From Scytonema tolypothrichoides VB-61278 (GTDB lineage Bacteria; Cyanobacteriota; Cyanobacteriia; Cyanobacteriales; Nostocaceae): a stretch of 64,000 bases of DNA. The translations under genes and the position numbers were made by a program. Positions 1 to 64,000 of the stretch are shown in pieces (position 1 is the first letter of the stretch; each line of letters begins with the position of its first letter). The notes beneath the pieces were generated by a model. The model searched no databases. It saw only the letters and a program-made list of their open reading frames with translations, and was not told where the DNA came from. Location: NCBI RefSeq assembly GCF_000828085.3, contig NZ_JXCA02000001.1:62001-126000 (forward strand). Reading direction: 5' to 3'.

Positions 1-1
1 T

Positions 2-238
2 ATCAATGTTCTTTCTAGTGATGTGGTAATTGCTTGTGGAATGGGTGCGGGTACTGCTTCAGAAATTTCTCTAGCTTTAAAAGGCAATAAGAAAGTGATT
101 TTGTTGAGTGTAGATGAAGAAAGTAAAAACTTCTTCAAAAAACTCGCCTCCAAAAATGTTTATGTTGTTAATAATGTGGAGAATGCAATAGCAGCAACAA
201 AGGAAATTTTAAGTCCGAACAAAACTAGTAGCATATAA
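2..238 (+). CDS. C-terminal fragment of a LOG/TIGR00725-like Rossmann-fold protein
   Basis: The gene enters from the left edge, so only about 78 residues are visible and its start is outside the window. The frame opens with INVLSSDVVIACGMGAGT and continues with SEISLAL. This glycine-rich loop followed by a helix is typical of the nucleotide-binding core of the SLOG/LOG superfamily (TIGR00725-type and lysine-decarboxylase-like proteins), where the product often binds or hydrolyses nucleotide derivatives. The end (residues VYVVNNVENAIAATKEIL) fits the last strand and helix of that fold. No neighbour on the left is available for context. The assignment is to the fold; substrate is unknown. Confidence 0.6.
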   Translation: MNVLSSDVVIACGMGAGTASEISLALKGNKKVILLSVDEESKNFFKKLASKNVYVVNNVENAIAATKEILSPNKTSSI

Positions 239-567
239 TACTATTAATCTCAATATTTACACTTGAGAAAGCGGAGGTAATCCCATCCACAAATCAAAGC
301 GAGCCTCCTGAGCCTGCTGCACGGCTACACTGTATGAGCAAAGCGCCCCCGAAGCGAGGTACGAGCGTTTGGTGGAGGAGATACAGACGATCTCAGCGTA
401 CTAGGAATTGCTGCAATCTTTAAATATAACCCGTGTATTTTACACATAACATCTATCAAAAGTAGTATAAAATAGAATAAAGAACAACACACTTATCGAA
501 ATAAGCAACTTTTTTGAGTGATAGAAAACTCAAAGTATTAAGTGTTTCAAAAAATTAATACATATTT
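239..567. other. Intergenic region upstream of the histidine kinase
   Basis: No gene is supported here. The left half (about 270-400) carries GC-rich short palindromic words of the kind scattered over the window (for example GCCTCCTGAGCCTGCTGC). The right half, from about 420 to the ATG, is AT-rich and presumably contains the promoter of the kinase, but no confident -35/-10 pair or Shine-Dalgarno sequence stands out. Confidence 0.5.
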
Positions 568-3093
568 ATGGTTATGATGACTCATAACGAAGCAGCAAGA
601 CTTGAAGCCCTCCGCCAATATCAAATTCTTGATACTGAACCTGAAGAAGCCTACGACAATATTGCCCAGTTAGCTGCCTTTATTTGTGACACTCCTATAG
701 TCCTGGTCAATTTTATTGATGAAGACCGCCAATGGTTTAAGGCAAAAATCGGTTTGGATGTGCCAGAAATGCCTCGTAGTGTCGGATTATCTTACCTTTG
801 CCAAGAGCGACGAGATGTGGTGGTCGTTTATGATACTTGGACGGATGAAAAGTTAGCAAGAAATTCAGTCGTCACATCTTATCCTTACGTGCGGTTTTAT
901 GCTGGTGTCCCCTTAATGACCCCAAAAGGAGATATGGTGGGCACTCTTTGCGTGATTGACCAAGTACCACGGGAACTGAGTCACAAACAAGTAGAAGCAC
1001 TTGTGGCACTAGGTCGCCAGGTGATTAGCGAATTGGAGTTAAGGCGTAATTTAGCTGAGGTATCCCATTTTGCTGAGGAACTTAAACGCACGAAGGAAAA
1101 ATTAGCGCACAGCGAAAATCTTCTCCGTACAATCATTGAGTCAGAACCAGAGTGTGTCAAATTGTTAGCCAAAGATGGCACGTTATTGGAAATGAATCCG
1201 GCTGGATTGGCGATGATTGAAGCTGATTGTATAAGTCAAGTGCAGGGAAGCTGCATCTATCCCCTGATTGCCCCTGAGTATCGTCAAGCGTTTGTAACAC
1301 TGACAGAACAGGTTTTTCAAGGCGAATCAGGGATACAGGAGTTTGAAATTATTGGATTCAAAGGTACTCGTCGCTGGCTGGAAAGCCACGCTGTTCCCCT
1401 GCGTAATTCTGATAAAGACATTATTGCCTTGTTAGCAGTGACACGGGACATCACTGAACGTAAGCGAACTGAGGCTTGCTTACGCGAGAGGGAACAACAT
1501 TTGAAGCTTGCATTGCAGGCTGCTAAACTCGGTTCCTGGGAGCTAGATTTGAAAACGGGCGACTTATCTTGCTCCAAACAATGCAAGGCAAATTTTGGTT
1601 TGCCGCCTGAAATGAAGCTTTCTTATAGTGCGCTGCACGAACGCGTTCATCCCGAAGATCGGGCTTATATGGAGGAGGCTGTGAGACAAGCTTTAGAGGA
1701 ACGCAAAGATTATGAGGCAGAATACCGCAATATCTGGTCTGATAATAGCATCCACTGGGTACTAGCACGAGGTGCTGGAATTTATGATGCTGATGGTAGC
1801 CCCACTCGCATGATTGGTGTCACACTTGACATCACTGCTCGCAGACAAACAGAAGAGGAATTGAAACGTCAAACCAAGCGTTCTCAACTATTTGCCGAAA
1901 TCACCCTCAAAATTCGTCAATCTTTACAAATTGAGGCAATTCTACAAACCACGGTCATTGAAGTTCAAAAACTGCTACACACAGACAGAGTTATGATCTT
2001 GCGGTTGTGGGCAGATGGTTCAGCAACTGTGATGCAAGAGGCTGTGCTGCCTGGTTTTCCTGTTTTGCTGGGAAAAAATATCCTTGAGCACTGCTTTGAA
2101 CAAGACTCTCAAGAATTGTTTCGTCAGGGGAGAGTGAGTGCGATAGCCGATATTGAAACAGCAAACATCCAACTTTGCCATAAAGAATTTCTCTCGCAGT
2201 TTGGTGTCAAAGCTAACCTTGTTGTCCCAATTCTGCAAAGGGAAAACCTCTGGGGTTTACTCATTGCTCATCAGTGTGAATCTCCCCGAGAATGGAATAA
2301 TGTGGAAATAGAGTTGTTGCAACAGCTAGCAGACCAAATAGGCATTGCACTCTCTCAAGCACAACTCTTGGAACAAGAAACCCACCAACGTCAGGAACTG
2401 GCTCGTTCCAACGCTGAATTAGAACAATTTGCCTACGTTGCTTCTCATGATTTGCAAGAACCATTGCGAATGGTAGCAAGTTACTTGCAACTTTTAGAGC
2501 GACGATACAAAGATAATCTTGATGCTAGGGCGAATGAGTTCATTGGTTACGCTGTAGACGGTGCGCTTCGGATGCAGACACTGATCAATGACTTGTTGAG
2601 TTATTCCCGTGTGAGCACACGTAGTCAGCCTTTTGAGCCAGTGGATTGTCGTTTTGTTGTGAATTGCGTTCTCGCAAATCTTAAAGTTGCTCTTGAAGAA
2701 AGTAACGCAGTCCTCACCTACGATACTTTACCCGAAGTCATGGCGGACGCTACGCAACTGTCGCAGTTGTTTCAAAACTTAATTAGCAATGCAATTAAGT
2801 TCCGCAGCCAACAGCCACCTCAAATCCATCTTGGGGTTGAACGCATAGACCAAAAGTGGCAGTTTGCAGTGCGTGATAATGGAATTGGCATAGAACCTCA
2901 ATACACTGAACGCATTTTTGTGATTTTTCAGCGTTTACACACTAGAAATAAGTATCCTGGTACAGGCATTGGGCTAGCGATATGTAAGAAAATTGTAGAA
3001 CGTCACGGTGGAAATATCTGGGTTGAGTCACAACTGCAACATGGTACAACTTTCTTCTTTACAATTCCTGATACAGCAGGAAACAAATTGTGA
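568..3093 (+). CDS. Phytochrome-type sensor histidine kinase, GAF-PAS-PAS-GAF-HisKA-HATPase
   Basis: An 841-residue cytoplasmic two-component sensor kinase with no membrane segment or signal peptide. An N-terminal GAF domain (about 20-165) begins with the common cyanobacterial opening [20 protein letters not shown]. Two PAS domains follow (about 185-305 and 310-430), each ending in a PAC-like DITERK/DITARR segment, then a second GAF (about 450-600). The HisKA box [15 protein letters not shown] places the phospho-accepting histidine at residue 627. The ATPase domain shows the N box (NLISNAIKF), DNGIGI and [14 protein letters not shown]. The HisKA type is that of Cph1-like kinases, but I see no obvious bilin-binding Cys motif in either GAF. 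The downstream response regulator overlaps its stop codon and is the likely phosphotransfer partner. The signal is unknown. Confidence 0.88.
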
Positions 3094-3107
3094 GCTTTGA
3101 ATCAATC

Positions 3108-3533
3108 ATGCCTATTGAGATTTTGCTAGTGGAAGACAACCCAGGCGATGTGCAATTAACCCAGATAGTTCTCGAAGACAGCAAAATCTCCGTGAACTTG
3201 AGTGTTGCGGCGGATGGCGTAGAAGCCATAGCATTCTTACGCAAACAGGAAAACTATACTCAGGTACCCACTCCTGATCTCATCCTGCTTGATTTAAACC
3301 TACCTAGAAAAGATGGAAGGGAGGTGCTGGCAGAAATCAAAGCAGATCAAATCCTTAAACGTATTCCTGTAGTTGTTTTAACGACATCTAAAGCTGAGGA
3401 AGATGTCTTAAGAGCTTACAATCTCTGTGCTAACTGCTATATTACTAAACCTGTTGATTTTGACCAGTTTGTCAAAATTGTACATTCAATAGAAAGTTTT
3501 TGGTTCACTGTTGTCAAGTTACCTCCGGAGTGA
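3108..3533 (+). CDS. Single-domain response regulator, CheY/Rcp1-like
   Basis: A 141-residue receiver domain with no output domain, of the Rcp1 type that partners phytochrome-like kinases. The acidic pocket is EDNPGD near the start, the phospho-acceptor is Asp62 ([11 protein letters not shown]), the switch Thr lies in VVLTTS and the conserved Lys in YITKPVDF. It is probably phosphorylated by the kinase just upstream. An in-frame GTG at 3090 would overlap the kinase stop (TTGTGA) and add six residues. I chose ATG 3108 because [11 protein letters not shown] matches the usual start of this family. Either way the pair is tightly coupled and almost certainly co-transcribed. Confidence 0.85.
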
Positions 3534-3542
3534 TGACCTCAC

Positions 3543-3640
3543 CCCACACGATCACGCTCAAATTCAAAATTCAAAATTCAAAATTCAAAATTAAGAATTC
3601 TTTTTTTGATAGCGCTGGCTCCCTCCGGAGGGTGCAACTC
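3543..3640. repeat. AATTCAAAATT tandem repeat and CCTCCGGAGG palindrome
   Basis: The stretch after the response regulator holds about four near-tandem copies of TTCAAAA(A/T) (around 3557-3600), followed by a perfect CCCTCCGGAGGG palindrome. Both are common spacer repeats in Nostocales genomes. No gene is supported between 3534 and 3775. Confidence 0.6.
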
Positions 3641-3692
3641 ATGAATGCAACGGGTGCATCAGTTCAACTTAAGTCGAGACTTGACCTTCAGG

Positions 3693-3726
3693 CTCTCTTG
3701 TTCCCATGCGTAGCATAGGAACGAGA
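3693..3726. repeat. CCCATGC hairpin repeat, copy 1
   Basis: An imperfect hairpin, CTCTCTTGTTCCCATGC then loop then GCATAGGAACGAGAG. Related hairpins occur at 44583-44608, 44666-44688 and 48601-48623, so this is a dispersed repeat. It is not assumed to be a gene-specific terminator. Confidence 0.65.
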
Positions 3727-3775
3727 GAAAAGTGTCACGTTATAACTAATAACAAATGACTAATAACTAAAAAAA

Positions 3776-6022
3776 ATGAAAATTTTATTAGTAGAAGACA
3801 ATCCTGGTGATGTCGTTCTTTTACAAGAGTTTTTACAAGATGTCTCTTTTGTCAAGTTCCACCTGAAGCAGGCAGAGCAACTGGACGAGGCGCTGCGCTT
3901 TTTGGAGCAAGAAAGCTTTGATGTTATTTTGCTAGACCTTTTACTTCCGGATAGTCAGGGATTAGAAACATTTATCAAAATCCATCATCAAGTTCCAGCT
4001 ATTCCCATTATTGTGCTGACAGGCTTTGATGATGAAACTTTGGCAATTAAAGCTATGCAAGAGGGAGCACAAGATTATCTGGTCAAGGGGGAGGTCAATG
4101 GTGATTTACTGGTGCGCTCAATGCGCTATGCTATTGAGCGTCAGCGAACGGAGGAAGCACTGCGACAGAGTGAGGAGCGATTTCGGGTAGCTTTAAAAAA
4201 TTCGCCAATTGTTGTTTTTAACCAGGATCAGGAGTTACGCTACACCTGGGTTTACAACCCCAATTTTGCTTCTACAGCTGAGGAGATGTTAGGCAAACAA
4301 GATTCAGATTTGCTCCGTGCTGAAGATGCTGAACATATGACGATTATTAAACGTGGTGTACTCACCACAGGTATAGGAACCAAAGAGGAAGTCTCTATCA
4401 CAACCGCCCAAGGAACGAAGTATTATGACTTAACTGTAGAACCATTACATAATGAGTCGCAAGAAGTTGTAGGCATCACCTGCGCTAGCATCGACATTAG
4501 TGAGCGTAAACTTGCTGAAGAGCAAATTCGACAACAAGCGGCTTTGCTTGATGTGACTACTGATGCGATTTTTGTGCGAGATTTAGATAACTGCATTATA
4601 TTCTGGAATCAAGGTGCAGAAAATCTTTACGGATGGCAGGCTCAAGAGGTGTTTGGTAAAAATGCCAGTCAGGTTCTGTACAAGGAACAGTCCTCAGAAG
4701 TCGAAGCTGCTTTTTCAATTGTTATTAGTAAAGGTCAGTGGCAAGGCGAAGTCACTAAAGTTACCAAAAGTGGCAAGGAAATTCTCATTGGAACCCGGTG
4801 GACATTAGTATGTGATCAAAATGGAAAGCCCAAGTCTATTCTGACTGTTGACACAAATATTACTGAGAAAAAACTTTTGGAAGCGCAATTGTTCCGCGCC
4901 CAACGCTTGGAAAGTATTGGTACTTTGGCTAGTGGTATCGCCCACGACTTAAACAATATCCTGACGCCAATTTTGGCAGTGGCTCAATTATTACCTCTAA
5001 AATTCCCCCATGTCTACGAGCAAGATAAGCACCTGCTAGAAATACTAGAAAATAGTGCCAAACGAGGAGCTGAACTCGTCAAGCAGGTTTTGTCATTCGC
5101 GCGAGGTGTAGAAGGGAAGCGCATAACTTTACAACCCAAACACCTCATCAGGGAAGTCACAAAAATTATTAGAGAAACGTTCCCAAAATTTATCGAAGCT
5201 TATGCGGATGTACCGCAAGATCTGTGGCTAGTTTCTGGAGATGGGACACAACTTCATCAGGTGCTGATGAACCTTTGCGTCAACGCCCGTGATGCTATGC
5301 CTGATGGCGGTACTTTGAGTATCTGTGCTGAAAATTTTTTTATTGATGAAAGCTATGCTCAAATGCATTTGGAAGCCAAAACTGGCCCCTATATCTTGAT
5401 AACTGTTTCCGATACTGGAGTTGGCATTGATCATGAAATCATCGATAGAATTTTTGAGCCATTTTTCACAACCAAAGAACAAGGTAAAGGTACGGGACTA
5501 GGTCTTTCTACTGTTATTGGCATTGTCAAAAGTCATGGTGGATTTGTGAACGTGTACAGTGAAATTGGATCTGGCACGTCTTTTAAGGTTTACTTACCAG
5601 CAGTGCAGGGAATGGAAACACAGCCACTCCAGGAGGTGGAAGTTCTTGCAGGACATGGAGAAGTTATTCTGATTGTGGATGATGAACCGTCGATTCAAGA
5701 AATTACCAAAGCTTCGTTAGAAGCATACAACTATAAAATTCTGACTGCGAGCGATGGGATTGAGGCGATCGCCCTATATGCTCAACGTAAGAACGAAATT
5801 AGTGCTGTGTTGATTGATATGATGCTACCCGCTTTAGATGGTTTCACTGTCATGCGTACTTTGCAAAAAATCAATCCACAAGTCAAAATTCTTGCTACTA
5901 GCGGACTGATGTTCACTACTAAACTGGCAACAGTGGGCAATGGTGTCAAATCATTTTTACCGAAGCCTTACACAGTTAAGGAATTATTGCAGGCTTTACA
6001 GCAGGTTCTTCACCAGAAGTAG
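3776..6022 (+). CDS. Hybrid histidine kinase, REC-PAS-PAS-HisKA-HATPase-REC
   Basis: A 748-residue soluble hybrid kinase. It starts with a receiver domain (about 1-120; [13 protein letters not shown], phospho-acceptor Asp54 in LLDLLLPDS). Two PAS domains follow (about 140-255 and 258-375), then HisKA with the histidine at residue 390 ([13 protein letters not shown]). The ATPase domain has [16 protein letters not shown] and [11 protein letters not shown]-terminal receiver (about 628-745) carries Asp681 ([11 protein letters not shown]). The HisKA variant is the NtrB-like class. It sits 240 bp downstream of the kinase/regulator pair in the same orientation and may belong to the same signalling module. 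Its ATG follows an AT-rich heptamer-like repeat (AACTAATAACAAATGACTAATAACT) with no clear Shine-Dalgarno sequence. Confidence 0.88.
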
Positions 6023-6072
6023 AATAAGCAGCAGCATCATTTAGTTGCCAAGCTTCCCCTGCAGCTGAAGGC

Positions 6073-6861
6073 TCAAAACTTACATTCTGCTAAACCTAAA
6101 TAACGCACACCTTCTGGGTTAACTTCAAAACGGCAAGGCAAAATTTCTAAACCAAGGTCGATGCCAAGCCTGAATAATTTACCATATACAGGGTCAGTAC
6201 TATCGCCAGGGGCAAATTCAGTGCAATCACTTCGGTTTATAAAGTAAAGCATGACAGCACGATTTTGAGGTAAGAGTGCTGTCAGTTCTCGCAAATGCTT
6301 TTGTCCTCGTGTTGTTTCTGTGTCTGGAAAGAGTGCTAATTTTCCATGCGCCAAAGTTGTATTTTTGATTTCAAGATATATAGGACAAGCATTTTTGGTT
6401 AAAAGTAAATGATCACTTTTTAAAAACAAATCGCCAGATGGAACGTTGAGGTTTGTATGTGGAGATAACAAGAAATCTACGCGACTTGATTTATTTTCTC
6501 CATAAGAAACTTCAGGGCGAATTTGACTATAGTTTCCCAATTCTGGAAAAAGGTATGTTTCTAAAGCTAATTTGATGATTCTGTTGGGGAGATTCGTATT
6601 TATACCTACCCATGTTGGTTCATTGTCATGTACCTGAATCATTTCCCAGGTATAGGGAAGTTTGCGGCTAGGGTTATCACTGTAAGACAGCTGCACTGCA
6701 CTACCAGGAGTAGAAACTCCTGTCATTGGTCCTGTATTGGGGCAGTGTGCTGTTACTATTTCCCCAGAAGCAAGTTCAACATCGGCAAAAAATCGCTTGT
6801 AGCGTTTCAGCAAGATACCAGGATACAACGGTGGGTAGCGGTAAAGGTAGTCGTTAGTCAT
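6073..6861 (-). CDS. sfsA: SfsA family DNA-binding / sugar fermentation stimulation protein homologue
   Basis: A 262-residue member of the SfsA family (Escherichia coli SfsA is about 234 residues). Diagnostic stretches are the start (RYPPLYPGILLKRYKRFFAD), the HCPNTGPM box, and the second half where R-VDFLL, YLEIKNTTL, FPDTETTRGQKHL and PVYGKLFRLG follow in order. The C-terminal half resembles a PD-(D/E)XK nuclease fold (D of VDFLL, E-K of LEIKN). A short cyanobacterial insertion (about residues 135-155) separates VDFLL from YLEIKN. SfsA was described as a nonspecific DNA-binding protein in E. coli. Its role in cyanobacteria is unclear. It is divergent from the TPR gene that follows. Confidence 0.88.
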   Translation of the reverse strand: MTNDYLYRYPPLYPGILLKRYKRFFADVELASGEIVTAHCPNTGPMTGVSTPGSAVQLSYSDNPSRKLPYTWEMIQVHDNEPTWVGINTNLPNRIIKLALETYLFPELGNYSQIRPEVSYGENKSSRVDFLLSPHTNLNVPSGDLFLKSDHLLLTKNACPIYLEIKNTTLAHGKLALFPDTETTRGQKHLRELTALLPQNRAVMLYFINRSDCTEFAPGDSTDPVYGKLFRLGIDLGLEILPCRFEVNPEGVRYLGLAECKF

Positions 6862-6979
6862 TTTGTGATTTTCATTAACAATTTGAAATGAATCAACGGA
6901 AGATTTAAGTATGAAGTGTAAAGATTAAAGTATTTCACTTTTCAACCTGTATCCTGACTTCATTGTTCAAAGAAACGCC

Positions 6980-8248
6980 ATGAATGACGAATTTTACAAT
7001 AAAGGATTGGAAAGAGCCAAGCAAAAAGATTATGCTGAAGCCATTAATGAATTTACCCGTGCTTTGCAGCTAGCACCTGACTTTGGTGAAGCTTACTATC
7101 AACGGGGTCTAGCATACTATGATTTAGGAGAAATGTTGAATGCTGTTTCTGACTTCACACAAGCGCTGAAATTAAATCCCCAAAATGTGGAGGCTTATTA
7201 CTGTCGCGCCTTGGGACGAATGGCGCTAAAAAATCTGCCCGGGGCGCTTGCGGATGTAGATCAAGCTATTCGTTTAAATGTAAATTATGCGGCTGCTTAT
7301 AATTTACGGGGAATTGTGCACCGTAAACAAGGGTATATTCAAGATGCGATCGCCAACTTTAAAAAAGCAGCAGAATTATATTTACAACAAAAGGACGCAG
7401 AGAATTGTCGCCTGTGTCTAGAAAAGATTAAACAGCTTCAACCAAAGGAAATACCTGCTTTTGTACAACCAAGTCCCATAATTGCGCCACTCAAATCCGA
7501 AAAAGAATATTTCACGCAGTTACTAGAAAAAGCCGAAAAAGGAGACACCCGCGAAGCAATGGAGGATTTAAACTGGGCTTTGCGGGTTGATCCACAGGAT
7601 GCACAAGCTTACTGCTGTCGAGGGGTGGTGCGTTGCAAGTTGGGTAACTATCGGGAGGCGATCTCAGACTTTAACCAAGCGTTGCGACTGAATTTTGATG
7701 ATGCAATTGTTTACCGCAACCGAGGAAAAGCGCGTTCTTATTTAGGAGATCATCAAGGGGCGATCGCCGATTTCAATCAAGCACTCCAAATGCAACCCCA
7801 AGATGCAATGCTGTATATTGCTAGAGGTAACGCCTATCGAGTCATGGGGAATTACCTTGGTGCAATTAACGACTATACCCAAGCACTGGAAATAAATCCC
7901 GATGATGCAACAGCTTACTACAATCGCGGCATTACCTACACTTGCTTAGAAGAAATGGAACGTGCTGTTGAAGATTATCAGCGTGCAGCAAGTATATTTT
8001 GTGAAAAAGAAGACTGGGAAAATTACCAACAAGTCTTAGATAGTCTAAAGAAAATTCACTCCCCCAGTTCTCATTCCGAAAAAGCAAAGTATAACTTGCT
8101 ACGACAACGCTTGTTGAGACTAGTTGGGGGATATTGGGAAATGGCCCAAAGATTGATTGATCAAGCGAAGTATGACTATCCTGGAATGTCGGAGGATTGG
8201 TATTTGCAAAAAGTCATTGGTGATTGGGAACGCGATCGGGGGGTGTAG
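6980..8248 (+). CDS. TPR-repeat protein
   Basis: A 422-residue protein made mostly of tetratricopeptide repeats, without a signal peptide or membrane span. Seven to eight repeats are visible, with signatures such as AYYQRGLAYYDLGE, AYNLRGIVHRKQG, VYRNRGKARSYLGD and AYYNRGITYTC. They fall into two blocks (about 1-150 and 175-345) joined by a Pro-containing linker, and a non-TPR tail ends in WYLQKVIGDWERDRG. TPR blocks normally mediate protein-protein contacts. The partner cannot be deduced here. The start ATG is preceded by TTGTTCAAAGAAACGCC, with only a weak ribosome-binding site. Confidence 0.8.
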   Translation: MNDEFYNKGLERAKQKDYAEAINEFTRALQLAPDFGEAYYQRGLAYYDLGEMLNAVSDFTQALKLNPQNVEAYYCRALGRMALKNLPGALADVDQAIRLNVNYAAAYNLRGIVHRKQGYIQDAIANFKKAAELYLQQKDAENCRLCLEKIKQLQPKEIPAFVQPSPIIAPLKSEKEYFTQLLEKAEKGDTREAMEDLNWALRVDPQDAQAYCCRGVVRCKLGNYREAISDFNQALRLNFDDAIVYRNRGKARSYLGDHQGAIADFNQALQMQPQDAMLYIARGNAYRVMGNYLGAINDYTQALEINPDDATAYYNRGITYTCLEEMERAVEDYQRAASIFCEKEDWENYQQVLDSLKKIHSPSSHSEKAKYNLLRQRLLRLVGGYWEMAQRLIDQAKYDYPGMSEDWYLQKVIGDWERDRGV

Positions 8249-8317
8249 GGGTATAGGGGTGTAGGGGAAATTTTCTTATTCTCTTATTCCCCTACATTCT
8301 TATACCCTCACACCCTT
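8249..8317. repeat. GGGGTGTA-type short tandem repeats
   Basis: Immediately after the TPR stop codon the sequence alternates GGGGTGTAGGGGTATAGGGG, and the complementary words CCCCTACA/ACCCTCAC appear about 40 bases later. The block can fold back on itself. It resembles degenerate heptanucleotide STRR repeats of Nostocales. Confidence 0.6.
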
Positions 8318-8444
8318 ATATCAAGTCCGGTTAATTAGTTATTATTAAACGATCTGTGCAAAAACCGGAAAACCCGCTCAAGAGCCCCCCTGCCCCCCTG
8401 CTCCCCTGCTGCCTTAATGATAAGTCTTTATCCGGACATGATAT
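8318..8444. mobile_element. MITE-like element, copy 1 (127 bp)
   Basis: A 127-bp element bounded by imperfect 13-bp terminal inverted repeats, ATATCAAGTCCGG on the left and CCGGACATGATAT on the right. Almost the same element lies in reverse orientation at 20139-20264, differing mainly in the arrangement of a central CCCCTGCTCCCCTGCTG block. It carries no open frame, so it would need a transposase in trans. Shorter relatives with the same type of end lie at 43268-43479, 44467 and 50818-50921. No target duplication is evident. Confidence 0.75.
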
Positions 8445-8547
8445 TACATCCCTACTGACAGGAATTACCAAAGGACATATTGTGGCGGACTCGCCCTAGC
8501 GCACCAGTGTTTAATACCGAGTTGCGTTCATAGGTATCACCTCACCC

Positions 8548-8622
8548 CCGCCCCTCTCCGATGCCTTGGAGAGGGGTGCCCGATAGCGTAGCGTGCCGTT
8601 AGGCATAGGGCGGGGTGAGGTT
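8548..8622. repeat. CCTCACCCC / GGGGTGAGG hairpin repeat, copy 1
   Basis: A long foldback beginning CCTCACCCCCGCCCCTCTCC and ending GGGCGGGGTGAGG, with internal GGAGAGGGGTGCC. The same module recurs at 43305-43363, 44503-44550 (partial) and 48759-48834. It is one of the commonest intergenic repeats in this window. The rest of 8445-8796 contains no gene and presumably the moaA promoter. Confidence 0.7.
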
Positions 8623-8796
8623 TTTGAACGGAAAATGGTATAATATGCTACTCAAATTATTAAGATTGTCAATTCGCAAATATATTTCGTACACGTTACC
8701 TTAAAAGAATATAAATAAAATTCGTAAAGCAAGCTTGTGTCGCTTGACAAAAATATAGTCTTGTGTGTAGTGACGATAAGATAATTCTATAAAACC

Positions 8797-9786
8797 ATGA
8801 ACCAGGTAGATTACCTCCGCATAAGTTTAATAGACCGCTGTAACTTCCGTTGTCAATACTGTATGCCAGAGGGAGCGGAACTTGACTATATCCTCAAGCA
8901 GCAGTTGTTGACTGATGAGGAACTGCTAACCCTCATAGAAGAAGTCTTTATCCCCGTTGGATTTACCCGATTTCGTTTGACCGGGGGGGAACCTTTACTG
9001 CGTCCCCGTGTGGTGGAGTTGGTGAAAGCAATAGCATCTCTCCCCCAAACCCAAGACCTCTCGATGACAACAAACGGCTTTTTACTCGCTCCAATGGCGC
9101 AAAACCTATATGATGCTGGTTTGCGACGAGTCAATATTAGCCTAGATTCCCTTGATCCCGATACCTTTGACCAAATTATTAATAATCGCGGTCGTCCACG
9201 CTGGGAACAAGTTTGGCAGGGGATTCACGCGGCTTATCGCGTAGGATTTGACCCGCTAAAGTTAAATGTGGTGGTCATTCCCGGTGTCAATGACCACGAA
9301 GTTCTGGATCTCGCGGCGTTGACGATTGATAAACAATGGCACGTGCGATTTATTGAGTTTATGCCAATTGGTAATTCGCAGTTGTTTGGCGATCGCAGTT
9401 GGATATCTTCAGAAGAGTTACGCCAACGTATCCGCGAACGTTGGGGATTGACAGAATCCCAAGTTCGTGGTAATGGACCTGCTGATGTGTTTCAGATTCC
9501 GGGAGCAAAAGGGACACTGGGATTTATTAGTCAGATGTCGGAGTGTTTTTGCGATCGCTGCAACCGGATGCGCCTTTCCGCCGATGGTTGGTTACGTCCC
9601 TGTTTATTAAATGAAACGAATCAAATTGACTTCAAAACTGCTCTGCGTGCAGGTATCAGCACTGCCGAATTGCGGGAGCAAGTTAGGGACTTGTTGGCAA
9701 TTAAGCCAGATATTAACTTTAAGCAACGTTATTCAGGTACAGCGACTGGTGTTTATACTCGTACCATGTCACAAATTGGTGGTTAG
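8797..9786 (+). CDS. moaA: GTP 3',8-cyclase MoaA (molybdenum cofactor biosynthesis)
   Basis: A radical SAM enzyme that, with MoaC, converts GTP to cyclic pyranopterin monophosphate, the first step of molybdopterin synthesis. That cofactor is needed by nitrate reductase, among others. The radical SAM cluster motif is CNFRCQYC (Cys15, 19, 22). The second [4Fe-4S] cluster is bound by Cys252, Cys255 and Cys269 (CDRCNRMR...LRPC). The TGGEPLLR motif and the GTGVY-like C-terminal segment ([16 protein letters not shown]) are present. At 329 residues it has normal family length. It converges on rpsD with a strong hairpin between the two. No other moa gene is in the window. Confidence 0.95.
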
Positions 9787-9799
9787 TCTACCAGTCGCG

Positions 9800-9838
9800 A
9801 GTCCAAAGTCATAGAGTTTTAACTCTTGACTTTGGACT
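9800..9838. terminator. Bidirectional hairpin between moaA and rpsD
   Basis: AGTCCAAAGTCA and TGACTTTGGACT form a 12-bp perfect stem around a loop that itself pairs (AGAGTT/AACTCT). It lies in the 79-bp gap between two convergent genes, as expected for a shared terminator. There is no long T-run on either side, so the call rests on the stem and its location. Confidence 0.6.
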
Positions 9839-9865
9839 GTTGACTTTGGACTGTTGAGTGTTGAC

Positions 9866-10474
9866 TTAAGCTTGACGTGAGTAGTATTCCACCACAAGCA
9901 GTTCGTTAATTTGTAGCGCCACCCACTCGCGTTCAATAACGCCGTTGACTTTGCCAAGCAACTTGTTTTTGTCAAACTCCAGATGGTTAGGTAAGTTTGC
10001 CAAACCAGGGTATTGCAAGTTAGCTTCCACCAACTTCCGTGATGCTTCCCGGTTTCTGACGGCAATTTCTTCTCCGGGACGGCATTGGTAACTGGCAATA
10101 TTGACAACGCGACCGTTAACTGTAACATGACCGTGATTCACCAGTTGGCGAGCCGCCGGAATAGTGGGAGCCATACCCATGCGGAAAACAGTATTATCCA
10201 AGCGCATTTCTAGCAATTGCAGCAGCACTTGTCCGGTAGAACCGGTAACGCGTCTCGCTTTGCGTACGTAGCGCAGCAATTGTGTTTCTGTCACACCGTA
10301 GTTAAAGCGGAGTTTTTGCTTTTCCTCTAATCGGATGGCATATTCAGAACGTTTTTTGCGGTTCTGACCATGCTGACCTGGCGGATAAGCGCGTCTAGCG
10401 CTTTTACGAGTTAATCCTGGTAAGTCGCCTAAGCGACGTATAACCCTAAGACGTGGTCCTCTGTATCGGGACAT
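9866..10474 (-). CDS. rpsD: 30S ribosomal protein S4
   Basis: A 202-residue ribosomal protein S4. It starts [20 protein letters not shown] and contains the S4 RNA-binding domain ([35 protein letters not shown]). S4 is a primary binder of 16S rRNA and nucleates assembly of the 30S body. The reading frame extends 15 codons further upstream, but I chose the ATG at 10474 because family members begin at MSRYRGPR. As usual in cyanobacteria the gene stands alone, outside the large ribosomal operon. The N terminus lacks the zinc-binding cysteines of C+ type S4 proteins. Confidence 0.97.
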
Positions 10475-10719
10475 GAGTTTCCTAAATTTAATCTTGCTTA
10501 ACTTTACCCAGACATACAATTATATAGCAGTCCTCAATAAGATTGTGAAATCAAGGTATTGGATGATGAGGACCCAAGGAGGAAAGGTCAGAAATTGTCT
10601 TTGACTTCCTCACTCCTCACTTCCTCACTCCCTCATCTTCGCTGCTCTGTATTGCAAGCATCAAAGTGGGCTTTTATCATGAGGTAGCATACCTTTGGGT
10701 GTTTGGAGAACGGAAAATA

Positions 10720-11418
10720 ATGTTAGGCAACAGAAAAAGCAAAGATACCCACACGCTTGGGCAAAAAGCTGGACACACTGCACAGCGTCTTGAAAGAAGC
10801 GCAGACGCCTTAAAAGCAGTTATTTTTAGAGCCACTGCAGTACTCGCCATACCAGTATTCGCTGTGACTGGATGGTTTGCAATGACTTCATCAGGGCTGG
10901 CTGTCACCCCCACATACGGAAATGATTTTCGTTTATGTGCTGGACGACTTTTGAGTGTGGGTGTAGCTGCACAAGCAGCGTCAATTGCTTGTGCTGAAGC
11001 ACTACGTCCTGGGGACTTGTCTGCCTGTGTGACCGGAATTGGACGACAAACACAAATTGCAGCTTCTGAGGCGCTAGCAAGTTGTCGCCAAGCACGGCGT
11101 CCTGAAGAGCTAGGGAGTTGTGTTGTTGGTATCAGTCGGTTCAGTCGGGAAGCTGTTGGTCCAGAAGTTTTAAATTATTGTGGTCGTAGCTTGTTACCTG
11201 TACGCTTTGCTCAATGTGTAGTGGGTTTGCGTGCTGAAGTCGATTTTGCCCCGACTCAAGCAATGGAGGCTTGTATCGACGCCAGCGACAAAGTTAGCGG
11301 CTTTTTGCCTTCTTTTATCCCGTCAAATAGGCAACCTACGGATTTTAGACCAACTTTTGAGTCTAATCCAATCCCATCTCAACCAGCTCAAACCCCGGCA
11401 AATCCCAGTAGAAAATAA
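10720..11418 (+). CDS. Cyanobacterial membrane-anchored protein with Cys repeats, function unknown
   Basis: A 232-residue protein with one N-terminal hydrophobic segment (about residues 38-58, AVLAIPVFAVTGWFAM) that could be a membrane anchor or uncleaved signal. The rest should face the periplasm or lumen. It has repeated motifs of about 25-35 residues with paired Cys: AGRLLSVGV...CAEALRPGDLSACVTGI, ASCRQARRPEELGSCVVGI and NYCGRSLLPVRFAQCVVGL. Eight or more Cys suggest disulfides. The C terminus is Pro/Ser/Asn-rich. I know of no function for this family. The frame is open from a GTG at 10666, but ATG 10720 has a good GGAG sequence at the right distance. It converges on hetR. Confidence 0.7.
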   Translation: MLGNRKSKDTHTLGQKAGHTAQRLERSADALKAVIFRATAVLAIPVFAVTGWFAMTSSGLAVTPTYGNDFRLCAGRLLSVGVAAQAASIACAEALRPGDLSACVTGIGRQTQIAASEALASCRQARRPEELGSCVVGISRFSREAVGPEVLNYCGRSLLPVRFAQCVVGLRAEVDFAPTQAMEACIDASDKVSGFLPSFIPSNRQPTDFRPTFESNPIPSQPAQTPANPSRK

Positions 11419-11510
11419 GCTGTACTAACAGTTATCAGTTATCAGTGATCAGTCAGTTATCAGCTATCAATCAACTTTAATACTGCTAACTGTTAACTGT
11501 TAACAAGCTT
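11419..11510. repeat. ATCAGTTATCAG heptamer-type repeats downstream of hetR
   Basis: Between the two convergent genes are degenerate AGTTATC/AGCTATC words and TAACTGTTAACTGTTAAC. These are typical Nostocales spacer repeats and may form weak hairpins. No clear terminator is seen. Confidence 0.5.
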
Positions 11511-12434
<924 letters not shown>

Positions 12435-12668
12435 TTACACAATTGTCAGTCAATGGAAAGTTAGTAGTATACACCCACATCAGGGTAATGTGTTTACCTT
12501 AGATCATCTATTATGCGTTAAGTATGAGTATTCATGGTAGTCATAGTTGGCAATTATCCGTGTTTTCAAGCAAAAAATCCGAGCTTACACTCTATATGTA
12601 GAATTCCCTTAAGAAAAAACCGTGAAAGTTATTATCATCTAATCGCAGGTATCATATAGAGCATATAC

Positions 12669-12682
12669 GTAGGAGAAACTAC
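12669..12682. promoter_or_regulatory. Candidate NtcA-binding site upstream of hetR
   Basis: GTAGGAGAAACTAC is a perfect GTA-N8-TAC match, the core of the NtcA consensus, about 260 bp upstream of the hetR ATG. On the hetR strand the nearest -10-like words (TATGAT at 12 bp, TTAGAT at 26 bp) are not at the usual 22-bp spacing. A six-base core can occur by chance in a region of this size, so this is only a candidate. Confidence 0.3.
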
Positions 12683-13501
12683 CAATCATTTCGCAAGCGC
12701 ACCTTTCCTCTAGAGGTTTGAACCGACACAATGGAAAGTCACTCCCTACAAAATAAGGCATGGTTTCAAGGAGAATGCCTGCTTTGGAGGAATTGTTTCA
12801 GTTCAACAACTAGCTAGTATGTACGGCGAATGGATGATGTCTCTTTCACAAGAAAAGTCATTTTCGTGGGGTTTACCCTGAGCGGAGCCGAAGGGTTCTT
12901 GCGAATTGGGGGTAGCACTGGGTAGAGCAAGATAATTGTGAGCCAGTTACTCCATCTTCCCTACGATTTTAGCCTGCCTCAATATAGATCCCGATAGAAT
13001 CCAGGTTTGGATGTTTCACCTGCCCTGGTAATAACATTGACACAACAGGTGGTGGCGCGGCTCTTTGCAAATTGCTGTACTGCTCAAAACTGATAGTTAT
13101 GTTTTGGCAGTAAAAGCAATTTTTTTTCTGGAAAATCGCTGACCTTACGTTGAAAAGATAATCCAAGGTTCAAACTACCTTCCTATTTGGACAATTTTTG
13201 TTAATTTTATCAACATGGCTGAGATAGTAATGTTAGGGAAGATACAAAATATTCAACGACTCTTGTTAAAAACAATTATATTTACAAATTAATTTATACT
13301 ATTAACTGTAAATAATTATTTTTCGTTAAACAAAAATGTCTGTTTTATGGTATAAATATTACTCAAAATCATCAAAATTAATCAACAAAGAGTCACTAAT
13401 AACAACTTATTTGTCTAATAAAAGCTTGATATTTGGGTGCTTATAGGCATTGTGACAAGAGAAAACACAAATGCATATCTTAATAAGTGGAATAAGAGGG
13501 T

Positions 13502-13518
13502 GTGGGGTTTCACCCCTC
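13502..13518. promoter_or_regulatory. HetR-type inverted-repeat binding site
   Basis: GTGGGGTTTCACCCCTC matches the HetR target described upstream of hetP in Anabaena (GAGGGGT-N3-ACCCCTC) at 13 of 14 defined positions with the same 3-base spacer. It lies about 1.1 kb upstream of hetR and about 1 kb from the end of the next gene. Its direct target could be a distal hetR promoter (minus strand) or an unannotated transcript on either strand. Confidence 0.6.
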
Positions 13519-14043
13519 AATCTTATGAAGACAAAATTCTGAATGAAACCTTCCTTATGGTAAGTATTGAATCGCTGACAGTATACAAATGAAATGTGTA
13601 AAAGAAAAACTTTTTGATAAATTTTCCGGATTTAGCAGCAGAGTTCAGAACACATGGCTGTTGGATAGTCAATCTTCAGGTCTAACTATTTATTAACTAA
13701 ATGTTTACTGGCTTTCCGGTGTAAAATTTATTATTTTTTCTCCCCGGCTCTTGAACTACTTGGTGAAGCTTCCCCTGCTCCCATTATGGGTAATACCGAT
13801 TTCAAAAAGAATGGGACAGATGCTGAGGTTGCGGAGAACACTTATGTGTTAAAAGTTGTCTGTTGCTCCAGTTTCCTCGGAAGCGCGCAAGCTCCACTAA
13901 GCGCGAGAAGCCCTATGCCTGCAGCACGCGGCTTGGACGAACGAGTATGTTCTGTGCCCTACGCTCTTGCAGCATGCCCTTGGCATAGGACAATACGGTT
14001 GGTGATAAGACCAAAACCATTATCAGGATGACAATAGACAAGA

Positions 14044-14117
14044 TTGCAAAAGTGAGATTTTACAAGGTTCTGTTAAGCGTTCGGGTGTTAAGAGTTAAGA
14101 GTTCCCGACTTTTGCAA
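14044..14117. repeat. TTGCAAAAGT-ended repeat, copy in inverted-end form
   Basis: TTGCAAAAGT at 14044-14053 and ACTTTTGCAA at 14108-14117 form perfect 10-bp inverted ends. The internal sequence GAGATTTTACAAGGTTCTGTTAAG is shared with 39871-39914 (direct) and 25203-25246 (reverse). It is a dispersed short repeat family. Confidence 0.65.
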
Positions 14118-14126
14118 GAAGTTTAA

Positions 14127-14516
14127 TGTAGAGACGTTGCATGTGAGGCAGGTGCGAACACCGGGTTCCCCGACTTGTAGACGCCTCTGGCGGTGAGGGG
14201 GTCGCAGTCTTGGACGCCACTTGACGCCAGACGCCTGGCTGTCGGGAAACCCGCCCAGGCGAAAGCGGCTCCTTTATGCCGGGAGACCTTTTCGGCAGTT
14301 CCTCATGGGGAGCCAGTACTGAAGGAGGGTTTCCCTCCGTAGGTATCTGGCGTTGGAAACCCCCAAGACCGGACTGCCTCACCACCGCAGTGGCTGCGCA
14401 ACAGTCGATTGCGTATGCGCTTTGCGCTTAGGCGTGCCGCAGGCATAGGGATCAGGAGTTACCCCCGAACGCGAGGGCGGCTTCTCGTAGAGTACCCGAA
14501 GGGCAACGTCTCTACA
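14127..14516. repeat. Foldback element with TGTAGAGACGTTGC ends
   Basis: TGTAGAGACGTTGC at 14127-14140 and its exact complement GCAACGTCTCTACA at 14503-14516 bracket 362 bp of GC-rich palindromic repeats. In related genomes the two arms often lie nearly back to back. Here they appear to have been opened by later insertions. No coding content is credible. Confidence 0.6.
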
Positions 14517-14578
14517 CGTGTGGTTAGGATTAGATCCCCCGCCTGCGGCGACAGAGTTAAAAAAGGACGGGGACTAAT

Positions 14579-16528
14579 TCACTGCGAAGACTGATCAAAA
14601 GGTTTAGTCCTGCGGATTTTTTCAAAACACAGAGCCGCAGCTCCAAAGCTAACCAGCAGAACTCCCAAAACTTGCTCAAGTTGCAAGGTTTCCTGAAGAA
14701 TCAACCCAGCAAAAATGACCGTTAGAGCGGGGATAGTGGCACCGATAATTGCTGAGCGTGAGCCACCAATTTTACGAATTCCAAAATTATTGAACAAATA
14801 GCTGAAAAGCGTCAGTACACCTAGTAGGAAAGCACATAAAACAAGTTCGAGCAAGTAAGCACGGTTTAGTTGCAAGTTCCAGGTTGTGGGTAAAGGCAGT
14901 ATCAAACCGAAAATAGACAACAGCAACATCGTAGCGAAGTTGATTAAGGTAAGAGAAACTGGATGCAGTTTGGCTGCACACATGCGCGAGACTAGGAGGT
15001 ACAAAGCAAAAGCACCTCCTGAAGCAATTGCTGCAATGCTGCCGATACGAATATTGCCAATGACACTACTGTTAGAACTTCCTAAAACGAACAATTCACC
15101 CATGCCAATAACAGCTATAGCAAAAGAACTGAATAAAGTTAGGCGATCGCGGAACAAAAACCATGACAGCAGTCCGTTGATAATTGGATAGACAAAGAAA
15201 AGTGCGATCGCCATCCCAGTCGGAATTTGACCAATCGCAAGGTAGATAAGTACCTGAGAGAGAAACAAAAAGCATCCACTAACAACTGACAGTATCAACA
15301 CTCGTTTTGTGGTTGGATTACTGGAGTTCCCTCGAACTGAGTCACCCAGATATTGCAGATCTTGCCATACTCGTGAATGTAGCATGGGAGCCAAAAGCAA
15401 CATTAGCGGAAGAACCACCAGCATTCTGAGCATCAAAATGAAAAGTGAATTACCCAAATTAGGTGAGATCAAGGGCTGTGCATCAAACACACCGAAAATT
15501 TGGGAGCCAGGGAGGAAAATCACCTTAATAGCTACGTTGTACAGCGCTGACGCGACTGTTGACAATGCTAAAAGCACAATTCCTGTGATTTGTAAAGAAG
15601 AAATTCCCCTCTGCCTTGGTGTGAGTTGTGGCTCTGGTGGGGGAGATGTTTCTGGCTTTAAAACGGCGGGTGTTGGAGATGCTACGGGAGTTGGTTCTTC
15701 TAACACAGGAGAAGACTGAGTTGTTTCCCTTGGTGGGACTATACTTTGGGAAAGAGAATTCCAAGCGGGTGGTTCTTCCTGGGGTAACCTCCTGGGTAAA
15801 ACTCTGGTTTCTGGAGGAATATCTGTTTGCAACTTTGTTGGTACTTCCTCAGAAGTCAGCTGTTGCTGTTGTAGAATTTGTTCAATCTCACCAGAGGGAA
15901 CTGGTGCAATTGCAGATGGTGAATTTTGTGTTGTTTCTTCCAGTTCTCTACGCAGACAATTCACTAACTCTATTAAAATTGCTTCGCCTTCCCTTTGTTG
16001 GACTATCATTCGGGATAACTGTTGAGAAAGACCGCTTTGATAGTTTTTCAACTCCTGTTGCAGTGAGTTAAAGGTAATGGTGAGGGTGTCATCCAAAGAA
16101 CCCAGGAGTTTTTCCGCATACTCATTCACTTCACTAATTTTCTGATTTGTGGCTTCTGTTGGTTGAGAACTTCCCACTGGTTGGGAAACACGTTCCATAG
16201 CTTGGGTAGCTAAAGTTTCCAAAGAAGATTGCAGCTGCAAAGATATATGGTTAGCCAATACTTGTGACAACTGACGAATCAACGTTTGCTGCTCATTAAT
16301 TTGATACGCTTGTTGAAGATGTTCCTTTTCCTCTTGCAGCTGTCTAATGTCTTCAGTTAAGCGGTCTTTTTCTGCTTGCAACCGCTTGGTATCTTCCTGT
16401 AACGACTTAAGCAAATTCCGTTGGAGAATTTGCAATTCCTCAGTGACAGCCCGTAAGGCATTTTCTGCTGTCCCATATGGATCGCCTTTTTCTCGTGGGT
16501 TATCTGGTCGCCTTTCGTATCGCCCCAT
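14579..16528 (-). CDS. DMT/EamA-type membrane transporter with long N-terminal coiled coil
   Basis: A 649-residue two-part protein. Residues about 20-195 are charged heptad-rich helix (KSLQEDTKRLQAEKDRLTED and following), predicted coiled coil. A Pro/Glu/Gln-rich linker runs to about 315. The C-terminal part (about 320-640) has ten hydrophobic segments in two five-segment halves, as in the drug/metabolite transporter superfamily (EamA). Signatures include AIGQIPTGMAIALFFVYPI, WFLFRDRLT and ATIPALTVIFAGLILQETL near the end of the second half. Such proteins export metabolites, but the substrate is unknown. The coiled coil should be cytoplasmic, so the protein may be localised or oligomerised through it. 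It lies next to the hetR upstream region, divergent from the sulfatase gene. Confidence 0.8.
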   Translation of the reverse strand: MGRYERRPDNPREKGDPYGTAENALRAVTEELQILQRNLLKSLQEDTKRLQAEKDRLTEDIRQLQEEKEHLQQAYQINEQQTLIRQLSQVLANHISLQLQSSLETLATQAMERVSQPVGSSQPTEATNQKISEVNEYAEKLLGSLDDTLTITFNSLQQELKNYQSGLSQQLSRMIVQQREGEAILIELVNCLRRELEETTQNSPSAIAPVPSGEIEQILQQQQLTSEEVPTKLQTDIPPETRVLPRRLPQEEPPAWNSLSQSIVPPRETTQSSPVLEEPTPVASPTPAVLKPETSPPPEPQLTPRQRGISSLQITGIVLLALSTVASALYNVAIKVIFLPGSQIFGVFDAQPLISPNLGNSLFILMLRMLVVLPLMLLLAPMLHSRVWQDLQYLGDSVRGNSSNPTTKRVLILSVVSGCFLFLSQVLIYLAIGQIPTGMAIALFFVYPIINGLLSWFLFRDRLTLFSSFAIAVIGMGELFVLGSSNSSVIGNIRIGSIAAIASGGAFALYLLVSRMCAAKLHPVSLTLINFATMLLLSIFGLILPLPTTWNLQLNRAYLLELVLCAFLLGVLTLFSYLFNNFGIRKIGGSRSAIIGATIPALTVIFAGLILQETLQLEQVLGVLLVSFGAAALCFEKIRRTKPFDQSSQ

Positions 16529-16975
16529 TCGTCTTTAACCTCTGACCTTTGATGACCAAGCAGCTTACTGTTGACTTGATCGGCGCTTATATTCCTATTA
16601 TTTCTGTTTTCTGTCAATGGATATATCTCTACATTCAGAGAAAAATGGCGGCAAGGGCTTGAAAGGCAATTATTCCTAAAACAGAATCCACTCTAGCCTA
16701 ACTTGAAAGGAGGAGCGAGCGCTACTTATTTATTTTTCTGCCATCTCCCACACAATTTGTTAGAAAAATACTTGCTTTGCGTATCCTATATGTGCAATTA
16801 TGTCTTTAAAAGAACTGTTATTTGATTAAATAACCGGAGTATAGGCGGGGATATAGCACCAACCAATTTTTAGCCGCTTGTCACAAGTGTGTGTCCAACA
16901 AGTCTGAAGTTTCATCACTCAGGCTCAAATCACCATGCTTAAGGTACGTAATCAAAAAGTTATCAGGAGAAATCA
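16529..16975. other. Divergent intergenic region, DMT transporter / sulfatase
   Basis: A 447-bp region between divergent genes, AT-rich in the middle, with no credible frame. It presumably holds both promoters. The sulfatase start is preceded by CAGGAGAAATCA, a good ribosome-binding site. Confidence 0.5.
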
Positions 16976-18352
16976 ATGAATAAACGCAAACTACCAGCAG
17001 TTGGTCGTCGCCAGTTTGTGGAAGCTGGAATTGCCAGTACAATCTTGACAATAGGGGGCTTAAGCTTTTTTTCCACTGTTGCTGCCAGACAAAAGCGTCC
17101 GAACGTGTTGTTTATTTTGACGGATGATTTGGGCTGGGGTGACCTTAGTATTTATGGAAAGCCAAACTATCAAACGCCAAATTTAGACCAGTTGGCAAGG
17201 GAAGGTACACGATTTACTAATGCCTATGCAGCGCAAACTGTTTGCACACCAACACGGATTGGCTTTTTTACAGGTCGCTATCCAGCGCGATTACCAGTTG
17301 GTTTGCAAGAACCTTTAGTAGGAGACGAGACTGTAGGATTACCGCCTCAACACCCAACAATCGCTTCTCTTTTAAAAGCTAATGGTTATGAGACAGCGTT
17401 GGTTGGTAAGTGGCACTGTGGCTCTCTTCCAGATTACAGTCCTTTGAAGAGTGGCTTTGACGAATTCTTTGGAAATTATCGTGGAGAGATCGACTACTTT
17501 ACGCATAAAGACGCAAGTGGAATTCTCGACTTCTATGAAGGTGAGTCGCTTGTGGAAAAATCAGGTTATGCCACAGATTTATACACTGAGCGTGCTGTTG
17601 AATTCATTAAAAGACCTCGCAATAGCTCATTTTACCTCAGCCTTCATTACAATGCACCCCATTCGCCCTGGGAAGGACCAGAAGATGAACAATTAAGCAG
17701 AACTTTCTACAATTCAAACGATTTCATCGACGAAGGATCGCCGCAAACCTATGCTGCAATGATCAAGAGCCTAGACGATGGAGTTGGTAGAGTTTTGCAA
17801 GCTTTGAGTGAGTCTGGGCAAGCGGATAACACCATAGTTATTTTTGCCAGTGATAACGGAGGTGAAAAGTACTCTGATATTGGATCTTTTCAAGGGAAGA
17901 AGGGCAGTTTGTACGAAGGCGGTTTGCGGGTTCCCACGTTTATCCGTTGGCCCGGAGTGATTCAACCAGACCAGGTAAACAGCCAAGTTATTATCACTAT
18001 GGACTTGACAGCAATAATTCTGGCAGCAACAGGTACTTCAAGCGATCCAAACTATCCACTTGATGGTCGGAATTTACTTCCAGTCCTTCTGGGCAAAAAA
18101 CCCGTTTATCCTCGAACGCTGTTCTGGCGCTATAAATCCAATGTTGCTGGACGTTCTTCAAAAAAACTTCAAGCAGCTGTTCGGAATGGAGATTGGAAAT
18201 ACTTGCGGCAAGGAGAGAAAGAATACCTGTTTAATCTGGCTGCTGACGAAGGCGAACAAACTGACCTTAAGGATAACTATCCCAAAGTGTTGCAGCGGTT
18301 GCGCGATCGCTTTGAGGAATGGAACAGGCAAGTCTTACCTTACCCAGCATAA
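16976..18352 (+). CDS. Type I (formylglycine) sulfatase, secreted, Tat-type signal
   Basis: A 458-residue arylsulfatase-family enzyme. The C-x-P-x-R motif at VCTPTRIGFFTGRYP places the cysteine to be converted to formylglycine at residue 90. The metal-binding start RPNVLFILTDDLGWGD and the GKWHCG and SDNGGE segments are typical of family S1 sulfatases, which hydrolyse sulfate esters. The N terminus has a twin Arg followed by a hydrophobic stretch (GRRQFVEAGIASTILTIGG), suggesting Tat export after folding. The next gene, 13 bp downstream, encodes the matching maturation enzyme, so the pair is an operon. The substrate (perhaps sulfated polysaccharide or an organosulfate) is not inferable. Confidence 0.92.
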   Translation: MNKRKLPAVGRRQFVEAGIASTILTIGGLSFFSTVAARQKRPNVLFILTDDLGWGDLSIYGKPNYQTPNLDQLAREGTRFTNAYAAQTVCTPTRIGFFTGRYPARLPVGLQEPLVGDETVGLPPQHPTIASLLKANGYETALVGKWHCGSLPDYSPLKSGFDEFFGNYRGEIDYFTHKDASGILDFYEGESLVEKSGYATDLYTERAVEFIKRPRNSSFYLSLHYNAPHSPWEGPEDEQLSRTFYNSNDFIDEGSPQTYAAMIKSLDDGVGRVLQALSESGQADNTIVIFASDNGGEKYSDIGSFQGKKGSLYEGGLRVPTFIRWPGVIQPDQVNSQVIITMDLTAIILAATGTSSDPNYPLDGRNLLPVLLGKKPVYPRTLFWRYKSNVAGRSSKKLQAAVRNGDWKYLRQGEKEYLFNLAADEGEQTDLKDNYPKVLQRLRDRFEEWNRQVLPYPA

Positions 18353-18365
18353 GGAAAAGTCATTT

Positions 18366-19364
18366 ATGCAGGAACGTACACTACGCCAAGAAGTTTCATC
18401 TGGTAAATCCGACAGGCAAATCGCACTCAAGCGTCCTGGTAAAGCACCCGATAAAGACATGGTCTGGATACCTGGTGGCACTTTTATAATGGGATCCGAC
18501 CATCATTACCCAGAGGAAAGTCCAGCCCATCTTGTCCGTGTAGATGGCTTCTGGATGGATAGCTACGCCGTCACGAACAAACAATTTCAACGTTTTGTGA
18601 AAGCAACGGGCTACGTGACAGTGGCAGAACGTCCACCAAAACCAGAAGATTATCCTGGAGCTATACTAGAACTCTTAGTACCAGGCTCAGCTGTATTTCA
18701 ACAGCCAAAACATCCAGTTCATTTACAAACTTATAGCTGGTGGGTTTATGTACCGGGTGCAAACTGGCGACATCCAGCTGGACATGGAAGTTCTATCAAA
18801 GGGCGAGAAAATTATCCTGTCGTGCATATTGCCTATGAAGATGCTGAAGCTTACGCAGCTTGGGCAGGCAAATTGTTACCAACAGAAGCACAGTGGGAAT
18901 TTGCGGCTCGCGGTGGGTTGGAGGGTGCTGTCTACTCTTGGGGAAATGAATTTGCACCCAAAGTTAAGCGCATGGCTAACACTTGGGAAGGTGAGTTTCC
19001 TTGGCAAAACCTAAAGCTGCGCTCTCCTGGGGCAGAATCTGTCGGCTCGTATCCTGCAAATGGTTATGGTTTATACGATATGATCGGCAACGTTTGGGAG
19101 TGGACAACTGACTGGTATCGAGACTCTCACCCGGAAAATAAGACAAAATCTTGCTGTATTCCAGTCAACCCCAGAGGTGGAACCCAACAAGAGAGCTTTG
19201 ATCCAAATACACCGCTCTCCCGAATACCCAGAAAAGTACTCAAAGGTGGTTCCTTTCTGTGTGCGCCTAACTACTGCCAGCGTTATCGACCAGCTGCACG
19301 TCATCCAGAAACGGTGGATACTTCAACTTGTCATATTGGATTTCGTTGTGTAGTCAATGTGTGA
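18366..19364 (+). CDS. Formylglycine-generating enzyme (sulfatase maturation)
   Basis: A 332-residue FGE/SUMF1 homologue that oxidises the active-site Cys of sulfatases to formylglycine. The fold begins with MVWIPGGTFIMGSDHHYPEE, continues with LPTEAQWEFAARGG and NVWEWTTDW, and ends GGSFLCAPNYCQRYRPAARH then HIGFRC. Both catalytic, copper-binding cysteines are present (Cys299 and Cys304, five apart as in human SUMF1), so it should be an active oxygen-dependent enzyme. I chose ATG 18366 because it follows the sulfatase by 13 bp. The frame runs further upstream only by overlapping the sulfatase gene. Unlike the FGE-fold protein at 29265, this one keeps the active site. Confidence 0.93.
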   Translation: MQERTLRQEVSSGKSDRQIALKRPGKAPDKDMVWIPGGTFIMGSDHHYPEESPAHLVRVDGFWMDSYAVTNKQFQRFVKATGYVTVAERPPKPEDYPGAILELLVPGSAVFQQPKHPVHLQTYSWWVYVPGANWRHPAGHGSSIKGRENYPVVHIAYEDAEAYAAWAGKLLPTEAQWEFAARGGLEGAVYSWGNEFAPKVKRMANTWEGEFPWQNLKLRSPGAESVGSYPANGYGLYDMIGNVWEWTTDWYRDSHPENKTKSCCIPVNPRGGTQQESFDPNTPLSRIPRKVLKGGSFLCAPNYCQRYRPAARHPETVDTSTCHIGFRCVVNV

Positions 19365-19372
19365 ACTCTGCT

Positions 19373-20062
19373 TTAACGACTCCAACTGTTTCTACGTTTC
19401 CAATACTCAGCAACTCGTTGTTCCCATTGCTTCCAGTAATCTTTCATGACTTCTGGCTCAAACCAAAATACCTCAGCTTCTGTGTGTGGTATTGCTACAA
19501 CCAATAAAGCATGATTTAGCTCAATACCATACTCTCGATAACACTGGTTAACTGCTCCTATGTAAGCTGTTAATTGCAGAGGATGTTCATATAAACGCTC
19601 AATTGAACCTTTAGGTTTGTCTGCTGTTTTCCACTCGCAAATGCAGGGAGTACCTTTATAACTTGCGACACAATCTACTTTGCCCGAATAGCTCATGTTG
19701 TAGTGAAAGATTGAGCCTTCCACAAGTTTGACTGTATCAATTTCTTCTAAAACAGGTTTGATACTTTGCCAATAAGGAAGACTGGCTTCAGAACAAACAG
19801 GATTTTCTCCCAGTAGATAACGTTCAATTTGTTTGTGCGTTTGCGTTCCTCGACGACTCGCTCCTGTTGTAATTCGCGTGGCTTCTTCACCTCCAACACG
19901 TGCTTTCCAATTTAACAGCCGATCACGGTCTTCTTGCGGTTTGGTGGCGTTAAGTATTGTCGTCACACTTGGGAAGCGATTTCCCTGAGCATCTACGTAA
20001 TATTGTTTACCATTTTCCCGCATTGATTTGGCATTGATGCGGGGTAGTAGTTGGGTATTCAA
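19373..20062 (-). CDS. PD-(D/E)XK exonuclease, MGME1/RecB-like family
   Basis: A 229-residue protein of the PD-(D/E)XK nuclease superfamily. The core reads YSGKVDCVASYKGTPCICEWKTADKP: Asp of VD, then E-x-K of CEWK, the catalytic triad of RecB-like and MGME1-like exonucleases. The upstream GASRRGTQTHKQIERYL supplies the usual N-terminal helix with a conserved His, and HPLQLTAYIGAVNQ supplies the QxxxY motif. Such proteins degrade single-stranded DNA in phage or organellar replication and repair. No phage genes are adjacent. It overlaps neither neighbour but ends only 8 bp from the convergent FGE gene. Confidence 0.8.
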   Translation of the reverse strand: MNTQLLPRINAKSMRENGKQYYVDAQGNRFPSVTTILNATKPQEDRDRLLNWKARVGGEEATRITTGASRRGTQTHKQIERYLLGENPVCSEASLPYWQSIKPVLEEIDTVKLVEGSIFHYNMSYSGKVDCVASYKGTPCICEWKTADKPKGSIERLYEHPLQLTAYIGAVNQCYREYGIELNHALLVVAIPHTEAEVFWFEPEVMKDYWKQWEQRVAEYWKRRNSWSR

Positions 20063-20138
20063 AGGACATTGCTGGTTTTTCTTAGTACTATATCATTCAA
20101 GCAAGGAATAAGTGTGTTTTGAGGAGAATCCAGAAATC

Positions 20139-20264
20139 ATATCATGTCCGGATAAAGACTTATCATTAAGGCAGCAGGCGAGCAGGGGGCTCTTGAGCAG
20201 GGGAGCGGGTTTTCCGGTTTTTGCACAGATCGTTTAATAATAACTAATTAACCGGACTTGATAT
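20139..20264. mobile_element. MITE-like element, copy 2 (reverse orientation)
   Basis: A 126-bp element with ends ATATCATGTCCGG and CCGGACTTGATAT. It is nearly identical to the reverse complement of 8318-8444, including TTAATTAGTTATTATTAAAC and CGATCTGTGCAAAAACCGG. The differences lie in the central CCCCTGCTC-type block. The surrounding 20063-20320 holds no gene. Confidence 0.75.
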
Positions 20265-20320
20265 CAGAAGTCAATGCACATCGCGTAACCGAGATGGTAC
20301 AGCATTTTTGCCAAGAGATT

Positions 20321-21355
20321 TTAGCGATAAGAACTCGTAATCGTTTTAGCTGTCGCTGCGATGACTTTTGCACGCTCCTTTGAGGATCGCCGTGACTCTG
20401 CCACAAAAACAGCAACTGAGATCGTACCGCCGTCCGGTGCGGTCAGTATTCCGACATCATTGGTCACCGCAGTAACGCCCCTCCAGGTAAGGCTAGTTCC
20501 TGTTTTGTGGCCAAGTGTCCAGCCTTCCGGCACGCCTGCTTTCAAGCGATCTGGAAAGGTTACTGTTGCCTGCATCACTTTTAACAGATGCGCAGTTGAT
20601 TTGACTGAAAGGAGTTTTCCACTGGCAAGAGCACTTAGAAAGGTCACCATCCCTCGTGGCGTCGCCGTATCACGCTTGTCTTTTAAGTACGCGGCAAAAG
20701 ACGCATCGCGACGACCAGACGGTACAGCTTTTATCGCTTTGTCAAGCACATTTGCATCAACGTACTCAGGTCGCCAAATCAAACCGACAATCTCAGTTTG
20801 GAGGTGTTTCTCGTCCCTATCCACGCTAAGACCTGAAATCCTCTTCGTTTTCAAAAACGTTCTAATACCTTCCGCACCGCCAACCCGCGCAAAAAGAAGA
20901 TCTGTTGCGGCACTATCGCTCTCGATAACTGCACCAGAGATCAAATCGGCGACAGTTGTCTTTACTTCTCCACGTTCTGCAACAAGATCGGCAATTGGCT
21001 GGACATAAAGGCTTAGGTCGTTCTTGCGGACAGTTACAACATCCTCAAGACGCATCTGGCCACGATCAATTGCATCCATCACGGCAGCAGCAACGACCAA
21101 CTTCATAACACTCTGGAGCGAGAAACGTTGGTCACCATTAACGCAGGTAATGACGCCCGATTTTATCTCCTCTGCACAAATTCCAACCCGACCATCAGAT
21201 TCTTTTGCAACAGCTTCCAACTTCCGTTGCAGGGTAGAGGTGTCCGCTAGTGATCCAGCCTTGGTGGGGGAGATAGACACCAAGCAAAAAACATACAGAG
21301 CGCCTGCTAACCAGTTCAACCGTCGCGTGCTTCGCGGTTTCTTCTTTTTGTCCAT
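20321..21355 (-). CDS. Class A (serine) beta-lactamase, secreted
   Basis: A 344-residue serine beta-lactamase of class A. The nucleophile is Ser82 in SVMK (S-x-x-K). A SDSA motif (residues 146-149) takes the place of SDN, and KTG occurs in LGHKTGTS. The general-base Glu is probably in the DRDEKHLQTE segment (Glu182), though alignment there is uncertain. The N terminus has a basic start then a hydrophobic segment (LNWLAGALYVFCLVSIS), so the enzyme should be exported to the periplasm. ATG 21355 is preferred over an in-frame TTG at 21382. By eye the gene is more GC-rich than its surroundings, and it is flanked by a MITE, so acquisition by transfer is possible. Confidence 0.85.
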   Translation of the reverse strand: MDKKKKPRSTRRLNWLAGALYVFCLVSISPTKAGSLADTSTLQRKLEAVAKESDGRVGICAEEIKSGVITCVNGDQRFSLQSVMKLVVAAAVMDAIDRGQMRLEDVVTVRKNDLSLYVQPIADLVAERGEVKTTVADLISGAVIESDSAATDLLFARVGGAEGIRTFLKTKRISGLSVDRDEKHLQTEIVGLIWRPEYVDANVLDKAIKAVPSGRRDASFAAYLKDKRDTATPRGMVTFLSALASGKLLSVKSTAHLLKVMQATVTFPDRLKAGVPEGWTLGHKTGTSLTWRGVTAVTNDVGILTAPDGGTISVAVFVAESRRSSKERAKVIAATAKTITSSYR

Positions 21356-21746
21356 AAAATTTTTCTTCTTGAAAACTAGCAAATCTCAACTATGCTTGTA
21401 GACATATCTCTCAAATGAGATGAAAAATTTACAAATATTTAATAACCTATAAAAGTAGTTATTGATTTGTCATTGGAGATAACAGCAATGATGAAAACTA
21501 GCGATCTAACTCAATTGATCAGAAAACTTTAAGAGAAAACTGTCAAGAACCGTAATGCGTTCTCAACCAGAAACCATGAAAAATGTCGTATTTTCGCTCA
21601 GCTTTCTGGTCATAACTGCATTTTATCAACTTTAATAAGTGTATATTTCAGTACCTTTTGTTTGTCAAGTTTACTCTATAATCAGAGTAAAAAAGCTTTG
21701 TTATACAATCTTGTCCTAAAAATAATATAAAATTTGGGGAAAAACA
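21356..21746. other. Divergent intergenic region upstream of beta-lactamase and secreted protein
   Basis: A 391-bp AT-rich region with no credible frame, expected to contain both promoters. Nothing else recognised. Confidence 0.45.
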
Positions 21747-22148
21747 ATGAACTCTAAGATATTTGCCGCCTTGGCTATAGTAGCAGCCATTGCTGGATTA
21801 CAAAGCAAAGTTCACGCACAGTCATCAGTTGCACCAAACTCAAAAACTGGAAATTACACAATTCAAGGGGATTCTTTAACTGGCATAGGTAGAACAGCCA
21901 AGGACGATTTCGCAAGGTTTTTTGCAGAACGAAATTCTCAAAATAATGTTCCACGAAGTAATTATCAAGAAAGCTCATCTGGGGTTGAAGTTTTGGAACT
22001 TGGCGATCAAATCGAATTACGCCGTAGAGAACCCCTCACAACTCCAAATAATGTGATTTTTCCCCAAGGAGATGAGTCGTTCTACAGCAATGATGGAGTG
22101 CAAGTCCAATTTGACTTGAATAGAGATAGCAACAGGCAGAAACGATAA
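21747..22148 (+). CDS. Small secreted protein, function unknown
   Basis: A 133-residue protein with a clear Sec-type signal peptide (MNSKIFAALAIVAAIAGLQ, probable cleavage after VHA-Q, about residue 24). The mature part is polar, without Cys, and contains TGIGRTAKDDFARFFAER and VEVLELGDQIELRRRE. I do not recognise the family. The start is preceded by GGGGAAAAACA. It is followed by a weak inverted repeat (CCCTCTAGAT / ATCTCTGGAGGG, about 22208-22251) that may act as a terminator. Confidence 0.65.
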   Translation: MNSKIFAALAIVAAIAGLQSKVHAQSSVAPNSKTGNYTIQGDSLTGIGRTAKDDFARFFAERNSQNNVPRSNYQESSSGVEVLELGDQIELRRREPLTTPNNVIFPQGDESFYSNDGVQVQFDLNRDSNRQKR

Positions 22149-22371
22149 GCTAATTTTTGCTAGATTTGCGCAAATCTCCAAAAACCAAAAAAATGCCAAA
22201 AACTCAAATACCCTCTAGATCTTGGGCTGAAACGCCTAAATCTCTGGAGGGTTGTTCGTTTTAGAACTGAGGTAGGGTAGTCGCAAGGGTCATCTATACA
22301 TGAAGTATACTTTGGTCAATCTGCTAACACTTTGGAGTAGAATGAGTCCTTGAGATACAGGAGGGCAAAAC

Positions 22372-23724
22372 GTGACTCGTGTAATTATCGTGCGCCACGG
22401 TCAAAGTACTTATAATACCGAAAAACGGGTACAAGGACGCTCGGATGCTTCCAAGTTAACTGAAAAAGGTCGTAGTGATTCAAGTCTTGTAGGCAAAGCC
22501 CTCAGTAATATCCTGTTTAAGGCAATATACAGCAGTCCTTTGCAACGTGCAAAAGATACAGTAGATATTATTCACCGTGAACTGACAATTCATGCTCAAC
22601 AGCCTGCCATTCCCCAAACTTCTGACCTGTTGATGGAAATTGATCTCCCTTTATGGCAGGGAATGCTCTCTGCTGAAGTTAAAGAGAAGTTTCGCGAAGA
22701 CTACCGCATTTGGCAGGAAAGTCCTCATCTACTGCGGATGTCTGTAAAAGACGGTGAGCAAACAAGAGAACATTTTCCTGTTGTGGCTTTGTATGAACAG
22801 GCGCGGCAATTTTGGCAGGAAGTTTTATCTCGGCATGAAGGCGAAACAATACTTATCGTGGGGCACAATGGCATTAATCGTGCTCTTTTGGGGACGGCGC
22901 TAGGAATCTCTCCAGAACGCTACCATTCCATACAACAATCTAACTGTTGCATCAATGTACTGAATTTTTCTGGAGGATTAGGAGAACCAGTCCAACTAGA
23001 ATCTCTGAATCAGACGCAACATTTGGGAGATATTCTGCCCTCCTTGCGCCCAAATCACAATGGTGTAAGGTTGTTACTGGTGCGTCACGGAGAAACCGAG
23101 TGGAACCGCCAAACCAGATTTCAGGGACAAATTGATGTCCCTCTCAACGAGAATGGTAGACAGCAGGCACAAAAAGCAGCTCAATTTCTCAAAGATATAG
23201 CAATTGATTTTGCAGTCAGTAGTACAATGGTGCGTCCTAAAGAAACTGCAGAAATTATTCTGCAGTACCATACTGATGTCAATTTGGAATTGCAGGATGG
23301 TTTAAGGGAAATTAGTCACGGACTTTGGGAAGGAAAATTAGAAAAGGAAATAGAGCAAGAATTTCCAGGAGAGTTGCATCGCTGGCGAACAGTCCCAGGA
23401 CAAGTCCAAATGCCAGAAGGAGAAAATTTGCAACAAGTGTGGGAACGTAGTGTCGCAGCGTGGGAGTCCATTGTCCAAACTGCATTGGCAAACCAACTCA
23501 AAATTGGATTAGTTGTTGCTCATGATGCGACTAATAAAACTTTGCTTTGTCACGTTCTAGGTTTATCGTCAGAACAGTTTTGGAATTTTCGTCAGGGTAA
23601 CGGTGCAGTAAGTGTTATCGACTACCCCTTGGAAGCCGGTGGTTTACCAGTACTGCAAGCTATGAATATTACAACTCATTTGGGCGGCGGTGTACTCGAT
23701 AAAACAGCGGCTGGGGCATTGTAG
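22372..23724 (+). CDS. Histidine phosphatase with two phosphoglycerate-mutase-like domains
   Basis: A 450-residue tandem duplication of the histidine phosphatase (PGM-like) domain. The first domain (about 1-210) starts TRVIIVRHGQSTYN and has YSSPLQRAKDT and VGHNGINRAL. The second (about 225-440) starts VRLLLVRHGETEWN and has VVAHDATNKTLL. Both keep the phospho-accepting RHG histidine and the late catalytic His (VGHN, VAHD). Such cyanobacterial two-domain proteins are usually annotated as phosphoglycerate mutase or GpmB-type phosphatase. The metabolic substrate is unproven. Translation starts at GTG 22372 behind an excellent AGGAGGG sequence. Confidence 0.85.
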   Translation: MTRVIIVRHGQSTYNTEKRVQGRSDASKLTEKGRSDSSLVGKALSNILFKAIYSSPLQRAKDTVDIIHRELTIHAQQPAIPQTSDLLMEIDLPLWQGMLSAEVKEKFREDYRIWQESPHLLRMSVKDGEQTREHFPVVALYEQARQFWQEVLSRHEGETILIVGHNGINRALLGTALGISPERYHSIQQSNCCINVLNFSGGLGEPVQLESLNQTQHLGDILPSLRPNHNGVRLLLVRHGETEWNRQTRFQGQIDVPLNENGRQQAQKAAQFLKDIAIDFAVSSTMVRPKETAEIILQYHTDVNLELQDGLREISHGLWEGKLEKEIEQEFPGELHRWRTVPGQVQMPEGENLQQVWERSVAAWESIVQTALANQLKIGLVVAHDATNKTLLCHVLGLSSEQFWNFRQGNGAVSVIDYPLEAGGLPVLQAMNITTHLGGGVLDKTAAGAL

Positions 23725-23850
23725 CGTCTTTTGATTCGCTGTCAGCCTTTAGTCGCTAGTTGATTCTAGGGTTACGTAACACAAACTCCCACTTAACAAT
23801 ATATAAAAGTTAAAAAGCTGATAGCTAATAGCTAATGGTTGATAGCGAAA

Positions 23851-25200
23851 ATGACAAGTGAACTGCTACAACAAGTAAGGGTTATTGACCCTGTTTCTGG
23901 AACTGACCAAATTGCTGATGTGCTCATTGATGATGGCTATATCAAGTCTGTGAGTCACAAGATTTGTGATGTGCCAAATGACACTCATGTCCGGGATTGT
24001 CATGGATTGGTTTTAGGACCAGGGTTGGTAGATTTGTATAGCCACTCTGGAGAACCTGGGTTTGAAGAACGTGAAACCCTCTCGTCTCTCTTGCAAGCTG
24101 CTGCTGCTGGCGGCTTTACACGAATTAGTATCTTACCCGATACATCCCCAGTTATTGATAATCCGGCTGTGGTAGCACAGTTGCAAAAAAGCAGAGGGAC
24201 AGAGGCACAGAGAAGCGATCGCCGTGCGTCGCTGTCCTCCCTTGAGGCGACTGGCGTGGGCACAGGGGCACAAGCGAGTTTGCATTCTTATCCCCAGCTC
24301 AATGTCTGGGGTGCAATCAGTTTGGATGTTGCTGGTAAGCAGATGACTGAATTGGTAGACTTGGCAGCAGTTGGAGTGGTTGGCTTTACTGATAGTCAGC
24401 CTTGGGAAAATTTTGGGCTGGTGCGTCGGGTGTTGGAATATATCCAACCTTTGAGGAAACCAGTCGCATTTTGGTGTTGCGATCGCCAATTAATGGGAAA
24501 TGGTGTGATCCGGGAAGGTCCAGATGCTATCCGTTTTGGGCTGCCTTTTATACCTTCTAGTGCGGAAACCTCTGCGATCGCCGCTTTGTTGGAATTAGTC
24601 ACCGCCACAAGTACACCAGTACATATCATGCGTGTCTCCACTGCTCGCAGTGTTGAACTGATTGCATCAGCTAAAGCCAGAGGTCTACCGATTACCGTTA
24701 GTACCACTTGGATGCATCTTTTACTTGACATGCAAGCACTAAAAAGCTATAATCCAAGTCTCCGTCTAGAACCACCTTTAGGGACTGCTAATGACGTAGC
24801 AGCGTTACGGCAGGCAGTACGCACGGGTGTTATAGATGCAATAGCTATAGACCACAGACCGTACACCTACGAAGAAAAAACCGTTGCTTTTGCCGAAGCA
24901 CCACCAGGGGCAATTGGTTATGAGTTAGCATTACCCCTTTTGTGGCAGCATCTAGTAGAGACAGGAGAATTTACACCATTAGAATTGTGGAAAGCTCTTA
25001 GTACTCGTCCGACGCAGTGTTTACAACAGAAAGTAAGTGTCATTGCACCTGAGCAAAAAGCGGAACTCACTTTATTTGATCCGCAGCAAAACTGGAAAGT
25101 CGAAAAGCAAAATCTACATACACTTTCTAGTAATACATTTTGGCTGGGACAACAATTGACAGGTCGGGTTGTACAAACTTGGTGTTATAGCAGGGAATAG
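23851..25200 (+). CDS. Dihydroorotase-like amidohydrolase, probably non-catalytic
   Basis: A 449-residue homologue of type I dihydroorotase (pyrimidine synthesis step 3). The overall order is preserved: VLGPGLVDLYSHSGEPGFEE, LPDTSPVIDNP, TWMHLLLD, IDHRPYTYEEK and PPGAIGYELALPLL. The metal site looks damaged. The usual HxH is Y-x-H, the substrate Arg next to it is Gly, PHH is WMH, and DHAPH is DHRPY. This suggests a structural or regulatory paralogue like the inactive PyrC' that scaffolds aspartate transcarbamoylase in some bacteria, with the true enzyme elsewhere. About 35 residues (110-145) encode repeat-like sequence inserted in frame. ATG 23851 is preferred to the upstream in-frame TTG at 23839. 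Confidence 0.8.
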   Translation: MTSELLQQVRVIDPVSGTDQIADVLIDDGYIKSVSHKICDVPNDTHVRDCHGLVLGPGLVDLYSHSGEPGFEERETLSSLLQAAAAGGFTRISILPDTSPVIDNPAVVAQLQKSRGTEAQRSDRRASLSSLEATGVGTGAQASLHSYPQLNVWGAISLDVAGKQMTELVDLAAVGVVGFTDSQPWENFGLVRRVLEYIQPLRKPVAFWCCDRQLMGNGVIREGPDAIRFGLPFIPSSAETSAIAALLELVTATSTPVHIMRVSTARSVELIASAKARGLPITVSTTWMHLLLDMQALKSYNPSLRLEPPLGTANDVAALRQAVRTGVIDAIAIDHRPYTYEEKTVAFAEAPPGAIGYELALPLLWQHLVETGEFTPLELWKALSTRPTQCLQQKVSVIAPEQKAELTLFDPQQNWKVEKQNLHTLSSNTFWLGQQLTGRVVQTWCYSRE

Positions 25201-25202
25201 AG

Positions 25203-25246
25203 AACTCTTAACAGAACCTCGTAAAATCTAATTTTTGCAAGAGGTC
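25203..25246. repeat. TTGCAAAAGT-family repeat, reverse copy
   Basis: Reverse complement of the repeat at 39871-39914 over 44 bp with only a few differences (GACCTCTTGCAAAA, GATTTTACGAGG, TTCTGTTAAGAGTT shared). It begins 2 bp after the stop of the dihydroorotase-like gene. Confidence 0.75.
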
Positions 25247-25253
25247 TAATCAA

Positions 25254-25286
25254 AAAGACCCAATTTCTCTAAGAAACTGGGTCTTT
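25254..25286. terminator. Bidirectional hairpin terminator
   Basis: AAAGACCCA and TGGGTCTTT form a 9-bp perfect stem with further partial pairing in the loop (TTTCTCTAAGAAA). It lies between two convergent genes, with A-run and T-run at the stem edges. This is a good shared intrinsic terminator. Confidence 0.75.
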
Positions 25287-25305
25287 GAGCGCGAATGAAT
25301 ATTAA

Positions 25306-25827
25306 TTAACAGAAAATTGTATTAATCTGGCTTACTTCAAACCAGGTGCGTTCGCCAATAACTCCATCCACAGGTAACCCTGTGCGCTTTTGCAAAGCTT
25401 TGACTGCTTTTTCTGTACTGTTACCAAAATTACCGTCAATTTTACCGTTGTAGAAGTCGCCGAGGGCTAGTCTTTCTTGAACCTTCTTTACAAGGTCTCC
25501 CTTGCTATCTTTCTTGAGGATAGGCATATCAACTGGCGCATTTTTAAAAAGTGCTCGCCAAGTTTTATCTCCAACAATTCCATCTTGTACAAGAAACACT
25601 TTTCCTTGATAGAATGTAACCGCATTTTTTGTCTGAGGACCAAATACACCGTCAATAACTTCTTCACCAGGAAATACACAAGCACCCTCGTCATTAAGAG
25701 ATACAAAAGCGCCCCATTTTAATAACAGTTTTTGTAGTTCTTTAACAGCGTCACCCTTGGAACCTTCCTTAAGAACAGGCTTGTTAAGTTGAGCAAAAGC
25801 AGCTTCATTTGTAATGGTCATTGTCAT
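25306..25827 (-). CDS. Protein with two peptidoglycan-binding (PG_binding_1) domains
   Basis: A 173-residue protein consisting of two PG_binding_1 modules (about 15-90 and 100-168). Each has the D-x-V-K-x-L-Q pattern, a (D/I)DG-x-FG-x-T segment (VIDGVFGPQTKNAV; KIDGNFGNSTEKAV), and a closing DG-x-(V/I)G-x-(R/K)TW. The fold binds cell-wall peptidoglycan. There is no catalytic domain and no recognisable signal peptide, so how it reaches the wall is unclear. A non-classical export or cytosolic role cannot be excluded. Met3 is an alternative start. Confidence 0.82.
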   Translation of the reverse strand: MTMTITNEAAFAQLNKPVLKEGSKGDAVKELQKLLLKWGAFVSLNDEGACVFPGEEVIDGVFGPQTKNAVTFYQGKVFLVQDGIVGDKTWRALFKNAPVDMPILKKDSKGDLVKKVQERLALGDFYNGKIDGNFGNSTEKAVKALQKRTGLPVDGVIGERTWFEVSQINTIFC

Positions 25828-26170
25828 TCCTCAATGTGTTTGTATGCTTAGAATCACTGCCTGATTAGTTCATTCCGCAAAGAAAAATCTGATACTGAGA
25901 AATTTCTCTAAAATCAGTGAATAGCTAAGCAGCTGGTGAAAGCAGTCCTACAGAAGTGTGCTGCGGACATAGGCTTTCGCGTTCGCTGGGAGATACCCGC
26001 CACTCGCTGAACCTTAATTCAAAGTATTCCCAGAGGATTAAAAACAGTTTTTATCCAGATTCCTAGCTGAAGTTGCAAAGAGTTAACAAACCTTGAACAA
26101 TTTGAGAGTATCCCCGATATCAAGCTATCATCGGATATTGGCAGGTTGCCATGTGTATTGGTAGACATCC
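25828..26170. other. Divergent intergenic region upstream of mutS
   Basis: A 343-bp region without a credible gene. It contains a GC-rich repeat fragment (about 25955-26010) and a small inverted repeat (CCCGATATCAAGCTATCATCGG, about 26115). It presumably holds the promoters of mutS and the peptidoglycan-binding protein. Confidence 0.45.
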
Positions 26171-28813
26171 ATGAGCGCTTCTTACTCTGCATCCCAAACA
26201 ACCCAACCCAGTAACCCAACTGCGCCTCACGCTGATCACCGGCTAGTCGATCGCAGTAAGCTGACTCAAATGTTTCAGCACTATGTCGATGTAAAGGAAA
26301 AGTATCCTCACGCGATGCTACTGTATCGAGTGGGAGATTTCTTTGAATGTTACTTTGAAGATGCTGTGACTTTGGCGCAGGAATTAGAACTCTCCCTCAC
26401 CAGCAAGCTTGTAGGCGACGTCGGACGGGTGGCGATGAGTGGTGTACCGCATCACGCCTGGGAACGTCACGCGACGCAATTGGTGGAAAAAGGGTATGCG
26501 GTTGTTATTTGCGACCAAGTGGAAGATGCTGCTGAAGCGGCTGGTCGATTGGTGCGCCGGGAAGTGACTCGTATCCTCACCCCGGGAACTTTGCTAGAGG
26601 AAGGAATGCTCAAATCCAGTCGCAATAATTACCTTGCGGCTGTGGTGATTGCAGGAGAGCATTGGGGTTTGGCTTATGCAGATATTTCTACTGGTGAATT
26701 CCTCACTACCCAAGGTAGCAATTTAGAACATTTGACACAGGAACTCATGCGGTTGCAACCTGCGGAAGTCCTCGTTCCAACAAATGCACCAGACTTGAGA
26801 AGTTTACTACTGCGTGCAGGAGAAAAATCGGAACATTTACCTGAATGTTTGCCACCATCTTTTTGTTATTGTTTGCGATCGCAAATTCCCTTCTCTCAAG
26901 CAGAAGCCAGAGCAAGATTGCTACAAAAATTTAAGGTACGCTCCCTAGAAGGACTTGGCTGTGACCAACTTCCCCTAGCCGTCCGCGCCGCAGGTGGGTT
27001 GTTGGAATATTTAGAAGATACGCAAAAAGAAAACGCGATTCCCCTACAGTCGCTACGTACCTATACCCTCACTGACTTTTTAATTGTTGATTATCAAACT
27101 CGTCGTAACCTAGAAATTACGCAAACAGTCCGCGATGGTAGTTTTGTTGGCTCCTTGCTGTGGGCTTTGGATAGAACCAGTACAGCGATGGGCAGTCGTG
27201 CTTTACGACGGTGGTTATTACAACCGTTACTTGATGTTAAGGGTATTCGCTCTCGGCAAGACACTATCCAAGAATTGGTAGAAAATACAACTCTTCGTCA
27301 AGATTTACGGCAGTTGTTACGTCAAATTTATGACTTAGAACGCCTGACGGGACGGGCTGGTTCTGGTACTGCTCATGCAAGGGATTTAGTTGCTTTGGCA
27401 GACTCACTCTCTCGTTTACCGGAATTATCTCGCTTGGTGGGTAGTGCTCGTTCTCCATTTCTGAAAGCATTGCAAAAGGTACCACCTGTTTTAGAAGAGT
27501 TGGCACAGAAAATTCGCGCTCATCTGGTGGAGTCACCACCTATACATATCAAAGAAGGCGGGTTGATTCGCCCTGGGGTAAATACTCAATTGGACGAAAG
27601 ACGTGCAACTGTCGAAGACGACCAAAAATGGATTGCCAATTTGGAAGTTGACGAGAGAGCAAAGACGGGAATTCCGACGCTGAAAGTGGGATTTAACAAA
27701 ACTTTTGGTTATTACATCAGTATTTCTCGTGCGAAAGCCGACCAAGTTCCGTCTAATTATATACGCAAGCAAACGCTGGTGAATGAGGAGCGTTACATCA
27801 CGCCAGAGTTGAAGGAACGGGAAGCGCGGATTCTCACGGCGCGAGATGATTTGAATCAGTTGGAATATGAGATTTTTGTGGCGTTGCGGGAAGAAGTGGG
27901 CGGACAAGCGGAAGTTATTCGCAATATTTCCCGTGCGGTAGCGGCGGCGGATGTGTTGTGTGGTTTGTCTGAGTTGGCGGTTTATCAAGGTTATTGTCGT
28001 CCGGAAATGGTGGAAGGACGAGAAATTATGATTGTGGATGGACGTCATCCGGTGGTGGAACAGTCTTTACCTGCGGGGTTTTTTGTGCCGAATTCGACGC
28101 AGCTGGGAGGAGAAGCAGGGGAGCAGGGGAGCAGGGGAGCAGGGGAGCAGAGGAAGCAGGGGAGCAGGGGAGCAGGGGGAGAAAATATTCCCTCATCTCC
28201 TGATTTAATCATCCTCACTGGTCCGAATGCGAGTGGTAAGAGTTGTTATTTGCGTCAGGTGGGGTTGATTCAGCTGATGGCGCAGATTGGTAGTTTTGTG
28301 CCTGCTGGGTCTGCTAGGTTGGGGGTGTGCGATCGCATTTTCACTCGTGTAGGTGCAGTCGATGACTTGGCGACTGGTCAATCTACTTTTATGGTGGAGA
28401 TGAATGAGACGGCGAATATTCTCAACCATGCAACGTCGAGATCACTGGTGTTGTTGGATGAGATTGGCAGGGGAACTGCGACGTTTGATGGTCTTTCTAT
28501 TGCTTGGGCGGTGGCGGAGTACATTGCAACGGAGATTCTGGCGCGGACGATTTTTGCGACGCACTACCATGAGTTAAATGAATTGGCTTCGCTATTGCCA
28601 AATGTTGCTAATTACCAGGTGACGGTAAAGGAGTTAGCTGACCAAATTATCTTTTTGCACCAAGTTCAACCAGGAGGTGCGGATAAGTCTTATGGGATTG
28701 AAGCGGGAAGGTTGGCGGGTTTACCAAAGGTTGTGATTGCACGGGCAAAACAAGTGATGGGTCAAATTGAAAAGCACAGCAAGATTGCAATGGGATTGCA
28801 AAATTTGGAATAG
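26171..28813 (+). CDS. mutS: DNA mismatch repair protein MutS
   Basis: An 880-residue MutS, the mismatch sensor ATPase of DNA repair. The mismatch-binding domain I shows [14 protein letters not shown] (Phe-x-Glu motif as DFFECY). Domains II-IV are normal in order, with [18 protein letters not shown] and [19 protein letters not shown]. The ATPase has Walker [21 protein letters not shown], the Walker [16 protein letters not shown] and ATHYHEL. Between domain IV and Walker A, residues about 646-672 are a low-complexity Gly/Glu/Gln/Ser/Arg stretch. It is encoded by an octameric DNA repeat (see 28108-28187) and is absent from normal family members. The C-terminal tetramer/beta-clamp tail of proteobacterial MutS is not evident. 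Confidence 0.95.
28108..28187 (+). repeat. CAGGGGAG octamer repeat inside mutS
   Basis: About nine near-copies of an 8-bp unit (CAGGGGAG and variants) are inserted within the mutS frame. Eight bases read in three phases give an eight-residue protein period (GEQGSRGA). The same unit, as CCCCTGCT, lies in the centre of the MITE-like elements at 8318 and 20139. Confidence 0.8.
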
Positions 28814-28936
28814 TTAGGGGTACAAGTATCATTGGAACAGAAAACTGGGATACGCGATTTTCCGGAACCCATACATGATTCGTTGTATTAATAACTATGA
28901 TTGTTCCGTAAAACTGTTGAGCAATGGAGTAAATCT

Positions 28937-29119
28937 ATGTCTATCAATAATCGGATACAGGATGTGGCTAAGAATGCTGCTAGTGCTCCTTCGGAAGGTG
29001 GAGGTTGGCTACCCGCAGCATTCAAATTTGGTGCAGTACTTCTTACTGCGGCAGTACTTGTTGCAAGTGGAGATGGGGCTGAAGCTTCGGAAGTAATTAG
29101 CGAAGTCTTTAAAAACTAA
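28937..29119 (+). CDS. 60-residue single-span membrane peptide, unknown
   Basis: A small protein that begins with MSINNRIQDVAKNAASA, has a Gly-rich turn (PSEGGG), one hydrophobic segment (about residues 27-44, FGAVLLTAAVLVASG) and an acidic tail ending in SEVISEVFKN. The frame opens 12 codons earlier, but ATG 28937, with an upstream AATGGAGT, fits a start. A very strong intrinsic terminator follows 31 bp after the stop, which supports an expressed unit. Topology could resemble a type I toxin, a small stress peptide or a membrane-complex subunit. I do not recognise a family. Confidence 0.6.
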   Translation: MSINNRIQDVAKNAASAPSEGGGWLPAAFKFGAVLLTAAVLVASGDGAEASEVISEVFKN

Positions 29120-29150
29120 GGATCTCTTTGGTTTTAAGCAAACAATGAGA

Positions 29151-29184
29151 AAAGTCTGCTCTAGAAACTAGAGCAGACTTTTTT
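29151..29184 (+). terminator. Intrinsic terminator of the 60-aa gene
   Basis: AAAGTCTGCTCTAG, loop AAA, CTAGAGCAGACTTT followed by more T. A 14-bp perfect stem with T-tail. Confidence 0.9.
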
Positions 29185-29264
29185 AACTAAGTGATTAGAT
29201 TATGATGCTTGTTAACTTTGTTTGCTAGGTATCCTAGTGTTTTAAGGGCGTAGTTACACTAGTG

Positions 29265-30338
29265 CTATGGAAAAATAATCTCTTTAGGAACGCAGACAAT
29301 CCGAAACCCAACATTGCTGCTATCCCGCTCGTCTGAAACGCCGCGATTGTCTGGGGGGAGGGGAGTTCGATTAGCAGAGCGACAATACTGAGGAAAGTTA
29401 AACCAAGAGCCACCACGTACAACTCTCCTAGCATTCTCATCACTAGATAACCAGGCACTTTCATTTCCTAGCGCTCTCCTGTAATTTTCATGAAAGTGAT
29501 CCGCACACCATTCCCAAATATTTCCATGCATATCGAATAAACCATAGGCATTGGGTGGAAATGTTCCCACTTCCGTTGTTTTTTCTCGGTATATGCCTTT
29601 TGGCTCTCGACCATATACAACACTCCCATCATAATAGTTGGCTAACTCTGTTGTAATGGTCTCACCAAAGTAAAAAGGCGTTGTTGTCCCTGCCCGACAA
29701 GCATATTCCCATTCGGACTCGCTTGGTAACCGATATTCCCTATTAGTCGCCTTGCTAAGACGAGCACAAAATTCCCTTGCTTCATACCAGGAGATTCGTT
29801 CAACTGGTCGTAGATCACCTTTGAAATAAGATGGATCTGATGCCAAATCAATTTGGACTCTTGGTAGTGTAGAAACATACCTCCACTGAGCTTGGGTAAC
29901 TGTATATCGCCCCATTAAAAAAGGCTGAATTGTCACTTCACGCCGTGGTTCCTCATTCCTTTGACGCCCTTTTTCATCCCCTGGAGACCCCATAATAAAA
30001 GTTCCAGCTGGAATATAGACCATCTCTAGTTTTATTCCCTCAACTAAATCTTCAATCCACATTGATGTTGCCTTGGACTCTCGCTTAATAACTTCACCTC
30101 GTTCATTGACTCTGACTGTCTTAAAGGAGAAGCTATCCTCTGTCAAAGCTGGAATATTAGTTTTTATAGGAGGAGGAGATTCAGGTTTTGGGGTTACTTC
30201 AGGAGGTTTTTGAGTTGGCACAGTAGGAGGAGAGGAATTGACTTCTTTTTTTTTACTCGATGTCCCACCGTCTCCTAATTTAATCTTGAAGATTGTAGCC
30301 CCTCCCGCACCAATCAAAGTAAAAAATACAGATATCAA
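29265..30338 (-). CDS. FGE-sulfatase-fold domain protein lacking catalytic Cys
   Basis: The frame encodes a hydrophobic segment (ISVFFTLIGAGGATIF), a Pro/Lys-rich linker, and an FGE/C-type-lectin-like domain: LEMVYIPAGTFIMGSPGDE, YTVTQAQWRYV, LPSESEWEYACRAG, NIWEWCADHFHENY, RVVRGGSWFNFPQYCRSANR and NVGFRIV. Compared with the active FGE at 18366, the first catalytic Cys is replaced (GGSWFNFPQYC against GGSFLCAPNYC), so formylglycine formation is unlikely. In cyanobacteria this fold is often a binding module, as in DGR variable proteins and conflict-system partners. The only start in this frame is TTG 30338. The frame continues upstream to the TGA that ends the next gene, so this may be the second half of one gene. 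Confidence 0.7.
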   Translation of the reverse strand: MISVFFTLIGAGGATIFKIKLGDGGTSSKKKEVNSSPPTVPTQKPPEVTPKPESPPPIKTNIPALTEDSFSFKTVRVNERGEVIKRESKATSMWIEDLVEGIKLEMVYIPAGTFIMGSPGDEKGRQRNEEPRREVTIQPFLMGRYTVTQAQWRYVSTLPRVQIDLASDPSYFKGDLRPVERISWYEAREFCARLSKATNREYRLPSESEWEYACRAGTTTPFYFGETITTELANYYDGSVVYGREPKGIYREKTTEVGTFPPNAYGLFDMHGNIWEWCADHFHENYRRALGNESAWLSSDENARRVVRGGSWFNFPQYCRSANRTPLPPDNRGVSDERDSSNVGFRIVCVPKEIIFP

Positions 30339-30428
30339 TAATTTCCTACGTTTAAAGTTAGTGACACCTTGGTAAGAAACATATTTTGGGGGATTTAACT
30401 TTACCCATTCCCATTCGGGCGACTGTAG

Positions 30429-30869
30429 TCAGACATTAAAAGTACTATATCTTTGATCAATTGTTTGGTTTTGGGCGGCATTAATAGCTTTTTCAATGTT
30501 CTGTATAAATGTTGAAGGGTACGATTGCTGAGATTTTTCCACAGATGCTTTGATTTCTCTCAAAATTTCAACCAAGTTTGATGGTCGATTAGCTTGTGCT
30601 GCTGTTGCTAATTCCTGTACAGCTTGAGCCACTTCACGATTAGCCTTAGCCGCAGATTCCACTTCAAGTACAGCTTTGCCATAATCGAGTGGTTTTTGTG
30701 GCGCTTTCTCAAGAGCAATTACAGTATGAGGAGAGTGTTTTTTTAGGGTAACTAAGAACTTACCGGCTTTATCCAATAAAATTTCTGTTCCCTTTTCGGT
30801 TGTTTTTTCTAATGCTTTAGTGGCAACTATAGTGCCAACAGCGATCGCACCAGCAGTAAATGGTTCCAT
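30429..30869 (-). CDS. Helical protein with glycine-zipper-like N terminus, upstream partner of FGE-fold gene
   Basis: A 146-residue protein opening MEPFTAGAIAVGTIVATKAL, a Gly/Ala-spaced hydrophobic stretch that could insert into a membrane. Lys/Glu-rich helices follow, then DYGKAVLEVESAAKANREVA. I have seen this N-terminal module as small stand-alone cyanobacterial proteins, often beside effector-type genes. No catalytic motif is visible. Its TGA at 30429-30431 is followed in the same frame by 30 open codons and the FGE-fold gene. The two are either separately translated partners or halves of one gene split by a nonsense mutation. Confidence 0.6.
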   Translation of the reverse strand: MEPFTAGAIAVGTIVATKALEKTTEKGTEILLDKAGKFLVTLKKHSPHTVIALEKAPQKPLDYGKAVLEVESAAKANREVAQAVQELATAAQANRPSNLVEILREIKASVEKSQQSYPSTFIQNIEKAINAAQNQTIDQRYSTFNV

Positions 30870-31149
30870 GTAATACCTCTAGAAGGTGGCATTTTCTTTG
30901 CTTATTATTACATAGTTAGATTTTAAATTCCGTATTTTCCGCAACGGAAGTAAAAAAACATAGCTTCAGTTTTAAAGTGCGATCGCATTTGTGATGTAGG
31001 GAAAGTGCGATGCGGAAGCCGCCACCTCCGGTGATCGCGTTTCGGTTATTTCGGTTGGAGTGCGTTAGCGCAGCTGAACGAAGTTCTAGCTTGCGCGACG
31101 TAAGTCGTTTGCGTTTGTTGGGTTTTGGGATGAGTGCGATAACTAAGTT

Positions 31150-31416
31150 TCAGCCTATTTTCTCCAATAGTGCTTCATTAATAACTGTTTGGTAGCCGAT
31201 GCCTCGTTTTTCTGCCTCTTCCTTTGCCCAGGCTATGATTTTAGGATGAAATCTGATGGAAATCGGCTCATACTTTTCCTCTTCATCCTTAGCTGGTCGT
31301 CCGCGCTTCCTGAGTGTAATCCCAAACTGATCCGCGATCGCATCTCTGAATTTTTGGTTTTCTTCTGGTGTAACTTGTCTTGCTCTTTCAAAAGGAAACT
31401 CAGATTCCTGATTCAT
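31150..31416 (-). CDS. brnA: BrnA-family antitoxin
   Basis: An 88-residue antitoxin of the BrnA family. The N-terminal half binds the toxin, and a ribbon-helix-helix-type C terminus follows (ISIRFHPKIIAWAKEEAEKR, then GYQTVINEALLEKI). It should neutralise BrnT and, with it, repress the shared promoter. I chose ATG 31416, which overlaps the end of brnT by 17 bases. The frame continues upstream to 31452, but that start would sit deeper inside brnT. The order toxin then antitoxin is normal for this family. Confidence 0.88.
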   Translation of the reverse strand: MNQESEFPFERARQVTPEENQKFRDAIADQFGITLRKRGRPAKDEEEKYEPISIRFHPKIIAWAKEEAEKRGIGYQTVINEALLEKIG

Positions 31417-31675
31417 ATTGTTGACACTCCCTTTTTGTTGCTTTTCTTGCACTAATTATCCTTATTCGCTCACCTCGCATGGTAAAAACAACCACAACAA
31501 TTGAGCCATCTTCCGCTTCACCAATTGCCCATTCCCTTTCTTCTCCTTGAGAATGACTAGAGTTCTCCGTAAATAGAAGATAGGGATCGGCAAAAACTGT
31601 TATAGCTTCCTCAAATTGAATACCATGTTTCAAAAAATTTGAGGAAGCTTTATTCTCGTCCCATTCAAAACGCAT
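31400..31675 (-). CDS. brnT: BrnT-family ribonuclease toxin
   Basis: A 91-residue BrnT toxin (RelE/ParE-like fold, ribosome-independent RNase in Brucella). The start MRFEWDENKASSNFLKHGI is diagnostic (F-x-W-D-x-x-K-x-x-x-N-x-x-K-H). FEEAITVFADP, REWAIGEAEDGSIVVVVFT and IRIISARKATKRE follow, the last containing the conserved basic motif. It forms a type II toxin-antitoxin pair with the overlapping brnA. It lies between an accessory gene pair and NDH-2, in a repeat-rich stretch typical of such modules. Confidence 0.9.
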   Translation of the reverse strand: MRFEWDENKASSNFLKHGIQFEEAITVFADPYLLFTENSSHSQGEEREWAIGEAEDGSIVVVVFTMRGERIRIISARKATKRECQQYESGI

Positions 31676-31883
31676 TTATAGTATATACCAAAAATATTTG
31701 CCTTTGCTATCCTACACCGACTTGGACTTTGGGACGAAGTGCATAGAAGCGATCGCTTTTATCGGGGTGATGTGGACAAGGAAGTATAGCCGCCTTTGTG
31801 GCTCAAACATATATTTTTTTTGTCAAGCCCTATTTAGATTGCGTTTCTCTTGTCCATTCCACGTTGTAGCTTTTACGTACTTT

Positions 31884-33251
31884 TCAAACTCCAACCTTGT
31901 AAGTTTCTTGCACTTTTCTAGTGGTCGAAGGAACATCGTTGGTAACAGTTTTCGCTTCTTCAAAAGCTTCTCGACCTGTAATCAATCTAGAACGACGACT
32001 ACGAGTCAGATAATTCCATGCCCACTGAAATACTACTAGTAATTTAGTGTCGAACTCGATTAAGAAGTAGATATGAACGACTAACCAAAATATCCAAGCA
32101 AGGAAACCTTGGAGTTTGATGAAGCTTAAATCTACAACAGCTAAATTTTTGCCAATCATCGCCAAACTACCTACGTCGTTGTAACGAAATTGTGGTAGTG
32201 TTTGACCTTGAAGGCGTTTTTTAATGAGTTTAGCTACATACTCTCCTTCTTGTTTGGCTACGGGTGCAACACCAGGTAAGGGTTTTCCATCTTGATGAGA
32301 GAAGTTGCCTAAATCTCCGATGACAAAGATGTTTTTATAACCCTTAATTGTCAAGTCTGGTTCTACAATGACACGTCCGGAGCGATCGCACTCTACACCT
32401 GTGCGGTTTGCTAAAACTTGCCCCATAGCGGAACCTTTCACACCTGCTGCCCATAATATAGTTTTTGAAGCAATTTCTTGAACTTTATCACCTTGCTTGA
32501 AAGTAACGATATCATTTTCAATATTTGTTACTCTGGTATTAATTTGGGTATCGACACCCAACTTTTGCAAAGATACTTTTGCGACTTCTGATAACTGTGG
32601 TGCCATATGAGGGAGGACGCGATCGCCCCCTTGCAATAATAAAATCTTAGTTTCTCTTGTGTCGATGTTGCGGAAATCTTCGTTGAGAGTATGGGCTGCC
32701 AATTCTGAGATCGCACCTGCTAACTCTACACCAGTGGGACCCGCTCCGACAATCACAAAAGTCAACCAAGCACGGCGTAGTTCGGGGTCAGTTTCTTTTT
32801 CTGCTGCTTCAAATGCCGAAAATATCCGGCGACGTATTTCTATGGCGTCTTCAACAATTTTCAAGCCAGGAGCCAATGGTCTCCAGTTATCGTGACCATA
32901 ATAGGAATGGTTAGCACCTGTGGCAACAACTAATGTATCGTAAGGTATTGTTCTATCACGCAGAATAACTTCTTTGCCTTCTGGATCAATATCATTTACT
33001 TCTCCCAACAACACTTTTGTATTCTTGCTTTTCCTGAATACAGCTCGTAATGGTGAGGAGATATCAGAAGGTGATAGCGTACCTGTCGCAACTTGATATA
33101 AAAGCGGCTGAAATAAATGAAAATTACGTTTATCAATAAGAGTCACATTGACATTCGCTTTGGCAAGAGTCTTTGCTGTATACAGTCCACCAAAGCCTCC
33201 ACCAATGATGACAACGCGATGTAGTGCATTATTCTCATGTACAACTACCAT
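31884..33251 (-). CDS. Type II NADH:quinone oxidoreductase (NDH-2)
   Basis: A 455-residue single-subunit NADH dehydrogenase of the NDH-2 type that passes electrons to the quinone pool without pumping protons. FAD binding is by RVVIIGGGFGGLYTAKTL, the NAD(P)H Rossmann fold by VIVGAGPTGVELAGAI, and the second FAD motif by KNIFVIGDLGNF. FQPLLYQVATGTLSP and AAGVKGS are also typical. The C-terminal region (about 370-425) is hydrophobic (GFLAWIFWLVVHIYFL) and should attach the protein to the thylakoid or plasma membrane. It is one of several ndb-type genes expected in a Nostocales genome. A role in redox sensing was proposed for Synechocystis homologues. Confidence 0.92.
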   Translation of the reverse strand: MVVVHENNALHRVVIIGGGFGGLYTAKTLAKANVNVTLIDKRNFHLFQPLLYQVATGTLSPSDISSPLRAVFRKSKNTKVLLGEVNDIDPEGKEVILRDRTIPYDTLVVATGANHSYYGHDNWRPLAPGLKIVEDAIEIRRRIFSAFEAAEKETDPELRRAWLTFVIVGAGPTGVELAGAISELAAHTLNEDFRNIDTRETKILLLQGGDRVLPHMAPQLSEVAKVSLQKLGVDTQINTRVTNIENDIVTFKQGDKVQEIASKTILWAAGVKGSAMGQVLANRTGVECDRSGRVIVEPDLTIKGYKNIFVIGDLGNFSHQDGKPLPGVAPVAKQEGEYVAKLIKKRLQGQTLPQFRYNDVGSLAMIGKNLAVVDLSFIKLQGFLAWIFWLVVHIYFLIEFDTKLLVVFQWAWNYLTRSRRSRLITGREAFEEAKTVTNDVPSTTRKVQETYKVGV

Positions 33252-34040
33252 TAGAACTATTTCCTTTTGTTAAGAGGGTTGTAAAGTTTCTTAACAAAGA
33301 TCTAACAAAATTAGAATAAAGGCTGCCGTTTATTCGTAGCATTTGAAAAAATACTAAAAGTAGTCTAAATTACAGTCATATCGCTTTTAGTCTAAACTCC
33401 AGTTCATAACCCAAACCGCGTAAATTCTCTTTTATTATCGCTTCTAACCCTGCCGACTCCTGGAATTACTACTCTAATTTCTTAGTCAAATTCAGCATTT
33501 TTTCCTCAAATGCTGGATCATCATCCTCAACTTCCTCTCCCAGATATGTGCTGCTAAATCTAGTAGTACTTTTTACTTTCAGTACTGGAGTTGTAAATTT
33601 TTGACATATATTTGAGTAACTTTATTAAACTTTTTGCATGGAAAGTGTCAATCTTAAATCTTTCATGAATAGATATTAAAGAAAATAACAACAACAGTAT
33701 TATTCAGTGTTATTACGGAGTTGACTTCTGAGAAAAGTTTTCTTAAATAAGTATGTACTGTTATTAGCTGCTTATGAGCACTTATATGACTTTTTGTACA
33801 AAAGTTAGCAAAATCATACCAATTTGAAAAAAGAATGCGACAGATACACATTCCCAAACCCTTGTTATCTTAGGCTTTCTTCCGGATTGAATTTTGTATC
33901 TCCTGCGGAGACGCTAAGCCCCAAAGGCGCACGTTCGCCGCAGGCGAAGGCAGGCATAGGGCATATTTTGAATTTTGAATTGGTATCACGTGTGTCCCTA
34001 AGGTAAACCCTTTCACAATAAACAGCTAAATTTTACAGAT
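33252..34040. other. Intergenic region with HsdM relic and ATTTTGAATT repeats
   Basis: Apart from the HsdM remnant, the stretch from 33600 to 33840 is AT-rich with no gene. From 33880 to 33990, ATTGAATTTTGTATC and ATTTTGAATTTTGAATTGG bracket a GC-rich palindromic block (CTCCTGCGGAGACG, GCCGCAGGCGAAGGC). This is a typical composite spacer repeat. The promoter of the exporter locus should be just upstream of 34041. Confidence 0.5.
33376..33560 (-). pseudogene. hsdM: Remnant of type I restriction-modification methyltransferase HsdM (C terminus)
   Basis: On the minus strand one frame reads YLGEEVEDDDPAFEEKML, then NLTKKLE, two stop codons (TAG TAA), FQESAGLEAIIKENLRGLGY, and a final stop at 33376. 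This matches the usual tail of HsdM subunits, which have VGAEEVEDDG...FEEKM and end ESAKLEAAIRANLKGLGY. The two stops replace two ordinary codons (probably Glu-Gln) without a frame change. No other part of an hsd locus is visible nearby, so only a decayed tail is left. Confidence 0.7.
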
Positions 34041-34646
34041 ATGTCACACTATCAAGGTAAATTAGATACCAAGAATCCGAAAGTGACTCATGGTAACTTT
34101 TTGACAGTGTTTCAACACAAACTTTTGCAAAAAAGTCTACAGGAAGATTTACCGGAGTCATACCGCCAGCGTATCGAGATTATGTTGCTTGTAGATGAGG
34201 GGAAATCCCAAACCGAAATTTGTCGAACTTTAGGGTGTTCTCCAGCAACAGCAAGGCATTGGACGCATATAGCGCGTACAGGTATGGCGCACCAATGGCA
34301 GGATTGTCCAATTGGTCGTCCAATGGCTGTTAATGACGAATATTTGCAGCGTTTGCAGCAATTAGTAAACAATAGTCCTCGTGATTACGGCTATTCTTTT
34401 CAACGTTGGACAGCAAACTGGCTGAGAAAACATTTGGCAAAAGAATTTGGAGTTGAGGTAAGCGATCGCCATATCCTTCGCTTACTCAAACAGATGGGGT
34501 TATCTACTAAATCAAAACCGAAAAATGCTGATAAAGACACAAATAAGAGTGACTTGGCTAAGAGTTCAAAAATCTTAATTCGTGACCTAAATTCGGCTAA
34601 TCCGCCGGATTGCACTGAATTATTGCCTCTTAATCTCACAATGTAG
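34041..34646 (+). CDS. Helix-turn-helix protein, IS630-type DNA-binding fold, first gene of exporter locus
   Basis: A 201-residue DNA-binding protein. Residues about 40-75 form a helix-turn-helix (RIEIMLLVDEGKSQTEICRT, LGCSPATARHW). A second winged or homeodomain-like helical region follows (WTANWLRKHLAKEFGVEVSD, RHILRLLKQMGLSTK). This is the architecture of the N-terminal half of IS630/Tc1-type transposases, but the catalytic DDE domain is missing and the protein ends in a polar tail. It lies 21 bp before the ABC exporter gene in the same direction. I infer it is a domesticated regulator of this locus. A truncated transposase is the alternative. Confidence 0.7.
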   Translation: MSHYQGKLDTKNPKVTHGNFLTVFQHKLLQKSLQEDLPESYRQRIEIMLLVDEGKSQTEICRTLGCSPATARHWTHIARTGMAHQWQDCPIGRPMAVNDEYLQRLQQLVNNSPRDYGYSFQRWTANWLRKHLAKEFGVEVSDRHILRLLKQMGLSTKSKPKNADKDTNKSDLAKSSKILIRDLNSANPPDCTELLPLNLTM

Positions 34647-34667
34647 GAGGGACTGATTCAGATATCT

Positions 34668-37409
34668 ATGGTGCACAATCCAACACAAGCGCACTTGCTT
34701 GTCTTAAAACAGTTGAACAATGGTCTAGGATATTCTCTTTCTGAAGAAGAGTTTCAGCGTTGCCTTCACGCGGCTAAAATTCTGAATCCAAAAGTCGGAA
34801 AATTCTGGCAAAAAAACCACGTTGAACCCGGCATCTACATTGTTGTTGCTGGGAAGGTAAGGTTGCTAAACGACGCAGAAGAATTGATAGCCTCCTTAGA
34901 GGTTGGTGCGTCGTTTGGCGAATTTACTTTATTTCCCGAGTCTGATTTTCAGCCTTACAAAGCTAGGGCTGCGTTGAATTTACAGGTGTGTTTTATTCCA
35001 AAAGAGGTGCTGCTACCACTTATGGCTAAACACCCACAAATTCGGGAACACTTGCAGAATCAAGCGCAAACACGCAACTCCCGACTTTTGGGGAGAAATG
35101 ACTCTCAAACAACATTTGTCAATGTAGGCAAACCATATCCTAAGATAGATATTTCCTCAACATCAGCAGTACAACCAAAGCAAGGGAAAAGGATAAGCAA
35201 AGCTTACTTCCCAAATCCTAAGCAACGAGTTGGGCATTTTTGGCAACGGATGATTCGACGCTATCCGTTTTTTGCCCAACAAAGTGCATCTGACTGCGGT
35301 GCAGCTTGTTTGGTGATGATATCTCGTTATTGGGGGAAACGCTTCAGTATCAACCGCGTCCGGGATATTGCTAATGTTGACCGCAGTGGCGCGTCGTTGC
35401 GTGGGTTATCAGCAGCTGCAGAAAGTCTTGGGTTTGGTACTCGACCAGTAAAAGCGAGTCTTGACCAGTTGGCGAAGCAGAAATTACCTGCCATTGTCCA
35501 CTGGGAAGGGAAGCACTACATCGTTATCTATGAAATTAACAAAAGAAATGTCATAGTTGCAGACCCCGCCATTGGTCAACGCACCCTCAGCCATGCAGAA
35601 TTTAAAGCAAAATGGACTGGCTACACACTGCTTCTAGAACCCACAGCCTCACTAAAGGATGCCAAAGAAACAACAACTCCCTTTTGGCAATTCTTTGAGT
35701 TGATTAAGCCCCACTCTGTTGTCATGCTAGAAGTGCTTGTCGCTTCTATATTTATCCAGATATTTGGACTGGTTACTCCTTTATTCACCCAGTTAATTTT
35801 AGATCGAGTGGTGGTGCAGCGTTCGGAACTCACGTTAACGGCGGTGGGGTTGGGGTTGCTGATTTTTAGCCTGTTTCGCGTCGCGATCATGGGTTTGCGA
35901 CAATATCTCTTATTTCACACGGCAAATAAGCTGGATGTGGCATTAATTGTGGGGTTTATTCGCCACACTTTGCGACTTCCTTTAAGTTTCTTTGAATCCC
36001 GTTATGTTGGAGATATTATCTCTCGCGTACAAGAAAACCGCAAAATCCAACGCTTCCTCTCTGGTGAGGCTTTGTCTATCCTGCTGGACTTCCTCACGGT
36101 TTTTATCTATGTAGGATTGATGTTTTGGTATAGCTGGAAAATGGCATTGCTGGCGTTGGTGATTATACCGCCTTTTTTCTTGCTGGCGTTGATTGCGACA
36201 CCTTTTTTACAAAAGATTTCCAGAGAAATCTTTCATGCTGTGACCAATGAAAGTAGTTACCTGATTGAAATCATGACTGGTGTGCGGACGGTAAAATCCA
36301 CGGCGGTAGAACAAACAGTGCGTTGGCATTGGGAGGAGTTATTACATAAGGAGGTAAAAACTAACTTCTCCGGCCAAGTTATCAGCAATGGTCTGCAAAT
36401 ATTTAGCAATACTATTCAAGCCGTAGCAACTACCCTCTTGCTATGGTTTGGAGCATCTTTGGTGATTCAAAATCAATTAACAATTGGGCAATTGGTAGCA
36501 TTTAATATGCTGGTAGGTCAGATTATTTCGCCCTTCCAACGATTAACCGTGTTGTGGAATCAATTGCAGGAAGTGGTGATTGCAACAGAACGTATTAATG
36601 ATGTGTTAGATGCAGAACCAGAAGAAGATTTTCAGCATCAAACACGGCAATTTTTACCAGACATTCATGGACACATCTGCTTTAAAAATGTCACCTTTCG
36701 TTATCACAAAGAAAGCGACACTAATATTCTACAAAATCTAAACTTTGAAATACAACCAGGGCAAATGGTGGCGCTGGTGGGACGTAGTGGTTCAGGAAAA
36801 ACGACAATTTCTAAGTTAGTTTTAGGGTTGTACCCTCCAACAGATGGTCAGATATTGATTGATGGACTAGATATTACGAGTATTTCCCTGCGTTCTTTAC
36901 GTTCGTCTGTTGGAGTTGTGGATCAAGACACTTTTTTGTTTGGCAGCACGATTCGAGAAAATATCAGTTTAGGACATCCAGGGGCAACTTTAGAAGAGGT
37001 TATTGAAGCGGCAAATTTAGCAGGTGCTGATGAGTTTATTAAAAAGTTGCCTATGGGTTATGAAACCCAAATTGGTGAAGGTGGGGGTTTGTTGTCTGGT
37101 GGACAACGTCAGCGGATTGCGATCGCCAGAGCATTATTAGGTAATCCCCGCTTATTAATTTTTGACGAGGCGACTTCCCATCTAGATACAGAGTCAGAAC
37201 GGATTATTCAAAGGAACTTGAACACAATCCTCAAAGGACGAACCGCTTTAGTCATTGCTCATCGCCTCTCGACAATACGAAATGCAGATTTGATTTTAGT
37301 TTTAGATAAGGGTGTGTTGATTGAGAGTGGAACTCACGAAGCGTTAATGGCAAACCGAGAACATTATTTCTATCTCAATCAACAACAGCAGCTGAACATG
37401 GCGGCGTGA
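34668..37409 (+). CDS. Peptidase-containing ABC exporter (C39-ABC) with N-terminal cyclic-nucleotide-type domain
   Basis: A 913-residue PCAT-type exporter that removes double-glycine leaders and exports the core peptide. Residues about 30-135 resemble a Crp-like cNMP-binding beta-roll (VEPGIYIVVAGKVRLL, VGASFGEFTLFPES). The C39 protease domain (about 198-325) has catalytic Cys210 (QQSASDCGAACLVM), His283 (WEGKHYIVI) and Asp299 (VADPA). Six membrane segments lie between about 345 and 625. The ATPase has Walker A GRSGSGKTT, signature LSGGQRQRIAIA and Walker B LLIFDEAT. With a GG-leader protease, an HlyD partner and two GG-leader peptides nearby, the substrate is probably those peptides. The extra cNMP-type domain is seen in cyanobacterial HlyB-like exporters and may gate activity. 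Confidence 0.92.
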   Translation: MVHNPTQAHLLVLKQLNNGLGYSLSEEEFQRCLHAAKILNPKVGKFWQKNHVEPGIYIVVAGKVRLLNDAEELIASLEVGASFGEFTLFPESDFQPYKARAALNLQVCFIPKEVLLPLMAKHPQIREHLQNQAQTRNSRLLGRNDSQTTFVNVGKPYPKIDISSTSAVQPKQGKRISKAYFPNPKQRVGHFWQRMIRRYPFFAQQSASDCGAACLVMISRYWGKRFSINRVRDIANVDRSGASLRGLSAAAESLGFGTRPVKASLDQLAKQKLPAIVHWEGKHYIVIYEINKRNVIVADPAIGQRTLSHAEFKAKWTGYTLLLEPTASLKDAKETTTPFWQFFELIKPHSVVMLEVLVASIFIQIFGLVTPLFTQLILDRVVVQRSELTLTAVGLGLLIFSLFRVAIMGLRQYLLFHTANKLDVALIVGFIRHTLRLPLSFFESRYVGDIISRVQENRKIQRFLSGEALSILLDFLTVFIYVGLMFWYSWKMALLALVIIPPFFLLALIATPFLQKISREIFHAVTNESSYLIEIMTGVRTVKSTAVEQTVRWHWEELLHKEVKTNFSGQVISNGLQIFSNTIQAVATTLLLWFGASLVIQNQLTIGQLVAFNMLVGQIISPFQRLTVLWNQLQEVVIATERINDVLDAEPEEDFQHQTRQFLPDIHGHICFKNVTFRYHKESDTNILQNLNFEIQPGQMVALVGRSGSGKTTISKLVLGLYPPTDGQILIDGLDITSISLRSLRSSVGVVDQDTFLFGSTIRENISLGHPGATLEEVIEAANLAGADEFIKKLPMGYETQIGEGGGLLSGGQRQRIAIARALLGNPRLLIFDEATSHLDTESERIIQRNLNTILKGRTALVIAHRLSTIRNADLILVLDKGVLIESGTHEALMANREHYFYLNQQQQLNMAA

Positions 37410-37512
37410 GAGGACAAGAAAGAGCAGTTCTTAAGGAGGGGGAGAAAATTTTTCATCTCCTTCATCTCCCTATTTCCTGCTGCCAAAATCCAAAACTTTG
37501 TAAGGATAAATC

Positions 37513-39048
37513 ATGACAAATACGTTAAATGGAAAGGTTCACACTCACATCCAAGAGAGTAAAAACTATCAGGAAATTCTCAACTCTCAAATCTCAGTTA
37601 AGCCAAGTGATAAGCCAAAGGATGATTGGTCTGAGGTCACTCAAGATTTACTTGATAGCTTACCTCACGTTTGGACGAAAGGATTACTATATTTTCTGTT
37701 GAGTTTTTCGGCTATTGTTTTGCCTTGGGCGATGTTGTTTAAAGTTGATGAAACAGGCACTGCGAGAGGAAGACTTGAACCGAAGGGTAAGACAGTTAAC
37801 TTAGATACTCTTGTTACCGGAACTGTTGCCCAAATTCCGGTAAAAGAAGGTGAATTAGTCAAACCTGGGGAACCTGTGTTGATATTGGATTCGGAATTAG
37901 TTAAAACCGAATTACATCAGGTAAAGGAGAAATTGGAAGGGCAGTTAAATCGGCTTTCGCAGTTGAATGTTTTGAAAAAACAGTTAGTCGTAGCTTTGAC
38001 AACTCAGCAACAACAAAGTCAAGCACAAGAGTTAGAAAAACAGGCTCAAATTGAGCAAGCGCAGCAGAATTTTAGTGAACTCAAAAATTCTTATGAACTA
38101 CAAAAAGAAGAAAAACTGACACAAGTCAACCAGGCAAGACAAACTGTTGAATCTAGTCAAACAGCAAGTAAGTTTGTAGAGAGTGGTTTAGCCAGTGCCC
38201 AGCAGGAGGTGAAACGCTATAGACAGTTAAGTCAAGAAGGGATCGTTGCAGAAGTTAATGTTGTACAAAAGCAAGACATGGCAAACGAAAGGCAAAAGTC
38301 GTTTGCACAAAGTCAATCAGAGATTTCGCAAGCGAAACTACGCTTAGCAGAACAACAAAGTCATTATCAGCAGACTATTCGCAAAGCCAAAGCTGAGATT
38401 GAACAGGCTTACTTGCGCCTGAAGGAACAGCAAAGAAGTTATCAAACTTTGACTCATTCTGGGAAGCTAGCTGTCTTAAAAAGTGAAGAACAATTGAAGA
38501 ATCTCGAAACAGAAATGACTACCCTCAAGTCAGAGATTGCTCAAAGTAAAAGTCAAATTCAAAGTTTACAGCTACAGTTAGGGCAAAGAGTCTTAAAATC
38601 ACCTGTCGCTGGTAGAGTGTTTCAGTTACCAATACAAAGGGCTGGGGCTGTCGTGCAGTCAGGAACAATGATTGCAGAAATTGCCCCTGAAGGTGCGCCT
38701 TTAATTATTCGGGCACAGATAACGACAGCCGAGAGTGGTTCATTACAGAAAAAAATGCCAGTTAAGCTAAAGTTTGATGCTTATCCATTCCAGGATTATG
38801 GAGTTGTAGAAGGAGAATTAGTGGAGATTTCTCCTACTACAACAGAGGTGGTAACAGCTAATGGAAAAGTGGCAGCTTATAACTTAGAAATTGCCCTGAA
38901 ACAGAATTGTATTCCCAAGGCAGATAAATGTATTTCCTTGCGTCCTGGAGATACAGCGACAGCTGAGGTGATTGTACGACAACGTCGGATTATTGATTTT
39001 CTGCTCGATCCGTTTCAGCAGTTGCAGAAAGGCAATTTGAAATTATAG
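37513..39048 (+). CDS. HlyD-family membrane fusion protein
   Basis: A 511-residue periplasmic adaptor that couples the ABC exporter to the outer membrane. One membrane span (about residues 58-78, LLYFLLSFSAIVLPWAMLF) is followed by a lipoyl half-motif (LVTGTVAQIPVKEGELVKPG). A long coiled-coil hairpin runs from about 120 to 350, and the second lipoyl half and beta-barrel follow (LKSPVAGRVFQLPIQRAGA). The C terminus (RPGDTATAEVIVRQRRIIDF, LLDPF) matches HlyD/type I secretion adaptors. The start has AAGGATAAATC. It is 103 bp downstream of the exporter gene and clearly in the same operon. Confidence 0.92.
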   Translation: MTNTLNGKVHTHIQESKNYQEILNSQISVKPSDKPKDDWSEVTQDLLDSLPHVWTKGLLYFLLSFSAIVLPWAMLFKVDETGTARGRLEPKGKTVNLDTLVTGTVAQIPVKEGELVKPGEPVLILDSELVKTELHQVKEKLEGQLNRLSQLNVLKKQLVVALTTQQQQSQAQELEKQAQIEQAQQNFSELKNSYELQKEEKLTQVNQARQTVESSQTASKFVESGLASAQQEVKRYRQLSQEGIVAEVNVVQKQDMANERQKSFAQSQSEISQAKLRLAEQQSHYQQTIRKAKAEIEQAYLRLKEQQRSYQTLTHSGKLAVLKSEEQLKNLETEMTTLKSEIAQSKSQIQSLQLQLGQRVLKSPVAGRVFQLPIQRAGAVVQSGTMIAEIAPEGAPLIIRAQITTAESGSLQKKMPVKLKFDAYPFQDYGVVEGELVEISPTTTEVVTANGKVAAYNLEIALKQNCIPKADKCISLRPGDTATAEVIVRQRRIIDFLLDPFQQLQKGNLKL

Positions 39049-39089
39049 AAAGTGCTAGGTTTAAATTTATTGACTTAATTGGAATAAAT

Positions 39090-39830
39090 ATGATGTTAAA
39101 TACTGTTACTATTACCAACGAAGATGTTCTTCAACAAGTCAAGCTATCTTGTAAAATTCCGGAAATTATCCAAGAGATTGTAACCCGTAAAATTGTTGCA
39201 GTTGCTGCTGAGAAGATTGGCATTGAGGTAGAAGATGAAGTACTCCAGAAAACAGCAGATACTTTCCGATTAATAAACAACCTTGGAAGTGCTGAAGAGA
39301 CATGGCTATGGCTCCAAAAACATCACCTTTCCATTGAAGACTTTGAACAAATCGCATACACCAGCAGCATTTCTGAAGAGTTGGTCAAACATCTGTTTGC
39401 AGATAAAATTGAACCCTATTTCTTTGAAAACCAACTAGACTATATTGGCGCAGTCATGTACGAAGTTGTCTTAGATGATGAAGATTTGGCAATAGAGCTT
39501 TATTACACTATAAAAGAAGGTGAAATGAGCTTTTATGATGTTGCTCACACATATGTCCAGGACACAGAGTTACGCCGAAAATGCGGATATCGGGGGACAG
39601 TGTATCGTAAAGATTTAAAGCCAGAAATTTCTGCCGCTGTCTTTGCTGCTAAGCCGCCTCAGCTTCTCAAGCCAATTGTGACGTCTTCAGGAATCAATTT
39701 AATTTTTGTGGAAGAAATCGTTCAACCACAATTGAATGATAAACTACGCAATAGAATAACTACAAATTTCTTCTCAGAGTGGCTAAAACAACAAATTGAC
39801 CAGATGAAAATTATTCCGGACTTATCATAA
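39090..39830 (+). CDS. SurA/PpiC-like peptidyl-prolyl isomerase family protein of exporter locus
   Basis: A 246-residue protein with an N-terminal helical SurA_N-like region (about 1-110) and a parvulin-like domain (about 118-215: EVVLDDEDLAIELYYTIKEG, FYDVAHTYVQD, GYRGTVYRKDLKPEISAAVF, KPIVTSSGINLIFVEEI). There is no signal peptide, so it should act in the cytoplasm. Proteins like this commonly follow HlyD/ABC genes in cyanobacterial peptide-export clusters. I infer a chaperone or holdase role for the exported precursor. Catalytic prolyl isomerase activity is not assured. It begins 41 bp after the hlyD stop. Confidence 0.82.
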   Translation: MMLNTVTITNEDVLQQVKLSCKIPEIIQEIVTRKIVAVAAEKIGIEVEDEVLQKTADTFRLINNLGSAEETWLWLQKHHLSIEDFEQIAYTSSISEELVKHLFADKIEPYFFENQLDYIGAVMYEVVLDDEDLAIELYYTIKEGEMSFYDVAHTYVQDTELRRKCGYRGTVYRKDLKPEISAAVFAAKPPQLLKPIVTSSGINLIFVEEIVQPQLNDKLRNRITTNFFSEWLKQQIDQMKIIPDLS

Positions 39831-40137
39831 GATCATCTAGTTCTTTTGTGTCCAGATTAATAACAGAGTAGACCTCTTGCAAAAGTGAGATTTTACGAGG
39901 TTCTGTTAAGAGTTAAGCGTTCAGAATTAAGAGTTAAGCGTTCAAAGTTCTCTACAACTGCCACGAAGTCTAGTGTTTCCTTTAAGAAAACACCTGCATC
40001 TTATTTGAGTAAGATGCAGGATAAGACTGGCAATAAATTCAGAAGTAAAGCGAGTGAATGTCATTCTTTATAAAGAAGATTATCACTCAAGCTTTATTTA
40101 TCAAATTTATAGAAACGATTAGTGATATAACTTTTTA
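39831..40137. repeat. Intergenic stretch with TTGCAAAAGT-family repeat (39871-39914)
   Basis: The repeat GACCTCTTGCAAAAGTGAGA then TTTTACGAGGTTCTGTTAAG matches 25203-25246 in reverse. After it come two AGTTAAGCGTTC words. A hairpin follows at about 39986-40020 (CACCTGCATCTTA / TAAGATGCAGG), suitable as a terminator for the exporter operon. No gene is supported. Confidence 0.65.
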
Positions 40138-40344
40138 TTACCACCAACGGCGATATCCATAGTCATAGTTATTTACAGCTTTCCCGTCGCCAATATTAAC
40201 GTTATTGCCGCCGTTTCCGTTGCCAAAACTAATGCTATTGCCGTTGTTTCCGTCTCCACCTTTTGTTGCATCAAGCTCAGTATTTGATAGCTCATTGATA
40301 TAGCTGTCAGAGGTTGGCAGTTGAGCAATTGTAATCTTAGCCAT
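40138..40344 (-). CDS. Putative RiPP/bacteriocin precursor A, double-glycine leader, core ends RRWW
   Basis: A 68-residue peptide. The leader (about 1-30) has MAKITIAQLPTSDSYINELS then NTELDATKGG, with the acidic ELS-x-x-ELD helix and Gly-Gly cleavage site used by C39 proteases. The core (about 31-68) is Asn/Gly-rich (DGNNGNSISFGNGNGGNN and so on) and ends DYGYRRWW. A Shine-Dalgarno AGGAG lies upstream. It is convergent with the exporter operon, divergent from precursor B and close to the ThiF-like gene. I infer it is cleaved and exported by the C39-ABC/HlyD pair and probably modified by the E1-like enzyme. Confidence 0.8.
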   Translation of the reverse strand: MAKITIAQLPTSDSYINELSNTELDATKGGDGNNGNSISFGNGNGGNNVNIGDGKAVNNYDYGYRRWW

Positions 40345-41305
40345 TTGAAATGTACTCCTGGTTCAAGTTCTTTGTTTTAGGATTGGACTTTGTCTTGTCT
40401 CTTCCTGTTAACTATCTTCTGCTATTTACTCTAGGTATTCAAGGTTTTCATGACTAGTAAATAGACAAAAAGGATGCAGTTATATGTCGTCTATACATCA
40501 TAAATCTTGCTTGCTTGAGCGTTTTTTTTATAAACATCTCTGTTGTCGAATAAAATCATTATTCTTTGACAACATAATGAAAACATTTATGTCTGTTTTA
40601 CTAGATAAAAGTTGTCCGGATTTTTAGTTGCTTGGCTGTATTTATAACAGATTTAAAATATTGACTTTTTATGGAAAGTCTGAGAAACAGAAACAGTATA
40701 GTTTTTTCCACGATTTGATTCTCATACCGTTTTCATATGAAGATGCATAGAAAGAACCCCATCGCCGTTAACTGCCCTCCCCGATGTTTATTGATAATGG
40801 CTTTTGAATGGGTAAATGCCTGACTTCTCCCTTGTGGGGTGCTTAGATCTTGCACCTGAAAACATGAATGTTATCTCAGCACTAAGTATTAAGAGCAAAG
40901 TACTTAATTTTCGATAAATAGCCGCATCAAAAAATGTAGCTTGATTGCGGTTATTGCTGCTTTCTCGTGGTTTATACGGCTAGGTGCAAGATATCACTTA
41001 AGTAATAACTGCACTAGTTATGTCAGTTCTATCGGAAATTGGCAGTTAATTTTATTAGTATATTTACGTATAAGTATAAAGCTTTCTTACTGAAACTCTT
41101 CTAGTTTGGCGTTTTCCGACTATTTAGTCCATGCCTAATCAAGTTAGTGCGAATTGAATTTGACAACAAATGTAACTTTTATGTCTTAAAGTATACTTGA
41201 AACTACTTGAATGTCATAAATTTCTTATTTAAGCTGGTAATCAGCAATAAAACATTTCTGTTTTGTTGAAAAACACAAACAAATCTTACTTAGAGGAAAA
41301 CTGAA
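40345..41305. other. Long divergent region between the two precursor genes
   Basis: No further precursor-like frame was found by eye on either strand. The region is AT-rich apart from a GC-richer segment at about 40755-40860. It contains inverted arms ATCTTGCACCT (40847-40857) and AGGTGCAAGAT (40982-40992). Promoters for both precursors should be here. Confidence 0.5.
40847..40992. repeat. Foldback element with ATCTTGCACCT ends
   Basis: Perfect 11-bp inverted ends, ATCTTGCACCT and AGGTGCAAGAT, 146 bp apart in total, with partial extension outward (TTAG.../...ATCACTTAAG). There is no frame inside. It could be a MITE or the ends of a deleted insertion sequence. Confidence 0.5.
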
Positions 41306-41548
41306 GTGGCTCACATTACTGTTGGAAATCTCAAATCTGCTAACGCTGAATTGTTTTTTGAAAATCCTGAAAGTTTTATCACCGAATTAGGTGCTGACGA
41401 AACTGGTAAGATTCAAGGTGGATTAGGATTACTAAATGGTTTTCTAAATGGTAATACTACAGTAGTTAATGCGCCGATTGCAATAGGTGGTAGCAACAAT
41501 GATTCTGATGGCATTGACAATAAAGTAACATATCCTACGAGATGGTAA
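41306..41548 (+). CDS. Putative RiPP/bacteriocin precursor B, double-glycine leader, core ends PTRW
   Basis: An 80-residue peptide starting at GTG 41306 behind TAGAGGAAAA. The leader (about 1-39) begins MAHITVGNLKSANAELFF and ends ITELGADETGKIQGG, giving a Gly-Gly site. The core (about 40-80) starts LGLLNGFLNGNTTVVNAPIA and ends KVTYPTRW. It shares with precursor A the MA(K/H)IT start, the GG site, an Asn/Gly-rich core and a basic residue before C-terminal Trp, while the rest differs. The ThiF-like gene is 521 bp downstream in the same direction. It is probably a second substrate of the same export system. Confidence 0.78.
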   Translation: MAHITVGNLKSANAELFFENPESFITELGADETGKIQGGLGLLNGFLNGNTTVVNAPIAIGGSNNDSDGIDNKVTYPTRW

Positions 41549-42069
41549 GAACCTGAGACGTTGCTCAACAGGTAACGCTTGACAACATAGATACAAGCTG
41601 AATCTAAGGCAATTGCAATTTCACTCACTTAACTTACTTGCTTGTAGTCTGTCTAATTATTAAAAATTTGGACTGTAAATGCTGTATTCACTCAGATACG
41701 AATACTTGCTCAGTTCTTAAACATCAATTCAGTAATCAGACTGGTAACAAGAAGATAGAAATTTGGCATTCCCTTTTCAAATATCTACTTGCTGAAGTCT
41801 GTAAACCTAGCATTACTAAACTGATGTTCTAGACAACACAAGCTAAGTTTTCACTCAAGTTGGGAGTCAGATTCATCAGTCTCTTTACTCCCACTTATTA
41901 CTTGAGAATCAATTGTCACCATAACTGTCAGAAACTAAAGTTGCCAGATAATAGCCAAAGTCAATTAAGAATTGACTTTGGCTATTAAATATGACATGAG
42001 TTTCTCGGGAATGACTCTCTAATCAATCTTTGAATCAAGTCGTAAGTGTATTGAAAATTTTGGCTAACT
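41549..42069. other. Region between precursor B and thiF-like gene
   Basis: No convincing gene. An imperfect hairpin lies at about 41846-41905 (CTCAAGTTGGGAGT / ACTCCCAC..TTACTTGAG), and a perfect one at 41951-41985. Very short extra precursors cannot be fully excluded, but I saw no GG-leader-like frame. Confidence 0.5.
41951..41985. terminator. Strong hairpin before the thiF-like gene
   Basis: ATAGCCAAAGTCAATT, loop AAG, AATTGACTTTGGCTAT: a 16-bp perfect stem but without a T-run. It may end the precursor B transcript, or attenuate read-through so that precursor is made in excess of enzyme. Confidence 0.65.
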
Positions 42070-43086
42070 ATGAATATATTGAATAAATTCCAAGATGGAA
42101 TTACCTTTAAGCCTAGTATATATTTATTCTTTCCGTCAAAACAGAAAACTATACTAACCAATGGTCAACAGTCTTTCGTACTATCTAATATCCCTCAAGA
42201 GGTAGTGCAAGCATTAAAGCAAATAGTCGTAGGAACACAGCTTAATGCATTAGCATCTTTACTCCCAGGCGATAGACTTGAAAAAGTGATTTCACTGTTG
42301 GATTCTAAGGGTGTAGTAAGACCTTTCTATGAAAACGAATTCAAGGAAACACTTTTCGAGAAGCAAGTCGAGTTCTTTTCAGATTTCGTTGACGATCCCA
42401 ATGCTGCACAACAAAAGCTTTCAAAACAGTCTGTCTGTATTATCGGTTGTGGTGGAGGTGGAAATATTGCAGCCCAACATCTGGTAGCTGCTGGAATTAA
42501 AAACTTTATATTGGTCGATGATGACACTGTAAATCTAACAAACTTTAACCGTCAGTTTTGTTTTAGTCAGGCTGACGTCGGTACGCCGAAGGTTGAAGCA
42601 CTGCGTAACTATATTTTAGCGAGAAACCCTGATACAAAAGTCCATACTCGTAGAATAAGAATTCATTCAATAGAAGATTTATATAAAGGTTTAGAGGACT
42701 TAGAAAAGCCAGATTTTATTCTCTGTTGTGCTGACACACCACCAATTTTGATTGAGTCATGGATAGCACAGTATTGCATACAGGAAAATGTACCATGTAT
42801 GTTCTCAGGTGTGGGAGTTTATCATGGCATAGTAGGTCCATTATTGACAGAAAAGAGCCATATGGAAAAGTTTATTCAGCACAATCAAGAACTGGAGAAG
42901 CGGCAAAATGAAAGTTCTTTAAAAGTTGTATCGTCATCAATATCATATCTCAATACTTTGATTGGAACTCTGATGATTTCAGATGTGATTAAGTTTCTTT
43001 CAAGTATTAGTCAGCCACTCTCTCTGAATGCGACTTTACAATACAATGCTGATAAGGGTAACTTGGTCAAGATTGCTGAGTGGTAG
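42070..43086 (+). CDS. ThiF/E1-like adenylating enzyme with N-terminal PqqD-like region
   Basis: A 338-residue E1-superfamily protein. The N-terminal 95 residues have the strand-helix-winged-helix pattern of PqqD-like leader-binding (RRE) modules (YLFFPSKQKTILTNGQQSFVLS, then LASLLPG...LLDSKGVVRPF). The Rossmann ATP site is VCIIGCGGGGNIAAQHLVAA. Then come the Asp and Arg of VDDDTVNLTNFNRQ, GTPKVEALRNYI, and DFILCCADTPP. No CxxC zinc pair is obvious. The protein itself ends KIAEW. E1-like enzymes activate peptide C termini or side chains (MccB on microcin C7, PaaA on pantocin A, the C proteins of azoline RiPPs). By position it probably adenylates the Trp-ended precursors. No YcaO partner is present. 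Confidence 0.82.
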   Translation: MNILNKFQDGITFKPSIYLFFPSKQKTILTNGQQSFVLSNIPQEVVQALKQIVVGTQLNALASLLPGDRLEKVISLLDSKGVVRPFYENEFKETLFEKQVEFFSDFVDDPNAAQQKLSKQSVCIIGCGGGGNIAAQHLVAAGIKNFILVDDDTVNLTNFNRQFCFSQADVGTPKVEALRNYILARNPDTKVHTRRIRIHSIEDLYKGLEDLEKPDFILCCADTPPILIESWIAQYCIQENVPCMFSGVGVYHGIVGPLLTEKSHMEKFIQHNQELEKRQNESSLKVVSSSISYLNTLIGTLMISDVIKFLSSISQPLSLNATLQYNADKGNLVKIAEW

Positions 43087-43267
43087 AAACTATCAGTGAT
43101 GTTGCAAAAGTCGATTTTTGCCAATCAAGTTTCTTTCATTCGTAACGGGTGGTGATACGTTTTTTAGGGTGCGATAGCGAAGCGCTACTGCCTTCGGCAG
43201 ATCGCTCCTCACAATCGCACTCCTTTTCAACTTCATCCCCTCATTCTTCCTCTGCTGACCACAACTA

Positions 43268-43479
43268 ATATCAAGTTCGTTTGATTACTTACAATAAAAA
43301 GACCTCACCCCCATCCCCTCTCCTTATTAAGGAGAGGGGTGCCCTCTGGGCGGGGTGAGGTGAGACCAGCGCTGCGGGAGGGTTTCCCTGGCGCAGGCGA
43401 CTGGCGTTAGTGCAGCGTGACCGAAGGTCATACCCGGAGGGTTCTTCGTTTTTTATAAGTGTTCATCCGAACATGATAT
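43268..43479. mobile_element. MITE-like element B (212 bp)
   Basis: Ends ATATCAAGTTCG and CGAACATGATAT are related to those of 8318-8444. The interior contains a CCTCACCCC hairpin (43305-43363) and GC-rich palindromes, so other repeats may have inserted into it. There is no frame. Confidence 0.6.
43305..43363. repeat. CCTCACCCC / GGGGTGAGG hairpin repeat, copy 2
   Basis: CCTCACCCCCATCCCCTCTCC then TTATTAAGGAGAGGGG then GGGCGGGGTGAGG. It is nested inside MITE-like element B and related to 8548-8622 and 48759-48834. Confidence 0.7.
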
Positions 43480-43487
43480 AAGCCTAT

Positions 43488-44435
43488 CTAATTTCTACCC
43501 AAAGCCTGCTCGATGGTAGAAATTTTCACCGCCAAGTTGATGATATCCTGTCCAGTACTAGGTCTTTTCACTTCAGCATTATTAAGAGCCACAATATAAG
43601 GAGCATCATTAATTACGCCGATAATCGCCCCACCGGAAGAACCGCCAGCAGTGGCGCAATCATGTAATAAAAAACCAGCTTCTTCCTTCACGATGCTGCA
43701 TTTTTCCTCATAACTTGCCGTCCATCCTGGACCTGCAGTGAAATATTTTTGATACTTTTCGTTAGGAAAATCACCAGAATAACCCACGAAAAAGAAAGCT
43801 TTCTGCTTGCGAACAAGCGTAGTAGAAGGTATAGATTGCAGTCCCAAATGACCGTATTTACGACCTAGAGGTTGATTAATTTTCATAATTGCCCAGTCAT
43901 TAGGATTCAGACTGCTGCCTTTCTTGAAATCTGTACCGTAAACAACTTGCTCAACTTGCGCTATGTCTTGGTAATTCTTATCAATGACATTTGGCATAAA
44001 CTCGATTTTCGTGCTGAGTTTGCCAGTTTCGGGGTCGATAACGCAGTGAGCATTCGTCAAAACCAAATTATCGCTAATTAATGTTCCTGTGCAATGATAA
44101 TCTCTGGCATCGGTTGTAGTTCCCTGGACTCGACCAATTGCCGACCAAGGATATTTTCGGCTCAACATCGGGATACGATTATCTATACCACTAGGAATTC
44201 CTCTAGAGTCGCCTTCGTCAGGTTTTGCAGACCGTCCCAAACTCGGAGGTATAAAAGGTTTTGCATCACCTAGCAGCTTAAGTTGACCTGCTTGTTGGGA
44301 ACTGATGAATTTGGGTGTGATGCTTTGCTGTGGTTTTACTTGTGCTTGTGCTTGTACTGATGTCCAATCACGACTAGTAAGAGTTGTGACACCAAGAAGT
44401 CCAGCCAACAAGAGGACGAAAGATTTTTTCTTCAT
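43488..44435 (-). CDS. Secreted trypsin-like serine protease
   Basis: A 315-residue S1-family protease. A Sec signal peptide is clear (MKKKSFVLLLAGLLGVTTL, cleavage perhaps near VQAQA). The catalytic triad is visible: His in LVLTNAHCV, Asp in NPNDWAIMKI, Ser in TAGGSSGGAI. Cys pairs in YHCTGTLIS/AHCV and CSIV/HDCA suggest disulfides. It should be periplasmic or extracellular. ATG 44435 is chosen because TTAGGAGT precedes it, although the frame runs eight codons further. It lies next to the peptide locus but is convergent and separated by a MITE-like element, so a functional link is only speculative. Confidence 0.87.
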   Translation of the reverse strand: MKKKSFVLLLAGLLGVTTLTSRDWTSVQAQAQVKPQQSITPKFISSQQAGQLKLLGDAKPFIPPSLGRSAKPDEGDSRGIPSGIDNRIPMLSRKYPWSAIGRVQGTTTDARDYHCTGTLISDNLVLTNAHCVIDPETGKLSTKIEFMPNVIDKNYQDIAQVEQVVYGTDFKKGSSLNPNDWAIMKINQPLGRKYGHLGLQSIPSTTLVRKQKAFFFVGYSGDFPNEKYQKYFTAGPGWTASYEEKCSIVKEEAGFLLHDCATAGGSSGGAIIGVINDAPYIVALNNAEVKRPSTGQDIINLAVKISTIEQALGRN

Positions 44436-44466
44436 GATTATTAACACTCCTAAATTCAATATTTGG

Positions 44467-44550
44467 TATCATGTCCGGATAAACACTTATAAAAAAACGA
44501 ATAACCTCACCCGCCTCCGGCACCCTCTCCGCGATTTCGGAGAGGGTTCA
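44467..44550. repeat. One-ended MITE fragment plus CCTCACCC hairpin
   Basis: TATCATGTCCGGATAAACAC then TTATAAAAAAACGA matches the right end (reversed) of MITE-like element B. It runs into CCTCACCCGCC...CCCTCTCCGCGATTTCGGAGAGGG. No opposite end is found. Confidence 0.6.
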
Positions 44551-44582
44551 ATTCACGAGGAGTGTTACCCTGCACTCACTCT

Positions 44583-44688
44583 CATTCCCAGGCTCTAGCC
44601 TGGGAATGCAATTTGCTGTGGGCTGCTGCCTCTAGTGGCTCAGGAGGCTTTGCCTCCATTGCTGCATTCCTTGTCTCTGACAAGGAAC
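44583..44688. repeat. Two CCCA-type hairpin repeats
   Basis: CATTCCCAGGCTCTAGCCTGGGAATG (44583-44608) and ATTCCTTGTCTCTGACAAGGAAC (44666-44688) are hairpins related to 3693-3726 and 48601-48623. They lie just downstream of the TPR-CHAT stop and could terminate it. Confidence 0.65.
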
Positions 44689-44712
44689 GAGACATGAACG
44701 GAACCAAAAACC

Positions 44713-47700
44713 TCATCTCCACTCGCCTTGCAAGGTAAAAGCCGCCCAATAGTAAGGGTTTCGCCAATTTTCTTGCCTCCACAGTTTGAGTTGTGCTTCA
44801 CGCAGGGCAATTGTGGGAGATGTCTTTTGCTGCAACATTGCTGTGTAAAATAGGGGCATTAATTCCGATGTTGCGGTGTCGTTAACTTGCCACAAAGACA
44901 CCACAGCACGTTTTGCCCCTGCATACATCAATCCTCTTGTCAAGCCCACTAATCCTTCACCTTGGACATCTTTACCTAAACCCGTTTCGCAAGCACTCAG
45001 CACAACCAAATCTGCACCCAAGTCCAAGTTAAAAATATCACCCAAGCGTAGGATACTTGGAATATAAGATTTACCTTGTTTGTCTATTTGAGAAAGTATG
45101 ATTCCCGATTTTTCTGGGTTGATAGGGTCAACAAAACCGTGGGTTGCAAAGAGTATGAATCGATATTGTTTGAGTTTTTGACTAGTTGCAAAGTTGTAGT
45201 TGGCATCAAAATCAAAAGCGTACAAACTTTCTGAAGGCGAGACAAGTTTTAAGATTTGTTCAGCTTCTGTGCGTGTACCCGGTAGCCGTCCTAATCTGTC
45301 AAGTTTAAGATTTCTCGCGGTTTGTTTGAGGCTGGACTGTTCGAGATTGAGTTCAGGACCGAGGGAAGGATCTTTACCTGTGAATCGCTTGTCATCAAGC
45401 GCAAATACAGGATCAGCTAGGACGGCTAGGGTTTTGGGTGCGGGTTGGCGTTTGTTTAAGTCGTTTCGGTGGATGGCTATGGCTGTGACAGAAGGTAGAT
45501 TGACAATCTCGTGGTTGACTAACAGAGGCTGATAATTAGATTTGCCAGCCTGTGGGGACTTTTCAAGGTTGGTTGGCGAGTTCTGATTTGGTTGTGATAA
45601 TGCTGCAAAGGGAATTTCTTGCAATCCACCATCCGCGACAATAACCAAGCGCTTTTTCCCCAACTTCTGTGCAACGGGTGCAAAGATAAGCTTGCTGAGT
45701 TCAGTTGCAGCTTGGGTGATTTCTTGAAAATCCTTAACTTTTTGTTCTGTGGGTAACTTCTGGCAGTTTAAACCTAGTTTTTGACATTTTTTCAATAGTT
45801 CCTTGAATGTGGCTGCTGATTTTTCTATCGCTTCGCGTCCAGGGAGTTCGTAGGTGTCAACAGAATTGGGAGTCACCGCCCAAAGATAGCTGCGTTCTTT
45901 ACCCAAGGAATACTGCAACAGCAGGGTGTCTTTATCGAGTTGTTGCTGAATTTGGGGTAACTTTAGGGGTTCGGGATACTTCAGTGCAGCATATTTAGGG
46001 TTAGTCGTGCGGATTTTTGCCTGAAGTTCACGGTATTGGTTAAGAAGATTTGCAATTTCTGTATTCAGGGTTGCGATTTGTTGTTCGCTGACCTTGATCT
46101 TAGATTCAAACAGTGATATTAACCGTTTCTGTCGCGCTTCCAAAAGAAACTGCAAGCGGCGTTCTTCTGCCAAAAGTTTTGGATCAGCGCCTTTGCGGAT
46201 ATTAGCATGAGCTTCGGTTAACAGTTCTATCAAACCCCTAGCGCGGGAGCGTTCGCTGATGTGCAGCGCTTCTGCATCGTATCCTTTTGATGGGTCTTTT
46301 TTGTGCAGTTGCATCAACAGGTCAATGTAGAATTGGTAATAATCTTGAACTGTGGCAAAGTAGGAACTACGCAAGTCAAGACTCGTGACTTTGCCACGTA
46401 TCCCTTCAATAATTTCAGTTGTTTGTTTAATGTAGGTGAGAGCCGCTGGTAAATTACCTCTATCGCGTTCATTCACAGCAATTTGGTAAAGTGTTGCTGC
46501 TTCCTCTGCTTTGTTGCCTAAAGTTTTTCTTATGGCGAGTTCTTGATTGTGCGTGTCAATCGCTGTTTGATATTGTTTTAAGGAGTTGTATGTTTTGCCG
46601 ATATTTCTGAGGACAGCAGCTTCTGTATACTTATTTCCTAATTGTTGAACCAAAGATTTTGACTGCTGGGATATGGACAGCGCTTGTTGATAATCTCCCT
46701 TTTCCTGGTATATTCTCCCTTGTAAACCTAAGGCAGAACTTTCTAACGGTTTGTTCTTCTGTTGACGCACCATAGAAAGATACTTGTTGGCATTATTTAG
46801 CGCTTTGTCATACTCCTTTAATGACAGGTAAGTTCTTCCCAACTTACCGAATAGAAGTGATTGTTGAAATAGACCTCCGATCTGTTGACTCAGAGACAGC
46901 GCTTTGTTGTAATATTCTATAGCCTGAGGATAATCTTTCATTTCATAATGAGCATCACCAATGGAGTTCAGACTGAAAACTTCATTTTTACGATCGCCTA
47001 ATTGCCGATATAAATCCAGCGCCTGTTGACAAGTGTTAATACTCTGCTGATAGTCGCCTAATGACCTGTAGAGCTTCGCCATATTATCAAGGGTGTCGGC
47101 TTGTCCACCGCGTATGTTTAGTTGACGCTGAATAGTGAGTGCTTGATTGAAGGTATCCAGTGCTTTCTGATACTCACCTTGTGATGCTAAGACATCTGCT
47201 TTCTCGTTGAGTATTTCAGCTTCTTCTACACGGTTGTTAATAGCACGGGCAACGGTAAGCCCTTCCTCTAAGGCATCCAGTGCTTTCCCATACTCCCCAA
47301 TGAACACCTGGTAGAAACTAGATATTTGCTTCAGAGCCAAGATTTCTCCGCTAGGATATCCTACTTTTTTATACAGGAATCGCGCTTGTTGGATGTAATC
47401 AAGCGCTTTCTGATTTTCGCCCAATGACCGGTAAGTAGATGCAAAACTCATCAGAATACTTGCTTGAGATAGTCGATCTTGAGGAACTTGTTGTAATAAT
47501 CTCTGTGCTTGTTGTAGCTGTTCGAGCTCTTTCTGATTCTCACCTAATATACCGTAAACTCTTCCCTTAGACACAAGGACTCCAGCCTGTCCAGAGACAT
47601 CGTTAATTCGGCGGTAGATTTCTAGAGCCTGATCATAGGAGTCAAGAGCATTCTTATTCTCACCCCAGTTCCAATATGCTAAACCCATAGAATTATAAGT

Positions 47701-48399
47701 ACTGGCTTGGCTTGGAGGATCATTTTGTTGAAGAGCTAAAGCTTGTTTGTATGCTTGAATTGCCTCTTGGCGCTTATCAAACTGTTCCGCATAAATGTTA
47801 GCGATAGACTTCAAAGTTTTAGCCTCATCCTTGGGTCGTTTTTCAGAGCGAAACATGGAAAGCGCAAGGTTAAAATTTTCCAAAGCTTTTTGGTTATCAT
47901 CCATGTTCGAGTATGTTACACCCAGACCCCAGAGCATGTCAGCTTCTTGAGATGTCAACTTCTGTTCACGACTAATAGATAGTGCTAGTTTTTGATATTC
48001 CAACGCTTTGTTGTTTTCGACCAAGTTCAAGTAGACACTACCAATATTAAGTAGCAGGACTACTTCCAGTCTTTTATCGGGTAATTGTCGCGCGAATTTT
48101 AATGCTGCTTCATATTTCTGAATTGCTTGTTGCTTTGATTCTAGAGTTCCCTGATCAAGCAGTTTCTGCCCTTCATCAAACAGTTTAAGTCCTTCCTGTG
48201 CCAGTTTTTTTTGCTCTGGGGTGAAGGTATTGTATGGATCTGTGTTTGACTGCTGTGCTATCTGCAAACTTGCATTTCTTGGTGTTGCTACTACTGAGTC
48301 AGATAATAAGACTGCTGTGAGTAATAATGTTAAACTGTAGCGAGAAAACTTAGAAAATGAGCAGCAAAAAATAGACCGAAGCTTTGCACTCCTGTTCAT
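44713..48399 (-). CDS. Secreted TPR-CHAT protein (caspase-like peptidase)
   Basis: A 1228-residue protein. It has a basic, hydrophobic N terminus (YSLTLLLTAVLLSDSVVAT), likely a signal peptide. About 15-16 tetratricopeptide repeats follow (about 60-700). A charged helical linker (about 770-850) and a CHAT domain (about 900-1228) complete it. The CHAT catalytic dyad is intact: His1087 in LFATHGFVD and Cys1137 in VLSACETGLG. CHAT proteins are separase/caspase-like cysteine peptidases activated through attached TPRs. In other bacteria some act in defence (for example TPR-CHAT of type III-E CRISPR). This class is abundant in filamentous cyanobacteria, and the target is unknown. No CRISPR or defence gene is adjacent. 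Confidence 0.9.
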   Translation of the reverse strand: MNRSAKLRSIFCCSFSKFSRYSLTLLLTAVLLSDSVVATPRNASLQIAQQSNTDPYNTFTPEQKKLAQEGLKLFDEGQKLLDQGTLESKQQAIQKYEAALKFARQLPDKRLEVVLLLNIGSVYLNLVENNKALEYQKLALSISREQKLTSQEADMLWGLGVTYSNMDDNQKALENFNLALSMFRSEKRPKDEAKTLKSIANIYAEQFDKRQEAIQAYKQALALQQNDPPSQASTYNSMGLAYWNWGENKNALDSYDQALEIYRRINDVSGQAGVLVSKGRVYGILGENQKELEQLQQAQRLLQQVPQDRLSQASILMSFASTYRSLGENQKALDYIQQARFLYKKVGYPSGEILALKQISSFYQVFIGEYGKALDALEEGLTVARAINNRVEEAEILNEKADVLASQGEYQKALDTFNQALTIQRQLNIRGGQADTLDNMAKLYRSLGDYQQSINTCQQALDLYRQLGDRKNEVFSLNSIGDAHYEMKDYPQAIEYYNKALSLSQQIGGLFQQSLLFGKLGRTYLSLKEYDKALNNANKYLSMVRQQKNKPLESSALGLQGRIYQEKGDYQQALSISQQSKSLVQQLGNKYTEAAVLRNIGKTYNSLKQYQTAIDTHNQELAIRKTLGNKAEEAATLYQIAVNERDRGNLPAALTYIKQTTEIIEGIRGKVTSLDLRSSYFATVQDYYQFYIDLLMQLHKKDPSKGYDAEALHISERSRARGLIELLTEAHANIRKGADPKLLAEERRLQFLLEARQKRLISLFESKIKVSEQQIATLNTEIANLLNQYRELQAKIRTTNPKYAALKYPEPLKLPQIQQQLDKDTLLLQYSLGKERSYLWAVTPNSVDTYELPGREAIEKSAATFKELLKKCQKLGLNCQKLPTEQKVKDFQEITQAATELSKLIFAPVAQKLGKKRLVIVADGGLQEIPFAALSQPNQNSPTNLEKSPQAGKSNYQPLLVNHEIVNLPSVTAIAIHRNDLNKRQPAPKTLAVLADPVFALDDKRFTGKDPSLGPELNLEQSSLKQTARNLKLDRLGRLPGTRTEAEQILKLVSPSESLYAFDFDANYNFATSQKLKQYRFILFATHGFVDPINPEKSGIILSQIDKQGKSYIPSILRLGDIFNLDLGADLVVLSACETGLGKDVQGEGLVGLTRGLMYAGAKRAVVSLWQVNDTATSELMPLFYTAMLQQKTSPTIALREAQLKLWRQENWRNPYYWAAFTLQGEWR

Positions 48400-48942
48400 G
48401 TTTAAGCCTCAATAATTTATCAATGACAGCGATATTATTGCAATTGATTGTTTATTGAATTGTTTGAGAAATTCTCTGGAGAATGTAATGTTGATTGTAT
48501 AACGTTCATTTACGCAAGCCAATATGCGTTTCTGTTTTCGTAACAAAATTACTGAAAATCTTCAGAAGAATCATTGGGAGGCAGCAGCCCACAGATGTGC
48601 ATTCCCATGCTGAGCATGGGAACGAGAGAAAACCGCTTAATATCAAGCCGCATCTATGTAGAGGCACGGGTAGCCTCATTGGTGTCAATTTAAGCTGAAA
48701 CTCTTGTTATTAGGTTACCGGGATGCAATATTGCTACTTGCCCACAATTGTCGCTCTACCTCACCCCGGTTTTGTCTTGCGCCAAAACCGCCCCTCTCCT
48801 TATTAAGGAGAGGGGTAAGGGGTGGGGTAAAACCAACGTGGAGTACTCCTAACCGTTCTAGTTGAAATCTTGGCACGGTCTTCTTCTGCAACTTAACCCA
48901 CACAGCAACTAAAATTGACATATCCCTATTCTGGTTGCTAAA
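48400..48942. other. Repeat-rich intergenic region
   Basis: A 543-bp region between divergent genes. It holds a CCCATGC hairpin (ATTCCCATGCTGAGCATGGGAAC, 48601-48623) and a CCTCACCCC hairpin module (48759-48834, with CCCCTCTCCTTATTAAGGAG). No credible gene. Promoters of both flanking genes are expected at its edges. Confidence 0.6.
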
Positions 48943-50793
48943 GTGTCTGACTCTCTGCCGTTGCGCGAAAAGTATCTCGCCTTAATCGACGAAATTGTCC
49001 AAACCACGCTCAAGGGCAAGATTAGCTCTCAAGAGCAGGTTTATCAAATGTTGATCAAAGGTGTGACTGCTGACACGGGGGAAGTTTTTGAACTGGCTTT
49101 GAGCGATCGCCTCAATTCCACCCAACACCAAGTAGACACCCAAAAAGACGAACTCAAGCAAGCCAAAGCAACCCGGAGTCTGCGGGCAATCAAAACAATT
49201 CAAAGTCAATGGCAACGCGCTCAACAGGAAAATAAAGCCACAGAAGCTATTGTCTCAGGATTTAGAGAAGTGACGACAGCCGAAGTCGGGAGTCGTCTGG
49301 CTGCATTCTTACGCACTCTCGACTTCAACCGCAAAAATCCACTGAATTTGCAACAACTCCAGCAAGTGTCAAAGTCTTTACAACAATTTGCTCAAGCTGA
49401 TTCGGATTTTCAGGAAATATCAGATGGTATAAACCGTGGCATAGCTGGTTGGCAGAGACTGCAAGACCACTTAGTCAGTTGGATGTACGAGCAAAGTCGG
49501 GAATCCTTGGGATTTGGTGGTGTACCGGGAGAACGTGGTCCTTGGGCAACTTGGGCAAAGCAAGTGAATAGCGAGTTTCCCCAAGCACTGTTTCGCTACT
49601 TAGCTTTGGAGAAGTCTGCAATTGAATTTGCACAACAGCATAGCAGTGTCAGCCTGAGTCATTGGGTAGAGATGGCAGTTATTTTGCAGTACTTGCAACG
49701 GGGGTTAGTCAACTGGTTTGACCAACAGCCTTACAATGTCAAAGCAGGGTCTAAGTTGTCGATTTCAACTTTCTTGACATTTGCAGTGATTTGGAGTCAA
49801 CTGGCAAGTGGCTTTGGTAGCGCAGCATCAATTTACAGCGCTGGTTGTTCTCAAGTGATGCTGCAAATTCTGCGAACCTTTGCACAGCGTTCATACTTTC
49901 CGTTGTACGGGGGAATTTTCGCCTCTTTTTCTGGTAGGTACTTACGAGATGCACTGAATTATTTAGATGAACCATTGCGTCAGGTAGAAGGAACTCAAGA
50001 GAAAGCACGGATTTTGACGCTTTTAGGCTCTTCTCAACGAGCATTTGGGCAATATAAGCGTTCTGTGGAGTTTCATCAGCAAGCTTTGGAGATAGCGCGG
50101 AGTGCAGGCGATCGCGTTTGTGAAATTGCCAATCTCAACCACCTCAGCCGTACTCACGTTGCTCAAAAAACGTATGGTGATGCAATTGACTTTAGTCAAC
50201 GGGCATTGATATTGAGTCGGCAAACGGGCGATCGCACAGGTGAAGCAAATGCCCTGGTAAACTTGGGATACAGCGAAGTCATGCAAGCCCAGCAACTGGA
50301 ACAACTAGAACCAGAGGTTTATGAGATGGCGATTAACTACTTACAACAAGGTTTAACACTATCAGAACGACTGGGCGATGTTCAAAGTAAAGCTTTGTGT
50401 TTTAGTAGTTTGGGTGTAGCCTATGTCATCATCGAACAACCTCAAACAGCGATTAAATATTTAGAAGACGGCTTTCAAGCAGCACAAATTTCTGGTGATT
50501 TGTATCTTCAAGGTTTGAACTTATCAAATTTAGGTGAAGCTTATTATTATTTATCCGACCAAGAAAAAGCAATTTATGCTGGTTGTTTGGGAATGTATTT
50601 ATTAAATCAAATCGCTTCAAATGAATGGCAAAAATCCGCGAGTTGGCTCATAATTTTACAAGGACAAATCGGGGAAGAGTCATTCAGAAATTTCTTGCAG
50701 AAAAATCGTTCTAAAATCATTGCTGTCATAGGTGTAGATGGGTATGATTACATCCCACAACTGTTGGAGGAATATAGGAATCCGAAGAATTGA
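48943..50793 (+). CDS. TPR-repeat protein, cyanobacterial
   Basis: A 616-residue protein starting at GTG 48943, without a signal peptide. The first 330 residues are helical and not repetitive (LREKYLALIDEIVQTTLKGK; WMYEQSRESLGFGGVPGERG). The last 280 hold about five TPR units (ILTLLGSSQRAFGQYKRSVE, ANALVNLGYSEVM, LNLSNLGEAYYYLSD). The N-terminal module is conserved among cyanobacteria as far as I recall, with no assigned function. A scaffold or adaptor role is likely from the TPRs. The upstream gene is divergent. Confidence 0.75.
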   Translation: MSDSLPLREKYLALIDEIVQTTLKGKISSQEQVYQMLIKGVTADTGEVFELALSDRLNSTQHQVDTQKDELKQAKATRSLRAIKTIQSQWQRAQQENKATEAIVSGFREVTTAEVGSRLAAFLRTLDFNRKNPLNLQQLQQVSKSLQQFAQADSDFQEISDGINRGIAGWQRLQDHLVSWMYEQSRESLGFGGVPGERGPWATWAKQVNSEFPQALFRYLALEKSAIEFAQQHSSVSLSHWVEMAVILQYLQRGLVNWFDQQPYNVKAGSKLSISTFLTFAVIWSQLASGFGSAASIYSAGCSQVMLQILRTFAQRSYFPLYGGIFASFSGRYLRDALNYLDEPLRQVEGTQEKARILTLLGSSQRAFGQYKRSVEFHQQALEIARSAGDRVCEIANLNHLSRTHVAQKTYGDAIDFSQRALILSRQTGDRTGEANALVNLGYSEVMQAQQLEQLEPEVYEMAINYLQQGLTLSERLGDVQSKALCFSSLGVAYVIIEQPQTAIKYLEDGFQAAQISGDLYLQGLNLSNLGEAYYYLSDQEKAIYAGCLGMYLLNQIASNEWQKSASWLIILQGQIGEESFRNFLQKNRSKIIAVIGVDGYDYIPQLLEEYRNPKN

Positions 50794-50817
50794 TTTTTGA
50801 AGAAAAATACAGAAGTC

Positions 50818-50921
50818 ATATCAAATCCGGTGGCATCTGAATCATTAAAAAACCGCACCAGACGCAGAGAGCGCACAGAGAGAGAAAGGAGAAAGAATTC
50901 CAATACAAACGGATTTGATAT
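50818..50921. mobile_element. MITE-like element D (104 bp)
   Basis: Perfect 12-bp inverted ends ATATCAAATCCG / CGGATTTGATAT, related to the ATATCAAGTCCGG family. The internal sequence (AAAAAACCGCACC, GCAGAGAGCGCACAGAGAG) differs from the other copies. There is no frame. Confidence 0.65.
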
Positions 50922-51023
50922 AAATCGCGCCGCGCCGCTTTTCGGTGCTGGGCGGTAGTAGTGCTTGTATCCCTTTTTGGGGCTAGATTCTTTCCCTTAC
51001 ACCCCTACACCCCTTTTTTTTCA

Positions 51024-52499
51024 CTACTTCACCAGCATATTCGCACACAAAATACCAGACGCAGCTACTGCAGGTACACCAATTCCTGGTGTGGTGCTAT
51101 CACCGACGCGATATAATCCCTGTATTGGTGTGTGTGGTCCTGGAAACATCCCCTGTCCCGCTTGAATAGCCGGACCATAAGTTCCCTGATATCTTCGTAG
51201 ATAATAAGCATGGGTTAAGGGTGTGCCAATAAGTTCCAACACAACACGCTCCCTAATATCTGGAATAATTTGCTCTAAGGCACGATATAAAGTTTGCGCT
51301 TTCTGTTGCTTTTTGTGTTCATATTCGTCGTTCCGTTCCCATCCCGCATATGGTTCTAGGGTGTAAGCGTGAATCACATGATGTCCCTGTGGGGCAAGTG
51401 TTGCATCCCACACACTAGGAATTGATATCATGCAAGTATTTCCCGGTACTGTGATATCCTTGTTACTGTCGTGAACGACGACATGATGTCCTGTCAAGTT
51501 TTCCAAACCATCTGCACGAATACCTAAGTGTAAATGCATAAAGCTATCAACTGCTGGTGTATTCAATGCAGCTTTGCGGAAAGACGAGGGCAAATCCTCG
51601 GGACGTAACAGCTTGGTGTAAGTATCCCAAATACTGGCATTGGAAATAACAATAGGTGCTTTGAGGATTTCACCTTTTGTCAACTGGACACCAATAACTT
51701 TGTGATTTTCAACTAAAATTTGTTCTACATGTTGTCCCAAAAGCAACTGACCGCCCCAACGTTCTAACCCCCGTACCAAAGCTTTGACAATAGCCCCACT
51801 GCCACCCACAGGATATTCAACTCCGGCGCGGGAACGTTCACCTAACACAAAAGCTACCTCTGGAGCAATAGTGCCATGTGCTTTTAAACCAGATAGTAAA
51901 AAGCATTCTAAGTCGATGAGCCGCCGTATCCATGGGTCTTGTACTGTTGCATCCATCACAGAACCGACAGATGCTTGAACAAGAGGCAAATGAGGTAGCA
52001 TCTTTAACAAAGATGGTAAGTAACGTCCGATTAACACAGGAATCACCTGCCAATCTGCTCGTAAAGCTAGGGTAGGAATACCTTTCATTGCGTCGTACAA
52101 TGGTAACAAGCGTTCCTCAAAGCGCTTGAGTTCCTTCGCTCCTTGGGGCGTAATTTTCGCAATTTCTTTACGAGTTAGCTCAGCGTTACTATAAACAGGT
52201 AAACTCGCTTCAGGAAAATGGTAGAGTCCAAGGGGGTCGTAAGGTACAGATTCTAAAGATTCGCCTAAAACGTCAAGAACTTGTTTGACGGGATTCAAAC
52301 TTTCGGCACTTGTCAGACCACAATAGAATGAGGGACCGGAATCAAATTCAAATCCCCGTCGTCTGAAGGTATGAGCAGCACCTCCAGGTATTGTATGGCT
52401 TTCACACACAATTACTCGCTTACCGTAACGAGCAAGTAATGCAGCAGCTGTTAACCCGCCAATACCACTACCGATAACAATGACATCACTATCCTGCAT
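51024..52499 (-). CDS. CrtISO/CrtH-like FAD-dependent oxidoreductase (carotenoid isomerase family)
   Basis: A 491-residue flavoprotein of the phytoene-desaturase/carotenoid-isomerase superfamily. FAD binding is by DVIVIGSGIGGLTAAALLAR with the following GGAAHTFRRRGFEFDSGPSF. The C terminus GLYRVGDSTTPGIGVPAVAA is the second FAD motif. Middle segments (YPVGGSGAIVKALVRGLERW, SIPSVWDATLAPQGHHVIHA, GTYGPAIQ) align best with CrtH, which isomerises prolycopene to all-trans lycopene. Motif differences from CrtH (for example in the GAS-equivalent loop) suggest a paralogue with another substrate. I chose ATG 52499 because MQDSDVIVIG is the usual distance from the FAD motif. Confidence 0.85.
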   Translation of the reverse strand: MQDSDVIVIGSGIGGLTAAALLARYGKRVIVCESHTIPGGAAHTFRRRGFEFDSGPSFYCGLTSAESLNPVKQVLDVLGESLESVPYDPLGLYHFPEASLPVYSNAELTRKEIAKITPQGAKELKRFEERLLPLYDAMKGIPTLALRADWQVIPVLIGRYLPSLLKMLPHLPLVQASVGSVMDATVQDPWIRRLIDLECFLLSGLKAHGTIAPEVAFVLGERSRAGVEYPVGGSGAIVKALVRGLERWGGQLLLGQHVEQILVENHKVIGVQLTKGEILKAPIVISNASIWDTYTKLLRPEDLPSSFRKAALNTPAVDSFMHLHLGIRADGLENLTGHHVVVHDSNKDITVPGNTCMISIPSVWDATLAPQGHHVIHAYTLEPYAGWERNDEYEHKKQQKAQTLYRALEQIIPDIRERVVLELIGTPLTHAYYLRRYQGTYGPAIQAGQGMFPGPHTPIQGLYRVGDSTTPGIGVPAVAASGILCANMLVK

Positions 52500-52647
52500 T
52501 TTTGTTATGTGTCCGCTGCTTTGCAAAGTCCAGCTCTTCAAGAGTTCAAAATTGAGAGTAACTTATTTTAACTAATCTCTAATGACTAATGTCTAATGTC
52601 TAATATAGGACTCCTATTTGATTTTTGAAAAAAGCTCACTATGCCTA

Positions 52648-52716
52648 TTCCCTATTCCCTGTTCCCTGTTCCCTGTTCCCTGTTCCCTGTTCCCTGTTCC
52701 CTGTTCCCTGTTCCCT
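52648..52716. repeat. TTCCCTG heptanucleotide tandem repeat (STRR)
   Basis: Almost ten head-to-tail copies of a 7-bp unit (one TTCCCTA, then TTCCCTG copies, the last truncated). This is a classic short tandemly repeated repetitive sequence of heterocystous cyanobacteria. Copy number is expected to vary between strains. Confidence 0.95.
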
Positions 52717-52717
52717 T

Positions 52718-52758
52718 TTAATAATGACTAATGACTAATAACTAATGACTAATGACTG
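52718..52758. repeat. TAATGAC heptamer repeat running into a start codon
   Basis: TAATGACTAATGACTAATAA then CTAATGACTAATGACTGAAC: five or six copies of TAA(T/C)(G/A)AC. The last ATG is the start codon of the ABC gene, so the repeat occupies the place of a normal ribosome-binding site. Confidence 0.85.
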
Positions 52759-53534
52759 AACCTTTGATTGAACTAAAAGGCGTTTCTAAATCCTTTGGTA
52801 ACAATAAGGTTTTAGATAACGTGGATTTGACGATTTACCGAGGCGAAGCATTAGGAATTATCGGTCCTAGTGGTACTGGTAAATCAACAATTTTACGGGT
52901 AATTGCTGGGTTAATTGCTCTTGATTCTGGAGACGTTTTTATTAAAGGGGTGCACCGAGAAGGTTTGATTGAGGATGGGACAGATCCAGTAGGTATTGGG
53001 ATGGTGTTTCAGCAGGCGGCGTTGTTCGATTCTTTAACGGTGGAGGAGAATGTGGGTTTTTCACTTTATCAATACTCAAAACTGCGGCGTTCTCGGATTC
53101 GAGAACTCGTCAATGAAAAATTGGAGATGGTGGGGTTATCACAAATAGGCGATCGCTACCCAGCCGAACTCTCTGGAGGTATGCGAAAACGAGTCAGCTT
53201 TGCACGGGCGATTATGTCTAACCCCGATAACCCCAAAGACACTCCAGAAGTGTTATTGTACGATGAACCAACAGCCGGACTTGATCCCATTGCTTCGACT
53301 GTGATAGAAGATTTGATTCGGCAGTTGCAATGTATACAGGGAGTTTGTAGTACCTACGCGATTGTCACTCACCAACAAAGTACCATTCGTCGCACAGCTG
53401 ACAGATTGGTGTTTCTTTACCAAGGTAAAGTGCAATGGCAGGGTAGTGTCAGTGAAATAGATACTACAGACAATCCTTTGATTCGACAATTTATTAGTGG
53501 AAGCATTTCTGGACCAATTCACGTTGCTGGTTAG
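52752..53534 (+). CDS. MlaF/TGD3-like ABC transporter ATPase
   Basis: A 260-residue ATPase of the MCE-type lipid transporter family (MlaF in proteobacteria, TGD3 in chloroplasts). Walker A is GPSGTGKST, the signature LSGGMRKRVSFARAI is the characteristic GGM-K variant of this family, and Walker B is VLLYDEPTAGLD. It energises transfer of lipids between membranes with the MCE protein encoded 87 bp downstream. The permease subunit (MlaE/TGD1) is not in this window. Its start codon lies within heptamer repeats, and no Shine-Dalgarno sequence is visible. Confidence 0.92.
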   Translation: MTEPLIELKGVSKSFGNNKVLDNVDLTIYRGEALGIIGPSGTGKSTILRVIAGLIALDSGDVFIKGVHREGLIEDGTDPVGIGMVFQQAALFDSLTVEENVGFSLYQYSKLRRSRIRELVNEKLEMVGLSQIGDRYPAELSGGMRKRVSFARAIMSNPDNPKDTPEVLLYDEPTAGLDPIASTVIEDLIRQLQCIQGVCSTYAIVTHQQSTIRRTADRLVFLYQGKVQWQGSVSEIDTTDNPLIRQFISGSISGPIHVAG

Positions 53535-53621
53535 AGTAATTTTGGATTTGGGATTTTAGATAGAAGAAAAACCTACAACCTCAAATCTAAAATCTAAAAT
53601 CCATAGGTGAGGAAAAATAAA

Positions 53622-55466
53622 ATGCGAAGTTTATTAACAAGCCGCTTCGCCTCTGCGCGAACTTTTCGAGAAGGTTCTGTTGGGTTGTTGTTTTTGCTAG
53701 GACTGGGAGTGTTTGGGTTAATCATATTGTGGCTAACTAAATTTAATGTTGCTCGCAGTTCATATAAAGCTATTGTTGAATTTGCGAATGCAGGCGGTAT
53801 GCAAAAAGGGGCAGTGGTTCGGTATCGTGGTGTGAAGGTAGGCACGATTTCTGCTATTCGACCTGGACCAAACAACGTTGAGGTAGAAATTGAAATTAGC
53901 AAATCCAACCTGATTATTCCTAGCAATGTCACAGTTGATGCTAATCAGTCTGGATTGATTGGCGAAAGCATTATTGACATGACACCAAAAACGCAGCTAC
54001 CTCCTGGGGCTGTCGTAGGTAAACCGTTAGAAAAAAATTGCAATCCCCAAATTATCGTCTGTAATGGTTCTCGATTAAAAGGTCAGATTGGGATCAGTAT
54101 GGATGAACTGATTCGCTCAAGTACTCAATTAGCAACTGCATACAGTGACCCCAAATTTTATGCAAATGTTAACAAGGCCGTAGAAAATACTGCTGTTGCT
54201 GCGGCAAATATTGCTGAGTTAAGTCGTAACTTCAGTGTTTTAAGCAAAGACCTTCAACAACAACTGAACTCCGTTTCGGCGACGACTAATACAATTCAAC
54301 AAGCAACAACTCAACTCAGTGCATCTAGTACCAAAACTCTGAGTCAATTTGGTAATACTGCAGACCAATTTAGTACCACTGCTAAAGAACTTCGTTTAAC
54401 AAACACATCTGTTAGTAAGCTGATTAATAATCTTGATAATCTAGTTACTAGCAACCGCTCTTCACTTGTTGCAGCTTTAAACAACATCACCGAAACTAGC
54501 AATCAACTACGTAAAACAGTTAGCAGTCTTTCACCTGCTGTGAATCGTGTCACTCAAGGAGAATTAATCAAAAATTTAGAAACTTTGTCTGCAAATGCTG
54601 CCCAGGCTTCTACTAATTTGCGCGAAGTTTCCAACAGCCTCAACAACCCCAATAACGTGGTGGTTCTGCAACAAACTTTAGATTCTGCACGAGTCACATT
54701 TGAAAACACCCAAAAGATTACATCTGATTTGGATGAATTGACAGGTGATCCAGCTTTTCGACAAAATCTGCGCCAACTAGTAAATGGTTTAAGTAGCTTG
54801 GTTTCCTCCACTCAGCAGATGCAGGATAACGTACAAATTGCTAGTACTTTAGACTCAGTCAAAGCTGTTGTTCACAATTCTAATGCTGCAATTTCCGCAC
54901 CCAAGATAAATAAACAACAGACATCATTTAGTCTCCCATTGACTGCTGCGAAGATTGCTGACAAAACGTTTCAACCTACCACTATTACTGTGGCGAATCC
55001 CACCCCAAGCACTCGTCAACAGCAGATGATATTCGATCTCTCTCCTGGTGCTACCAAAAGTGCTGACAAAACGTTTCAACCTACCACTATTACTGTGGCG
55101 AATCCCACCCCAAGCACTCGTCAACAGCAGATGATATTCAATCTCTCAGCTGGTGGGACTAAAAGTGGTAACACAACGTTTGTGCCTACTACCATTACTG
55201 TGACCAATCCCACACCAAGTACTCGTCCACAGCAGATGATGTTCGATCTCTCACCTGGTGCGACTAAAAGTGCTGACAAAGCGTTTGAGCCTACTAGCAT
55301 TACTGTGACGAATTCCACTCTAAATACTGAACAACAATCAGCTGATATTAAGAGTGCTAGTAAACAATCTCAATCTACCAGTGTTCAGGTGACTCCCTCT
55401 TTCGCTCAAGAAAACCTGTTGAGGAAATTGAGGGAACATCGTGAGCAAGAAAAGTTGGGAGAGTAG
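53622..55466 (+). CDS. MCE-domain protein (MlaD/TGD2-like) with C-terminal tandem repeats
   Basis: A 614-residue membrane-anchored MCE protein. One membrane span (about 18-40, GLLFLLGLGVFGLIILW) is followed by the MCE domain (about 48-130: AIVEFANAGGMQKGAVVRYR, GVKVGTISAI, IPSNVTVDANQSGLIGES). A long helical region (about 175-420) of Asn/Ser/Thr-rich heptads comes next. Residues about 446-570 hold four 35-residue tandem repeats (TFQPTTITVANPTPSTRQQQ). MCE proteins form hexameric lipid tunnels or bridges with the ABC module. The C-terminal repeats are not part of the usual family and differ little at DNA level between the first two copies. ATG 53622 follows GTGAGGAAAA, better than GTG 53607. 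Confidence 0.9.
   Translation: MRSLLTSRFASARTFREGSVGLLFLLGLGVFGLIILWLTKFNVARSSYKAIVEFANAGGMQKGAVVRYRGVKVGTISAIRPGPNNVEVEIEISKSNLIIPSNVTVDANQSGLIGESIIDMTPKTQLPPGAVVGKPLEKNCNPQIIVCNGSRLKGQIGISMDELIRSSTQLATAYSDPKFYANVNKAVENTAVAAANIAELSRNFSVLSKDLQQQLNSVSATTNTIQQATTQLSASSTKTLSQFGNTADQFSTTAKELRLTNTSVSKLINNLDNLVTSNRSSLVAALNNITETSNQLRKTVSSLSPAVNRVTQGELIKNLETLSANAAQASTNLREVSNSLNNPNNVVVLQQTLDSARVTFENTQKITSDLDELTGDPAFRQNLRQLVNGLSSLVSSTQQMQDNVQIASTLDSVKAVVHNSNAAISAPKINKQQTSFSLPLTAAKIADKTFQPTTITVANPTPSTRQQQMIFDLSPGATKSADKTFQPTTITVANPTPSTRQQQMIFNLSAGGTKSGNTTFVPTTITVTNPTPSTRPQQMMFDLSPGATKSADKAFEPTSITVTNSTLNTEQQSADIKSASKQSQSTSVQVTPSFAQENLLRKLREHREQEKLGE
54957..55376 (+). repeat. 105-bp intragenic tandem repeat in the MCE gene
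   Basis: Four units of 105 bp beginning at 54957, 55062, 55167 and 55272. Units 1 and 2 are almost identical in DNA, and units 3 and 4 are more diverged. Each encodes 35 residues with the core TTITV(A/T)NPTPSTR. Confidence 0.85.
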
Positions 55467-55518
55467 AGAATAGGACAGGATAAACCCGGGATTTTCCCAG
55501 AACTTGGGGGTTAGCAGC

Positions 55519-56199
55519 ATGACACAGACAAAAGCCATCACCGATGCGATTACCAGTCTGGCGGACGCAGAAAACCGCTTTGGGTTCGTCCGCGTTGAGT
55601 CCGAGGGTTTTTTTTCGGAGTGGTGCGAGGAATTGCCAACCCTTATGGAAGCCGACAAAGCCAACCTCGATGTCCTGCGACGCAGGTATCTTTACCACCG
55701 AACTTTTGGGAATTTACTGGAGGGAACGGTTATGCTGTTGCTGGTTTCCCCGTTACTGGCACTTGCTGGGTTTTACGATCCGCCGTTCCGCATCAAAGCA
55801 GAAGAATCCGTGGATGTGGTGGTGGATGACGGTGAGGAAATTTTGCGCGGACGGATTGATGTGAAGTCTGCCGGACAGAATCTTCTGCCCGGCGAGCTTC
55901 ACGTGCTGGTGCTGCAAAATCGGTTTTGGGTGATGGTGCTGGAATCTAAAAAAACCACGCTGTCGGTGTGGTTAGCATTACCGCAAGCCCTGGCGTATCT
56001 GATGGCGAACCCAAACCCCAATCTGCCTGTATTTGGTATGGTAACGAATGGCGATGATATTTTGTTTGTCAAGGTGGTACAGGCAGATACGCCGCAGTAC
56101 GATTTGTCACGGGTTTTCGCGCCGTTTACTTCTGTTAGGGAACTGTACAGCGTTTTGCAAATCCTCAAGCGGTTTGGTCAGGTAGTTTCCTCTGTGTGA
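55519..56199 (+). CDS. Stand-alone HsdR-N-like PD-(D/E)XK nuclease domain protein
   Basis: A 226-residue protein of a family usually annotated in cyanobacteria as type I restriction endonuclease subunit R. The nuclease core is visible as Asp (GRIDVKSAG) followed by VMVLESKKTTLSVW, an E-x-K-type motif, with LPQALAYLM behind it as the QxxxY helix. It has no helicase part and no hsdM/hsdS next to it. It is therefore a solitary nuclease domain, and its function is unknown. The gene is more GC-rich than the MCE gene upstream. ATG 55519 is preferred over TTG 55504. Confidence 0.72.
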   Translation: MTQTKAITDAITSLADAENRFGFVRVESEGFFSEWCEELPTLMEADKANLDVLRRRYLYHRTFGNLLEGTVMLLLVSPLLALAGFYDPPFRIKAEESVDVVVDDGEEILRGRIDVKSAGQNLLPGELHVLVLQNRFWVMVLESKKTTLSVWLALPQALAYLMANPNPNLPVFGMVTNGDDILFVKVVQADTPQYDLSRVFAPFTSVRELYSVLQILKRFGQVVSSV

Positions 56200-56639
56200 T
56201 GACCCACAGTGCCATAAGTTATCTGAAAAGAACGAAAACGGTTTTTCTTTTCTAGCCAGCTACTCCCTTCCCAGCAGAAGATTACCGATTTAAAAAACCG
56301 CACAGAGAAGTTTGAGCGGAGGTTTCCTCCGTAAGCGCAAGCGCACGCGGCTTGGGCGTTCACGCAGTGTGTCCCCTTGGGACTTACGCGCAGCGTCTCC
56401 TCCGGAGACTCAAAGCTTCGGTGGGCGCAGAGTACACAGAGGAGTCAGGGCTGCAGTCCTTGTTTCCCGACCTAGGCGACTGGCGTCAGAGGAAGCAAAC
56501 AGAGATAGGTAATTTAATAGCGGTTCGGGAGTAATCACGGGAAAATCTCACGAACCTTACATAAAAATGTATTTCCCCTACACCCCTACACCCCTATACC
56601 CTTATACCCTTACCCTTACACCCCTTTTTCAAGCCAGTA
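56200..56639. repeat. Repeat-rich intergenic region
   Basis: Contains palindromic blocks (GGAGGTTTCCTCC; GTCTCCTCCGGAGAC) and, at 56568-56630, degenerate TACCCCTACACCCCT heptamer-type repeats directly after the DUF3288 stop on the other strand. No gene is supported. Frames crossing it translate to Arg-rich repeat sequence. Confidence 0.6.
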
Positions 56640-56930
56640 CTAATTCCAATCTTCTTCTTCTTTTTTGCCGCGACTTTTATAAATACCCCCACGACTGTGT
56701 AAGGCGCGTGTTTTCTCAAAAAGTTCTTCTTCGCTCAAACCCCACTGCTGTAAAATCTTATCCAGATCGCTTTGAATATCTCTGGCACCAGGAAAACTGG
56801 AATAGCGAATTCGCAATCTAGCTAATTCTGCTAAATTATAATCAGTCGCCTCACCAACCAGTAAGTTTTCAATGATGGGGCGATCGCGATTGTACAACGG
56901 GTGCTGTTGGTCTTTATTTGCTTTACTCAT
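56640..56930 (-). CDS. DUF3288 family protein
   Basis: A 96-residue cyanobacterial protein of DUF3288. The start MSKANKDQQHPLYNRDRPII and the segments EATDYNLAELARLRIRY and FPGARDIQSDLDKILQQWGL match the family as I know it. The C terminus is Lys/Glu-rich (GIYKSRGKKEEEDWN). It is soluble, and its function is unknown. ATG 56930 is chosen because the family starts at MSK. The frame continues 16 codons upstream without support. Confidence 0.85.
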   Translation of the reverse strand: MSKANKDQQHPLYNRDRPIIENLLVGEATDYNLAELARLRIRYSSFPGARDIQSDLDKILQQWGLSEEELFEKTRALHSRGGIYKSRGKKEEEDWN

Positions 56931-57334
56931 CTTGATTCTAAATTTGAAATCAGGAGTCGTAAGTGAAGCGCTGTTCATTGTGATAGAAACTACCGCTAAT
57001 CGCCAACGACTGACTACTAATTATTATGCGTCTATTCGCTTGTATTCACGCTCTTGACGGGTAACACACCTAAACTCTTACGGCTCTCACTACTGTCACT
57101 CGACTTTGAATAAAGATACATTATCCATAAGAAAGTACACAAAAGTTCAGGTGAGGGTGAATCATATAGTGATGAGTTTAAAGTGCTTGTTGTGTGCTGA
57201 GTGATGAGAACCGAGTGCTAGGTATAAATGACTATGCACCTGCCATTCACCAACTCAGAACTCTCAAAGGACTTCCCGACTCTATACTACTGAAATCACC
57301 CATAGCCCAAGCCATTCGGGAGCACAAACCCAAT
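56931..57334. other. Upstream region of clpC
   Basis: The divergent promoter region of DUF3288 and clpC. From 57194 the clpC frame is already open (GTG start). The encoded stretch (ending IREHKPN) has no similarity I recognise and may be leader or untranslated. Confidence 0.4.
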
Positions 57335-59791
57335 ATGTTTGAACACTTCACATCCGAAGCCATTAAAGTTATTATGCTAGCCCAGGAGGAGGCGCGTCGC
57401 CTGGGACACAATTTTGTAGGGACGGAGCAAATTCTCCTCGGGCTGATTGGAGAAGGATCAGGGGTTGCTGCCAAAGTGCTGACCGACTTGGGCGTTACCC
57501 TTAAAGATGCACGTCGCGAAGTCGAAAGAATTATAGGTCGGGGTTCTGGCTTTGTACCCCCGGAAATTCCTTTTACCCCCAAGGTGAAAAGTTTGTTTGA
57601 GCAAGGCTTTAAGGAAGCTCGCACCCTGGGAAATAATTATATAGGTACTGAACACTTACTCTTGGGATTGACTGAAGCTGGTGAAGGTGTCGCCGCTAAA
57701 GTCCTACAAAATTTGGGGCTTGATTTGTCGCAAATCCGTACTGCAGTGATTCGTCAGTTGGGTGATGCGACATCCGTAGCTGGTTCTCGTGGCGGTGGTT
57801 CTTCAAGGCGTACCCAAAACTTAAGTTTAGAGGAATTTGGTAGAAATCTTACCAAACAAGCGCAACAAGGCAATCTCGACCCCGTTGTCGGTCGTGAGAA
57901 AGAAATTGAGCGTGCAGTCCAAATTTTGGGACGCCGCACAAAGAATAATCCTGTGCTGATTGGGGAACCAGGAGTTGGTAAAACAGCGATCGCCGAAGGT
58001 CTTGCTCAACGCATTGTAAACCAAGATGTCCCCGACATTCTACAAGACAAGCAAGTCATCAGCCTTGACATGGGGTCACTAGTGGCTGGTACTCGCTTCC
58101 GTGGCGATTTTGAAGAACGCCTCAAGAAAATTATGGATGAAATCCGCACAGCAGGTAATATCATCCTGGTGATAGATGAAGTTCACACTTTGGTTGGTGC
58201 TGGCGGCACAGAAGGTGGTATGGATGCAGCTAACATCCTGAAACCCGCATTGGCACGAGGTGAACTCCAGTGTATTGGCGCAACCACCCTTGATGAGTAC
58301 CGTCAACACATTGAGCGCGATGCAGCGCTAGAGCGTCGTTTCCAACCGATTATGATCGGTGAACCATCGGTTGAAGAAACCATCCAGATATTATACGGCT
58401 TGCGCTCTGCTTATGAGCAGCACCACAAAGTCCAAATTTCTGATGCGGCTGTTGTTGCTGCAGCTAACTTGTCAGACCGCTATATTAGCGATCGCTTCTT
58501 ACCTGATAAAGCCATTGACTTGATTGATGAAGCAGGAAGCCGTGTTCGTCTACGGAACTCTCTCAAGTCGGAGAATCGCGAACTCAAGCGCGAATTGGCG
58601 GTAGTGACTAAGCAAAAACAGGAAGCTGTCAAAATTCAGGACTTTGACAAAGCTGGTACACTGCGCGATCAAGAGTTGGAACTCGAAACCAAATTGCGCG
58701 CATCACAAGATGACCAATATGTCAATAGCCCGATTGTTGATGAGGAAGATATTGCTCAGATTGTCGCTTCTTGGACTGGCGTCCCAGTCAACAAGTTGAC
58801 TGAATCTGAATCAGAGATGCTGTTGCACTTAGAAGACACTCTTCACCAGCGTCTCATCGGTCAAGAGCAAGCAGTGACTGCAGTTTCTAAATCCATCCGT
58901 CGCGCCAGAGTTGGGTTAAAGAATCCTAACCGACCGATTGCAAGCTTTATCTTCTCTGGCCCTACAGGAGTTGGTAAGACAGAACTAGCGAAGGCATTGG
59001 CTTCTTACTTCTTTGGTGCTGAAGATGCAATGATTCGCGTGGATATGTCCGAATTCATGGAACGCCACACCGTTTCTAAGCTGATTGGTTCACCTCCTGG
59101 TTTCGTTGGATACGACGAAGGCGGACAACTGACTGAAGCAGTACGTCGCAAACCTTATACGGTAGTGCTATTCGACGAAATCGAAAAAGCGCATCCCGAT
59201 GTGTTCAATATGCTGCTGCAAATCTTGGATGACGGTCGTCTTACTGATGCGAAAGGTCGGACTGTGGACTTCAAGAACACGCTGATTATCATGACCTCTA
59301 ACATCGGTTCCAAGGTGATTGAAAAAGGTGGCGGTGGTTTAGGGTTCCAGTTTAGCGATGATGAAGCTGAGGCGACTTACAACCGGATAAAAATGCTGGT
59401 GAACGAAGAACTCAAAGGTTTCTTCCGTCCAGAATTCCTTAACCGTCTTGATGAGATTATTGTCTTCACTCAACTTAAGAGAGATGAAGTTAAGCAAATT
59501 GCTGATATAATGTTGCGCGATGTCGCAAGCCGCTTGACTGAGAAGGGAATAACTTTGGAAGTGAGCGATCGCTTCAAAGACCGTGTCTTACAAGAAGGCT
59601 ACAACCCCAGCTACGGCGCAAGACCGTTACGTCGGGCGATTATGCGCCTCTTAGAAGATTCTCTGGCTGAAGCAATGCTTTCAGGTGAGATTGCAGAAGG
59701 TGACACAGCTATTGTGGATGTGGACGATGACGGTCAAGTCAAAGTAAACAAGTCCGAGAAGCGAGAGTTGTTACTGGCAAATCTTGGCTAA
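57335..59791 (+). CDS. clpC: ClpC-type Hsp100 AAA+ chaperone
   Basis: An 818-residue ClpC, the unfoldase partner of ClpP proteases. The N domain has two Clp repeats ([37 protein letters not shown]). AAA-1 has Walker A GEPGVGKT (about 211-218) and [16 protein letters not shown]-like middle segment ([20 protein letters not shown]) identifies ClpC rather than ClpA/ClpB. AAA-2 has [14 protein letters not shown] (about 543) and [14 protein letters not shown]. The C-terminal D2 has [14 protein letters not shown]. Differences from the principal cyanobacterial ClpC ([35 protein letters not shown]) suggest a second paralogue. The frame is open from GTG 57194, which would add 47 residues. Confidence 0.92.
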
Positions 59792-60013
59792 GATTCGGTA
59801 AAATGTCGCTTTTTGATTGATAGCGCTTTTTAATAGTAGGGTGGGCATGGGTAATGTCCACCTTAGCTTTTTGGGGCGATCATCGCCTTAATCTCATCCA
59901 ACAACGTAATACCGAATCTGCGTTCATCAAGTTACAGCAATTTTCGGGTAAATAGACCACACTGTAGGGGATCTAGGCCGCAGCGCCCCTAGGAAAGATT
60001 GTGGTTCAAATAG
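59792..60013. other. Region after clpC
   Basis: No gene seen. A T-rich stretch with GCTTTTTGATTGATAGCGCTTTT just after the stop may serve as a weak terminator. Confidence 0.4.
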
Positions 60014-60376
60014 ATGAAAAGAGATGCCGCCCAACAGAGGGAAATAATAGAATTGATAGAGACGATATTAATCTACAAATTGCCGCGCTAGATCAGGGAG
60101 GAGATCGGAAAAATGTTCGGATTAAGCGAGTTAAAACAAACTAGATTTTACCAAGAAGTTTTTGCAGAAGGTAAACAAGAAGGTAAATTGGAAACGATAC
60201 CTCAGTTATTGGCGTTGGGGTTGAGTATTGAACAGATAGCCCAAGCGTTAGGTTTGGACGAACAAGTTGTTAGGCAAGCTGCACAACCGAAATCGTACGC
60301 ATTATCAACTTTCAGCTACCATTGTTATGGATTTTACAGCCCAATTAAAATCATTTCGTCAAGATGCGTACGATGA
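60014..60376 (+). pseudogene. Remnant of an Rpn/PD-(D/E)XK transposase-family protein (C-terminal part)
   Basis: From ATG 60014 one frame reads MKRDAAQQREIIELIETILI then YKLPR, a TAG stop, IREEIGKMFGLSELKQTRFY, then QEVFAEGKQEGKLE and LLALGLSIEQIAQALGL. This is the familiar tail of Rpn-family (recombination-promoting nuclease) proteins in cyanobacteria, where the middle is normally LPQLSREEIEAMFGLS. The catalytic N-terminal nuclease domain is absent and the stop interrupts the tail. The last about 28 residues before the stop at 60376 look unrelated. The downstream ORF from 60113 could still be translated but should not be functional. Confidence 0.7.
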
Positions 60377-60412
60377 CTTGTGCAAGCCTGCTGCAACATT
60401 TGAACTAATATT

Positions 60413-61312
60413 CTAAGTTGTAAACTGGGAGCCAACAAGCATTGTACCGATACCAACATCAGTGAAGATTTCCAGTAGCAGCGCGTGTGGAATGCGACCA
60501 TCAATGATATGAGCTGCACGAACTCCTTGGGCGAGCGATCGCACACAACAATTGACTTTGGGAATCATCCCACCACTGACAACACCTGTTGTAATCAACT
60601 CGCGGGCTTGTTGAATGTCTACTCTTTGAATGAGAGTAGAAGGGTCTTTATAATCTTTGAGAATTCCTCTGGTATCCGTCAGCAAAATCAACTTTTCCGC
60701 GCCGATTGCTGCTGCGATTTCTCCAGCGACTGTATCTGCATTAATGTTATAGGGTTGTCCTGTCTCGTCTGCTGCAACGCTAGACACGACAGGTATATAG
60801 CCATTACTAACTAATGTCTCCAAGATTTTGGTATCGACAGAGCAAACTTCTCCCACAAAACCGATACCTTCTTCACCTTGAGGTCTAGCCTTGATTAAGT
60901 TACCATCTTTGCCGCACATTCCCACTGCCGAACCACCAGCTTTGCTAATCAAGGTAACTATTTCTTTATTAACTCGACCAACTAACACCATTTCCACGAC
61001 ATCCATTGTGGGGGCGTCAGTCACTCGCAAACCATTTTTAAATTGGGCTTCGATTCCCAGTTTACCCAGCCAACTATTAATTTCTGGTCCACCGCCATGC
61101 ACCACAATTGGTCGTAAACCAACACAAGATAGGAATACGATGTCACAGATGACTTTATCTTTAAGATTACTATCTTTCATTGCCGCGCCACCATATTTGA
61201 CGACAATGGTTCGACCACTAAATTGTTGAATATAGGGCAGTGCTTCGCTTAGCACTTGTACGCGGCTGGCGGCATCCTGCTTGATCATGTACTCAGTTTC
61301 GCTGACCATCAT
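60413..61312 (-). CDS. argB: Acetylglutamate kinase
   Basis: A 299-residue N-acetyl-L-glutamate kinase, the second and controlling step of arginine synthesis. Diagnostic segments are [31 protein letters not shown], the sugar-kinase-like [29 protein letters not shown], and the C-terminal [15 protein letters not shown]. In cyanobacteria the hexameric enzyme is relieved of arginine inhibition by PII (GlnB), linking arginine and cyanophycin synthesis to nitrogen status. The N-terminal helix ([20 protein letters not shown]) is of the arginine-sensitive hexameric type. It ends 36 bp after the Rpn remnant on the other strand. Confidence 0.97.
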
Positions 61313-61437
61313 GGGAAGCTATTGTATAGATATTGCGGTTTTAGTCTGGGTCAATAAAGTCCTAATATTATAGTTAAAACATTATTTACCTACAAAGTAA
61401 AAATTTTTCATTTTTACTAAAAATTGTTAACTTTTTA

Positions 61438-61998
61438 TTAGGACTCAGTAGACAATACTCCAGGTTTCAGGACGCTGGGAATCTGCTCTATAATCCTTGT
61501 GGCAATGTCTTCTGGGGTTTCTCCTTCGTTTATGGTGATTCGCAAATCTGCTTGTCGGTAAAGATGTTGTCTTTGTTCCAAAATAAATTGGAGCTTTGCT
61601 TTGCGGTCAACATTTTGCAGTAGTGGTCTTGTTGTATCTTCTGCTAGTCGAGCGCAAAGTATTTCCACTGATGCATCCAGCCAGACAATTAAACCGTGGT
61701 GTAGGTAACTCCAGTTTTGTTGCTGTACGACAATACCTCCACCTGTTGCGATGACAAGCTTGGTGAAAGCACAAACTTGTGACAGTACCTGACTTTCTAA
61801 CTGGCGAAACGCTGGTTCCCCAAGTTCCGCAAATAATTCAGTTATTGATTTACCACCAGCAGCTTTCTCTACACAAGTGTCAAGATCAACAAATCCGTAG
61901 CCCAAATGCTGTCCCAATAAGCGTCCTACAGTCGTCTTGCCAACGCCCATCATGCCAATTAGGTACAGATTAACCCCTTTTAACAAGTCAATAGTCAT
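61438..61998 (-). CDS. aroK: Shikimate kinase
   Basis: A 186-residue shikimate kinase of the chorismate pathway. It has the Walker A loop LIGMMGVGKTTVGRLLG, the shikimate-binding DLDTCVEKAAGGKSITELFA and the Arg of EPAFRQLES, ATGGGIV, and the lid segment DTTRPLLQ. It phosphorylates shikimate at the 3-hydroxyl. The length is normal. It lies 125 bp upstream of argB in the same direction, so loose co-transcription is possible. Confidence 0.95.
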   Translation of the reverse strand: MTIDLLKGVNLYLIGMMGVGKTTVGRLLGQHLGYGFVDLDTCVEKAAGGKSITELFAELGEPAFRQLESQVLSQVCAFTKLVIATGGGIVVQQQNWSYLHHGLIVWLDASVEILCARLAEDTTRPLLQNVDRKAKLQFILEQRQHLYRQADLRITINEGETPEDIATRIIEQIPSVLKPGVLSTES

Positions 61999-62149
61999 GG
62001 TTGTTTGTAGTTGCCCTTAAGCATTAAGACAAACTACTTCTCACTTTACTTTAAATCTCGTTGTTTAAACGCAAATCTCGGATATGATTTTTGATCTGTA
62101 CTTCAAAAATTGTCTGGAGCATCGGAATTAAACTTGGTTTCTCTCCCAT

Positions 62150-62770
62150 TCATTTTAAGTTTTCCTCAATTAATCGTTCTGCAACGTACTCCATTAAGAC
62201 TGGAGTTTGGCAAAAGCTAGATACTTGCCACTCTATGAGAGAACGCCTCTGCAATAACTCTATCGCCTCCAATATTAGTCTTTGCGATACTCGTGGGACA
62301 ATGTCTCTTTGCAATTTACGCATTGAGCCTAAATCTTGATTTAAAGCTAACCAGTACATAATGAGCTTTTCTAAATGAGACAAGCGATGAAACTGTTGGT
62401 CTAAAATTGCTCGAATGTCTCCAAACACTATGGTGTCTTGCTCTAAAAATCATAGATATTGCCTGCAAATAATTCCTGAATAGCAGTAGCAACTAGTTTA
62501 ATAAATAAGGGATTACCTCTATACCAATTAAGTCATAATTTGTATTCCTCTGCTGTCGAGTTATCAAATCCTTTATCTTTGAGAATTTTTATACTTTCTG
62601 TATGACTTAAACCTTTTAATTTTAAACAACGTACAGGTAACTTATCTCCTTCGAGGGCAGCAACTTCTTGAGGTTTTTCCCGACTTGTCACAATTAAACA
62701 GCTTTGATGTAGAGAGTCACCCACTCGTCTAATTAATTCTCCATAACCTTCATATCCTCAGCGGTAACGG
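62150..62770 (-). pseudogene. Decayed NB-ARC/STAND ATPase (cyanobacterial WD-repeat protein type)
   Basis: Fragments in shifting frames reconstruct a typical nucleotide-binding region. They are GYEGYGELIRRVGDSLHQSC, then LIVTSREKPQEVAALEG (about 62755-62650), LKGLSHTESIKILKDKGF, WYRGNPLFIKLVATAIQELF (about 62525-62465), and DIRAILDQQFHRLSHLEKLI through MEYVAERLIEENLK (62425-62150). These match STAND proteins that usually carry C-terminal WD40 or TPR sensors. In-frame stops (at about 62531, and TGA near 62767) and a frameshift near 62450 disable it. The N-terminal P-loop and the WD40 part are missing. Confidence 0.75.
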
Positions 62771-63228
62771 ATTTGAGGGAGATGGTATGCAGAAGAATTG
62801 TTGATAGTTGAGTGATTTGCCGAAGAAGTCGGATGTATATCTGAGTCGCTACTAGAATATTCGCTGCACAAATCAGATACCATCACTACCGTTATTTATT
62901 TTAAGTTACCTAAGAAAACACCATAACTATCTTTTCTCGCAAGTCAAATTAAATACACCATAGAATTCTAACTGTTTTAGTAACATTTGTTAGGTGACTT
63001 GCCTATTGTTACTTAGGTATCTTTGGGGTTATATACAAATTTAAGAAATCTTGATTGAAACTTTATCCTGACTATGTCGGTCAACACAAATGAGCGTGAC
63101 TACTACTGGATGGCACCTTTATGTGTAATTTATTACTCCATATTTATTTAGTACTATATTGGTGTTCCAGGAATAAGTTGCAGCAACTTGTACTCAGCAA
63201 ATCAGTATTTTGGTTAAAGGTGTAAAAC
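62771..63228. other. AT-rich region without a recognised gene
   Basis: Nothing recognised apart from a possible promoter for the small genes at 63229 and 63363. The left edge may be further relic of the STAND gene. Confidence 0.4.
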
Positions 63229-63327
63229 ATGACAATTTATCAGAAGAGATACAAAAAATATCTGCCAACTAAGCCGTTGAGGCACAAAGCCATTGCATAT
63301 TTTATCGAGAACAACCTGATGAAATAA
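63229..63327 (+). CDS. Possible 32-residue basic peptide
   Basis: A short frame MTIYQKRYKKYLPTKPLRHK then AIAYFIENNLMK, preceded by TTAAAGG at a suitable distance (TTAAAGGTGTAAAACATG). It is rich in Lys/Arg/Tyr. It lies 35 bp before the better supported 59-residue gene and may be a leader peptide or small protein. I recognise no family. Support is only the ribosome-binding site and position. Confidence 0.3.
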   Translation: MTIYQKRYKKYLPTKPLRHKAIAYFIENNLMK

Positions 63328-63362
63328 GTGTGCCATAAGTTTGGTCGTTTGAGGTTCCAACC

Positions 63363-63542
63363 ATGATTCGGATTCGAGATGTTGTGCAAAAAGCTTTAGC
63401 AACTGGCTATTTAACCGTTGAGGCAGAAAATCAACTGCGGCAGCTGCTAACAACCCGGTATGACCTGGAAGATTTAAATGCTTTCATGACCTTGCAGGAA
63501 GCTGCCATGACCGGGAAAGTCAAGCAGGAGTCACGTGGGTGA
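63363..63542 (+). CDS. Conserved 59-residue cyanobacterial protein
   Basis: The frame MIRIRDVVQKALATGYLTVE, AENQLRQLLTTRYDLEDLNA, FMTLQEAAMTGKVKQESRG has well-balanced helical composition and an upstream TGAGGTTCCAACC ribosome-binding site. I recall closely similar 55-60-residue hypothetical proteins in Nostoc genomes, but no function. It is soluble, probably three helices. It converges on the gene that leaves the window at the right edge. Confidence 0.72.
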   Translation: MIRIRDVVQKALATGYLTVEAENQLRQLLTTRYDLEDLNAFMTLQEAAMTGKVKQESRG

Positions 63543-63574
63543 TGTGGAATTTAGTAAATAATATTTTAATATAC

Positions 63575-64000
63575 TTAACGACGGGGGCGCTTGTCCTGAT
63601 CTTCAACATCTTCAATATCCTCATCGAGAAATCCCCAATCATCATCTTTAGCTTGATTGGTTTGAGCTTGATTGGTCGTTGATGGTTGAAATGGTGGGAT
63701 AATCACTCGATAATCAGCATCGTAGACGGATTCAGTTTTCCCCACTCCAGAATTTTTTGGTTGGCGGTAGCTGTAGGAGTAAACTGAATCAGATTTGTAA
63801 CTGCTTGATGGTTCTTGTTGACGTTCGTAAGTATTAGAGTCTCTAACCTGTGTGTTTTGAGAATTCGGTGTAGGCGCTTGTTGTTGCTTTTCTTCAAAGT
63901 CCCAATCATCTGTGCTGTCGTCTGTTTCCCAATCATTAAGTGGATCACCAGTTCGTGTTGACTCAGTTTTACGATCTGATGCTGGGGGAGAAGGACGGGG
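63575..64000 (-). CDS. C-terminal part of an acidic, low-complexity cyanobacterial protein (partial)
   Basis: Only the last 141 residues are in the window, and the start lies beyond 64000. The visible part is hydrophilic and Asp/Gln/Ser-rich: TGDPLNDWETDDSTDDWDFE, then YERQQEPSSSYKSDSVYSYS, then VYDADYRVIIPPFQP, DDDWGFLDEDIEDVEDQDKR, ending PRR. The repeated (D)DDW(D/G)F motifs are notable. This looks like an intrinsically disordered tail, as in some Ycf66-like or membrane-anchored proteins, but I cannot assign it. The frame is open through the right edge without an internal stop. Confidence 0.65.
   Translation of the reverse strand, partial: PRPSPPASDRKTESTRTGDPLNDWETDDSTDDWDFEEKQQQAPTPNSQNTQVRDSNTYERQQEPSSSYKSDSVYSYSYRQPKNSGVGKTESVYDADYRVIIPPFQPSTTNQAQTNQAKDDDWGFLDEDIEDVEDQDKRPRR

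What the first reader, a model, noticed from the sequence alone, without database searches (positions are those of the whole stretch)
34041..43086. Candidate new RiPP system: E1/ThiF enzyme, Trp-ended GG-leader peptides and a cNMP-C39-ABC/HlyD/PPIase exporter
Seen: an HTH gene, a C39-protease ABC exporter with intact Cys-His-Asp, HlyD, a SurA/PpiC-like protein, two short Gly-Gly-leader peptides and a ThiF-like enzyme with a PqqD-like N terminus, all within 9 kb. Known: C39 exporters cleave GG leaders, and E1-like enzymes activate precursor peptides in MccC7, pantocin and azoline pathways. Inference: the ThiF enzyme modifies the two precursors before export. There is no YcaO, LanM, radical SAM or other known partner here, so a C-terminal or side-chain adenylation chemistry would be new in this context.
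Basis: partly seen in the sequence, partly recalled or inferred. Interest (0 to 1): 0.85.

Follow-up and report, generated by a model that had tools for sequence, protein, structure and literature searches.

The report
ThiF-like peptide-modifying module in a cyanobacterium
A filamentous cyanobacterium carries a two-gene cassette, one small precursor peptide plus a microcin-C-type activating enzyme, plugged into a common cyanobacterial peptide exporter; it looks like a rare new variant of a known family of ribosomal peptide natural products, with its chemistry still to be shown.

Summary
In detail: HTH, cNMP-C39-ABC exporter, HlyD, PpiC/SurA-like protein, two Gly-Gly-leader peptides and an RRE-ThiF enzyme lie at 34041-43086. 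The exporter is a common cyanobacterial type (Wang 2011 group I). The enzyme's N terminus models as a RiPP recognition element; its adenylation domain is closest to MccB, ATP-site residues intact. A natural experiment separates the peptides: sister genome G604 has the cassette and the minus-strand peptide but lacks one ~2.5-kb block holding the plus-strand peptide P0003 and thiF; three relatives have that pair without the minus-strand peptide. So ThiF goes with P0003, not with both. The terminal Trp is not conserved (W, C, C, Y). Both leaders match a leader family found beside class V lanthipeptide kinase/HopA1 enzymes in cyanobacteria; ThiF paralogues sit beside kinase/HopA1 in two Brasilonema genomes and beside HopA1 in Chamaesiphon. 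RRE-ThiF RiPPs (MccB, PaaA, GrcB, EnfB, IndF) are an established kind. Most likely ThiF adenylates a carboxylate of P0003, probably C-terminal, and a side chain 4-5 residues upstream closes a ring; the ring is inference. A rare new variant of a known kind.

The parts
34041..34646 (+). HTH protein P0007 (IS630-transposase N-terminal-like HTH), first gene of the exporter cassette
   Evidence: found at the head of the cassette in most other loci with it
34668..37409 (+). P0004: cNMP-binding, C39 peptidase, ABC exporter ('long type')
   Evidence: Pfam domains; Cys210/His283/Asp299, Walker A and ABC signature present
37513..39048 (+). P0005: HlyD membrane fusion protein
   Evidence: TIGR01843 223.5 bits, over cut-off 208.65
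39090..39830 (+). P0006: PpiC/SurA-like parvulin, TIGR04500-related
   Evidence: Rotamase 1.9e-7; TIGR04500 62.9 bits, below cut-off 180
40138..40344 (-). P0002: GG-leader peptide, 68 aa; companion peptide not linked to ThiF
   Evidence: leader profile E 5.6e-5; relatives in L115-L117 without ThiF; no match in L013-L015
41306..41548 (+). P0003: GG-leader precursor, 80 aa (GTG start), the likely ThiF substrate
   Evidence: leader profile E 3.4e-7; orthologues 67-72% identical in L013-L015, each with ThiF
42070..43086 (+). P0001: RRE + ThiF/E1-like adenylyltransferase, MccB-like
   Evidence: PF00899 6e-45; MccB nearest solved structure; RRE fold of residues 1-91
40648..43123 (.). about 2.5-kb block absent as a unit from G604; its recognised genes are P0003 and thiF
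   Evidence: window 40647 and 43124 meet at L115 9926-9929, no N in 9200-10100

Best explanation
The locus is a RiPP export cassette of the common cyanobacterial group I type (HTH, cNMP-C39-ABC, HlyD, PpiC) into which a two-gene module, precursor P0003 plus RRE-ThiF enzyme P0001, has been plugged. P0001 binds the P0003 leader through its N-terminal RRE and uses ATP to adenylate a carboxylate of the core, most likely the C-terminal one. A nearby side chain (Tyr at -5 here; Cys at -4 or -5 in the related systems) then attacks, closing a small C-terminal lactone or thiolactone ring. The C39 exporter cuts after Gly-Gly during secretion. Shown: genes, domains, intact ATP-site residues, predicted RRE fold, purifying selection on ThiF, co-inheritance of P0003 with thiF. 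Inferred: leader binding, adenylation, C-terminal site, ring, export.
For: P0003 and thiF are missing together as one block in G604 and present together in the window and L013-L015. All 7 close ThiF loci have a precursor with the same leader family and the same ABC, HlyD and PpiC. MccB is the best solved match (104 and 121 bits against 63 and 67 for ThiF), with R161, Q162, K174 and D222 aligned to MccB and invariant in 7 aligned sequences; the same Arg/Lys/Asp matter in PaaA and EnfB (passages of PMC12250964). Residues 1-91 model at pLDDT 88.8 and the top Foldseek hits are RRE-bearing proteins. dN/dS 0.18-0.20. No YcaO in G000, G605 and G124, so docking for a YcaO is excluded there. Ten of the last 15 residues are shared between window and L013 (read). 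Tyr or Cys at -4/-5 in 7 of 7 ThiF loci (three lineages; read by eye) against 7 of 36 precursors without ThiF. Characterised RRE-ThiF enzymes act by carboxylate adenylation and attack by a nucleophile (PMC12150305, parts 1-2 of 3 read).
Against: No product, assay or complex model. The -4/-5 pattern was chosen after seeing the sequences and rests on three lineages. The last residue is not conserved (W, C, C, Y); over the last 15 codons dN/dS is 0.64-0.78, much higher than in the leader (0.20-0.35), so the C terminus is not tightly held. The conserved Asp/Lys of the cluster A core could equally form a lactam. The full-length model is poor (pLDDT 56.1). ThiF may need an enzyme encoded elsewhere.
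Confidence: 0.5

Rival explanations
1. Side-chain activation: P0001 adenylates a conserved Asp of the D.DGIDNK segment of P0003 and Lys or another residue closes a lactam or imide, in the manner of PaaA.
For: D.DGIDNK is present in all four cluster A cores; PaaA is among the fold and sequence matches.
Against: Cluster B cores, beside a 71-72% identical enzyme, hold no Asp or Glu, so only the C-terminal carboxylate is available there.
Confidence: 0.2
2. P0001 is a leader-binding scaffold that brings P0003 to dehydratases encoded elsewhere (orphan LxmK-like kinase and HopA1 at G000 C1, about 745 kb); the product is a dehydrated class V-like peptide.
For: Leader of the family found beside kinase/HopA1; orphan pair seen in the same neighbourhood in three Brasilonema genomes; ThiF sits beside kinase/HopA1 in L016/L017 and HopA1 in L018.
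Against: ATP-site residues intact and invariant; HopA1 is present in all 7 genus genomes including 3 without ThiF; HopA1 loci commonly lack ThiF (no ThiF match in 20 of 20 fetched HopA1 stretches).
Confidence: 0.2
3. MccB-like nucleotidylation: P0001 leaves AMP or another nucleotide on the peptide C terminus (Trojan-horse type).
For: MccB is the nearest solved relative.
Against: No C-terminal Asn in the paired precursors seen; the local exporter is a C39-ABC; no CxxC in P0001 where MccB has one.
Confidence: 0.05
4. TOMM/azoline pathway with ThiF as docking protein for a YcaO.
For: RRE plus ThiF fold.
Against: No YcaO in 3 of 5 ThiF-bearing genomes, the window's own included; the window P0003 lacks Cys.
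Confidence: 0.02

Closest known systems
RRE-ThiF (TLAT) RiPPs: MccB, PaaA, GrcB, EnfB, IndF
   Same: N-terminal RRE plus E1-like adenylation domain with matching Arg, Lys and Asp; adjacent precursor; no YcaO needed
   Different: 80-aa precursor with a GG leader of the class V-associated cyanobacterial family and a C39/cNMP exporter; the terms cyanobacteri, C39 and double-glycine have 0 hits in the main text of the review PMC12250964
Cyanobacterial group I bacteriocin clusters (Wang 2011, PMC3140520)
   Same: long-type CAP_ED-C39-ABC, HlyD, SurA
   Different: the word ThiF has 0 occurrences in that paper's main text
Cyanobacterial type-B class V lanthipeptide loci (Liang 2022, PMC9486802)
   Same: leader family (inferred) and, in 10 of 20 fetched kinase/HopA1 loci, the same exporter cassette
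   Different: window cluster lacks LanK/LanY in cis and Cys in the core; has ThiF
Abiotrophia defectiva cluster with ThiF-like enzyme plus lanthipeptide dehydratase (noted in PMC12250964)
   Same: combination of ThiF and a dehydratase, as in the related clusters L016/L017
   Different: not compared here; the section read does not say which class of dehydratase
HetC of Nostoc PCC 7120 (PMC10986499)
   Same: cNMP-C39-ABC architecture
   Different: no GG-leader gene found near hetC, by that paper; role in heterocyst development (passages)

Membership tests
RRE-ThiF (TLAT) RiPP enzymes | N-terminal RRE | tested here: met
   model pLDDT 88.8; ranks 1-10 of the Foldseek list are ThcOx, a heterocyclase (4v1u/4v1t), TbiB1, TigE and TruD, TMq 0.56-0.67, one chain only at E below 0.001, with MINA53/NO66 oxygenases from rank 11 and MccB from rank 19 (that the top names bear RREs is partly recalled); no Pfam PqqD hit
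RRE-ThiF (TLAT) RiPP enzymes | E1 adenylation domain with intact ATP-site Arg, Lys, Asp | tested here: met
   R161, K174, D222 aligned with MccB and invariant in 7 sequences
RRE-ThiF (TLAT) RiPP enzymes | co-encoded precursor peptide and transporter | tested here: met
   7 of 7 close loci
RRE-ThiF (TLAT) RiPP enzymes | ATP-dependent activation of the precursor | not testable with these tools
   needs an assay
Microcin C (MccB type) | precursor ending in Asn | tested here: not met
   P0003 family ends W, C, C, Y; cluster B ends T; Chamaesiphon ends D
Microcin C (MccB type) | 7-residue precursor | tested here: not met
   80 aa with GG leader
Class V lanthipeptide (LanK/LanY) | LxmK-like kinase and HopA1 lyase in the cluster | tested here: not met
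   no such gene among the proteins scanned; the only HopA1 of the genome lies about 0.64 Mb away with a kinase
Class V lanthipeptide (LanK/LanY) | cyanobacterial type-B leader | tested here: inconclusive
   P0003 matches a profile of 27 leaders from kinase/HopA1 loci, E 3.4e-7; that this is Liang's type-B set is inferred from host and gene context, its Figure S6 was not seen
Class V lanthipeptide (LanK/LanY) | Cys plus Ser/Thr in the core | tested here: not met
   no Cys in the window P0003
TOMM/azoline | YcaO cyclodehydratase | tested here: not met
   no match in G000
Group I cyanobacterial bacteriocin exporter | CAP_ED-C39-ABC + HlyD + SurA | tested here: met
   definition from passages of PMC3140520

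The most novel reading that the evidence does not exclude
A cyanobacterial RiPP subclass in which an MccB-like E1 closes a 4-5-residue C-terminal lactone or thiolactone (YPxR[WCY], CSRT, CYTAD) on class V-type GG-leader peptides; in the related clusters the same ring would be combined with LanK/LanY dehydration, giving a thiolactone-lanthipeptide hybrid exported by a C39/cNMP exporter, perhaps as a signal.
Probability: 0.2. Interest if true: 0.75.

Novelty: new variant of a known kind. Interest (0 to 1): 0.5.

Why it matters
It joins two RiPP worlds, E1-type carboxylate activation and the common but little characterised cyanobacterial kinase/HopA1 GG-peptide loci, and offers a small testable enzyme-substrate pair with a built-in control peptide (P0002). 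If the ring exists, it would show how one exporter cassette takes up different modification modules, and might give an autoinducer-like secreted ring from a phototroph.

Tried and rejected
TOMM reading: rejected on YcaO absence. ThiF modifies both peptides: rejected by the presence/absence pattern. Conserved C-terminal Trp: rejected. Spread on viruses or plasmids: no ThiF relative in viral contigs (0 of 197 stretches that matched a pattern); in plasmids 33 records match and none covers 80% of the query; the 20 listed are E. coli at 27.8% identity or thereabouts. Distant matches L019 and L020 (31% and 26%) show no match to P0002-P0007 and were left out of the ThiF counts. Penultimate Arg as a signature: 6 of 7 ThiF loci, 1 of 36 others, absent in Chamaesiphon, so only a hint. 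No further lineage was found for an out-of-sample test of the -4/-5 pattern. The full-length structure model was too poor to use for the active site.

Full report
What is there. The window (Brasilonema lineage, from the nearest named records) holds, on the plus strand unless said, an HTH gene, a cNMP-C39-ABC exporter, HlyD, a PpiC/SurA-like protein, a minus-strand GG peptide (P0002), a plus-strand GG peptide (P0003) and an RRE-ThiF enzyme (P0001). The C39 residues Cys210, His283, Asp299 are present.

The exporter is ordinary. Wang et al. 2011 (PMC3140520, passages) define group I, the most abundant of seven cyanobacterial groups (57 of 145 clusters), with the long-type CAP_ED-C39-ABC, HlyD and SurA. 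A PpiC search of the own genome gave 6 matches; three besides the window's (47-65% identical) were fetched and each has ABC and HlyD beside it; the other two (26-27%) were not followed. One of the three lies beside a LanM (DUF4135 + LANC_like) with its own GG peptides, so one cassette type serves different modification enzymes.

The two peptides are real and belong to a wider leader family. HopA1 (PF17914) occurs in 57 of 195 genomes of the order. I fetched 20 of the listed loci: 20 of 20 have a LxmK-like kinase in the stretch, 10 of 20 have the ABC exporter (one more, L080, only a weak partial match at its end, not counted; three stretches, L065, L072 and L080, are shorter than asked because of contig or chosen ends), and none of 20 has a ThiF match. 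A profile of 27 leaders from these loci picks P0003 and P0002, and no other of 447 window ORFs, at E up to 5. Liang et al. 2022 (PMC9486802; abstract, passages and section 7 read) describe 'type-B' class V LanA peptides, all from cyanobacteria; that the leaders here are the same set is my inference.

ThiF is rare. Close matches, own genome included each time: 2 of 291 genomes of the order; 4 of 217 of the family, plus one 31% match; 1 of 386 of the phylum, plus one 26% match; 1 of 388 of the class. In the family of the Chamaesiphon genome, 1 of 11, that genome itself. The samples overlap. In all, seven distinct loci: cluster A in the window, L013, L014, L015; cluster B (ThiF 71-72% identical) in L016, L017; Chamaesiphon L018 (43%).

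Context of the seven. All seven have a leader-profile hit and ABC, HlyD and PpiC; HTH in six, the L013 stretch beginning inside the ABC gene. L016 adds two pairs of LxmK-like kinase and HopA1 and a luciferase-like oxidoreductase, L017 one such pair before its contig ends, and the oxidoreductase. The two L016 kinases have NF038156 (LxmK) as best NCBIfam match but far below its cut-off: 93.5 and 44.2 of 315 bits. L018 has HopA1 and no kinase match in its 15.4-kb contig. The window cluster has neither; an orphan kinase/HopA1 pair without a recognised precursor lies about 0.64 Mb away, and HopA1 is present in 7 of 7 genus genomes.

Natural experiment. G604, G606 and G607 have orthologous cassettes (PpiC 97, 87, 81% identical) and P0002-type peptides but no ThiF match. 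In G604 the window segment 40648-43123, with P0003 and thiF, is missing while both flanks are contiguous, with no N there; G604 is 89% complete, so it is the contiguous site, not the genome-wide absence, that counts. The contigs of G606 and G607 end soon after the peptides, so their site cannot be checked. L013-L015 have P0003 and thiF but lack about 39870-40366, which holds P0002. Hence P0003 and thiF are one module, P0002 another.

Enzyme. phmmer and profile searches rank MccB first (103.6 and 120.9 bits; ThiF 63.0 and 67.1). R161, Q162, K174, D222 align to MccB residues and are invariant in seven sequences. MccB's CxxC is missing. The full-length model is weak (pLDDT 56.1); its best Foldseek matches are MccB, then PaaA and TcdA, with TM about 0.4. 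Residues 1-91 alone model well (88.8) and the top hits are RRE-bearing RiPP enzymes, though just one chain passes E 0.001 and oxygenases appear lower in the list. dN/dS of ThiF is 0.18-0.20; of the P0003 leader 0.20-0.35; of its last 15 codons 0.64-0.78, on few sites.

Mechanism. Published RRE-ThiF enzymes adenylate a carboxylate that a nucleophile attacks: MccB, PaaA, GrcB (thiolactone), EnfB, IndF (Trp indole) (PMC12250964: abstract, sections 7 and 14 and passages; PMC12150305: parts 1-2 of 3). ThiF proteins of YcaO clusters are docking only, by the latter paper; YcaO has no match in G000, G605 and G124 but is present in G603 and G608. Cluster B cores have no Asp or Glu, leaving the C-terminal carboxylate as the one site common to A and B. 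Tyr or Cys lies at -4/-5 in all seven loci (read by eye), against 7 of 36 distinct precursors found by a text pattern in 23 loci without ThiF; the pattern is post hoc and three lineages deep.

Novelty. Searches for ThiF with 'class V lanthipeptide' and for ThiF with HopA1 and lanthipeptide gave 0 papers in the open library; the listings name no such combination in cyanobacteria in title or abstract start. The review notes one ThiF plus lanthipeptide dehydratase cluster, in Abiotrophia. I rate it a new variant of a known kind.

Noticed in passing
L030 9017-11458 (G000 C1 about 745-747 kb), also L122, L123: Orphan LxmK-like kinase + HopA1 pair with no match to the exporter cassette or type-B precursor in the fetched stretch, in a similar neighbourhood in three Brasilonema genomes
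   Followed up: partly
L118 4436-8915: LanM (DUF4135 + LANC_like) with GG peptides beside a copy of the same exporter cassette in the own genome; one peptide copy contains unread bases
   Followed up: partly
L061, L062, L063: Arrays of 3-6 near-identical leader-family peptides without Cys in the core beside kinase/HopA1: possibly dehydrated, non-lanthionine peptides
   Followed up: no
L016 8766-10801 and 11935-14233: Two kinase/HopA1 pairs in one cluster; the second kinase is shortened and could be a LanX-like protein
   Followed up: no
window 31150-31675 (-): BrnT/BrnA toxin-antitoxin pair
   Followed up: no
window 43488-44459 (-) and 44713-48399 (-): Trypsin-like protease next to a TPR-CHAT protein downstream of thiF; L115 holds a gene of similar length there, with only a short 69% match to the protease region
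   Followed up: no
L018 2746-4899: HlyD fused to a response-regulator receiver domain in the Chamaesiphon cassette
   Followed up: no
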